Below the pieces are notes generated by a model. That model ran no database searches. It was not told the DNA's origin and saw only the letters and a list, made by a program, of their open reading frames with translations. A DNA stretch of 34,436 nucleotides from Saliphagus infecundisoli (GTDB lineage Archaea; Halobacteriota; Halobacteria; Halobacteriales; Natrialbaceae): positions 1-34,436 of the forward strand of contig NZ_JAIWHV010000032.1 in the NCBI RefSeq assembly GCF_020177375.1, written 5' to 3'. A program made the position numbers and the translations under genes. Shown piece by piece: positions 1-34,436 of the stretch; position 1 is the first letter of the stretch, and each line of letters starts with the position of its first letter.

Positions 1-245
1 TCGAACCGGTTGACTCATCGAAATCGAATGTGACAGTCCGGCTCTATTTGGTTCGGTTGAACGAGCGCAGATCCCGCCTAATCGGCGGGATCAGCTTTCC
101 CATCGAGAATAACCCTCGGAAGTAGTGTGCGACGCGACCAATGATTTTCACTTCGAAGACGGGGTGTCAAATTGATAGAAAAACAACGTTTCGTTACCGA
201 AATTCTCCTATTCGTCCGGATTGACTGGACTTTTGTATTTCGACG
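1..245. other. intergenic, nothing recognised
   Basis: No credible open reading frame, tRNA or strong palindrome was seen here. The following 130 bases hold a gene remnant on the minus strand. Confidence 0.4.
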
Positions 246-377
246 TCACCGAGCTTGACCGATCACGCGTCGTTGGACGGGGGCGTTCTCGTATTTGACC
301 ATCTTCTCGGGCTTGTCGGGGATGGTCTCGTAGATCTGCTGGAGCGTCTTTTCGGCTGCGAGCAGGTTGTGCTCTAT
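246..377 (-). pseudogene. 3' remnant of an unidentified gene
   Basis: A minus-strand frame of about 43 codons ends with a TGA at 246-248. It reads like protein (segments LLAAEKTLQQIYETIPDK and ENAPVQRRVIGQAR) but has no start codon apart from an internal Met. It is cut off upstream at the edge of the inverted repeat at 377-415, just before an in-frame stop. I read it as the last exon-length piece of a gene whose 5' part was lost, possibly when the inverted repeat arrived. The family is not recognised. Confidence 0.4.
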
Positions 378-415
378 TAACCAACATTATTCTCTTTCTG
401 GGAAACGTTGGTTAA
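377..415. repeat. 39-bp inverted repeat
   Basis: TTAACCAACATT at 377-388 faces AACGTTGGTTAA at 404-415: 11 of 12 positions pair, around a 15-nt spacer. It lies 55 bp beyond the stop codon of the AbiEii gene and exactly at the broken 5' end of the remnant at 246-377. No T-tract follows, so a simple terminator is not obvious. It could be a terminator hairpin, an operator or the scar of a small mobile element. Confidence 0.5.
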
Positions 416-470
416 GACCTCAGTTCCAAATCTAACTACGTTGATTTGCAATACTGATAACCGTCGTTGA

Positions 471-1274
471 CTAGGGCGACCCCTGTTGAGAAATTGCCGC
501 ATCCAATCGTTCCCAGACGGTCTCGAACGCTGGCGGATTTCCTGTAAGATCTGGGAGCGTTGTGTCCCACTGCTGGCGAATTACGTCCTGCTGGTCCTCC
601 GGAAGCCCGGTCGCCAGATCGACGGTGAGCCCGTCGTGTTCGCACTTCGCTTCGAATGCGGGCGCCACGTCGGCAAAGTCAATCGTGACCGAACCGGTTT
701 CGAGTAGTTGGTAGAGGTCATAGTAGTCACGGGCAGCCCCGCGCTGGTAGATCGCACGGAGCTTTTCGGCGAAAATCTCCTCGACGCTGTACGCGTGGAG
801 GTTGAATTCGGGGATGTCCTCGTACGCGTGGGTATGCTGAACCGGGTCGAAGGCGACATGCTCGTCGACCATTACGTCGATGCTGGTCGTATTGGGGTGG
901 CCGAATACGGCACGGTACTGGATACTGATGTCGACGTAGTGGGTCGGGTAGTGCTCCTGTTGGGATTCGTGGTGCTCTCGAATCGAGAACTCGATCCCAG
1001 AGCGATCGGCGACCGTATCGAGCAGCGCTCTCAACTCTCTCTTTGACCCCTGATACTGGCCTGTGACACCGAAGTCGAGGTCCTCGGAGAAGCGCCACGA
1101 CTGCGGAAAGTACAGTTTGCTCAGCGCCGTGCCGCCCTTGAACAGCAGATTGTCACCATAGTCGCTCGTGAAGATCCCCCAGAGGAGCCACGAGTTGACA
1201 TAGTTTTTCTCGGCGTACCCTTGGCGGACGCCAAGTTCCCGGGCGAGGATCCGAAGCCGATCTTGACTGATCAT
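471..1274 (-). CDS. AbiEii/AbiGii-family nucleotidyltransferase toxin
   Basis: This is the toxin of a type IV (AbiE) toxin-antitoxin pair. AbiEii toxins are DNA polymerase beta-like nucleotidyltransferases that impair growth, and characterised relatives modify RNA. The 267-aa protein shows the family motifs in order: KGGTALSK at residues 46-53 (motif I), SEDLDF at 63-68 (the DxD metal site), AEKLRAI at 169-175 and RDYYDL at 182-187. All the expected catalytic residues are present, so it looks intact. The ATG lies 5 nt after the stop of the upstream AbiEi gene, which indicates one operon and probably translational coupling. Likely roles are phage abortive infection or island maintenance; this is inferred from the family. 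Confidence 0.9.
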   Translation of the reverse strand: MISQDRLRILARELGVRQGYAEKNYVNSWLLWGIFTSDYGDNLLFKGGTALSKLYFPQSWRFSEDLDFGVTGQYQGSKRELRALLDTVADRSGIEFSIREHHESQQEHYPTHYVDISIQYRAVFGHPNTTSIDVMVDEHVAFDPVQHTHAYEDIPEFNLHAYSVEEIFAEKLRAIYQRGAARDYYDLYQLLETGSVTIDFADVAPAFEAKCEHDGLTVDLATGLPEDQQDVIRQQWDTTLPDLTGNPPAFETVWERLDAAISQQGSP

Positions 1275-1279
1275 CGCAA

Positions 1280-2110
1280 TCAGGACTCCGCCGGCTCCAG
1301 CGTCGCTGGCTCGACGTTGATCCGGAGGCGATACGTACTGTCGGTCGATCCGGTGTCGGGCCGCGTCGGGTCCACTGGGGAATAGCCACTCGTGAACGAC
1401 GCGACGAGTTCCTCGCGGGTGGGGAGATTGATTCCGAGCTGGTCGGCGAGGTAGACGATTCGCTTAGTCGCGGCGCCGTTATCGAGGCGCTCGAGGTACT
1501 TGCCGATGGTCCTCCAAGAACAACCCTGCTCGTCGGCGGTTCGCATCGCGATCGCGAGCTCTTGGAGGCCGCCACAGAACTCCGGGTGGTCGGCACAGTC
1601 GACGAGCGTCTTTTCGAGGTCACTGACGTGGACGGTCGTCCCCTCAATGGAGGTTGATTCGGAGCCGAAGAACTTCCTTTCGGTGACCGTCGTTACGCGG
1701 TACGGAACGCCGTGAATCTCGCGGCTCTGCGCGCGCGTCGGCGTCACGACGTACACCGTCCGGGGCACTTGTTCGGTTAGCCCGTGGTGGCTGAGCGCGC
1801 TGTAGTAGCCGATATACATCGGCTCGGCGACGTGTGCTGCGATGAGGTACTCGTGGGTCGTATAGATGGCGTCCTCGCCAGCGGCAAGCGGGATGATAAG
1901 ATACGTCCCTGGAAGAAGTCGGTCAAGCCAGCTTTTCTCGGCCAGTCGAGAGGCGATCTCCCGGGCAGTATTCGGAGCGACCTCGAGTGCCGTTTCGATG
2001 TCGTCAATCGAGATGATTTGATGACCCTCTGAAGCCAATCTCGACAGCAGACGACTCTCTCGCGTCGAAAGTCCACCCCGTTTATTTTGCGCGTCTTCTA
2101 TGGGGTTCAT
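1280..2110 (-). CDS. AbiEi-family antitoxin / transcriptional regulator
   Basis: The 276-aa partner of the downstream AbiEii toxin. AbiEi proteins carry an N-terminal winged helix that represses the operon and a C-terminal antitoxin domain. Here residues of about 12-70 form a wHTH (ALEVAPNTAREIASRLAEK is the likely recognition region), followed by the typical AbiEi middle part (YIGYYSALSHHGLTEQVPRT) and a segment VHVSDLEKTLVDC that is common in AbiEi-type regulators. The gene precedes the toxin by 5 nt, the normal antitoxin-first order. A weak TATA-like stretch lies about 20-25 nt before the ATG, so the transcript may be leaderless. Autoregulation is inferred from the family. Confidence 0.88.
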   Translation of the reverse strand: MNPIEDAQNKRGGLSTRESRLLSRLASEGHQIISIDDIETALEVAPNTAREIASRLAEKSWLDRLLPGTYLIIPLAAGEDAIYTTHEYLIAAHVAEPMYIGYYSALSHHGLTEQVPRTVYVVTPTRAQSREIHGVPYRVTTVTERKFFGSESTSIEGTTVHVSDLEKTLVDCADHPEFCGGLQELAIAMRTADEQGCSWRTIGKYLERLDNGAATKRIVYLADQLGINLPTREELVASFTSGYSPVDPTRPDTGSTDSTYRLRINVEPATLEPAES

Positions 2111-2124
2111 AACTGCGTTCTACA

Positions 2125-2136
2125 CATAAACTATGG
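2125..2136 (-). promoter_or_regulatory. weak TATA-like box of the AbiE operon
   Basis: On the minus strand the AT-rich stretch CCATAGTTTATG lies 15-26 nt before the AbiEi ATG at 2110. Its spacing would give a nearly leaderless mRNA, as is common in haloarchaea. The match is weak. Confidence 0.3.
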
Positions 2137-2321
2137 AACGCACTCGCTTTAGCCTTGTGCTGGAGAGCGGATGCTGGCTGAGTCATCTAATGAGATGGAA
2201 GCGGAAGCCCGCTCCGTTGGGTAATCTAGATTCAGCTACCTTCGTCGGGAACGACAACCGTGAAGCATAGGTATGAGATGGGATCCCTCCTGCTCAACAA
2301 CGTTGTCTGGCATGGCGTTGG

Positions 2322-2582
2322 CTACTGGTCTGCTGAATCGGTTGAGTCGGCGAATACCCTGTTAACGCCATCTGGTGTGAGAGCAAGTCGAACACCTTTG
2401 ACGGTCAATTGAACCTCAATATCCTCGTTCGCAGAGGTCAATAATTGCTCGAGTGCCTCGACATCAACAGCGTCGTACAACTGGTAGTCGTCCTTATCAA
2501 GACCACATGTTTCCAGTCGATCCACGATTTAAACGACGAGCGGAGGTGATGGTCCGCCCCTTCGTGATGGTGAGCTGTCCAT
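2322..2582 (-). pseudogene. HalOD1-domain protein, interrupted by an in-frame stop
   Basis: HalOD1 is a small haloarchaeal output domain of about 85-95 aa. The core is clear: DYQLYDAVDVEALEQLL corresponds to the conserved PLYDVIDPDALDALF region, followed by two beta-strand-like segments (IEVQLTVKGVRLALTPDG). A reading frame beginning with ATG at 2582 runs MDSSPSRRGG and hits TAA at 2529-2531, then continues in the same frame as IVDRLETCGLDK into the core. Either the gene is a nonsense pseudogene, or translation begins at the GTG at 2525 and makes a 67-aa truncated form. The nonsense reading is preferred because the domain's first helix spans the stop. Confidence 0.6.
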
Positions 2583-2703
2583 GTGAACTCCCAAAGATTA
2601 GGATAGGCTGCGTGTTAAGGTTGTTGGGTCAACCACAGTTGCTTGAAGATCCTATGGTTTCCTTAGCGCGCTTCGGATAGGGTCGGCGCAAGCAGAGTTG
2701 GGC

Positions 2704-2964
2704 ATGCGCTTTGACGATGACTGGATGTCGCGTGCTGATGATCGGATTCTGGAGCATCTTACTGACGCTGGGCCTGATACCCCCAAGGAAATGGCTGAGA
2801 GCGATCGAGTCCGATTCTCTCGGCAACACATCAACGCACGCTGCAAGATACTCGTCACGTATGGGCTCCTCGTTCACCTTGGCAACGGAGTCTACGATAT
2901 TACTCGCGAGGGGAACCAGTATCTCGGTGGTGAACTCGACGTTCGCGACCTCAAGGCTGAGTGA
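2704..2964 (+). CDS. PhiH1-repressor-like winged-helix protein
   Basis: A small (86 aa) single-domain wHTH of the type annotated in haloarchaea as PhiH1 repressor-like. The opening DDDWMSRADDRILEHL matches the usual W-M-x-x-x-D-D-R-I-L-E start, followed by a HTH (PKEMAESDRVRFSRQHINARCKIL, written here as its span, about residues 28-52) and a wing ending YDITREGNQYLGGELD. The ATG at 2704 is chosen over the in-frame TTG at 2698 because family members begin only a few residues before the DDW motif. Such proteins are frequent on plasmids and proviruses; the target is unknown. Confidence 0.8.
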   Translation: MRFDDDWMSRADDRILEHLTDAGPDTPKEMAESDRVRFSRQHINARCKILVTYGLLVHLGNGVYDITREGNQYLGGELDVRDLKAE

Positions 2965-2966
2965 AC

Positions 2967-3190
2967 CTATTTCTTCAGGAGTGCCACCAGCTGGGCGACG
3001 TATGAGCTTTGTCCCAGTTCCGATGAGGACTGATCGCGCTCAGTAGCGTTCTCGCCTCGTCGTGAGTCATGTGGGCGTTCCGTGCGTAGTTGCAGATGAG
3101 CCGGGGTGTCGGGACGATTCGGGGCCCTTGGTGCATGGCGTGAATGAGTGGGAAGTTTGTCCCGCCGAACTCGTCGGTTAGCCTTGTGCA
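2967..3190 (-). pseudogene. frameshifted remnant of an unidentified gene
   Basis: Two overlapping minus-strand frames together read like one protein. The upstream part contains LTDEFGGTNFPLIHAMHQ and HMTHDEARTLLSAIS. The downstream part continues in another frame as SELGQSSYVAQLVALLKK and ends in TAG at 2967. One frameshift near 3030 would join them. The 5' end is cut at the 49-bp palindrome at 3181-3229, so the start is missing. The family is not recognised; the call rests on amino-acid-like composition and the shared truncation pattern. Confidence 0.35.
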
Positions 3191-3229
3191 ACGGCGGCTT
3201 TCTGTGAGAGGCCAAATGTTGCACAAGGC
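3181..3229. repeat. short palindromic element, copy 1
   Basis: GCCTTGTGCAAC at 3181-3192 and GTTGCACAAGGC at 3218-3229 form a perfect 12-bp inverted repeat around 25 nt. A second element with the same 11-bp arms and the same 25-nt spacing lies at 21150-21196. Equal length and conserved ends suggest a miniature mobile element or closely paired IS ends rather than a chance hairpin. Confidence 0.7.
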
Positions 3230-3500
3230 AAGCCATCGGAACGATTATATTCGGTGATGCAAGACACTCACGTGCACAGTCCACGCGGCGAGCCAATCAT
3301 GGATGACTGGACTGTGGCCTGTACGTACTCGGGGCGGGACTCCCCTTCCTGCCCCTCCCCATACTCTCCGTGAGCAGTGGTGATTCCGGGCAATTCAGTT
3401 CCGCTTACAGCTCCAGACGTTCTATGAAAATCTATACTTTTCTCACAGGGGAAAGCCGTGTACGTAGACGCCTTTCAGCGGAAATGGGTATAATTCCAAA
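3230..3500. other. intergenic, no gene seen
   Basis: Between the palindrome and the promoter region of the PadR gene no convincing coding frame was found. Frames here are short and overlap antisense frames. Confidence 0.35.
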
Positions 3501-3510
3501 CAGTTAAACC
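3501..3510 (+). promoter_or_regulatory. TATA-like box of the PadR gene
   Basis: The AT-rich motif CAGTTAAACC is centred about 28 nt before the ATG at 3533. This spacing suits a leaderless or near-leaderless haloarchaeal transcript. Confidence 0.35.
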
Positions 3511-3532
3511 AATCTAGTTAGTAGGGTTTCAT

Positions 3533-3817
3533 ATGTACGATCTGACCGGCTTCCAACGCGATCTCCTGTACGTTGCTGCAGGATTGGATGAGCCCCACGG
3601 GCTCGCGATCAAAGACGAACTCGAGAAGTACTACGAAGTCGAGATCCACCACGGGCGTCTGTATCCGAACCTCGACACCATCGTCGACAAGGGACTTGTC
3701 GAGAAAGGGGAGAAGGATCGACGAACGAATCTCTACTCGGTGACGCGTCGTGGGCGACGAGAGATCGAGGATCGTCGAGAGTGGGAGTCACAGTACGTCG
3801 ACGAACTGTTTGAATAA
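3533..3817 (+). CDS. PadR-family transcriptional regulator
   Basis: A 94-aa winged-helix repressor-type protein. PadR features are visible: TGFQRDLLYVAAGLDEPHGL opens the domain, then KDELEKYY, the signature HHGRLYPNLDTIVDKGLVEK (recognition helix with R-L-Y-P-x-L), and a wing NLYSVTRRGRREIEDR. It is a compact haloarchaeal PadR with only a short C-terminal helix (WESQYVDEL) instead of the long dimerisation domain of bacterial members. The effector and target are unknown. It converges with the small gene at 3887-4168, about 70 bp apart. Confidence 0.85.
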   Translation: MYDLTGFQRDLLYVAAGLDEPHGLAIKDELEKYYEVEIHHGRLYPNLDTIVDKGLVEKGEKDRRTNLYSVTRRGRREIEDRREWESQYVDELFE

Positions 3818-3886
3818 CCGTGTCTAGCGGAGCCTTCTCCCAGTGATCCGGATCGACATCAGTCACACCGATACGTCAATCGCTCA

Positions 3887-4168
3887 TCACTCGTATGAAA
3901 CGTCTGTCACGCGAAGTCCCTCATCCACTTCGTAGAGGTACCCACGATCATGAAGGCGGTCAACGGCGTGATCAACGTCCTGTGGTTCGAGTTCGAGATC
4001 AGTCGTGAGGACTACCTCCGTGAGCTGGTCACGTGACAGTGTCGGGGCGGATGGCTGTCCGTTTGGGGTAGATTCGCGCTGGTCTGTCACGTGCTCTAGA
4101 ACCGTCTCATAGACGTCAAGAATCCAGTCAGGCAATGGAGGGCGGTCGTCCTCATACATATTCTGCAT
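3887..4168 (-). CDS. small hypothetical protein, possible wHTH
   Basis: A 93-aa acidic protein, not assigned to a named family. It begins MQNMYEDDRPPLPDWILDVY and ends in a region that looks like a winged helix: RDQLTEVVLTTDLELEPQDV, then HAVDRLHDRGYLYEVDEGLRV, with a helix-turn-helix rhythm and a short wing. A regulator role is plausible because of this shape and the neighbouring PadR gene, but that is inference. Translation could also begin at the second Met (residue 4). Confidence 0.6.
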   Translation of the reverse strand: MQNMYEDDRPPLPDWILDVYETVLEHVTDQRESTPNGQPSAPTLSRDQLTEVVLTTDLELEPQDVDHAVDRLHDRGYLYEVDEGLRVTDVSYE

Positions 4169-4369
4169 CTCGTCATAGACCGGTCAGTCTCTTAGTACTG
4201 ATGCCCAGGATCAACGGCTTGATGGCCTCCTTGGCGGGGCCTTTGATGAGTACACGTCTGAGAAATATCCGATATCAGAGTGGTCCGATCACGCGAATTG
4301 AAGTACCCATCTGTTGGAGGTAGCGCCGTATATCACCACTCCCACGACCGAGACGGCTCTCGCTGACCA

Positions 4370-4640
4370 CAGACCTTTCTTGAGACGTCACGCGTTTCTG
4401 GTAGAGGGCTTCGACTTCCTTCGGCGTGCGATCGGCCAAATCGCACGCACGTACGACCGCACGAGCAAGCCGTGTTTGCCTCGGTTGCCCTGTTGGTAGG
4501 AGACACAGACCGCGAGCGGGAAGCGTAGTTCCCCCTCGTACATCACGTACTCCGTCCAGTAGGAGATCGTCGTATCGAGTTTCTCAGCCATCTGTTTCCC
4601 GCCGCGGATGACTGGAAGGCGAAGTGAGTGTGGCCTATAC
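4370..4640 (-). pseudogene. C-terminal relic of an IS4/ISH8-like transposase
   Basis: The minus strand encodes a DDE-transposase-like stretch: LPVIRGGKQMAEKLDTTISY, WTEYVMYEGELRFPLAVCVS, then GKHGLLVRSYV. After a one-base frame change near 4440 it resumes as CDLADRTPKEVEALYQKR, which corresponds to the run-up to the catalytic Glu of this group. The expected I-E-T-S-Y/F-R block after YQKR is already corrupted. There is no start, no complete catalytic triad and no terminal repeat that I can see. The family assignment is from memory of haloarchaeal transposases. Confidence 0.5.
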
Positions 4641-5040
4641 CTCTGCGAGTCGTATGGGCTGGTCGCTAACGCGACGTGAACGGAGCAGAGAACATTCGGC
4701 AAAAAGTAACTCCAAGTCCTGCGGAGACGGAGGATAGGAGTAACGGCTGGTTGGCACAGCCGTCAGTCCATCTGTTCGATTGTAGCGAGGGCAGTTTCGC
4801 CCCGCAAGAACAGGTCGTGGACTGTAAACCGTAATATCCCAACGGCGGTCGGGATTCCACGTCGTTTACGGCGTGGAGGATGTCAACCGCTCCGTTGAGG
4901 CACGTCTCACGGGCCAGATGTTCGGCAACTGCACTCCGAGTGCGCGAGGGACGATTCGAACGCCCGTCTCGGTCGTGGCACGACCGCGTATTGCCAAACT
5001 CCACTACTCGCGCATCCTCAAAGAAAAGATACGGACGGGG
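4641..5040. other. unassigned spacer, probably decayed IS material
   Basis: About 400 bp between the transposase relic and the TROVE gene. One minus-strand frame is open over about 110 codons but has an unbalanced, Ser/Arg/Cys-rich composition unlike the acidic neighbours, so it is not called as a gene. Confidence 0.3.
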
Positions 5041-6570
5041 CTAGGTCGGCTTGAACGCCTCGATCTCATCGATGATCTGCTTCGGATTCTCGGCGTGTTC
5101 GATGAACGAGAGGACGTTCTCCGACCACCCCGAGATGTTGTAGACGTTCTTGTAGCCTTCTGGCGTCACCAGGTCGCCGTAGGCCGCGAGATCGACGAGA
5201 TACAGCGCGGTGTCCGCAGACACCTTGTCCCGATACGTATCGAACGCGTCTTTGACCGTCTGGGAATCGCGGGCTGTGAACGGCGTGTTGTCCCAGATCT
5301 GCATATCGGTGAAGACGACGATACGTTCAACAGCATCCCCTCGGTCGTGGAGGTGCTTGATCGCCTTCCAGCCGTTCGTCGAGTTCCCGACGTCCTCGTC
5401 GATCGCCAACACCGCCGATTGGCGCTGCAGTACTGGCGTGTCGACGTGCATCGGAACTGTCTGGAAGTCGTCGCCGAACCCGCCGACGTCGGCACCCTGG
5501 TTGGCCAGGATCGCACCGAACAACGCACCGATCTCCTTCAGTCGGAGCGTGCTGTTCGTGGACAGCGGATGATCCATCGATCCCGACAGGTCGACCGCGA
5601 CAAAGGTATCGCCGAATCCGCCAGGCACCGTCTCGACCGCGACATCTATTGCGTCTTCGAGCCAAGGCTCGACCGTCGGTGCCTGGACATCTGCGTCTTG
5701 CAGCGCGGTGTAGGCCTGGTAGTACCGGAACGGATACAGCGGCGCGTGTCGGACTGCCTCTAGGTCGAGGTGATTCACGACGGTGTCCTCCGGAACGCCG
5801 GCTTCGAGCATGTTCCGGAGGTTCCGAATCGACGCGAAGATGGGCAGCGTGTACTCGTCGTCCTCGATGAGCAGTTCCCAGGCGGCTTGGGTGTTGCCGC
5901 GGTCGGAGATGACCGTCTCCCACGTGTTCGGCGCCGGCAAGGGGTCGACGTCGGGATAGTCGTCGAGGCCGCCGCGCATGAACCGCTCGAAGAGCGCTTC
6001 CTGCTCGGCGTCGACGGGCGTGGGGTGGACGCGGTTGAAGACGTCGTGCAGCGTCACCTCACGCCGCGACAGCTCGTACTTGCCCAGCGTGTAGGCGTCG
6101 GCCATCTCCACCAGCGCGTCCTCGATCCCGCGTCGAAGCGGCCACGGCGCAGTCCCGCCGAACAGCTGATCGTGGACCGCGAGCGCGGTGGCCGTCTCGT
6201 CCATCCGCTGGATGATCGCCGGCGCCCATTCGCGGATGAGCGACTCGGGGGAGTCGTCCTTGAATCGGTCGTCGTTGGCTGCCAGTACGAGCAGCACTTG
6301 TGGGATGTCCCGTAAGTAGAGCTCCTGGCGCGCATAGGCCGCGAGCTTCAGGACGAACTCCGGGTTGTCGTTTGCGGCGGCATCGAACTGGCGAACGACA
6401 GCAGCGAGCTGTTCGTCATCGGTCTCGTAGAACGAGCCCTCCAGCAGTTGGTTGATCGTGCGCTTGTACAGTGCGAGTCGGGGGTCGGCAGGCTCGAACG
6501 CTTCCCCACCTTCGTAGTTGGTGGTCCGCGTTGCCTCCGCGACCGTTTGCTTTGGCGTGTTGAATTCCAT
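5041..6570 (-). CDS. TROVE-domain protein (Ro60/Rsr-type RNA-binding protein)
   Basis: Ro60 proteins are ring-shaped RNA-binding proteins that hold misfolded RNAs and Y RNAs; in bacteria Rsr works with YrlA-type Y RNAs and exonucleases. This 509-aa protein has the full layout: alpha-helical TROVE/HEAT ring over about residues 1-300 (NPEFVLKLAAYARQELYLRD, PQVLLVLAAN, RNLRNMLEAGVPEDTV, PLYPFRYYQAY) and a von Willebrand A domain over about 320-505 with an intact MIDAS start DLSGSM at 327-332 and VFTDMQIWD. Length is close to the usual 520-540 aa. I chose the ATG at 6570 (MEFNTPKQTV) over the in-frame codon at 6603 because relatives start this way and GGGTGAT, a good Shine-Dalgarno match, lies just before it. 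It is the first complete gene 3' of a same-strand tRNA array; tRNA-Arg ends about 115 nt upstream, so read-through transcription is likely. Confidence 0.9.
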   Translation of the reverse strand: MEFNTPKQTVAEATRTTNYEGGEAFEPADPRLALYKRTINQLLEGSFYETDDEQLAAVVRQFDAAANDNPEFVLKLAAYARQELYLRDIPQVLLVLAANDDRFKDDSPESLIREWAPAIIQRMDETATALAVHDQLFGGTAPWPLRRGIEDALVEMADAYTLGKYELSRREVTLHDVFNRVHPTPVDAEQEALFERFMRGGLDDYPDVDPLPAPNTWETVISDRGNTQAAWELLIEDDEYTLPIFASIRNLRNMLEAGVPEDTVVNHLDLEAVRHAPLYPFRYYQAYTALQDADVQAPTVEPWLEDAIDVAVETVPGGFGDTFVAVDLSGSMDHPLSTNSTLRLKEIGALFGAILANQGADVGGFGDDFQTVPMHVDTPVLQRQSAVLAIDEDVGNSTNGWKAIKHLHDRGDAVERIVVFTDMQIWDNTPFTARDSQTVKDAFDTYRDKVSADTALYLVDLAAYGDLVTPEGYKNVYNISGWSENVLSFIEHAENPKQIIDEIEAFKPT

Positions 6571-6572
6571 AC

Positions 6573-6579
6573 TATCACC
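6573..6579 (-). promoter_or_regulatory. ribosome-binding site of the TROVE gene
   Basis: GGGTGAT on the minus strand, a few nt before the ATG at 6570, contains GGTGAT, complementary to the 16S rRNA 3' end. Most genes here look leaderless, so a strong Shine-Dalgarno suggests this mRNA has a 5' leader, consistent with transcription from the upstream tRNA array. It also decides the start codon. Confidence 0.55.
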
Positions 6580-6685
6580 CGGAGTCGCAACAGGCGACTC
6601 CAATACCGGTGCTGCTCACACGCTCTGTGACCAGCGAGTATCGGGAGAGAAACTTCCCGAACCAGCCTCGCATCGCTCGGCTGGA

Positions 6686-6761
6686 CGTTCCCGGCACGAT
6701 TCGAACGTGCGACATCCCGGCTTCGAAGGCCGGTGCTCTGTCCTGGCTGAGCTACGGGAAC
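6686..6761 (-). tRNA. tRNA-Arg (anticodon TCG)
   Basis: Perfect acceptor stem GTTCCCG/CGGGAAC, D arm containing GCTC and GAGC, anticodon stem CCGGC/GCCGG with loop CTTCGAA, T arm GCACG-TTCGAAT-CGTGC, discriminator G. It is the tRNA nearest the TROVE gene. CCA is not encoded. Confidence 0.85.
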
Positions 6762-6780
6762 ACGAGTGGCCGGACAATTT

Positions 6781-6835
6781 CTGGAGCGAAAGACGGGATT
6801 CGAACCCGTAGAGTGCCATCGACGTATCGCTCCAG
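6781..6835 (-). ncRNA. tRNA-like mini-structure, candidate Y-like RNA
   Basis: A perfect 9-bp terminal helix, CTGGAGCGA paired with TCGCTCCAG, encloses a complete tRNA T arm (ACGGG-TTCGAAT-CCCGT) in only 55 nt. There is no room for D and anticodon arms. It sits between the tRNA array and the TROVE gene on the same strand. Bacterial YrlA Y RNAs combine a Ro-binding helix with a tRNA-like T-arm module, and the 3' strand CTTTCG here fits the bacterial Y-RNA pattern C-N(0-1)-UUNG as I recall it. The 5' strand (GCGATACG) matches GNCGAA only partly. It could alternatively be a decayed tRNA. Confidence 0.5.
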
Positions 6836-6891
6836 ATCGACGGCCACTGGTGACACGGCAACCGGAAAACCGTCGGAGCGCGACCGGTGTC

Positions 6892-6911
6892 GAGAGTACC
6901 CTCGTACTCTC
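6892..6911. repeat. perfect 8-bp hairpin
   Basis: GAGAGTAC and GTACTCTC pair perfectly around a 4-nt loop (GAGG on the minus strand). It lies between the degenerate tRNA-Ser and the mini-structure and could be part of the same processed RNA. No T-tract follows on the minus strand. Confidence 0.5.
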
Positions 6912-6938
6912 TTTGTCCGGGATGTTCTCGATGGACTA

Positions 6939-7026
6939 CGCCACCGACAGGATTTGAACCTGCGAGTTCCTGGCGAAGCAATGCTCCGACTCGACGGTCG
7001 CCACGTGCAGTCGGGCAACCGGTGGT
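6939..7026 (-). tRNA. degenerate tRNA-Ser-like (possible anticodon CGA)
   Basis: An 88-nt type II-sized tRNA. T arm GCAGG-TTCAAAT-CCTGT is good, the acceptor stem ACCACCG/CGGTGGC has an A1-C72 mismatch, and the discriminator is G as in the other Ser tRNAs here. A D stem TGCC/GGCG is possible but the loop lacks the usual GG. The anticodon region GTCGAGT allows CGA after U33, but the surrounding stem pairs poorly. It is probably a decayed or non-decoding tRNA. Confidence 0.55.
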
Positions 7027-7107
7027 GCGACGGGCTATGACTCCCGTTGGTGTGCTTTGCGGGCGAAGAAACGCACCACCTCGACGACCACACGCTTGGG
7101 GAAAGCC

Positions 7108-7133
7108 GACCGTGACAGCGTCACGGATCCGTG
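7108..7133. repeat. overlapping palindromes
   Basis: CCGTGAC and GTCACGG pair around a 3-nt loop, and the overlapping CACGGATCCGTG is a perfect 12-nt palindrome, so two hairpins are mutually exclusive. The site lies in the 158-bp spacer between the Ser-like tRNA and tRNA-Glu(TTC), where no other tRNA is visible. Confidence 0.4.
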
Positions 7134-7184
7134 GCTGCCCGCTATGTCAGACACGGAAAACGTTGTCAGGGCCAGCCCCCCGAG

Positions 7185-7260
7185 TGCTCCCGAGGGGAAT
7201 CGAACCCCTGGCCTCCACCTTGAAAGGGTGGCGTCTCTCGCCAACGGAGACTCCGGGAGC
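7185..7260 (-). tRNA. tRNA-Glu (anticodon TTC)
   Basis: Perfect acceptor GCTCCCG/CGGGAGC, D stem TCTC/GAGA, anticodon stem CCACC/GGTGG with loop CTTTCAA, T arm AGGGG-TTCGATT-CCCCT, discriminator A. Its D-arm region (AGTCTCCGTTGGCGAGAGAC) closely resembles that of tRNA-Gln at 9419-9494, which suggests duplication within the array. Confidence 0.88.
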
Positions 7261-7307
7261 GCTGTAGGGAAGAAATCAAGCACCGAGTTACGGCGGACAC
7301 GCACGGA

Positions 7308-7712
7308 TTATCGCCGGCGTTCGAAACCCTCGAGTTGCCCGTGCGTAAACGTCACTCGATACGTGACGAGTGTATCGAGATTCTCGAAGGAGTGTGTGAG
7401 CTCGAAGCGGCCGTGGTAGTCGTCTCGTTCGATCCAGCCGTCGTGGACTCGGTTCCGACAGCCGGCCATATAGAGGAGATCTTCCTCGTCGACGTCGTCA
7501 CGGCTCGCGTATGGTCGGTCTTCCGGCGGGACCGCTTCGGTGTGCCACTCCTCTTCGAAGAGATGACCATCCGCCGTAATCCGAAATGTGGTCATGGTGG
7601 GTCGACCGATGCCTTTCGTCTGCCAGTCGACGTCCTCGGCAGGAGTAATCCCTTCGGGGTACTCCGGTAGGTGGACGTCGTCGTAGAGTTCGACTGTATC
7701 GAATAGTCCCAT
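7308..7712 (-). CDS. hypothetical protein within the tRNA array
   Basis: A 134-aa acidic protein that I do not recognise. It starts MGLFDTVELYDDVHLPEYPE, an opening common in small phage and provirus proteins, and is rich in aromatic and acidic residues. It is predicted soluble, with alternating strand-like segments (TTFRITADGHLFEEEWHTE; YHGRFELTHSFENL; YRVTFTHGQLEGF) that suggest a small beta fold. The ATG lies 12 nt after the 3' end of tRNA-Met, so endonucleolytic maturation of that tRNA would release an mRNA with a very short leader. It is inside the array and on the same strand, hence probably part of the same transcription unit as TROVE. Confidence 0.7.
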   Translation of the reverse strand: MGLFDTVELYDDVHLPEYPEGITPAEDVDWQTKGIGRPTMTTFRITADGHLFEEEWHTEAVPPEDRPYASRDDVDEEDLLYMAGCRNRVHDGWIERDDYHGRFELTHSFENLDTLVTYRVTFTHGQLEGFERRR

Positions 7713-7724
7713 TGTTGTCCTTCA

Positions 7725-7795
7725 TTGCGGGACCAGGAGTCGAACCTGGATCTCGGGGATATGAGCCCCGTGGACTGCCATTATCCTATCCCGCA
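7725..7795 (-). tRNA. tRNA-Met (anticodon CAT), initiator-like
   Basis: Acceptor TGCGGGA/TCCCGCA, short D arm with GGA/TCC, anticodon stem CGGGG/CCCCG with loop CTCATAT, T arm CCAGG-TTCGACT-CCTGG, discriminator A. Three G-C pairs stacked on the anticodon loop and a weak 1-72 pair (T-A) are initiator tRNA hallmarks. A lysidine/agmatidine-type tRNA-Ile2 also reads CAT and cannot be excluded from sequence. Confidence 0.8.
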
Positions 7796-7899
7796 GCACC
7801 ACAATCCGGAACTCACTCAGGGGCATCTCTCATTTCTCCACAGCTGTCCGTCCCTCAGTCTAGTCGTCTGGAAGTGAGAGGTCTCGGACTGTTGGAGAA

Positions 7900-7972
7900 T
7901 GCTCCAGCCCGGATTCGAACCGGGGGTTCGGCCCTGAGAGGGCCGTGAGTTTGGCCGCTACTCCACTGGAGC
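7900..7972 (-). tRNA. tRNA-Glu (anticodon CTC)
   Basis: Perfect acceptor GCTCCAG/CTGGAGC, D stem GAGT/ACTC, anticodon stem CGGCC/GGCCG with loop CTCTCAG, T arm CCCGG-TTCGAAT-CCGGG, discriminator A. A second Glu isoacceptor in the array, different from the TTC one. Confidence 0.85.
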
Positions 7973-8006
7973 GGGTTGGCCTCGTCTGGAAAGGATCATC
8001 GGCCAG

Positions 8007-8073
8007 TGGGACGGGCAGGATTCGAACCTGCGTGTTCTCGTTATAAGTGAGATGAAGGAACTCTCACCGTCGC
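8007..8073 (-). tRNA. degenerate tRNA-Ile-like (anticodon TAT)
   Basis: T arm GCAGG-TTCGAAT-CCTGC is perfect and the acceptor GCGACGG/CCGTCCC pairs at 6 of 7 positions. The anticodon stem TCTCA/CGAGA has an A-C mismatch next to a loop CTTATAA (anticodon TAT). Only 14 nt separate acceptor and anticodon stem, and the sole D-stem option (GAGA/TCTC) competes with the anticodon stem. At 67 nt it probably lacks a D arm. Confidence 0.5.
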
Positions 8074-8137
8074 ACCGGGTCTCCGGTGAAAATTCGGCGA
8101 GAGTGTGTGAATGCCAGGCTCTTCCACCGTCCCGCAG

Positions 8138-8209
8138 TCTCCCCGGCACGACTCGAACGTGCGTCTCCTCCTCTACAGGGAGGCATCGTAGCCGCTAGAC
8201 CACAGGGAG
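8138..8209 (-). tRNA. tRNA-Tyr (anticodon GTA)
   Basis: Acceptor CTCCCTG/CGGGGAG, anticodon stem CCTCC/GGAGG with loop CTGTAGA, T arm GCACG-TTCGAGT-CGTGC, discriminator A. The C1-G72 pair with A73 is the known archaeal/eukaryotic TyrRS identity set, which supports function. Only 4 nt separate it from tRNA-Leu(CAG). Confidence 0.82.
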
Positions 8210-8213
8210 AAAA

Positions 8214-8296
8214 TGTCGCCGCGAGGATTCGAACCTCGGCAGGACCTACGCCAGCGGTTCTGAACCGCTTCCTGTTGGCCACTTGAGTACGGCGAC
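8214..8296 (-). tRNA. tRNA-Leu (anticodon CAG)
   Basis: Type II tRNA with perfect acceptor GTCGCCG/CGGCGAC, anticodon stem AGCGG/CCGCT with loop TTCAGAA, long variable arm, T arm CGAGG-TTCGAAT-CCTCG, discriminator A as expected for Leu. Confidence 0.85.
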
Positions 8297-8338
8297 GTAA
8301 CGTTGAAGCGGGAATTATCTACCGGCACGATGGCCGGA

Positions 8339-8420
8339 TGCCGCCACCAGGATTCGAACCTGGGAAGGACTAACCACACGGGTCTCGATCGTGTCCGTTC
8401 GACCTCTCTGGCATGGCAGC
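8339..8420 (-). tRNA. tRNA-Leu-like (probable anticodon GAG), atypical
   Basis: Type II tRNA with acceptor GCTGCCA/TGGCGGC (one T-G wobble), T arm CCAGG-TTCGAAT-CCTGG and discriminator A, the Leu state. The anticodon stem CACGA/CCGTG has an A-C mismatch, and the loop TCGAGAC has C instead of the universal T at position 33 if GAG is the anticodon. Reading CGA with T33 breaks the stem. Probably altered or non-decoding. Confidence 0.6.
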
Positions 8421-8467
8421 GCAATTCGAGAATCGCCAGCGACTCTGCGAATCACTTCGGCACGCAG

Positions 8468-8553
8468 CGGCGGGAGAGCGATTTGAACACTCGTATCCTT
8501 GCGGACGCTGCGGTTCCAACGCAGTCCCTTGACCAAGCTAAGGAAACCCCGCC
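8468..8553 (-). tRNA. tRNA-Ser (anticodon GGA)
   Basis: Type II tRNA: acceptor GGCGGGG/TCCCGCC, D stem CCTT/AAGG, anticodon stem CTGCG/CGCAG with loop TTGGAAC, long variable arm, T arm GAGTG-TTCAAAT-CGCTC (one mismatch-like G-C offset), discriminator G. Two nt separate it from the next tRNA-Ser. Confidence 0.82.
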
Positions 8554-8555
8554 AA

Positions 8556-8637
8556 CGGTGAGACGGAGAGTCGACCTCCGAAGCCTCGCGGCTCTCGGTT
8601 TCAAACCGAGCGCGGTCGCCTATCCCGATGTCTCACC
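8556..8637 (-). tRNA. tRNA-Ser (anticodon TGA), unusual T loop
   Basis: Perfect acceptor GGTGAGA/TCTCACC, anticodon stem CTCGG/CCGAG with loop TTTGAAA, type II variable arm, discriminator G. The T arm is CGGAG-GTCGACT-CTCCG, so position 54 is G instead of T, which would remove the usual T54-A58 pair. Confidence 0.75.
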
Positions 8638-8642
8638 ATCTC

Positions 8643-8660
8643 CGTCGGAACTTGCTCCGA
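8643..8660. repeat. 6-bp hairpin between tRNA-Ser and small ORF
   Basis: GTCGGA and TCCGAC pair around a 6-nt loop, just upstream (minus strand) of tRNA-Ser(TGA). The remaining spacer to the small ORF (8661-8779) shows no T arm and no gene. Confidence 0.35.
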
Positions 8661-8779
8661 CAAGCCCGCCTCGCGTTTCTCACCGGGACACCGGAAGACG
8701 CGCATTACTCCGCTTCTGACCCTTACTACCGAGGCGAATGTGCTCATCAGCACCCAGTCACGGCAGGGATGGATGGCGG

Positions 8780-8920
8780 TCACCTCGTTCCGTGGAAGTA
8801 TGCGCCGTCCTCGGTGACGCAGATTTCCACGCTTCCAATTGTGTCGATAGACGTTGTTTCACCGAGCGGGACGTGACGGAACGCTTCCTCCTCGCAGGCG
8901 GGGCAGACATTCGTTGTCAT
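8780..8920 (-). CDS. 46-aa protein with one CPxC pair
   Basis: A short acidic protein beginning MTTNVCPACEEEAFRHVPLG and ending VEICVTEDGAYFHGTR. A single CPAC pair near the N-terminus and an isolated Cys later suggest a metal-binding or dimeric zinc-ribbon half, but the second ligand pair is missing. The ATG is 2 nt beyond the 3' end of tRNA-Ser(GCT), so tRNA 3' processing would leave an almost leaderless mRNA, which haloarchaea translate well. Evidence for coding is codon-like composition and this placement; the function is unknown. Confidence 0.55.
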   Translation of the reverse strand: MTTNVCPACEEEAFRHVPLGETTSIDTIGSVEICVTEDGAYFHGTR

Positions 8921-8922
8921 GA

Positions 8923-9009
8923 CGCCGCGACCCGGATTCGAACCGGGAGACCGATAGCAGACGGCCACGGCATAGCAGGCCGCTGGGTTCCCCAATACCC
9001 AGTCGCGGC
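8923..9009 (-). tRNA. tRNA-Ser (anticodon GCT)
   Basis: Type II tRNA: perfect acceptor GCCGCGA/TCGCGGC, D stem TGGG/CCCA, anticodon stem GCGGC/GCCGT with loop CTGCTAT, long variable arm, T arm CCCGG-TTCGAAT-CCGGG, discriminator G. Four nt from tRNA-Pro. Confidence 0.85.
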
Positions 9010-9013
9010 ACAG

Positions 9014-9086
9014 TGAGCCGACGAGGATTCGAACCTCGGTCCTGTGCGCCCAAGGCACAGATCGTCGTCCGCTGGACCATCGGCTC
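9014..9086 (-). tRNA. tRNA-Pro (anticodon TGG)
   Basis: Perfect acceptor GAGCCGA/TCGGCTC, anticodon stem TGTGC/GCACA with loop CTTGGGC, T arm CGAGG-TTCGAAT-CCTCG, discriminator A. Confidence 0.85.
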
Positions 9087-9092
9087 ACTGGA

Positions 9093-9110
9093 CTGCCGAG
9101 CGTTCGGCAG
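9093..9110. repeat. 7-bp hairpin 5' of tRNA-Pro
   Basis: CTGCCGA and TCGGCAG pair perfectly around a 4-nt loop immediately before the tRNA-Pro 5' end on the minus strand. It may aid processing or separate modules of the transcript. Confidence 0.4.
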
Positions 9111-9144
9111 CTGATTCGCTATCTGTACGACTGTTTCCAACTGT

Positions 9145-9172
9145 GCAACCGCGACCGAGTAGTCGTGGTTGC
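9145..9172 (-). ncRNA. strong 11-bp hairpin inside the array
   Basis: GCAACCGCGAC at 9145-9155 pairs with GTCGTGGTTGC at 9162-9172, one G-T position, six-nt loop. It lies in the 251-bp gap between tRNA-Asp and tRNA-Pro where no T arm is found. It may be a structured RNA or processing element; no coding frame accounts for it. The same gap holds the 14-nt palindrome TGCTGGGCCCAGCA at about 9244-9257. Confidence 0.4.
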
Positions 9173-9337
9173 GCGTCTCATCGCGGGGGCGTACTTCGGG
9201 TGCTCCCGGGAATACCACACCGGCTCATGTAGGTTGCAGACCCTGCTGGGCCCAGCACCGTAGGAACGATCCAGTTGATCGCACCAACGGGCTGCCTACC
9301 TCGATGGGTATCCCCACGTGGCCACGCCACGCATCCA

Positions 9338-9411
9338 CGCCGACGCCGGGATTCGAACCCGGATCACGACCGCGACAGGGCCGTATGCTCGTCGGGTTAC
9401 ACCACGTCGGC
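9338..9411 (-). tRNA. tRNA-Asp (anticodon GTC)
   Basis: Perfect acceptor GCCGACG/CGTCGGC, anticodon stem CGGCC/GGTCG with loop CTGTCGC, T arm CCGGG-TTCGAAT-CCCGG, discriminator G, as in archaeal tRNA-Asp. The D-arm start TGGTGTAA and anticodon arm resemble the haloarchaeal chromosomal tRNA-Asp as I recall it, but the stems differ. Confidence 0.85.
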
Positions 9412-9418
9412 ACCGTAG

Positions 9419-9494
9419 TCGCCCCGGCCGGAATCGAACCGGCGACCTCCGGATTCAAAGTCCGGCGTCCCTCGCCAGCGGAGACTCCGGGGCT
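9419..9494 (-). tRNA. tRNA-Gln (anticodon TTG)
   Basis: Anticodon stem CCGGA/TCCGG with loop CTTTGAA, T arm GCCGG-TTCGATT-CCGGC, acceptor AGCCCCG/CGGGGCG with an A1-G72 mismatch, discriminator A. It is the first tRNA of the array in the direction of transcription and 7 nt from tRNA-Asp. Confidence 0.83.
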
Positions 9495-9754
9495 CTACGT
9501 AGGCGCAGCTATCGCTGCGGGGCTGTTGGCTAACGACTTCGGTGCGCTCAGCGCGGACGGAGTCCGTTCGCCCCTGTTTCGGAACGAACGGAAACCAATC
9601 AGCCGCGAACCTGGCACCCCACACGCGCATCAGGCTGTGTACTGAGCGAGTACTGGGCACAGGCAGGCGGCAATCCCGTGTTTCCCGACCCCTGACGGGT
9701 AGTCCGTATGGGGGCCGAGTTATGCGGGTGAGAGTGTCCGGCCGTTGCCGGATT

Positions 9755-9819
9755 GCGTCGAACTTTCGTATTCGAAGCCGACGTGGATCCGGCGGTTTGC
9801 GCCCGGGCTCTTCGGACGC
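9755..9819 (-). ncRNA. Y-RNA-like helix with bulged C, candidate
   Basis: The minus strand has GCGTC-C-GAA at 9819-9811 pairing with TTCGACGC at 9762-9755: five pairs, one bulged C, three pairs. The order GUC-C-GA facing UU(C)GAC is the arrangement of the Ro60-binding helix of animal Y RNAs (GGUC-C-GA with UUGACU). The 48-nt interior contains hairpins (GCCG/CGGC) and a T-loop-like TTCGAAT. It is 260 nt upstream of tRNA-Gln on the same strand. The match is short, so chance is possible. Confidence 0.35.
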
Positions 9820-9849
9820 TGATCTTGTAGGCACTCGCCGAACACGGGA

Positions 9850-9882
9850 CCCGCGGCTAAGCGAGAACGAGCACGCCGCGGG
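9850..9882 (-). repeat. 8-bp GC hairpin with pyrimidine-rich loop
   Basis: CCCGCGGC and GCCGCGGG pair perfectly around a 17-nt loop that is pyrimidine-rich on the minus strand (GTGCTCGTTCTCGCTTA). It lies in the untranslated leader region ahead of the array, next to the Y-like helix, and may be part of the same RNA. Confidence 0.45.
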
Positions 9883-9965
9883 ATGAGGCGAGTGATGATC
9901 ATCGTGTTGAACTCTCCCAGTTTGAGGGGTATATCGGACGTCAACCTGGACTATCGTGGCAATTG

Positions 9966-9973
9966 TATTAAAA
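9966..9973 (-). promoter_or_regulatory. TATA box, candidate promoter of the tRNA array
   Basis: TTTTAATA preceded by GG on the minus strand resembles a haloarchaeal BRE/TATA element. Transcription would begin near 9940-9945 and run through the Y-like region, the array and possibly TROVE. A second, weaker candidate (GATATACC) lies at about 9928-9936. Confidence 0.4.
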
Positions 9974-9979
9974 CCAGTC

Positions 9980-10525
9980 TGGGTGTGAGTAACTCACCCA
10001 TAGTAGTGGACAGTCGAATATCACACTCAGGTTTTTGAGCGGCGCCGTGTCGGACTGCAACTATAGTCGCTCTTCCGTAGTACAGCGGAACCAGAGAAAC
10101 GAGAGACTGATTGGCTCCTAATTCGCTTGGATTCCCGTCATACAGACCATCTCTCCTGTGGATTGTTCATCGTTAACATGCCATTCCGCCAGTCTACACA
10201 AGAGCGTCCGGTAAAGTGTCCTCGCGAGAGGGCACCCCTCGTGAGTGGAAACACTGTCGCGTCGGCGGTGATCCGCCGCCGACAGCGACTGTCCAGAGTT
10301 ATTCATCGGCTTCATCGATTCTTCGAGACTGTCCAGGCACGGATCAGGCCGGTTCAGCACGTACCGGATGAAGTCGGGCGGTCACTGATGTGATCGACTG
10401 ATAAGACATCAGCCGGTGTGTCTTGTACCAATCACGTTCAGGTGAGCCAAACACCAGTGACCGTTCAGGTTGCCCGCTGGGAAATAATAATATCGTAGTT
10501 AGTAAAATCGTGATTTAGATAACCA
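9980..10525. other. intergenic, no gene identified
   Basis: About 550 bp between the array promoter and the ATPase gene. Short frames exist on both strands but none has haloarchaeal composition. A palindrome-like GGGTG...CACCC with the core GAGTAACTC occurs near 9982-10000. Confidence 0.35.
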
Positions 10526-10529
10526 GAAG

Positions 10530-10537
10530 CATAATAA
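10530..10537 (+). promoter_or_regulatory. TATA box of the ATPase gene
   Basis: CATAATAA is centred about 26 nt before the ATG at 10560, the spacing of a leaderless haloarchaeal promoter. Confidence 0.5.
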
Positions 10538-10559
10538 CTGTTGCGAACGAATCGAATGT

Positions 10560-11957
10560 ATGACTCACCCGCGTTTTGTCGACCGTGAGAACGAACTGGA
10601 ATTGTTGGACGCGAGGTTCGAGAGTGAGTCAGCCGAGTTGATCGTTGTCTACGGTCGACGACGGCTCGGCAAGAGTGCGCTCGTGCGTGAGGCAGTCCGA
10701 GAGCGAGAGAACGCGATCTACTGGCAGGCGACTGAGGAGACGCCCGAGGCACAACTCACGAACTTTGTCGACACCGCCAGTGAAACGGTTCCCATTCTGG
10801 AGGACATCCAGCGCGACTGGGAAGCGATCTTTCGAGCGCTGGGGCGAGAAGACGCGATCGTCGTTCTCGACGAGTTTCCATATCTCATCGAGTCCGACGA
10901 GGCGCTCCCCTCGAAGGTGCAGCGGGTCTGGGACACACATCTCGAAGAGACGGCCGCGACGCTGGTACTCGTCGGGTCATCGATTAGTATCATGGAGGAC
11001 AAGGTCCTCAGCGGCGGCAGTCCGCTGTACGGTCGCCGGACGGCGACGGTCGACCTGCCACCGCTCGAGCTTGCAGACGCACAACGGTTCTATCCCAGTG
11101 ACGACCCGGACGACGTTATTCAGGCCTGGAGTGTGTTTGGTGGCACGCCGTACTATCTCCAGGCACTCGACTCGTCTCGTTCATTGGCCGCAAACATCCA
11201 GTCGCAGATCCTCTCGGAACATGGTGTCCTCCACAACGAACCTGAATTCCTGTTGCGGACGGAGTTCGGGATTCGAGAGCCACAGACCTACTACACGATT
11301 CTTCGGGCGATTGCGACCGGCAAGCGGGCTGCCAACGAGATTGCTGGCTTCGCCGGTGTTGACTCAAATGCACTGGGTTCGTATCTCTCGAAGCTCCGGC
11401 GGCTCCGCCTTGTCGAACGCGACATTCCGGTGACAGCAGATCCCAACTCGACACGAAAGAGCCGCTACCGGCTGAAGGAACCACTCTTCCGGTTCTGGTT
11501 CCGGTATGTCTATGGCCAACAGGGCCAACTCGTCCAGCTTAGCGACGACGCCTACGATCAGCTGGTCGAACCGACCTTCACCGATTATATGGGAACGATG
11601 TTCGAGCAAGTCTGTCAGAACGTACTACCCTCGTTAATTCCGAAGACGTACCAGGGGGTCGGTTACTGGTGGCACAAGCAACACGAACTCGATGTTGTCG
11701 GTCTCGGGAGCGACGGTACACTCGTCGCAGGCGAGTGCAAGTACACCAGCAGGAAGATGACCGAGGGCGACCTGGCCGACCTCGAACGGGCGGCATCCGC
11801 GGTCCAGTGGACGCCACCCAACGAAAGTGACCGGACCGAGCAGTACTGCTGTTTCTGTCGCTCCGGGTTTTCCGATGGTCTCCAACAGGTGGCTGCGGAA
11901 CGTGACGACGTGTCACTGTTCACTCCGACCGATATCGTGCCAGGTGACAGTGCGTGA
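10560..11957 (+). CDS. archaeal AAA ATPase with DUF234 nuclease-like C-terminus
   Basis: A 465-aa archaeal-type P-loop ATPase of the STAND/MNS-related group. It opens with FVDRENELELL, then Walker A GRRRLGKSA (residues 32-40), Walker B VVLDEF (101-106) and the sensor-like VLVGSSISIM (137-145). A wHTH follows over about 240-290 (TGKRAANEIAGFAGVDSNAL). The C-terminal DUF234 domain has the PD-(D/E)XK-like pattern HELDVVG (375-381) and GECK (391-394), so nuclease or former nuclease activity is possible. Such ATPases are widespread in archaea, often in variable regions, with unknown roles. It is monocistronic and converges with the SWIM gene at 12067. Confidence 0.85.
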   Translation: MTHPRFVDRENELELLDARFESESAELIVVYGRRRLGKSALVREAVRERENAIYWQATEETPEAQLTNFVDTASETVPILEDIQRDWEAIFRALGREDAIVVLDEFPYLIESDEALPSKVQRVWDTHLEETAATLVLVGSSISIMEDKVLSGGSPLYGRRTATVDLPPLELADAQRFYPSDDPDDVIQAWSVFGGTPYYLQALDSSRSLAANIQSQILSEHGVLHNEPEFLLRTEFGIREPQTYYTILRAIATGKRAANEIAGFAGVDSNALGSYLSKLRRLRLVERDIPVTADPNSTRKSRYRLKEPLFRFWFRYVYGQQGQLVQLSDDAYDQLVEPTFTDYMGTMFEQVCQNVLPSLIPKTYQGVGYWWHKQHELDVVGLGSDGTLVAGECKYTSRKMTEGDLADLERAASAVQWTPPNESDRTEQYCCFCRSGFSDGLQQVAAERDDVSLFTPTDIVPGDSA

Positions 11958-12066
11958 CTACGAGGTGTCCGCAAGTCGTCGGAATCGGGCCCATCTCGCC
12001 ACTCGGTCATCGATCAGGCCTGGGTCTGGTATCACGGGTAAACGTTCGGCGTACAGTACGAATCGC

Positions 12067-14070
12067 TCAAAACCCGGCCTTTTCCAGTTCGTCGAGAAAC
12101 GCCGGGCGGTTCGAGTGCTTGTCTTTCAGGAAGTCGAGAAACTCATCGAATCGCTCTTCGGGGACGAGTTGCTGCATCTCTTCGAGGTGGTCAGCGACCG
12201 TTCGGTAGTGACGCCGCCCCGTCTCACCAGCGGCGAACGGGACGACCAGTTCGCGGTAGAACTCGAAGTACTCGGCCGGAGCGAAAGTTGCGACTGGATC
12301 CCGATACTGGCGAACTAACGAGAGATTTTCGCTGTCTTTCAGTTCCGCAAACCCGTTTTCGAGGTCGGCTTCGTGGACGTACATGGCGATGAGTTTCTGC
12401 CGGTTGTCCGCGAACTGTCGCTCGAATTCCTCGTAGAGTGACTGCCACTCTTGGTCATCACAGATGTCTTTCATATCGTCGTAGGCTGCCCACTCGGTAT
12501 GATCGAGAAACAACTGTTTCAGCGTGCGACGGTACGCCTCTGTGTCACGCTCGCGGTAGAGGTCGGCAGCGAGCCAGCGAAGGTCAGTCGTCGACCGGAA
12601 TGTCTCGATTCCATCTTCGAGAACCTCGATTGCACGGTCTTCGTTCCCCTCCTCGATCAACCGCTCGGCGTACTGTTTACAGAAGCGGGTGCTTTCGAGA
12701 TAGACCTCCTCGTACAGTGACGGCAGCGCCGCTTCCTCGCCGAGTTCCCTGAGGATATAGATGTACGTCGAGATGAGACTCCGTACGCGAAGCGATGAGG
12801 ATATTTCTGTCTCTCCAGCAGTCGACTCGGTCGGGTCGACATCTGCGGTGTGTGTCTCGTCAGTTGTCGGGTCGTCGATACGCAGTCTCTCGAAGGCATC
12901 GCCGACGAAGTACTCCAGTTTTAGGGTCCCGACCGCTAGGTGTTGGATGTCGAGCGTCCCACCAGTGAAGTCGTCGGGGGTGAGCGGGCCGTCGGTGAAA
13001 TCAGAAGTATAGAGAACGTCGTCCGTTCGCTCACGGTGGTGTTCCGTGGGTTCTTCCATCGATTGTTCGTCTGCCGATACTTCGACAGGGTCATCGCTGG
13101 CGGATGCGTCTTGTCGGCCGCCAGCCCCAGCGGATGTCAGTTCGCCCCCAGCTACTGCATCGAGACTGATGTTAGAGACACGCTCGTCCAGTGCGTCCAG
13201 CCAGTATTCAAGGTCGTCGGTCGTCGTACAGAGTGTTCGCAGTGCGTCGTCGTAATAATCGCTGGCGAAGCCGTGATCGGCCTCGACGAACCCTTCGCAG
13301 AGGTACTCGATGTACGGTCGCTTCTGTTCGTGGCTGTCGAGATTTTCCGCGACTGTCTCGACATACGAGTCGATGGCTCGTTCAATCTCCCGACCGTGAT
13401 ACCCGCCGCTGTCGTCGATCCGGTTCAGGTTCTCACGAATCGCTTCGGTAATCGCCCGGTAGATGTCCGTCGCCGTCTCGACGTTACCACGCTCGCGGTG
13501 TGTCTCGGCGAGGTCGTAATACTGCGAGAAATCGATGTGCGTGTCGTAGTCGATCAGCCCACCGCGGCCGGCAGCACTGTCGAATAGTTGGCCGATCTCC
13601 TGTTTGTAGTCGTAGACGGTTTTGCCCGTGTCTTCACCCGCGAACGCGACGAGGCGGTCGCGGATGTCGCGGTCGTCCTCGATAATCTCCAGCAGGAAGG
13701 ATCGAAGCTCGTCGGCTGCCATGTCCTCGACCACTGCTTCGATGTCTACCGTCTCCGACAGAGCGCTATCTGGACTGGCGTCAGTCGCACTGTCCGTGTC
13801 GGTATCGCGGTCCTCGACGGCCAGCAGAACCGCAACGATGTGTTTGCAGTCACCCGCGTAGTCGTACGGACAACTACAGCGGGTGCGAACAGTATCGTCC
13901 GCAATGTCGACAGCCACCTCGTAGTAGTTCGAGCCACGAACGGTGGCCCTGACCTCCCCGCCGTCGATGTCGAGTTCCTGAACACGCTCCTGGTGGTAGT
14001 AGTTCACACCCCGCTCGAAGGACTGTTCGGTACAGAGCGACCGAATTTCTTCGCGGGTCGGGTAGTCCAT
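12067..14070 (-). CDS. SWIM zinc-finger protein with long alpha-helical tail
   Basis: SWIM domains bind zinc and usually nucleic acid or protein; they occur with SNF2 or DEAD helicases and in recombination complexes. In this 667-aa protein the ligands are C65, C67, C75 and H77 (CSCPYDYAGDCKH), inside the usual beta framework (VRATVRGSNYYEVAVDI). After an acidic linker come DELRSFLLEIIEDDRDIRDR and a long helical, TPR/HEAT-like region (GNVETATDIYRAITEAI; EDRAIEVLEDGIETF; EEFERQFADNRQKL). Residues of about 270-370 are low-complexity acidic. The N-terminal 250 residues are paralogous to the 266-aa SWIM protein at 15265-16065. It is the last gene of a same-strand run with CcbP and pRiA4b genes, 54 nt behind CcbP. 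Confidence 0.88.
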   Translation of the reverse strand: MDYPTREEIRSLCTEQSFERGVNYYHQERVQELDIDGGEVRATVRGSNYYEVAVDIADDTVRTRCSCPYDYAGDCKHIVAVLLAVEDRDTDTDSATDASPDSALSETVDIEAVVEDMAADELRSFLLEIIEDDRDIRDRLVAFAGEDTGKTVYDYKQEIGQLFDSAAGRGGLIDYDTHIDFSQYYDLAETHRERGNVETATDIYRAITEAIRENLNRIDDSGGYHGREIERAIDSYVETVAENLDSHEQKRPYIEYLCEGFVEADHGFASDYYDDALRTLCTTTDDLEYWLDALDERVSNISLDAVAGGELTSAGAGGRQDASASDDPVEVSADEQSMEEPTEHHRERTDDVLYTSDFTDGPLTPDDFTGGTLDIQHLAVGTLKLEYFVGDAFERLRIDDPTTDETHTADVDPTESTAGETEISSSLRVRSLISTYIYILRELGEEAALPSLYEEVYLESTRFCKQYAERLIEEGNEDRAIEVLEDGIETFRSTTDLRWLAADLYRERDTEAYRRTLKQLFLDHTEWAAYDDMKDICDDQEWQSLYEEFERQFADNRQKLIAMYVHEADLENGFAELKDSENLSLVRQYRDPVATFAPAEYFEFYRELVVPFAAGETGRRHYRTVADHLEEMQQLVPEERFDEFLDFLKDKHSNRPAFLDELEKAGF

Positions 14071-14124
14071 GTGTTGTCGACGACTACCGTGCTGGTCCCT
14101 GAAAACGTGGCGCTACTCGCATAT

Positions 14125-14493
14125 TCAGCCCAGTCGCCCACCGTCGCCGTTCCAGTAGTGCCAGTCGTCGACTGCGTCCCGTGTATTCTGATCCACGTCG
14201 AGCACCTCAAGCTGTGATAGTGGCACACCGAATTCCCGGTCCATCCACTCCACGAGGACGAACATCTCCCTGCTGCTGACGACCTCATCCGTCATTCCGA
14301 CGACACGCGCTTCTTCGCCCTCTCGCAGCGGTGAGATTGTTCGTTCCTCGATACATCGCGCCTGAAATGGAACGGTCATCTCGCGTTCGAGGTAATAGCA
14401 CCAGCTGATCGCCTGCTCATCTGCGGTGTAGGCGTCGGTGAGTATCTCTCTCCGAATGCGTTTGTTTCGCTCTTCGTCTGTTTCCCCGGTCAT
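14125..14493 (-). CDS. CcbP-like calcium-binding protein family
   Basis: A 122-aa protein matching the CcbP family (PF11535 type), named for the cyanobacterial Ca2+-binding protein CcbP. Matching blocks are ILTDAYTADEQAISWCYYLE, VPFQARCIEERTISPLREGE, VVGMTDEVVSSREMFVLVEW and a closing GVPLSQLEVLDVDQNT, in the family order. The fold is a small beta barrel with acidic surface sites; calcium binding by this member is not shown by sequence. Its ATG overlaps the stop of the upstream pRiA4b gene (ATGA), so the two are translationally coupled. In many genomes such genes accompany pRiA4b-ORF3 and SWIM proteins as accessory genes; that is an impression, not a count. Confidence 0.8.
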   Translation of the reverse strand: MTGETDEERNKRIRREILTDAYTADEQAISWCYYLEREMTVPFQARCIEERTISPLREGEEARVVGMTDEVVSSREMFVLVEWMDREFGVPLSQLEVLDVDQNTRDAVDDWHYWNGDGGRLG

Positions 14494-15248
14494 TGTGGTC
14501 GTTTCTCCCTGACAATCGCGGCCGTCTCGGTCGATGCGATCACGTCGATATCGTCGAGAACCCCGTCAAGTTCGTCAGGCTCGTACACCTCCTTGACGAT
14601 ACAGTAGTAGTGCGATGGCGTGCCGAAGTCGTAAACCAGACTGAGTCTGTCGCCTTCCCAGAGTGCGCCACGCTCGGCGACCTCTCCAACCGTCATCTCG
14701 CTGGCTTTCGTGTCCGATCGGTCACCTGCTTGCTCGTACTGGTGGTCGGGAAGCATGTTGATGCTGGAATCCAGATACTCGTCTTCGAGGCCGTACATCC
14801 GGAGGTGGAAATCGTCGAGCGTGGTGAACCGACACACGAGTCTGTCCAGTTCTGCCATCGTCGTCTCGGGTCCCACGACGATATCGTACCACTCGTCTCG
14901 CGCACGACCTTTCTGCTTCCAGCGGAGCCGATACCCGATGGTTCCGATCCGCTCGGATACGTCGTCGTCAGCTCGTTCCTGTTCGTCCGCCAGTGCGTCG
15001 CGTGTATTCGACCAGCAATACGAGCAGATTTCGCCCGGTGCGTCGCCCTCGAACCCCTCTTTGTCGATTTCGTTCTGGGTGACGAATTCCGAAAGCGGGA
15101 CTCGTCGGTATCGCGGGTGCCGGCTGCTTCTACTACACATCTTCTCACCGGGAGCGCTAGGGCTAAGCGAGAAGCGATCGTCGTCCTCCAACGCACCCGC
15201 ATCCATATCGATGATGTGTGCCACTGTTCCACTCCCAATCTCGATCAC
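14490..15248 (-). CDS. plasmid pRiA4b ORF-3-like protein
   Basis: About 252 aa when started at the GTG at 15248. The C-terminal half is a pRiA4b ORF-3 domain (PF07929 type): IGYRLRWKQKGRARDEWYDI, TMAELDRLVCRFTTLDDFHL, MYGLEDEY and LSLVYDFGTPSHYYCIVKEV with its typical Y-D-F-G. The N-terminal half carries three Cys (C38, C75, C78; ICSYCW), a possible incomplete metal site. The frame is open upstream to 15458, but that part overlaps the SWIM gene and has antisense-like composition; the GTG lies 16 nt after the SWIM stop. The domain's molecular function is unknown; it is frequent in mobile and defence-rich regions. Confidence 0.8.
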   Translation of the reverse strand: MIEIGSGTVAHIIDMDAGALEDDDRFSLSPSAPGEKMCSRSSRHPRYRRVPLSEFVTQNEIDKEGFEGDAPGEICSYCWSNTRDALADEQERADDDVSERIGTIGYRLRWKQKGRARDEWYDIVVGPETTMAELDRLVCRFTTLDDFHLRMYGLEDEYLDSSINMLPDHQYEQAGDRSDTKASEMTVGEVAERGALWEGDRLSLVYDFGTPSHYYCIVKEVYEPDELDGVLDDIDVIASTETAAIVREKRPQ

Positions 15249-15264
15249 AAATCGCTCTGTCGAT

Positions 15265-16065
15265 TCACTTATTGTATCGGTCCTCCAAGTTATCGAGTTC
15301 GCGCCAGAACTGATCGCTGTTAATCGGCGGCTCCGACGTTGCCCGCGCTTCCAGCACGCCCGCGTACGTGTCGAACTCCTCGGGAGTTGGGTCGGTTGCA
15401 AGGATACAGTCGGCGTAGCCTTCGATCGCGGTCTGGATGGTCCGTGCGTAGTGGTCATACGCCCCGTCGACCCAATTATATTTTTCGTCGACTTCCTCGA
15501 ACACGGCCCGATAGACGGTCGCAGCCGCTAGATACCGGTCGCGGTTACGGTACTGCTTGGCAATCTCGAAAAACCGGGAGAAGTCGATAGCGTCGTACAC
15601 GCCAGGGTCAGCGTGCTGCTCGAACAGTTGCGCGATCTCCTCTCGGTATTCCTCGACTGATTTGTGGTCGTCACCAAAGCGTGCGAGAAACTGTTCGCGC
15701 AACTCTGCGTGTCCAGCGAGTGCGTCACGGACGAATCCACGCAGGTCGTCTGCAGACACGTCTTCGAGAACCGTCTCGATGGCCTCACTTTCGTCCTGTG
15801 GCGGGTTCGCAGCGATGTCCAACAACACCGCGACGACGTGCTTGCAGTCGCCACCACCGTCGTACGGGCAGGTACACTGCGTGTCGAGGCTCCGGCCACC
15901 GAACTCGACAGTCACGTCGTAGAGGTTCGATCCGCGGACAGCCGCGGTAACGAGATTATCGAACCGATCGAGGCGTTGAATCCTCCCTTCATCGCGGTAG
16001 TTTTGCCCGCGCTCGAACACTGCATCCGTGCTCCGATCCCGGATCGTCTTCTCGTCGACGTTCAT
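15265..16065 (-). CDS. SWIM zinc-finger protein, short paralogue
   Basis: A 266-aa SWIM protein with ligands C64, C66, C74, H76 (CTCPYDGGGDCKH). It aligns over its whole length with the first 250 residues of the 667-aa protein at 12067-14070: both have AVRGSN/TVRGSN-Y before the finger, a DEL/DDLR-containing helix, a YxxEI-QLF block and a FSxxxxxA tetratricopeptide-like repeat. It lacks the long C-terminal solenoid. The ATG at 16065 (MNVDEKTIRD) is chosen over an upstream start at 16416 because the extra 117 residues overlap the helicase remnant and are not protein-like. Gene order suggests an operon with the downstream pRiA4b, CcbP and large SWIM genes. Confidence 0.87.
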   Translation of the reverse strand: MNVDEKTIRDRSTDAVFERGQNYRDEGRIQRLDRFDNLVTAAVRGSNLYDVTVEFGGRSLDTQCTCPYDGGGDCKHVVAVLLDIAANPPQDESEAIETVLEDVSADDLRGFVRDALAGHAELREQFLARFGDDHKSVEEYREEIAQLFEQHADPGVYDAIDFSRFFEIAKQYRNRDRYLAAATVYRAVFEEVDEKYNWVDGAYDHYARTIQTAIEGYADCILATDPTPEEFDTYAGVLEARATSEPPINSDQFWRELDNLEDRYNK

Positions 16066-16088
16066 ACTCCGTCGTTCGCAACGGTGGC

Positions 16089-16555
16089 CTAACGAGATTT
16101 CGGTGTCGCATCGTCGGCCTGCCGGCTTGGATCGGCCAGTGCCATCGTGAGCGTTGCCGCGAGGCGCTTGTCGAGCGGTTCGTTTGCCCGGCCACAGTGG
16201 GGAGACTGGATACAGGCCGGACAGCCGTTCGAACACCCGAAATCGGCGAGCAGTTCCCACGTGTGTTGAAAGGGCCCTCGATGTGGTCGTATCCGTTCCT
16301 GGCCAGTCCGACACCACCGCGGTAGCTATCGTAGATGAACAGCGCACTCGTCTCTGCCTGTGGATGGTCCGTCGTCGAGACGCTCCCGACATCACGCCGG
16401 TCACAGAGAATGACAAGCGGAAACGTGGCGACGAGAGCGTGCTGGGCGGCGTGGAGTCTGCCCTCGAACGACCCGGACATCGTCTGCATCAACCGTTCGA
16501 GTCCCGGTGGGAGTGTCACGTACAATGCCCGCGTTGACAGCGTTGTTTCGGGCAT
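16089..16555 (-). pseudogene. C-terminal (DUF1998-type) fragment of an Lhr/MrfA-like helicase
   Basis: MrfA/YprA-type DEAD helicases end in a zinc-binding DUF1998 domain. The minus strand reads RALYVTLPPGLERLM, LVILCDRRDVGSVSTTDHPQ and ALFIYDSYRGGVGLARNGYD, the standard approach to the zinc site. Then one base is missing near 16275; in the next frame it continues HTWELLADFGCSNGCPACIQ and SPHCGRANEPLDKRL, with the four Cys of the site (C-x3-C-x2-C-x5-C), and stops with TAG at 16089. The 5' two-thirds, including both helicase domains, are absent. It directly precedes the SWIM operon on the same strand and was probably its helicase partner. Confidence 0.75.
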
Positions 16556-16588
16556 TGGCGGGCGCTCAACCCGGCAGGTGATCGTGTA

Positions 16589-16890
16589 TTACTCAGACTG
16601 CTCGCCTTGTTCATCGTGAACGATGGCTCGAACGTCTGCCTCCGACAGCGTGGATTCGTTCCGGGCGGTGGCGAGCTCCTCACTCAATGCAGCCACTTGT
16701 TCGCGGAGCTGTCGAACCTGCTCACGAACGTCACTCGAGGTACCCTCGACCTGCTCCGGGGTCAGCACCGGCGTTGCGAGTTCGTCTGTACCCTCTCGTG
16801 AGAGTGGAATCGGCGTGAGGAGTCGTGATCGCGTCACCTGGGACGCACTCTCGACGTTCCGAGTGACGTGATCGGCGAGTTGTGCGCTGT
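16589..16890 (-). pseudogene. C-terminal fragment of an unidentified coiled-coil protein
   Basis: The minus-strand frame contains LADHVTRNVESASQVTRSRL, then LTPEQVEGTSSDVREQVRQL and a short coiled coil REQVAALSEELATARN, ending IVHDEQGEQSE. It reads like genuine haloarchaeal protein from about 16890 downward, but the upstream 35 residues are Ser/Arg-rich and antisense to the ADP-ribosylglycohydrolase fragment. I infer that the true 5' part was lost at a junction near 16880-16905. The family is unknown. Confidence 0.45.
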
Positions 16891-17294
16891 TCAACCGAAC
16901 CCTCGCGAATCTCTTGGCTGACGAAGATCGGCCGCTGGAAACAGCCAAAACGGCTCTCGAAAGCGAGCTCCCTGAAGAAGTCAACGAGGTGATTGAACTA
17001 GTCCTCGATTCACGTCATGGACCGCGAGACACTCTCGATCTCGAGAAATCGGGCTACGTCGTCACCACGCTACAGGCTGGACTCTACCACGGGCTCACGG
17101 CCGACAGCGCCGAAGAGGCGATCGTTAATGCAGTGATGATGGGTGGGGACACCGATACGATCGGGGCAGTCGCCGGTGCCGTAGCCGGGACACGCTTCGG
17201 TGTGGATGCTCTCCCTGAACGCTGGCTCGACTCCCTCGCTGTGGGAAACGAACTCGATACGCTTGCCTCTCAACTCCTCGATATCGAGGCGTAA
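16872..17294 (+). pseudogene. 3' fragment of an ADP-ribosylglycohydrolase
   Basis: ADP-ribosylglycohydrolases (DraG/ARH family, about 300 aa) remove ADP-ribose from proteins or nucleic acids. Only the last ~140 residues remain. The diagnostic block is present: EEAIVNAVMMGGDTDTIGAV followed by AGAVAGTRFGVDALPERWL, including the metal-binding GGDTDT. The N-terminal metal site and first two-thirds are missing, and no normal start exists; the frame opens after a TGA at 16869-16871. The 5' edge meets the oppositely oriented fragment at 16589-16890, so a rearrangement removed parts of both genes. Confidence 0.75.
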
Positions 17295-17328
17295 CTAGCC
17301 TTCATACCATCCTGGACCCCCTCTACAG

Positions 17329-17658
17329 CTACTCGATGTACTCCCGCAGTTGTGCAACAGCTTGATCGACGACGTCCTCGTGGAGCGTTCCTTGGCGATA
17401 CGTGATCCATTCGGTCTTGATCGAGTTCACCGACCATGGGAGGATCGAACTCGATTTCGGCGCACCACCATCGATCCACAGGTCGTTCGAGAGAGGGAGT
17501 CGTTCATCGTGCCAAGTCCGAGTTGTCAGCGCCAGCGTAAGATACTGTTCGCCATGAAACGGCATCTTCCTCCGGCTGATGACTACGAACGGCCGCCTCG
17601 CGTCCCCGTCTTTGAACGGGTCCGCCGCGAACACGACGTCACCACGTTCCAAAGTCAT
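17329..17658 (-). CDS. PemK/MazF-type toxin
   Basis: A 109-aa protein of the MazF/PemK fold, usually a sequence-specific endoribonuclease. It starts MTLERGDVVFAADPFKDGDA, the typical first strands and G-D-V-V turn, then RRPFVVISRR and a late SSILPWSVNSIKTEWITYRQ segment equivalent to the S-K/Q strand that shapes the active site. Length is normal. Its ATG overlaps the stop of the upstream winged-helix gene by 4 nt (ATGA), so the pair is a translationally coupled toxin-antitoxin candidate. Activity and target are inferred from the family. Confidence 0.82.
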   Translation of the reverse strand: MTLERGDVVFAADPFKDGDARRPFVVISRRKMPFHGEQYLTLALTTRTWHDERLPLSNDLWIDGGAPKSSSILPWSVNSIKTEWITYRQGTLHEDVVDQAVAQLREYIE

Positions 17659-18005
17659 TCATCCGTGCCGTCGGCAGCGTGGGCCTTCCACTCCTCGACG
17701 TCTTCCTCCCCGAACTGATCGTCCAGCTCGTTCAGTTGCTGATGGAATCGATACGCATCGCGGACCCGCTCTTCGTCTCCGATCGCCCAGTAATCGCCCT
17801 TGTGCTGGACGAACTCGCGATCTTCGAGACGACGAAGGACGGTACTGATCGAGTTCTTCTTGACACCGGTTCCGTCGGCGATCTCAGATGGCGTGAACGC
17901 CTTGTCGTTGTTCCGAACGAGAAAGCGAACGACCTTCTCAGCGTTCGTGACCTCAGTGAGATCATCGCTGGTGCCCTCAGTGAACGTCTCGATGTCTATT
18001 GGCAT
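17655..18005 (-). CDS. winged-helix antitoxin/regulator partner of PemK/MazF
   Basis: A 116-aa protein with a MarR-like wHTH over about residues 20-80: TNAEKVVRFLVRNNDKAFTP, then SEIADGTGVKKNSISTVLRR and a wing EFVQHKGDYWAIGD. The acidic C-terminal tail (LDDQFGEEDVEEWKAHAADG) is the likely toxin-binding part. The ATG at 18005 (MPIDIETF) is preferred over 18032 because the extra nine residues are not typical and overlap the promoter region. It precedes the toxin with ATGA overlap, the usual antitoxin-first order. It differs from bacterial MazE, which is AbrB-like. Confidence 0.78.
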   Translation of the reverse strand: MPIDIETFTEGTSDDLTEVTNAEKVVRFLVRNNDKAFTPSEIADGTGVKKNSISTVLRRLEDREFVQHKGDYWAIGDEERVRDAYRFHQQLNELDDQFGEEDVEEWKAHAADGTDE

Positions 18006-18121
18006 GGCTGTCAGTACTGTCTCCGATGACAAAAGCGTTCGTTCGTCACCGAGTCACCGTTGTCACTCAAATATGTAGTCCTGTATCGAACAACAGAGAG
18101 TCTGACCACCCTACTCACCCC

Positions 18122-19144
18122 CTATTCGAAGGATTCGACGATCGAGAGATCGGCCTCGAGCTGTGGCTCGAGGGTCGTGCTTCGACAGTCGATCTTCAGC
18201 CGCTCGTGTTGCCAGTCAAGCCCGTCCTTCCCGCGCCATACCCCGTGAAGCGTGACACCAGGCAGGGTCACGACGCCGAAGAGGAGCGTCAGCGTATACA
18301 ACAGCAGCTCGACTTCCCGCCACGTCGCCGACGCCTTTCGCGGAAGGTCGGCGGGGAGCTCGACGTGCTGGGCGAGCAGCGTATGGCTGTGGGCCCGTTC
18401 GATGAACGTGCGATCGTTGCTAAAGAGGAGGACCTCACTTCGGTGGTTGGACGTGTAGTCGTCGTACGCGGGGATGATCTGTTCGTCGCCTCTCTCACAA
18501 TCGATCTCGTCGGCCTGCTGTGTATCGCGGATGTTCCGGTAGGCGAGCAGCCCGAGCCGGCCGATCCGTGCCGACCCAAGGGGCTGGTTCCAGTACTCCT
18601 CGTACTCGTCGCCGAATGTCTCGACGAACGGACGCGTCTCGTGGCATTTGAAATCCCAGTCGAGTTCGTCCCGGACCCCTGTAGTGAGCACGAACCCGTT
18701 GACGTATCCCGCTCCTTCCTCCGGATCACGCAACCCGAGGATCCGATCGATACGCCAGGGCAACAGATTCGTGTCGAAGCCCGCGAATACGGGTGGGTGA
18801 CCCGACAACAGATCTGGATCACCGTACCGATCGAGGAAGGATCGAATCTCGTCCAGATTCTCGATGGGGATGATCCCGCTGGCCATCGCCGACTTCACGT
18901 ATTCATTAGGAGCTGGCAGATCCTTCGCGACGCTTTCGGGGACCGTCCGACGGAGTTCGTCGCAGGCACTCGCATAATCGTCGCGTCGTGTCTCGAAGCG
19001 GACCGTACAGTCCTCAGGTTCACCGAGTTCGATCGTGACCAAGTCGCCGATCTCGCTTGAGGGATGCGAGACCGTGAAGCGGTCGTCACCCCGGTCGTAG
19101 AGCCGATTCAGCAATAGCGTGAGATGGGAGCGTTGGATCCGCAT
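18122..19144 (-). CDS. PIN-like nuclease, putative effector of a CARF pair
   Basis: A 340-aa protein with a PIN-like RNase domain over about residues 115-260. The acidic residues expected of PIN fall in order: D124 in FAGFDTNLLPWRI, D159/E160 in TTGVRDELDWDFK, D228/D229 in IIPAYDDYTSN and D244 in VLLFSNDRTFIERA. The last motif, F-S-N-D-R-x-F, is typical of the third acidic site. The N-terminal 110 residues are a separate alpha/beta region and the C-terminal 80 include a hydrophobic segment (LLLYTLTLLFGVVTLPGVTL) that could be a membrane or buried helix. Its ATG shares one base with the stop of the CARF-like gene (TGATG), so the proteins are probably made in step. RNA cleavage is inferred. Confidence 0.65.
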   Translation of the reverse strand: MRIQRSHLTLLLNRLYDRGDDRFTVSHPSSEIGDLVTIELGEPEDCTVRFETRRDDYASACDELRRTVPESVAKDLPAPNEYVKSAMASGIIPIENLDEIRSFLDRYGDPDLLSGHPPVFAGFDTNLLPWRIDRILGLRDPEEGAGYVNGFVLTTGVRDELDWDFKCHETRPFVETFGDEYEEYWNQPLGSARIGRLGLLAYRNIRDTQQADEIDCERGDEQIIPAYDDYTSNHRSEVLLFSNDRTFIERAHSHTLLAQHVELPADLPRKASATWREVELLLYTLTLLFGVVTLPGVTLHGVWRGKDGLDWQHERLKIDCRSTTLEPQLEADLSIVESFE

Positions 19145-19614
19145 CAGAAGACCTCCGTGAAGTCGATCAGTTCGATGGCCGTCCGGGGAATCACGGGGTA
19201 GCTCTCACCGAAGTAGTCCCCGTCGAGGTGGACGTAGTAGAGGTGATCGACGTCGAACTTGCGCCCGGCCTGGAAGCTGATGATCGACCAGAACTTGCGT
19301 CCAGGCGTAACGTCAACTGCGATTTCGGCGCCGACGTCTTGGCCGGCTTCGATCGCCGTCTGGAGGTACTCGACGATGGCCTCGAAGTCGCGTTCCTCAT
19401 CGATCGTTTCGACGGTCACAGTTGGCTCTTTCCCCCCGTGGGCGGTGACGATCGTTTTGATCATCGAGATCGCTCGGTCCGTAACTTCTTCGATGAACGG
19501 GTTGTCGAGAACGTAGACATCCGTCGGTTCGAAGCCTTCCCGACAGGCCGCGTTCAGCGGATTAACGATCGGTGCGACACTGGTGCTCCCGTTTGTGACC
19601 CAGACCCGCTCCAT
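19144..19614 (-). CDS. CARF-like sensor protein
   Basis: A 156-aa stand-alone Rossmann-like domain. CARF domains bind cyclic oligoadenylates or related nucleotides and control attached nucleases in type III CRISPR systems. Matching features are the first strand and loop VWVTNGSTSVAPIVNPL (residues 4-20), the strand VYVLDNP (33-39), and the signature AVDVTPGRKFWSIISFQAG (about 99-117), equivalent to the conserved D-x-T-G/P-G-x-K ligand loop, followed by DVDHLYYVHLD. The ATG at 19614 is chosen because the upstream extension to 19698 is cysteine-rich and overlaps the divergent promoter. No cas gene or CRISPR array is in the window, so any signal would come from elsewhere. Confidence 0.7.
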   Translation of the reverse strand: MERVWVTNGSTSVAPIVNPLNAACREGFEPTDVYVLDNPFIEEVTDRAISMIKTIVTAHGGKEPTVTVETIDEERDFEAIVEYLQTAIEAGQDVGAEIAVDVTPGRKFWSIISFQAGRKFDVDHLYYVHLDGDYFGESYPVIPRTAIELIDFTEVF

Positions 19615-19658
19615 GCTCTTATCCGCTCGACAACTCAAATAAAGATACGGTACGAATA

Positions 19659-20096
19659 GTGACTGGTTCCGATAGGGGCACAGCTCTACATGACTCAACT
19701 ATTGGCGTGTTCCCTATCGAATACATAGAGAAGCGTGTGTACGTCGAGCATCGTCGCATTGTCGAGGTCTCGATCGAGTTCTGTGAGAATCTGGTTCTTA
19801 CCGTCCGTCGGAACAACATCCGCTTCAAACAGCTTGAAGAGTTGGATGTTGATCGTGTGGAGCGCAAAGACGGCATTCAGATTCGATTGGCTGACTTCGA
19901 GTTGGATATGCACTGGAGTGAGGCTCTCTCGACGTATGCTACTCAGCATGAAGCCCACTGTAGGGACTTTGCTCGTGAAGTCTGTGAGCGTGCAGGACGA
20001 GACGATCTTCTCAATCAGGCCGGGCCGACACTGCAGAAGTTTATCGACTATCTGGCGTCAGGACTCGTCAAACGAGATTTCAGGGATCTGTTTTGA
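19659..20096 (+). CDS. conserved-looking hypothetical protein
   Basis: A 145-aa protein not assigned to a family. The strongest part is FPIEYIEKRVYVEHRRIVEV then IRFKQLEELDVDRVERKDGI and RLADFELDMHWSEALSTYAT, beta-rich with a helical, His/Cys-containing C-terminus (ATQHEAHCRDFAREVCERAG). No signal peptide or membrane segment is seen. The frame opens at a GTG at 19659, but translation may start at the GTG at 19707 just before FPIEY. It is divergent from the CARF-like gene with about 45-90 bp between starts, so a shared control region is possible. Confidence 0.6.
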   Translation: MTGSDRGTALHDSTIGVFPIEYIEKRVYVEHRRIVEVSIEFCENLVLTVRRNNIRFKQLEELDVDRVERKDGIQIRLADFELDMHWSEALSTYATQHEAHCRDFAREVCERAGRDDLLNQAGPTLQKFIDYLASGLVKRDFRDLF

Positions 20097-20255
20097 TCAG
20101 TCGCGAAGCTCTGCGACCGATTGACCGACCTTTCGGACGTGGTTACTTCGCTCAAGGTCAAGTTCCTCGGCGAGGTAATCAACCGTCTCTTCGAGGCTCA
20201 TATTCGCATATGGATTGTCGAACGATGTAAGCCTAGTGCAGTGAGTGCGTATCAT
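20097..20255 (-). CDS. possible small protein, 52 aa
   Basis: A short frame: MIRTHCTRLTSFDNPYANMS, then LEETVDYLAEELDLERSNHV and RKVGQSVAELRD. The second half is strongly helical and acidic like a small antitoxin or a protein C-terminus, so it may be a genuine small gene or the tail of a lost gene. It abuts the convergent gene ending at 20096 with no gap. The family is unknown. Confidence 0.4.
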   Translation of the reverse strand: MIRTHCTRLTSFDNPYANMSLEETVDYLAEELDLERSNHVRKVGQSVAELRD

Positions 20256-20257
20256 TT

Positions 20258-20479
20258 CTAGGAGCGGTCGCTGGAAAGACGCGTGAGGGCGTACAAGTCA
20301 GCAGTAGATATCTCGCCTTCTGTCATATTGGCGGCGACTGTACTCCACCGAAAGCCCCCGGAAATCGAACACTCGACACCTCTATCCGGACCCTCCCAAC
20401 GACTTGGAACTCGCCAGTAGTACTCTTCGCACAACTCGACCGAAATCGTTTCCGACTGTGATCGTGTTTGCTCGACCAT
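20258..20479 (-). CDS. possible small hypothetical protein, 73 aa
   Basis: A frame starting at ATG 20479 (MVEQTRSQSETISVELCEEY) and ending TEGEISTADLYALTRLSSDR. Composition is acidic and fairly balanced, unlike the antisense frames nearby. It is divergent from the gene at 20484 with only 4 nt between the starts, which leaves no room for separate promoters and weakens the call. Confidence 0.3.
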   Translation of the reverse strand: MVEQTRSQSETISVELCEEYYWRVPSRWEGPDRGVECSISGGFRWSTVAANMTEGEISTADLYALTRLSSDRS

Positions 20480-20483
20480 CACC

Positions 20484-21065
20484 ATGGACGATCGATGGAA
20501 CGATTTCGAAGACGCACTCGAGTCAGGGGAGTCGGATCGAGTCAACGAAGTCATCGAAGAGATCAAAGAAATGGATCTCGACGAACGGAGCCGACTGTTC
20601 GAGGTCTGCTTCGACGATCTGACCGACCTCTACGCCGAGAGCGATGACGGGTACATCCGACAGTCGACCGTCCGCGTAGCAGAACGGCTCGTGCCCGGAA
20701 TAGGGCTGATTTTCGCGGTGGCAGACGACGACCACTCTCTGACCCTCGACCTCGAGGACGTTCGTCAACAGACCGACGACGCGACTGGCCTCCTTTTGGA
20801 GGCGATGACGGACGACGATGGTCGAGTCAGGAACTCCGCCAAACGGGGACTGAAAGACGTGTTCAGGACGTACGATTCGCTCGAAGACGAGGAAACGATC
20901 GAAGCACTCGCAGTCGAACTCGAGGAGATGGCAACCGAGTATTCCGACAAGCGACGGGAACACCTCCTCGACGCGAAAGCGGACGCCGAGTTCTTCCTTC
21001 AGTCGGGGTTCGGCCGGCTCCTCGAAGGGTTTCAGAAGGAGTTCGGGGACTCAGTGAACAACTGA
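20484..21065 (+). CDS. acidic HEAT-like helical protein
   Basis: A 193-aa, very acidic, all-helical protein. Segments such as SDRVNEVIEEIKEMDLDERS, DDATGLLLEAMTDDDGRVRN and SAKRGLKDVF have the rhythm of HEAT repeats (helix, D-D turn with V-R, helix). No catalytic motif, signal peptide or membrane helix is visible. Such proteins usually act as binding scaffolds. The ATG at 20484 is the first in frame. It could be a HEAT-repeat domain protein from a mobile region; function unknown. Confidence 0.7.
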   Translation: MDDRWNDFEDALESGESDRVNEVIEEIKEMDLDERSRLFEVCFDDLTDLYAESDDGYIRQSTVRVAERLVPGIGLIFAVADDDHSLTLDLEDVRQQTDDATGLLLEAMTDDDGRVRNSAKRGLKDVFRTYDSLEDEETIEALAVELEEMATEYSDKRREHLLDAKADAEFFLQSGFGRLLEGFQKEFGDSVNN

Positions 21066-21149
21066 TCCCGAACCCGTCGATGGTGTGCTCTTGTGAGTAG
21101 TCCAGGTTGACGTGATCACTCCGAGTAGCTCCTCTGGAACGCCCACGAA
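21066..21149. other. short intergenic stretch
   Basis: Nothing recognised between the HEAT-like gene and the palindromic element. Confidence 0.3.
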
Positions 21150-21196
21150 CCTTGTGCAACATTTCCGGTCGTATACTCCTCGAGTGTTGCACAAGG
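21150..21196. repeat. short palindromic element, copy 2
   Basis: CCTTGTGCAAC at 21150-21160 and GTTGCACAAGG at 21186-21196 are perfect 11-bp arms around 25 nt. Arms and spacing equal those at 3182-3228. In matching orientation both also share ATTT after the left arm, while the rest of the interior differs. Confidence 0.7.
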
Positions 21197-21500
21197 CCTG
21201 GGTGCTGACGATTGCCGCCAGTTGCGTTCGTATCCTGCTCGCAAGGGCTCCGAGACGGTCCACAATCACCGAGAGCCCGTCTCGGACTCAATACGAGTAT
21301 TTACTCTCCCTCCGTGTGCTCTCCAAGTGCAGGGGAGGTCGTCCGTCATGGGATCGGGGAACCGACCCTGCGCGTACGTGGTCCGAGCGAATCCTTCCCC
21401 TCGCCCGGCCAGTCGCCGTGAGCGTTTCCGGAACCCTAGGCTTATTTCCTCTTTGCCAGTGAGAAACAGTTCTAATCGCGTCTTAACCTCGTGGGATAGT
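21197..21500. other. intergenic, no gene identified
   Basis: About 300 bp between the palindrome and the methyltransferase gene. No coding frame with haloarchaeal composition was found. The inverted pair GAGACGG and CCGTCTC near 21249-21276 could form a hairpin. Confidence 0.35.
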
Positions 21501-21502
21501 GC

Positions 21503-22171
21503 TCACGTTCGCACGGAAGCGAAGATGCCCTCACCGACTGGAATAACGCTCGTTTCGAACTCCGGATCGTTGGTAACATGAGTGTAGTACTCGGCGATCC
21601 CTGCAAGCGATGACCCCTCATCAGGAGTGCGTGCTCCGTCCAGTACGGCTCGCAGGTCAGCAGGGGACATCGCCTCCCCCGAATGAAGGACGTTGTCAGC
21701 GACGATCACCCCACCCTGAGAGACCTTCTCGCGTACGGTCTCGAACCCATCGAGATACCGCTCGTTCTCGTGGTCGAGATGGACGAGATCGAACGGGCCA
21801 TCGTATCGGTCGATCACCTCGAGGGCATCACCGCGCTCGAAAACGGCACGATCAGCGTAGCCACCCTGCTCGAAGTACGCACGTGCCTGGTCGAGTTCGT
21901 CCTCGTCTACCTCCGTGAGGACAATCTGCCCTGCAGGCCCGATCGCGGGTGCCATCCAGTAGGCCGAATAGCCGAATCCCGAGCCGAACTCGAAGACTGA
22001 CTCCGCATCCATGAGCCGGGCACAGAGTCGAAAGAACGCCCCGACTTCGTGTCCGACCGTCGGGAACCCCTCGCGGTTGGCTTGGTCTTCCATCCGTTCA
22101 AGGATCGGATCATCTGCCGGATTCATGAGTGTGAGAAGCCCGTCTACGTCGACAGTATGTAGCATCGACAT
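21503..22171 (-). CDS. SAM-dependent O-methyltransferase (class I, family 3-like)
   Basis: A 222-aa Rossmann methyltransferase close in length to catechol/caffeoyl-CoA O-methyltransferases. Motif I is VFEFGSGFGYSAYWMAP (about residues 59-75), followed by the acidic ribose-binding end of beta2 (IVLTEVDEDELDQARAYFEQ), the post-motif FDLVHLDHENERY with D and H, and GGVIVADNVLHSG, where D-N is the metal-binding pair of this family. All landmarks are intact. The substrate is unknown. It is monocistronic. The next ATG (MLHTVDVDG) two codons in is an equally good start. Confidence 0.85.
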   Translation of the reverse strand: MSMLHTVDVDGLLTLMNPADDPILERMEDQANREGFPTVGHEVGAFFRLCARLMDAESVFEFGSGFGYSAYWMAPAIGPAGQIVLTEVDEDELDQARAYFEQGGYADRAVFERGDALEVIDRYDGPFDLVHLDHENERYLDGFETVREKVSQGGVIVADNVLHSGEAMSPADLRAVLDGARTPDEGSSLAGIAEYYTHVTNDPEFETSVIPVGEGIFASVRT

Positions 22172-22329
22172 TGACGATGTCTATACAGCGCAGAATCTTT
22201 ACTATGTGTGAATACACAAGAAGTCCGTTCTCTGGAACGTCAGTGGTCGCACTTGCGAGTACCGGGGGTTGTCAATACTTTTGTGGACTTGCAGTAGTGG
22301 GATAGCCAGCGCTACACTCTGAAGAGTGC
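22172..22329. other. intergenic
   Basis: AT-rich stretch upstream of the methyltransferase gene; contains its likely promoter but no clear single box. Confidence 0.3.
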
Positions 22330-22513
22330 ATAACGCTGTTCCAAAACACCGACGACGATGAAACCGAACTCTTGAGTGGCACACTTGAGAACGCACCGAT
22401 GTCGATGGGCGATCCGATTACCGCGGCGGCGGCGATGTCGGTGGTCTACTCGTGGTACAACTTCTACGTGAAAGGCGACAAGGAAACCGGAATCTTCGTC
22501 GTACTCTGGGTAC
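22330..22513 (+). pseudogene. decayed small haloarchaeal membrane-associated protein
   Basis: The frame reads TLFQNTDDDETELLSGTLEN, APMSMGDPITAAAAMSVVYS, WYNFYVKGDKETGIFVVLW, a pattern I associate with short haloarchaeal proteins. The codon where the initiator should be is ATA (22330-22332) instead of ATG, and after VLW the family-like end is replaced by unrelated sequence. Both start and stop appear lost, so it is probably dead, although initiation at the TTG at 22372 cannot be excluded. Confidence 0.45.
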
Positions 22514-22752
22514 CGACGCGTCTCGGAGGATACTTCGGCGAACAGTACACTCGAACCACTCTATCAAGACATACTACAGCACTGGGCTTCAGTCGCTGAA
22601 ACCCATGCGGCTGCTCGTCATTTCAAGTTCCAAGCGAACTTTCATCCGTTGACTATCCAACAGCGGATAACGGAGTTCATCGATCTCCTTCAGAGGGGTT
22701 CAACTGCATGCCCCGATACGGGCCGAATCTTCCCACTCCTTTCGTTAAGTTA
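22514..22752 (+). pseudogene. fragment of an unidentified gene
   Basis: In a second plus-strand frame, coding-like sequence begins right where the previous remnant breaks: SEDTSANSTLEPLYQDILQH, WASVAETHAAARHFKFQANF, HPLTIQQRITEFIDLLQRGS, ending in TAA about 22750. It has no start codon of its own. It looks like the 3' part of a separate gene joined to the remnant at 22330-22513. The family is unknown. Confidence 0.35.
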
Positions 22753-22799
22753 ACGCCACCCGCACAGTTAATTCGGCGTCGCCACATTGTGGGAACGCA

Positions 22800-24788
22800 A
22801 TGGTCAGCCCACAGTCATCGATAGGCGTGGCCGACGTCAGCGTCGACGACGAGTTCTGGTCGCCGTGGATCGAGCGCAACCGCGAGGTCACTATCGAGTA
22901 CCAGTACGAGCAACTCGAGGAGTCGGGCACGCTGGAGAATTTCCGACGGGCACGCGATGGCGAGTCCGGCGGGTTCCAAGGGATGTGGTTTCAGGACAGT
23001 GACGCCTACAAGTGGCTGGAAGGGGCCAGCTACGAACTCGCCAAGCGAGACGACCCCGATCTGCGCGAACGGGTCAACGAGGTGATTGACTTAGTCGCCG
23101 CGGCCCAGCGCGAGGACGGCTACGTTAACACGTACTTCCAGTTGGTCGAACCCGAGAAGAAATGGACGAACCTCCACCTGATGCACGAACTGTATTGTGG
23201 AGGCCACCTGATCGAGGCCGCCGTCGCCCACTACCAGGCGACACGCGAGCGGTCGCTGTTGGACATCGCCACCGGATTCGCCGACCACGTCGACGACGTG
23301 TTCGGCGACGAGCTAGACGGTGTCCCTGGGCACGAGGAAATTGAACTTGCGTTGATCAGGCTGTATCACGTCACCGGCAAGGAGCGCTACCTAGAGCGTG
23401 CCGAGTACTTTGTGGACCTACGGGGTCATAACGACAGGCTCGGCTGGGAGGCCACGCACCTAGACGAGATCGGCGGCCACGCGTATGCGGACCTGCCGGA
23501 GGGTCGCGGAGACGACCTCATGGACGTCGCAGGGAATCTCTTCCTTGAGGACAGCGAGTACGACGGCTCCTACGCCCAGGCCCACGAACCCGTCCGTGAG
23601 CAGGACACCGTTGAGGGCCACTCTGTCCGGGCGATGTACCTCCTCGCGGCCGTCGCGGACCTCGTCGCAGAGACCGGCGACGAGGCGCTTTGGGCCGCGA
23701 CCGAGCTCCTCTGGGAGAATATGACGACCAAGCAGATGTACATAACCGGTGGAATCGGCCCGGAACACGCCCATGAGGGGTTCACCGAGGACTACGAGCT
23801 GCCCAACGAGACGGCCTACGCCGAGACCTGTGCGGCCATCGGGAGCATCTTTTGGAATCAGAGACTCCTAGAGTATACCGGCGAGGCGAAGTACGCCGAC
23901 CTCATCGAGGAGACACTCTACAACGGGTTCCTCGCGGGCGTCGGCTTGGACGGGCGACAGTTCTTCTACGTGAACCCGCTGGCGAGTTCTGGCGACCACC
24001 ACCGGAAGGGCTGGTTCACCTGCGCGTGCTGCCCGCCCAACGCCGCGCGCCTGTTCGCGTCGCTCGGGGCGTACCTCTACTCCGAACGGGACGGCGAACT
24101 CTATATCAATCAGTACGTCGGGAGCACCCTCTCGACGACGGTCGGCGGGGTGAACGTCGACCTCGAACAGGAGAGCGCGCTTCCCTGGGACGGCGAGATC
24201 ACCCTCGAGATTGAGGCTGACGGCACCGTCCCAATCAACCTTCGTATTCCCGACTGGGCCGACGGTGCGACGGTCATCGTCGACGGCGTCCCCGTGAGCG
24301 ACGGGAACAGGAGTTCGGACGTCGAGCGTAGCGAATCTTCCAGTGGACCGGTTGAATACGGCGGCACCGGGTTCGTCCGCGTCGAGCGTGACTGGGGCGG
24401 CGAGACCATCGAGATCCGACTCGACCAGACGGTCGAACTGCTGGCGGCCCACCCCGATGTCGAGGCCGACGCCGGCCGGGTCGCAGTCGCCCGCCCGCCG
24501 CTCGTCTACTGCGCTGAGGCGGTTGACAACGATCGCCCGCTCCACCAGTACGCGGTCCCCGAGGGCGCCGACGCGTCGGCCGCCCACCGCGACGACCTGT
24601 TGGACGGCGTGACCGTCGTCGAAACAGAGGCCGCGGTCCCCGACTACGACGGGTGGGAGAAACGGCTCTACCGCCCGGTCGAGCAGACGGGAACCGAGTT
24701 CGATCGCCTCGAATTCGTGCCCTACTACGCGTGGGACAATCGCGAGGCCGGCGCAATGCAGGTCTGGCACCGCCTCGACCGGCCCTGA
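22800..24788 (+). CDS. GH127 beta-L-arabinofuranosidase (DUF1680)
   Basis: Family GH127 enzymes (HypBA1 type) release L-arabinose from non-reducing beta-L-arabinofuranosyl ends. The 662-aa protein spans the whole family: (alpha/alpha)6 barrel with GGFQGMWFQDSDAYKWLEGA, AAQREDGYVNTYF and YVTGGIG-like MYITGGIGPEHAHEGF, then C-terminal beta domains. The zinc-cysteine site is intact: E342-T-C344 (YAETCAA) and C410-C411 (TCACCPPN), matching Glu338/Cys340/Cys417/Cys418 of HypBA1, where the first of the paired Cys is the nucleophile. There is no signal peptide, so it acts in the cytoplasm on imported oligosaccharide. It is the one plus-strand gene of the sugar locus. Other GH127 members cleave related furanosides, so the exact substrate is open. 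Confidence 0.9.
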   Translation: MVSPQSSIGVADVSVDDEFWSPWIERNREVTIEYQYEQLEESGTLENFRRARDGESGGFQGMWFQDSDAYKWLEGASYELAKRDDPDLRERVNEVIDLVAAAQREDGYVNTYFQLVEPEKKWTNLHLMHELYCGGHLIEAAVAHYQATRERSLLDIATGFADHVDDVFGDELDGVPGHEEIELALIRLYHVTGKERYLERAEYFVDLRGHNDRLGWEATHLDEIGGHAYADLPEGRGDDLMDVAGNLFLEDSEYDGSYAQAHEPVREQDTVEGHSVRAMYLLAAVADLVAETGDEALWAATELLWENMTTKQMYITGGIGPEHAHEGFTEDYELPNETAYAETCAAIGSIFWNQRLLEYTGEAKYADLIEETLYNGFLAGVGLDGRQFFYVNPLASSGDHHRKGWFTCACCPPNAARLFASLGAYLYSERDGELYINQYVGSTLSTTVGGVNVDLEQESALPWDGEITLEIEADGTVPINLRIPDWADGATVIVDGVPVSDGNRSSDVERSESSSGPVEYGGTGFVRVERDWGGETIEIRLDQTVELLAAHPDVEADAGRVAVARPPLVYCAEAVDNDRPLHQYAVPEGADASAAHRDDLLDGVTVVETEAAVPDYDGWEKRLYRPVEQTGTEFDRLEFVPYYAWDNREAGAMQVWHRLDRP

Positions 24789-24818
24789 GACAGTCCCGCT
24801 GGCAGTCCCCGACCGGCC

Positions 24819-25706
24819 TCAGACGAAGTCCGGGCCCGCGACATCCTCCTTCTCGGCATCCCTCCAGGAGTGTTCGGGCTCCCAGCCCAGCACGCTCGCG
24901 GCGTTGACCGTCGAGAACCCAGACTCCTCGCCCGAGAGGGCACACTCCTCGGGGAGGCCGCCGAACCCGGCCTCGATGGCCGCGGCGGTGTCGACGCCAA
25001 GGAAGTTGTCCGCGGCGAAGGCGTTGAACACCTCGTGGCCATCGAAGTCTGCCTCTATTGCGGCCCGGGTCAGCGAGACTACGTCCCGGACGTCAACGTA
25101 TGACCAGAGGTTGCCGAACCGCTCGGCACTCTCAAGGTCGAACATCTCCCGGATGGGGGTGATCTTGTAGCGGCCAGGGTACTGGATCCATGAGGGCCTG
25201 ATGGAGGCGATAGAGACATCGAAGCGGTTGACGACTCGTTCGGCGGCTGCCTCGCGGGCGAGTTTCGACGTCTCGTAGCCGTTGTACGGTCTGGCAGGGT
25301 GGTCGACGTCAACCGGGAGGTAGTCCGGAAGTTCGGGTTTTTTCCAGTGGGTGCCGTAGACCGTCTCGCTGGAGGCCCAGACGACGTCGGCGTCGGCCCG
25401 ACCGGCGGCTTCCAGAGCGTGGAAGGTGGCGACGGCGTTGTTCTCGAAGACGTGACCGCCAGTGTGGTCGAACTCGTGAGGGATATTGCCGAAGTGGACT
25501 ACAGCAGTCGGGTCCGCCTCCAACACAAGTTCCAGCGTCGGTCCCTGCTCGGTCAGGTCGACCGAGCGGAAGTCAACACCTTCGACGTCCTGGTCGTCCG
25601 GGAGCTCCAGGTCGACGGCGACGACGTCATATTCGCCGCGCAGTTGCTCAGCGATCCAACTGCCCGCGCCACCGAGCGCGCCGGTGACGACGACTGTCTC
25701 AGACAT
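24819..25706 (-). CDS. NAD-dependent epimerase/dehydratase (extended SDR)
   Basis: A 295-aa extended short-chain dehydrogenase. The nucleotide-binding T-G-A-L-G-G-A-G (VVVTGALGGAGSWIAEQL, residues 5-22) is near the N-terminus, an acidic residue ends beta2 (VVAVDLELPD), then VVHFGNIP, and the active-site set S (WASSETVYG), Y and K (YNGYETSKLA) is intact. The C-terminal part fits sugar epimerases or uronate dehydrogenases (VEVFNAFAADNFL-like segment). ATG at 25706 is chosen over a TTG two codons earlier. It converges with GH127 and probably oxidises or epimerises a released sugar; the substrate is not evident. Confidence 0.85.
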   Translation of the reverse strand: MSETVVVTGALGGAGSWIAEQLRGEYDVVAVDLELPDDQDVEGVDFRSVDLTEQGPTLELVLEADPTAVVHFGNIPHEFDHTGGHVFENNAVATFHALEAAGRADADVVWASSETVYGTHWKKPELPDYLPVDVDHPARPYNGYETSKLAREAAAERVVNRFDVSIASIRPSWIQYPGRYKITPIREMFDLESAERFGNLWSYVDVRDVVSLTRAAIEADFDGHEVFNAFAADNFLGVDTAAAIEAGFGGLPEECALSGEESGFSTVNAASVLGWEPEHSWRDAEKEDVAGPDFV

Positions 25707-25712
25707 ACCCAA

Positions 25713-25950
25713 TGGTCAGCCTCGGATACCATAGTTCTTCGTTTCAGTACGTTAACTTAGCAACAGTACCTCATAAAGAGTACTCAGTTTAGTGCTGCTG
25801 AATTATGAACTTCTGACATATCTCGGCTGGACCCGACTTTCAGTACCTTATCCATAGTTGTGAATACATTCTCTTCTGATATGTAGGGAAAACTTCTTGA
25901 GTGTGTCAGAGGCAGTGTCCCATCATCAGCCAATCACTTCTTCGGCCGGG
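25713..25950. other. AT-rich intergenic region
   Basis: About 240 bp upstream of the epimerase gene. AT-rich with several TATA-like stretches (for example AACTTAGC near 25753), no gene. The IS6-type relic begins just beyond it. Confidence 0.35.
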
Positions 25951-25955
25951 TGCAG

Positions 25956-26560
25956 TTATTGAGCGCTTGATTTGGTCGGTTTCGATCGTAATAGTGGGCG
26001 AAGGCGGTGAGTCAGCGCTGGGCGCTGCTCGCCGCCCATCCATGTCCTATGAACCCGGTCGATCCGCATCACGAACGTCTGGAACCATTTCTTAATGAGA
26101 TCCCGAATGACGTAATCCAGGTGACCGCGGAGATCGCACCGTGCAAGGCCGGTCAGGTAGCCCATTCCGTTAACGAGAAACGTCGCTTCCGAGAGGTCGT
26201 GTTTCTCGGCCAGGGGTGATCAGCGCAACGGATGAATACGCTCCAAAAGGCTTCGTAGAGTGCTTCTCACAGCAAGGACTTTCGAGTAAGCAAGCGTGTG
26301 AGCCACGTTGTGAGCGAGATCGACGCGCGTCTCTCCGATATTCAGGTGTTAGAGTGATCACTCTCGGCCGAGAAACTCGGCCGCTGGCTCCGTTCCCCAT
26401 TGTGGAGAGAGCCAGATATCCAGCAGAAGTTTCGTTTCCATGTCGTTCGCGGCGTACAACCACTGTCGCTCTGCTCCGATCATTACCGCGGTTTCGTCAA
26501 CGGCGACCCGCGACGGCTTCGCCGTCCTCGGAACTCTTCTAGTTCTGGTGGGCCGCACGA
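25956..26560 (-). pseudogene. IS6-family transposase relic with an insertion
   Basis: The minus strand reads RVAVDETAVMIGAERQWLYA, ANDMETKLLLDIWLSPQWGT and EPAAEFL, the first catalytic Asp region of haloarchaeal IS6 transposases. After a 156-bp interruption (26214-26369) it resumes as LAEKHDLSEATFLVNGMGYL, TGLARCDLRGHLDYVIRDLI and KKWFQTFVMRIDRVHRTWMG, then loses frame near HRLRPLLRS. The second catalytic Asp is Asn (FLVN instead of FLVD). The N-terminal HTH part is missing and no terminal repeats were found. It is inactive. Confidence 0.7.
26220..26342 (-). other. coding-like fragment inside the IS6 relic
   Basis: The insert in the transposase relic carries a 40-codon frame that reads like the end of another protein: NIGETRVDLAHNVAHTLAYS, KVLAVRSTLRSLLERIHPLR, then TGA. 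It has no start codon. TGATCAC occurs near both edges of the insert. The source gene is not recognised. Confidence 0.4.
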
Positions 26561-26695
26561 GAACTCAGGTTTAGTCGTCAGCCTTTGCCACCCCAGTCTT
26601 TCTCCGTGCTCTGGGACTTAGCAGGCTTTCATCCCATCAGTGCCACTTAGAAATATCTTATAATTTCTTGATCTGTTGGGCCGATTTGCCTTGCT

Positions 26696-27781
26696 TCATA
26701 CCTCGATTTGCTCGCGTGTCTCTTCGAGTAGATTTTGTACCTTTACTGGTTCGCCGGTCTCGCTGCTCTGGATCGCGGCCTCGATGAGTGCCACCGATTG
26801 GAGATTGTCAGAAACCTTCGTCGCCATCGGGTCTCCGCCATCAAGCCACTCAACGAACTGCTCGATAAGCCACGTGTTGGCCCACTTATCCTGCTTGTCG
26901 AGGGGGATTGATTCGCCGTCGTATTCGTGGGTTCCCCCAATGACAGTCTCCTCCTCCTCATCGTAAGAGTGCCGGCACAGTTCCCGGTCGTTGAGGACGA
27001 GGGTCTCGTCGCGACATTCAGCGCGGAGGTAATCGCTGTACCAGCCGTTCAGTGTGACAGCGTTTGTCTTGGCCCCTTCCCACATTGCCCGACTGCCATT
27101 CTCGAAGCGCATCTGGACATTCGCCTGGACGTCGCCGTCGTACTCTCCCCACTCAGGTAACCATGTATCCGCATAGATGGTATCACAGCGGCTGTCGACC
27201 ATATCGGCAATGAAGTCAAGCTGGTGTACCGCTCCTTCAATCATGAGTACGTTGTCCATCTCATGACGGAACGCTCCCCAAGCTCCGTACGAGCGTGCGT
27301 TGCAGGTGAATCGGCCAACAATATAATCGATCGGCCCAGGATCGCCGCTTCGTAGATGACGGCGAAGAGTCGTTTTATCCCGGTCGAATCGATGGCTCAT
27401 TGTCACACCCATCTTCGCTCCAGCCTGATCGACCTTCTCAGCAATTCGGCAGGATGCTTCGAGTGTGTCGGCGATCGGTTTCTCTGAAAGGATATCCAGA
27501 TCGTGTTTGAGCGCCTCGTCCACAATATTCTCATGAATCCACGGTGGGACGACGACGGTACAGAAGTCGGCCGTGTGGTTAGAAAACGCTTCTGCTACAT
27601 CCGTATAACACTCGTCAGATGATAGGTCTAAGTGCTCCTTTGCATTCTCGTGGGCATCCTCGTCTACATCAACTGCAGCGACGATTTCAATCAGCCCTTC
27701 TTCGATGTTCGGGGGGAGATAATCTGAACACCAGTGTGCACCCTGCCCGCCAGTTCCGACTTGTATAACTCGATGAGGCAT
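26696..27781 (-). CDS. Gfo/Idh/MocA-family sugar dehydrogenase
   Basis: A 361-aa NAD(P)-dependent oxidoreductase. The Rossmann motif VIQVGTGGQGAHW is at residues 5-17, the acidic end of beta2 is VAAVDVDED, and the family hallmark SEKPIADT (E-K-P) is at about 99-106. The C-terminal alpha/beta domain has NVLMIEGAVHQLDFIADM, where G-A-V-H-Q-x-D supplies the catalytic His and Asp. Length and domains are complete. It follows the ABC transporter genes on the same strand with a small membrane gene between, and probably oxidises or epimerises the imported sugar. Substrate unknown. Confidence 0.88.
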   Translation of the reverse strand: MPHRVIQVGTGGQGAHWCSDYLPPNIEEGLIEIVAAVDVDEDAHENAKEHLDLSSDECYTDVAEAFSNHTADFCTVVVPPWIHENIVDEALKHDLDILSEKPIADTLEASCRIAEKVDQAGAKMGVTMSHRFDRDKTTLRRHLRSGDPGPIDYIVGRFTCNARSYGAWGAFRHEMDNVLMIEGAVHQLDFIADMVDSRCDTIYADTWLPEWGEYDGDVQANVQMRFENGSRAMWEGAKTNAVTLNGWYSDYLRAECRDETLVLNDRELCRHSYDEEEETVIGGTHEYDGESIPLDKQDKWANTWLIEQFVEWLDGGDPMATKVSDNLQSVALIEAAIQSSETGEPVKVQNLLEETREQIEV

Positions 27782-27931
27782 CCATTAGTCTCTGAACAAG
27801 CGGCAGCGTAAGTTTTTCTGAAGGTGTAGGACTAACAACCGACTAACCGCGTCTTGGTAAGCGTTGCGACGAGCTATTAGAACGAGATAGGGGGTGTCCG
27901 GGATTGATCTGGGTCAAATGCGTGGCGTTCG

Positions 27932-28156
27932 TTAGCTCTCGTCGTCAGGTTCGCCATACATTTCTCGCAGTTTTTCGGTCTCGGGATTCGGTTCATCGTC
28001 TATGCGTGGTGGCTCACTACTATTTGTCTTCCACCGGGCGCGGATTCTGGGTACAACCTGCCGTCGTATGTCGACGAGAAAGGAGACGATCCCGTAGATC
28101 CAAAAGAAAAACAGAATTGTCCCGATCAAGAAGTACAAGAGGGCACTGTTGATCAT
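27932..28156 (-). CDS. small single-span membrane protein
   Basis: A 74-aa protein with an N-terminal membrane helix (LLYFLIGTILFFFWIYGIVS, residues 6-25), a basic stop-transfer segment (RRQVVPRIRARWK) and an acidic cytoplasmic tail (IDDEPNPETEKLREMYGEPD). It lies between the permease and dehydrogenase genes of the sugar cluster on the same strand. Small proteins of this shape accompany haloarchaeal sugar transporters, so an accessory role is plausible, but there is no functional motif. Confidence 0.75.
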   Translation of the reverse strand: MINSALLYFLIGTILFFFWIYGIVSFLVDIRRQVVPRIRARWKTNSSEPPRIDDEPNPETEKLREMYGEPDDES

Positions 28157-28308
28157 TGGTTCTCCCCGGTCACGAAGCGCACCGCTGGATGCTTGATAGT
28201 TGTATACACGGGCCGCTGATTAGCGCAAGGTGGATTAGAAGGTGTTCCGATCAAAGCATCCATAGGTGTGTCTTAGAGAAGGGGCAATCAAAAAAGTGTC
28301 TTCGGTCG

Positions 28309-29253
28309 CTATTCCTTGAGTGCACCCTGAGTCAGACCGCTTACGATCTTGTCTTGAGCGAGTGCGACGATAGCCGCCATCGGGATCACCCCAACAAGGC
28401 TTGCAGCAGCCATCAAATTGTGCGCTTGTGAGCGTGTCCCTTGGTAACGGAAAATGCCGTGTAGCAGGACACCCCACTCTTGGGGGTTCCCCTCAAGCAT
28501 GAGGAACGAGAAGAAGAACTCATTATAGACAATAATGAACGTGAGTACGCCTGCCGTTGCAACACCAGGTGCCGACAGCGGCACAATGATCTTGAACAGG
28601 GCGCCGATACGAGTCGATCCCTCGATCCGAGCCGCATCTTCTAACCCATCAGGGATTTGCCCGTAGAATGTCGCAAGGATGAAGATTACTAGTGGCATTA
28701 CCAGTGCACTTAGCGGGAGCGTCACAGCTCCCGGAGTGTTGTATAGCTCGGGGTAACTGATTCCCAAGCCGAACAGATCTATGTTCCCAGTGAATAGCTG
28801 AAAAAGCGGGATAAGGAACGCTGCGGGGGGGAAATAAGAGATGACGAGTACGCCAAGCATCAGAGGAGTCCGCCCAGGGAACTCGTAGCGCCCGAATACA
28901 TACCCGCCAATACTCCCAATCAGTAAAACCACGAAGGTAGTGATCGCTGCAATTATCAGGCTATTCATAATATAGAGGTGGAAGGGGACTTCTTCGAAAA
29001 TCTGCATATATACCCCGGGATTGAAGCCGTTGGGTGTGAGCGCGTTCATCCCAGCGATATTGCTTTGGGGCGTAAGTGAGAGGATCATTAGCCAATAGAG
29101 GGGGAACAGTGAGATTAGTAGAAAGAACCCCACTGCAATGTAGAATAGCACCTGATAAACCGACTGTGGCCGCGACATCATCCGCTGAGCAAACGCCTCA
29201 ATGACGTTTGACGGCTCTGAGTCGAACGCAACTCGTCCGGTTTTTTTGGCCAT
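28309..29253 (-). CDS. carbohydrate ABC transporter permease, MalG-type
   Basis: A 314-aa inner permease of a CUT1-type sugar ABC transporter. About six membrane helices are visible, starting VLFYIAVGFFLLISLFPLYW. The EAA loop that contacts the ATPase is intact: DGLEDAARIEGSTRIGALFK followed by IIVPLSAPG. The C-terminus is short, as in MalG. Its ATG is 1 nt beyond the TAA of the other permease gene, so the two are co-translated in one operon. Confidence 0.9.
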   Translation of the reverse strand: MAKKTGRVAFDSEPSNVIEAFAQRMMSRPQSVYQVLFYIAVGFFLLISLFPLYWLMILSLTPQSNIAGMNALTPNGFNPGVYMQIFEEVPFHLYIMNSLIIAAITTFVVLLIGSIGGYVFGRYEFPGRTPLMLGVLVISYFPPAAFLIPLFQLFTGNIDLFGLGISYPELYNTPGAVTLPLSALVMPLVIFILATFYGQIPDGLEDAARIEGSTRIGALFKIIVPLSAPGVATAGVLTFIIVYNEFFFSFLMLEGNPQEWGVLLHGIFRYQGTRSQAHNLMAAASLVGVIPMAAIVALAQDKIVSGLTQGALKE

Positions 29254-29254
29254 C

Positions 29255-30232
29255 TTAGACCCCTCCGTAATCGAGGTCTCTGAGCTTCCAGAGGTATCCG
29301 ATCAGCGCGAGGGCGATGACCGCCGCCATGATGAAGGCAATGGTCGCGGCCGACGCGTATCGGTTGGCATTCCATGTCGAGACAACCAAACAGGTCAGCG
29401 ATGGTAGCGTGTTACAGTTTGTGACCGTCACGATTGCTCCATACACTTTTAACGCCGCGATCGTCCGGAAGAGCAAGGCGATCAACAGTGTCGGTAGTAC
29501 GAGTGGGAAGGTAATCGTCCAGAACTCCTGGATTTTGGAAGCTCCAGTGACCTTTGCGACGTTGTAGAGGTCGCGGTCGATGCTCTGGAGGCCAGCAAGG
29601 ATCAATAATGCCATGAAGGCTGACTGCTTCCAGATGTCCGATAGGATGACGACTAAGAGCGAGTCCTGTGAGTTTGCTAGCGGAGCCTGGGAAATAAGTC
29701 CGAGATCCGCCAGGGGGCCAGCCGCAAAGCCAACGCCAGGGGTGAAGATGAGGTAGAAGATCATCCCCTGGATGACGATGGGGACCGCCCAGGGCAGGAT
29801 AATAGCGACCCTAACCCAGCGACGGCCCGTGAACTGCTTATCGAGCACCAATGCCATCCCAAATCCAAGAGCAGTCTCGAATAAGACCGCCACCACAGTG
29901 AAGATGAGCGTCACTGATACGGCGCTAGTAAATGGCTCGCTAATGTCAAGGAACGGGCGGGGGAGTAGGGTATTGGCGTTCCCTGTTAGCATTTCAATAT
30001 AATTCTCTAACCCGGTGAAGTCCCCTGTCGCGCCGCTAGTGGTAATGCTATCGGCGTGTAACGACAACTGAAAGGTGTCGATAAGCGGCCATATTGCCAT
30101 TGACCCGAGCAACACGAACACGGGGGTCAACATCAAGTAGACAAACTGCGTGTCGCTGAGCCGCTCAATACGATTTAGCAGCGCTAAGTCCGGGCGGAAG
30201 GCCCGTCGTGAGGTGCGCCGTTCGCCCGCCAT
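29255..30232 (-). CDS. carbohydrate ABC transporter permease, MalF-type
   Basis: A 325-aa permease pairing with the MalG-type protein. It begins MAGERRTSRRAFRPDLALLN, a cytoplasmic tail, then VYLMLTPVFVLLGSMAIWPL as the first span, and has about six helices. The EAA-like loop is DLYNVAKVTGASKIQEFWTI followed by TFPLVLPTLL. ATG 30232 is chosen over 30346 because it stands 1 nt after the binding-protein stop (TGAAATG), while the longer form overlaps that gene by 110 nt. Confidence 0.9.
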   Translation of the reverse strand: MAGERRTSRRAFRPDLALLNRIERLSDTQFVYLMLTPVFVLLGSMAIWPLIDTFQLSLHADSITTSGATGDFTGLENYIEMLTGNANTLLPRPFLDISEPFTSAVSVTLIFTVVAVLFETALGFGMALVLDKQFTGRRWVRVAIILPWAVPIVIQGMIFYLIFTPGVGFAAGPLADLGLISQAPLANSQDSLLVVILSDIWKQSAFMALLILAGLQSIDRDLYNVAKVTGASKIQEFWTITFPLVLPTLLIALLFRTIAALKVYGAIVTVTNCNTLPSLTCLVVSTWNANRYASAATIAFIMAAVIALALIGYLWKLRDLDYGGV

Positions 30233-30233
30233 T

Positions 30234-31751
30234 TCATCCCTCAAAGTCGTTCTCAATGGCCTCCAGGCGGTCGGCGAGCTGGTCCATCTGCTCGGCCGGG
30301 TTACCGCCGCTTTGGAGGGCCTCGTTTGCTGACTGTGCGATTGCATCCGACTCCTGGGGCCAGAGGGGCGTTACGGGGCGTGCGATGGAATGTTCGCCTG
30401 CATAAGCGAGAGTTTCGACGTAATTCCCCATGATCTCGACGTCCGTTGAGTCTTCTAGGACTTCCGGGACAGGAGGCATCCAACCCGTCAAGCCGAAGTT
30501 CTCCTTCTGGAACTCATCGTTTTGCATGGCTTGCAGCATCTCGATGACCGCGTCAATCTTCTCGGAATTGGGATTAACGCCGACGTGCCAGCCACCAAGT
30601 GCCGCGATTGAGCCGCCAGTTCCAGAGTATTCTCCCTCGCCTTCAGGGACACCATAGGGCATGGGCATGACACCCTGGTTTTCACCGAGATTGTCTTCAG
30701 TCCCGCTGATGGCGATAGAGTAGGGCCAATTGCGTAGCGCTACGGCATTTCCGTTTGTGAACGGTGCGCGTGCCTCTTCGACGTCCCATTGGGCGACTGC
30801 TTCGGGTGAAATATTGCCCCCGTAGTCTCCGTTCGTATTGGGAGCGTCAGATCCATGAATAAACGTTCGAGCCATCTCCAGAGACTGCACAACCGGTTCC
30901 TCATTGATTGTCACCGGGCGCTCGCCTATATTTTGGTAAAGATTTTCCTCGGGATTCCCAAAGAATGCGCCACCGTGGGAAGTGAGATACTCATTAAACA
31001 CACAACATGACAACTGCTCCGCAGCGACATGTTGAGTGTTGAAACCGTATTCAACATCAGACTGCTCATAGACATCTTTCAATTCATTTGAAAATTGTTC
31101 CCACGACATTGGTTCAGTTGCATATTGTTCCCAATCGTACCCGGCGTCTTGGACTAGATCCCTGCGATATTGGATCGTCGGGAAGTCCGGGTAGATCGGA
31201 AACCCGTACAGATCACCGTTGGGTCCTGTCGCAGAATTAACGCTCGCCTCAAAATAATCGTTATGGACTCGGTCAAGGAGGTCTTGCGGAAGCGTTTCCT
31301 CCAGATTAAGCAGTTGGTCGCGAACGATAAACGGAATTGTCCACCCGCTGTCAAATATCATGATGTCCGGCGTTGACCGGCCGGCACCGAGCCACTGTCG
31401 GTACTGGGACTGCTGGTCATCAGTGGTCTGCCCGACAGTGTTCATCTCAATGGTGATATCCTCGGACATACCATGCTGATGTAGCATAGTATTGACTTCG
31501 TCCTGTACGTCTGCCCACTCGTCATGGGCAATCATTTCGACAACCGTCCCGCTCCCACCACCATTACCACCGGTACTATTGCCGTTGCCTCCGTTACTTC
31601 CATTACCATTCCCACTCGTGTTCCCGTTCCCACTATTGCTATCGCCTGAACACCCGCTCAAGCCTGTTGCGACTCCTGTTCCAGCAATAGCTCCGATGAA
31701 ATGACGTCGCTCGATCGATCGCTTATCATCATCATTGTTCTTGGCAGGCAT
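30234..31751 (-). CDS. Tat-exported lipoprotein sugar-binding protein
   Basis: A 505-aa extracellular solute-binding protein (family 1 type). The Tat signal is RRHFIGAIAGTGVATGLSGC (twin Arg, then a lipobox ending at Cys), followed by a Gly/Asn/Ser-rich linker (SGNGNTSGNGNGSNGGNGNS) that tethers it to the membrane, as is usual in haloarchaea. The mature part shows binding-protein features: TPDIMIFDSGWTIPFIVRDQ, DLYGFPIYPDFPTIQYRRDL and GGSIAALGGWHVGVNPNSEK. ATG 31751 is chosen because a TATA-like box lies 29 nt upstream and the longer start at 31775 would fall inside the promoter. First gene of the transporter operon with both permeases. Confidence 0.9.
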   Translation of the reverse strand: MPAKNNDDDKRSIERRHFIGAIAGTGVATGLSGCSGDSNSGNGNTSGNGNGSNGGNGNSTGGNGGGSGTVVEMIAHDEWADVQDEVNTMLHQHGMSEDITIEMNTVGQTTDDQQSQYRQWLGAGRSTPDIMIFDSGWTIPFIVRDQLLNLEETLPQDLLDRVHNDYFEASVNSATGPNGDLYGFPIYPDFPTIQYRRDLVQDAGYDWEQYATEPMSWEQFSNELKDVYEQSDVEYGFNTQHVAAEQLSCCVFNEYLTSHGGAFFGNPEENLYQNIGERPVTINEEPVVQSLEMARTFIHGSDAPNTNGDYGGNISPEAVAQWDVEEARAPFTNGNAVALRNWPYSIAISGTEDNLGENQGVMPMPYGVPEGEGEYSGTGGSIAALGGWHVGVNPNSEKIDAVIEMLQAMQNDEFQKENFGLTGWMPPVPEVLEDSTDVEIMGNYVETLAYAGEHSIARPVTPLWPQESDAIAQSANEALQSGGNPAEQMDQLADRLEAIENDFEG

Positions 31752-31776
31752 ACACAAGCACCCCCTCACGTTCATG

Positions 31777-31784
31777 ATGTAAAG
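31777..31784 (-). promoter_or_regulatory. TATA-like box of the transporter operon
   Basis: CTTTACAT is centred about 29 nt before the chosen ATG of the binding-protein gene. It supports a leaderless transcript from 31751 and decides between two in-frame starts. Confidence 0.45.
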
Positions 31785-32049
31785 GCTTTTCGCTTGAATG
31801 CCGTTTTCGATTAGTTCTGATTATTGAGTCTCCTTTTCAGGTAATGGAGACGGTGCTGCCCTTTCTACATGATGATGCAATAGTGGCCGAAAAACAATCT
31901 TTAATTTCTGACGTTGGATAAAGACCTCTCAGGAGGTTTTGTAGGTGTTAATCGGTTACGAACTAGGCTCACCCGCCGGAAATAAAGTCCAAGGTAATAT
32001 AGATGTGATCGGAAGCCGAACTATATACCCACTAATCGATCTGCTTGTG
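31785..32049. other. intergenic between transporter operon and ATPase gene
   Basis: No gene. A 6-bp inverted pair GTCTCC/GGAGAC at 31828-31851 could bind a regulator or form a weak hairpin. Confidence 0.35.
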
Positions 32050-33234
32050 TCAATCAGTTTGAGGGTGGTCCCCTGCGACCTCCCTTGTGGTGAGGCCATG
32101 TGCAATAGCCTCTCCGGATGGAGTTTCGAAGAGATGAATCTTCGATCGGTCGAAGACCACGTCCATTTTTTCGCCTTCCTCAATTTGATAGTCAGGATCG
32201 AGGCTCATCAGAAGAGATTCGTCGGAGCCTGCTATGTCATCATCTTCTTGGGCGTCAACCGGAATATCCGCAGCACTCTCTTCGGTGTCAAGATATACGT
32301 AAATTTGTTCACCAACCGGTTCGAGCACGTCGACGGTCGTCGAAACTTCTTGTGAGGGGTCTACGATCGCCGAGGATTCACTGACCGGATACACGTCTTC
32401 GAGTCTGATTCCCAGGGTGAGCCGGTCAACATCATCGGGAACCTCTACAGATGAAATGTCTACGTTGAAAGAATCAAACCGAAGTCGATCTCCGTTGATC
32501 TCTCCCTCGAGAAAGTTCATACTGGGCGAACCGATAAAGCCAGCGACAAATAGATTCGCAGGTTCATTGTAACAAACCAACGGTGGTGCAATCTGCTGGA
32601 GCACACCTTGGTTAATGATTGCGATTCGATCGCTCATAGTCATCGCCTCTTCTTGATCGTGCGTGACGTAGATGGTCGTCACGTCTAGTTGACGCTGGAG
32701 TCGCTGGAGTTCCGTACGCATGTGGACTCGCAGTTTCGCGTCAAGATTGGCTAGGGGCTCGTCCATCAGGAATACCTCTGGATCGCGGACAATGGCGCGC
32801 CCAATGGCAACTCGTTGTCGCTGTCCACCCGAAAGCTCACTAGGCATTCGGTCTAACATTCCCTCGAGCTGGAGGATCTCTGCGGCCTCATCGACCTTTT
32901 GGTCGATCTCTTCTTTGGAAATATCCCGAAGGCGAAGACCGTAGCTGATATTGTCGTAAACATCCATATGGGGGAACAAGGCGATGTTTTGGAAGACCAT
33001 CGCCAATCCGCGGTCCTTAGGAGGAAGATTGGTGACGTCATTATCGTCGATGAAGACTTTTCCTTCCGTCGGCATTGTGAGCCCGCCGATCATCTCAAGG
33101 GTCGTTGACTTCCCACAGCCTGATGGGCCAACAAGACAGATGAACTCGCTGTCGTTGATATCGAGGTTCATATCGTCGACTGCGATGACGTCGTCATACT
33201 CTTTGGTAACGTTCTGTAAACGAAGGGATCCCAT
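32050..33234 (-). CDS. sugar ABC transporter ATPase, UgpC/MalK type
   Basis: A 394-aa ATPase that powers the adjacent permeases. All motifs are intact: Walker A GPSGCGKSTTLEMIGG, Q-loop VFQNIALFPHMDVYDN, signature LSGGQRQRVAIGRA, Walker B VFLMDEPLANLDAKL and the His switch VTHDQEEAMTMSD. The C-terminal 150 residues form the MalK-like TOBE/regulatory region (LTLGIRLEDVYPV). It has its own promoter (TATA at 33257-33264), separate from the binding-protein operon. The acidic insert near the end (DAQEDDDIAGSDESLL) is haloarchaeal. Confidence 0.92.
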   Translation of the reverse strand: MGSLRLQNVTKEYDDVIAVDDMNLDINDSEFICLVGPSGCGKSTTLEMIGGLTMPTEGKVFIDDNDVTNLPPKDRGLAMVFQNIALFPHMDVYDNISYGLRLRDISKEEIDQKVDEAAEILQLEGMLDRMPSELSGGQRQRVAIGRAIVRDPEVFLMDEPLANLDAKLRVHMRTELQRLQRQLDVTTIYVTHDQEEAMTMSDRIAIINQGVLQQIAPPLVCYNEPANLFVAGFIGSPSMNFLEGEINGDRLRFDSFNVDISSVEVPDDVDRLTLGIRLEDVYPVSESSAIVDPSQEVSTTVDVLEPVGEQIYVYLDTEESAADIPVDAQEDDDIAGSDESLLMSLDPDYQIEEGEKMDVVFDRSKIHLFETPSGEAIAHGLTTREVAGDHPQTD

Positions 33235-33256
33235 GCGTAGATAGCAATTCTTTTTT

Positions 33257-33264
33257 GGTATAAA
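33257..33264 (-). promoter_or_regulatory. TATA box of the ATPase gene
   Basis: TTTATACC centred about 26 nt before the ATG at 33234; a good haloarchaeal TATA box indicating a leaderless mRNA. Confidence 0.6.
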
Positions 33265-33337
33265 TCTTGTTCCCCTGAATCGTAATTATCTATGTATTGT
33301 CATACCCGGCGGCTATCTGACAAAGGGGAGTAACGGC

Positions 33338-34303
33338 TTAAGTCCAGTACGCATCTCCTGGGGACTCGCGGAACGCCGCACGCTGGAGGATGTCGACTGC
33401 TTTTTCCAAGCCTTCATTTGGACTTGCAAGGGCGTCCTCATGTTCAATTGAGAGGACGCCATCATACCCAACCATGCGGAGAACGCTAACTAAATCCTTC
33501 CAGTGCTCTTCACTGTGGCCATACCCGACTGACCGAAATATCCAGGAGCGCTCGGCTACGTCCGCATACGATTGAGTATCGAGGACACCGTGCGTTCGCA
33601 CTTGCTCGTCGTATACTTTCGTGTCTTTAGCATGGAAGTGATGGATCGCATTCTCCTCGCCGAGCAGACGAATTGTGTCAGGAATTGAAATTCCTTGCCA
33701 ATAGAGGTGGGATGGGTCGACGTTTGCACCAATCCGATCATTAGTTGCCTCACGGAGCTTGAGTAGGCCATGAGGCTCGTGAACAAGCATATTTGGGTGC
33801 ATCTCTACTGCGACGTTGATCTCGTGGTCGTCGGCGAACTCCGCGAGATCAGACCAGTAATCGATAGCGATGTCCCATTGGTACTCAAGTGCTTCCGCAT
33901 GTTCGGTCGGCCACGGCGCGGTGATCCAGTTCGGGACCTGGGCACTCGGAGACCCGCCTGGGAGTCCAGAAAATCCGACCACTGTATCGACGCCTAACTG
34001 ACTCGCTAGTTTAATGGCGTTCCTGAGTTGGCGGTTGTCGGCTTCGGCACGCTCGCGATCGGGATGGATTGGATTGTTGTGCGTCGCGAGTGCAGCCAAA
34101 TCCATGTCGTACCCCGCTAATCCTTCTAGAAGCTTAGCTTGAGCCTCCTCGTCTCCCAGATACTCATCAGTCGACAAGTGGTCATCGCCGACGAACCCAC
34201 CACAGGCGATCTCAACGGCATCGACACCGATTTCATCAAGATATTTGAGCGCATCTTCCAGTGGCTGGTCGCCAAGAAGGACCGTTAGTACTCCAACTTG
34301 CAT
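33338..34303 (-). CDS. sugar phosphate isomerase/epimerase (xylose isomerase-like TIM barrel)
   Basis: A 321-aa AP_endonuc_2/xylose-isomerase-like TIM barrel. The metal ligands are in order: Glu in NVAVEMHPNMLV, Asp and His in GANVDPSHLYWQG, His in HHFHAKDTKVY and Glu in VLSIEHEDALASP. It begins MQVGVLTVLLGDQPLEDALK, the usual first strand. Members isomerise or epimerise sugars and inositols, or act as 3-keto-sugar lyases; the last often accompany Gfo/Idh/MocA enzymes like the one at 26696. That pairing is suggestive only. It has its own leaderless promoter. Confidence 0.87.
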   Translation of the reverse strand: MQVGVLTVLLGDQPLEDALKYLDEIGVDAVEIACGGFVGDDHLSTDEYLGDEEAQAKLLEGLAGYDMDLAALATHNNPIHPDRERAEADNRQLRNAIKLASQLGVDTVVGFSGLPGGSPSAQVPNWITAPWPTEHAEALEYQWDIAIDYWSDLAEFADDHEINVAVEMHPNMLVHEPHGLLKLREATNDRIGANVDPSHLYWQGISIPDTIRLLGEENAIHHFHAKDTKVYDEQVRTHGVLDTQSYADVAERSWIFRSVGYGHSEEHWKDLVSVLRMVGYDGVLSIEHEDALASPNEGLEKAVDILQRAAFRESPGDAYWT

Positions 34304-34324
34304 ATATTGCTGTGGCGTTTCGAC

Positions 34325-34333
34325 TATTTAAAA
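34325..34333 (-). promoter_or_regulatory. TATA box of the isomerase gene
   Basis: TTTTAAATA lies 22-30 nt before the ATG at 34303, giving a leaderless transcript. The inverted pair CCGGC and GCCGG (GAGCCGG/CCGGCGTGAGCC area, 34334-34348) just upstream could be an operator. Confidence 0.6.
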
Positions 34334-34436
34334 CCGGCGTGAGCCGGTAGTGACGGCCTGATGTCTGTGATTTCCACGTCATCAGATAGGCCGTCATCGG
34401 GTGAAACGGATGCCAACAACATCAATTCTGTCGAAA

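What the first reader, a model, noticed from the sequence alone, without database searches (positions are those of the whole stretch)
12067..16555. SWIM - pRiA4b - CcbP - SWIM operon behind a dead helicase tail
Four same-strand genes with tight spacing (16 nt, ATGA overlap, 54 nt) combine two paralogous SWIM proteins with two families of unknown function. The immediate upstream relic is the zinc-binding tail of an MrfA/Lhr-type helicase, a class known to partner with SWIM proteins. This looks like an undescribed multi-gene nucleic-acid-processing or defence system that has lost its motor here.
Basis: partly seen in the sequence, partly recalled or inferred. Interest (0 to 1): 0.7.

Follow-up and report, generated by a model that had tools for sequence, protein, structure and literature searches.

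The report
Decayed copy of haloarchaeal helicase-nuclease system
The four genes are the surviving part of a larger, recurrent haloarchaeal gene set that pairs a DNA-repair-type helicase with zinc-finger proteins and, in many relatives, a second helicase and nucleases; the helicase is dead here but intact elsewhere, and what the set does is untested.

Summary
In detail: four same-strand ORFs (SWIM, pRiA4b-like, CcbP, SWIM+TPR) lie behind a frameshifted remnant of a YprA/MrfA helicase. In a scan anchored only on the pRiA4b-like protein (34 loci), a SWIM gene lies directly upstream in 27 of 34, CcbP nearby in 20, and an intact YprA/MrfA helicase directly before SWIM1 in 6. The complete layout (Halapricum hydrolyticum, Haloarcula vallismortis) is P528, YprA/MrfA, SWIM1, pRiA4b-like, CcbP, XPB-Bax1 on the other strand, SWIM2, ERCC4 nuclease. 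Its XPB-Bax1 is a mobile clade separate from the housekeeping pair. The window copy has lost the helicase, XPB-Bax1 and ERCC4, yet its four ORFs show purifying selection (dN/dS 0.08-0.20). I found no description in the literature searched. Function is inferred: a helicase-nuclease machine acting on DNA, for defence or accessory repair. A test for neighbouring known defence genes was negative.

The parts
16089..16556 (-). Remnant of a YprA/MrfA-type helicase: C-terminal residues from about 632 on, frameshifted, with the Zn-binding motif CSNGCPACIQSPHC still readable in the second frame
   Evidence: MZB PF09369 E 5.7e-11; 87% and 81% identity to the intact helicase in two frames; three-frame translation and stop
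15265..16065 (-). SWIM1: 266-aa SWIM zinc-finger protein, ligands CTCPYDGGGDCKH present
   Evidence: PF04434 6e-8; PADLOC PDC-S62 5.1e-16; orthologues at 77-87% beside PRI
14490..15248 (-). PRI: pRiA4b ORF-3-like protein, 252 aa from GTG; ancestral ATG is ATA at 15272-15270
   Evidence: PF07929 E 0.01, below cut-off; about 33% identity to annotated pRiA4b ORF-3 family proteins; 10-row alignment A1
14125..14493 (-). CcbP-family calcium-binding protein, 122 aa; 4-nt overlap with PRI
   Evidence: PF11535 9.3e-33; 69-90% identity to orthologues beside PRI
12067..14070 (-). SWIM2: 667-aa SWIM plus TPR-repeat protein, paralogue of SWIM1
   Evidence: PF04434 1.4e-6, TPR_14 1e-5; PADLOC PDC-S62 2.9e-25; full-length orthologues at 66-73% in the same gene set

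Best explanation
The window holds a partly decayed copy of a mobile, modular haloarchaeal helicase-nuclease system. In its intact form a YprA/MrfA-type helicase (Walker A, DEVH and Zn motifs intact) is encoded with two SWIM zinc-finger proteins, a pRiA4b-like protein, CcbP, an accessory XPB helicase with its Bax1 nuclease, and an ERCC4 (XPF-type) nuclease. Most likely mechanism (inferred): the SWIM proteins bind nucleic acid and/or dock the helicase, the two helicases open the duplex, and Bax1 and ERCC4 cut it; pRiA4b-like and CcbP proteins are scaffolds or regulators, CcbP possibly Ca-responsive. I lean towards the substrate being foreign DNA (defence against viruses or plasmids; about 0.45) over chemically damaged host DNA (accessory repair; about 0.35). 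Shown here: gene content, order, recurrence, intact motifs, purifying selection, decay in this copy. Inferred: complex formation, order of action, biological role. In this genome the four remaining genes could at most work with partners encoded elsewhere (three other XPB-Bax1 pairs of this clade are present) or be on the way out.
For: PRI-anchored scan of genome contigs: 34 loci. Same-strand SWIM gene within 1.5 kb upstream in 27 of 34, CcbP 20, P323 19, XPB 15, Bax1 13, ERCC4 8, SWIM2 8, P528 2, intact helicase directly before SWIM1 6 of 34; many loci are cut by contig ends. Full order in L210 and L205. Two SWIM subfamilies (SWIM1, SW606) sit before PRI. Helicase: full-length match to B. subtilis YprA/MrfA, E 9.9e-123, next PDB hit 1.3e-19. 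Motifs: helicase TASGKS, DEVHE and Zn motif 7 of 7 each, XPB Walker A 14 of 14, ERCC4 ERKxxxD 5 of 5, SWIM ligands 17 of 17, 9 of 9 and 6 of 6. Window genes dN/dS 0.08-0.20; window branch alone 0.09-0.23. Accessory Bax1 clade (36 places, about 69-78% identity) distinct from the housekeeping one (about 30-38%); 18 of 36 near CcbP, 24 of 36 near any of SWIM, CcbP, P323, ZNF347 or PRI. Haloarcula sinaiiensis plasmid pHsi204 also has a truncated helicase before SWIM1, with an ISH3 transposase gene upstream. Leaning to defence: SWIM proteins match PADLOC candidate PDC-S62; patchy distribution (PRI at E<=1e-5 in 27 of 125 family genomes, of which 10 hold close relatives at 59% or more); UvrABC, not XP homologues, accounts for dark repair in Halobacterium (passages of PMC1590041).
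Against: No experiment. Flanks of system loci are not richer in PADLOC families than flanks of stand-alone SWIM1 loci: 22 families against 22, 75 ORFs each. The helicase is closest to MrfA, and the 2025 YprA preprint places YprA/MrfA proteins in the DNA-repair branch (section 5 of PMC12458937). XPB, Bax1 and ERCC4 are repair families too. Only 2 of 34 loci show P528 and 6 of 34 the helicase, so these may be optional. SWIM2 distances do not track those of SWIM1, PRI, CcbP, XPB or Bax1 (r 0.03-0.26), so SWIM2 may be exchanged separately. P323 is multi-copy in the host genome away from other system genes.
Confidence: 0.5

Rival explanations
1. Accessory DNA-repair module: the intact set opens and excises bulky lesions or cross-links in host DNA, as MrfAB does in B. 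subtilis and as XPB-Bax1 is proposed to do in archaea; plasmids carry it as a stress-tolerance cassette.
For: Every enzyme belongs to a repair family: YprA/MrfA (E 9.9e-123), XPB with damage-recognition domain, DUF790/Bax1, ERCC4. YprA/MrfA proteins form the repair branch in PMC12458937. XPB-Bax1 described as helicase-nuclease machinery for repair (abstract starts of PMC7293015 and PMC7672443). No defence enrichment in flanks.
Against: Haloarchaeal dark repair of UV lesions needs UvrABC and the authors suggest that eukaryotic-type homologues are not involved in NER (passages of PMC1590041). The host and most relatives already have a second, housekeeping-type Bax1 (113 of 125 genomes have some Bax1 match). 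The same preprint reports no conserved gene context for repair-branch YprA apart from MrfB. Patchy, mobile, frequently broken.
Confidence: 0.35
2. The neighbours are a loose collection in plasmid variable regions that repeatedly shuffle together; there is no single functional unit beyond small sub-modules (SWIM-PRI, PRI-CcbP, CcbP-XPB-Bax1).
For: Gene content varies widely between loci. XPB-Bax1 lies on the opposite strand in the first layout. SWIM2 distances do not track the rest. Plasmid replication and partition genes (Orc1/Cdc6, ParA) are common in flanks.
Against: The same order, apart from optional genes, is found on a chromosome (Salinibaculum, L194, where CcbP is interrupted) and in other genera (L195, L205, L210). 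HELI-SWIM1 and CcbP-XPB distances correlate (r 0.81 with 6 loci, 0.94 with 7 loci; species relatedness not removed).
Confidence: 0.15

Closest known systems
MrfAB / YprAB (B. subtilis mitomycin repair)
   Same: Helicase is full-length similar to YprA/MrfA with the Zn-binding domain
   Different: No MrfB exonuclease was identified in the operon; instead SWIM, pRiA4b-like, CcbP, XPB-Bax1 and ERCC4
XPB-Bax1 (archaeal helicase-nuclease pair)
   Same: XPB with damage-recognition domain beside DUF790/Bax1
   Different: A separate mobile clade, in some genomes multi-copy, often next to CcbP or SWIM genes
DISARM, Dpd, ARMADA, BRIGADE, Druantia (YprA-centred defence systems, PMC12458937)
   Same: YprA-family helicase in a conserved multi-gene set; weak SWIM N-terminal match to DpdE
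   Different: No methyltransferase, PLD nuclease or deazaguanine genes identified; helicase has no fused nuclease and is closest to MrfA
PADLOC phage-defence candidate PDC-S62
   Same: Both SWIM proteins match its N-terminal part (E 2.9e-25 and 5.1e-16)
   Different: A candidate single-gene family, not shown here to be defensive; the match covers at most the N-terminal 250 residues

Membership tests
YprA/MrfA helicase family (intact orthologues of the relic) | SF2 core with Walker A and DExH plus C-terminal MZB/DUF1998 Zn domain | tested here: met
   DEAD, Helicase_C, sub-threshold WHD_HRQ1 and MZB in one 772-aa protein; motifs 7 of 7; E 9.9e-123 to 6znp
MrfAB repair system | MrfB exonuclease partner encoded beside or fused to the helicase | tested here: not met
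   None identified among the neighbours scanned; P528 upstream has no Pfam match, so a very diverged partner is not excluded
DISARM | Separate DrmA helicase and DrmB DUF1998 genes, PLD nuclease DrmC, methyltransferase | tested here: not met
   Helicase core and MZB are in one gene; no DrmC or methyltransferase identified among the system genes of L194, L195, L205, L210
[quoted passage not shown]
   Not identified among the system genes of L194, L195, L205, L210; definitions from section 5 of PMC12458937
Dpd system | deazapurine-insertion genes and DpdE | tested here: not met
   SWIM proteins match only the first 88 positions of the 1282-position DpdE model; no such partner genes identified beside them
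pRiA4b ORF-3 family (PF07929) | Score above the Pfam gathering threshold | tested here: inconclusive
   E 0.01, 16 bits against 26.6; homologous at about 33% to proteins annotated as the family
CcbP family (PF11535) | Score above the Pfam gathering threshold | tested here: met
   113.3 bits against 21.5; calcium binding itself not testable
SWIM zinc-finger proteins (PF04434) | CxCx(n)CxH ligands and score above threshold | tested here: met
   32.5 and 28.1 bits against 19.6; ligands 17 of 17 and 9 of 9
Anti-phage defence system | Reduces virus or plasmid success | not testable with these tools
   Needs plaque or transformation assays

The most novel reading that the evidence does not exclude
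An undescribed haloarchaeal immune system in which a YprA helicase most like the repair enzyme MrfA and a dedicated mobile XPB-Bax1 pair, with an ERCC4 nuclease, are recruited by SWIM zinc-finger proteins to attack invading DNA: two excision-repair machines turned into one defence machine, with two modular layouts.
Probability: 0.35. Interest if true: 0.85.

Novelty: new variant of a known kind. Interest (0 to 1): 0.62.

Why it matters
The function of XPB-type helicases in haloarchaea is open, because UvrABC does the excision repair that these proteins were expected to do (PMC1590041 passages). Finding a mobile XPB-Bax1 clade tied to a YprA/MrfA helicase, SWIM proteins and an ERCC4 nuclease gives a concrete, cloneable gene set in cultured species with which to test repair against defence. 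It also gives MrfA-like YprA helicases a conserved gene context that the main-text parts I saw of the 2025 family survey do not report.

Tried and rejected
Structure prediction of PRI (28 sequences) and P323 (13 sequences) gave mean pLDDT 55.5 and 45.2; not used, no fold search run. PDB profile search with PRI gave nothing meaningful. Viral contigs: no relative of PRI; phage records: no match to SWIM2. Defence-island test by PADLOC on flanks: negative; many of the matches in both groups were to Cas12-type models. For that test I used 75 of 193 system-flank ORFs from 24 loci and 75 of 258 control-flank ORFs from 28 loci. The 28 stand-alone SWIM1 control loci were chosen after I had seen that they lacked the other genes, so their zero counts are descriptive, not an independent control; two of them have a weak helicase match. 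P323 as a core member: doubted, since it has four full-length copies elsewhere in the host with no other system gene found in the stretches fetched, 6.7 to 18 kb each. XPB motif D[EA][VAC]H matched 1 of 14; the XPB of L036 reads DETH instead.

No description of the set was found in the literature searches (of which 79 and 99 were on other points); the library lacks most subscription papers and supplements were not readable. Papers: PMC12458937 abstract, sections 5 and 8 and passages; PMC1590041, PMC7776575, PMC4158269, PMC6333295, PMC4983044 passages; PMC7293015 and PMC7672443 search listing with abstract starts only. The absence of ERCC4 from the host genome has no positive control in that search.
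Full report
Observation. Pfam identifies SWIM (PF04434) in both SWIM proteins, TPR_14 in SWIM2, CcbP (PF11535) strongly, and MZB (PF09369) in the remnant; the pRiA4b assignment is below threshold (E 0.01) and rests on homology to annotated family members. The remnant corresponds to residues 632-724 and 727-769 of an intact 772-aa helicase, 87% and 81% identical in two frames, so it carries a frameshift; its stop is 23 nt before the SWIM1 ATG, a spacing similar to intact operons. The sequence upstream of 16556 does not belong to the helicase by that alignment; a longer match reported (16265-16726) runs through a stop and I do not rely on its upstream part.

Host. The window is the whole of contig C25 (34,436 bp) of a 4.53-Mb, 76-contig haloarchaeal genome. 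That genome has a second SWIM1-like gene (59%) on C24, without the other system genes in the 19 kb fetched, and a more distant SWIM gene on C6. It has no intact YprA/MrfA helicase: the other matches are at 27-32% to parts of the helicase core. It has three further XPB-Bax1 pairs of the accessory clade on C5, C7 and C41, the last beside CcbP and a ZNF347-like gene.

Recurrence within the family. Among 125 genomes of the family, SWIM1 relatives occur in 50 at E<=1e-8, PRI relatives in 27 at E<=1e-5, of which 10 genomes (the window's included) hold close ones at 59% or more, and CcbP relatives in 25 at E<=1e-5. Neighbourhoods in 80 fetched stretches (analysed) show SWIM1-PRI-CcbP in G075, G104 and G109, SWIM1-PRI in G119, PRI-CcbP in G099, and another SWIM subfamily (SW606) before PRI in G005, G064 and G065. 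One SWIM1 relative of the same subclade, in G039 (72%), has no PRI in the 12 kb fetched. In G104 the intact helicase ends one contig and SWIM1 begins another; by eye the two contig ends look like the two ends of one insertion sequence with short inverted ends and a repeated CACTCACG, inserted near the end of the helicase gene (no contig overlap was found, so this is inference).

Recurrence across haloarchaea. A scan of the genome collection with the PRI alignment gave 34 loci, all haloarchaeal by title. Counts: same-strand SWIM gene within 1.5 kb upstream 27 of 34; CcbP 20; P323 19; XPB 15; Bax1 13; ERCC4 8; SWIM2 8; ZNF347 3; P528 2; intact helicase directly before SWIM1 6 (L194 Salinibaculum chromosome, L195 Halorubrum sp., L199 Halorubrum alkaliphilum, L205 Haloarcula vallismortis, L207 Haloarculaceae MAG, L210 Halapricum hydrolyticum). 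Many loci are cut by contig ends, so these are lower bounds. In a sample of 392 genomes of the phylum, strong PRI matches (E<=1e-20) occurred in 8, all in the same order. Haloarcula sinaiiensis plasmid pHsi204 has SWIM1-PRI-CcbP, XPB-Bax1 and SWIM2, and again only a truncated helicase tail before SWIM1, with an ISH3 transposase gene beyond it.

Two layouts. First: P323(-) | P528 - YprA/MrfA - SWIM1 - (extra gene in some) - PRI - CcbP - [Bax1-XPB on the other strand] - SWIM2 - (ZNF347) - ERCC4. Second: P323(-) | SW606 - PRI - C2H2/TPR protein - CcbP - XPB - Bax1; in some loci of this kind the order of blocks differs or the SWIM gene is missing. Pfam: helicase has DEAD, Helicase_C, a sub-threshold WHD_HRQ1 (25.4 bits against 27) and MZB; XPB has the damage-recognition domain and ERCC3 C-terminal domain; Bax1 is DUF790; ERCC4 PF02732; P528 and P182 have no family, P323 only a sub-threshold DUF2800 match.

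Helicase class. The intact helicase matches B. subtilis YprA/MrfA (6znp) over nearly its whole length at E 9.9e-123; the next PDB match is 1.3e-19. The YprA-family preprint PMC12458937 divides the family into a repair branch without conserved context except MrfB, and a defence branch (section 5); none of SWIM, haloarchaea, Halobacteri, XPB, ERCC4 or CcbP occurs in its main text. By similarity this helicase belongs near the repair branch, yet it has a conserved context. I built no tree.

XPB-Bax1. In the family, Bax1 matches fall into two groups: 36 places, most at 69-78% identity to the Bax1 of G104, and a second group mostly at about 30-38%, about one per genome. The first group is the accessory clade. 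Of its 36 places, 35 have XPB within 6 kb, 18 CcbP, 11 a SWIM gene and 24 at least one of SWIM, CcbP, P323, ZNF347 or PRI.

State of the window genes. Pairwise dN/dS against orthologues is 0.08-0.20 (12 comparisons). A three-sequence estimate of the window branch alone gives 0.09 (SWIM1), 0.23 (PRI), 0.09 (CcbP) and 0.16 (SWIM2), against 0.10, 0.09, 0.06 and 0.12 on the sister branches. So there is no sign of free decay, with a hint of relaxation in PRI, whose ancestral ATG is ATA here. The window PRI is closest to that of the Salinibaculum chromosome (87.6%) rather than to the same-family G075 (79.7%), which fits horizontal transfer; for SWIM1 the two are about equal (86.8% and 86.0%).

Co-inheritance. 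Protein distances correlate between helicase and SWIM1 (r 0.81, 6 loci), SWIM1 and XPB (0.87, 8), CcbP and XPB (0.94, 7), and SWIM1 and PRI (0.61, 16), but not between SWIM2 and the rest (0.03-0.26) nor P323 and SWIM1 or PRI (0.13, 0.06). Species relatedness was not removed.

Function. Defence: both SWIM proteins match the PADLOC candidate PDC-S62 and weakly DpdE; distribution is patchy and copies are often broken. Against: flanks hold no more PADLOC families than control flanks (22 and 22), and the enzymes are repair families. Repair: supported by enzyme families and the MrfA similarity; weakened by the finding that UvrABC accounts for dark repair in Halobacterium (passages of PMC1590041). 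I put defence slightly ahead, and regard the question as open.

Noticed in passing
window 4940-9494 (-): Cluster of 14 tRNA genes with a TROVE/Ro60 protein gene at 5041-6603. Already described as a kind: TROVE genes in 20 of 29 archaeal tRNA clusters (passages of PMC6333295).
   Followed up: yes
window 471-2110 (-): AbiEii/AbiEi toxin-antitoxin pair.
   Followed up: no
window 17329-18032 (-): PemK/MazF-like toxin gene next to a MarR-like HTH gene; the same HTH-PemK pair recurs near related loci such as L043, L164, L165, L238, L240.
   Followed up: partly
window 16794-17294 (+): C-terminal fragment of an ADP-ribosylglycohydrolase on the other strand; L034 has a longer one just upstream of SWIM1.
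   Followed up: partly
L157-L159 (G111, G098, G037): Gene set with two YprA-family helicases (46-47% and 31-32% to the helicase studied here) and, by eye, UvrD-, Mre11- and Rad50-like genes; may be a known or new YprA defence system.
   Followed up: no
L166 12181-14667: A different, unambiguous pRiA4b ORF-3 protein (PF07929 E 3.3e-20) directly upstream of a SWIM gene, so pRiA4b-SWIM pairing occurs with two protein subfamilies.
   Followed up: partly
L248-L252 (host contigs C74, C27, C53, C26, C44): P323 is a multi-copy family of unknown function: four full-length copies and one broken copy in the host.
   Followed up: partly
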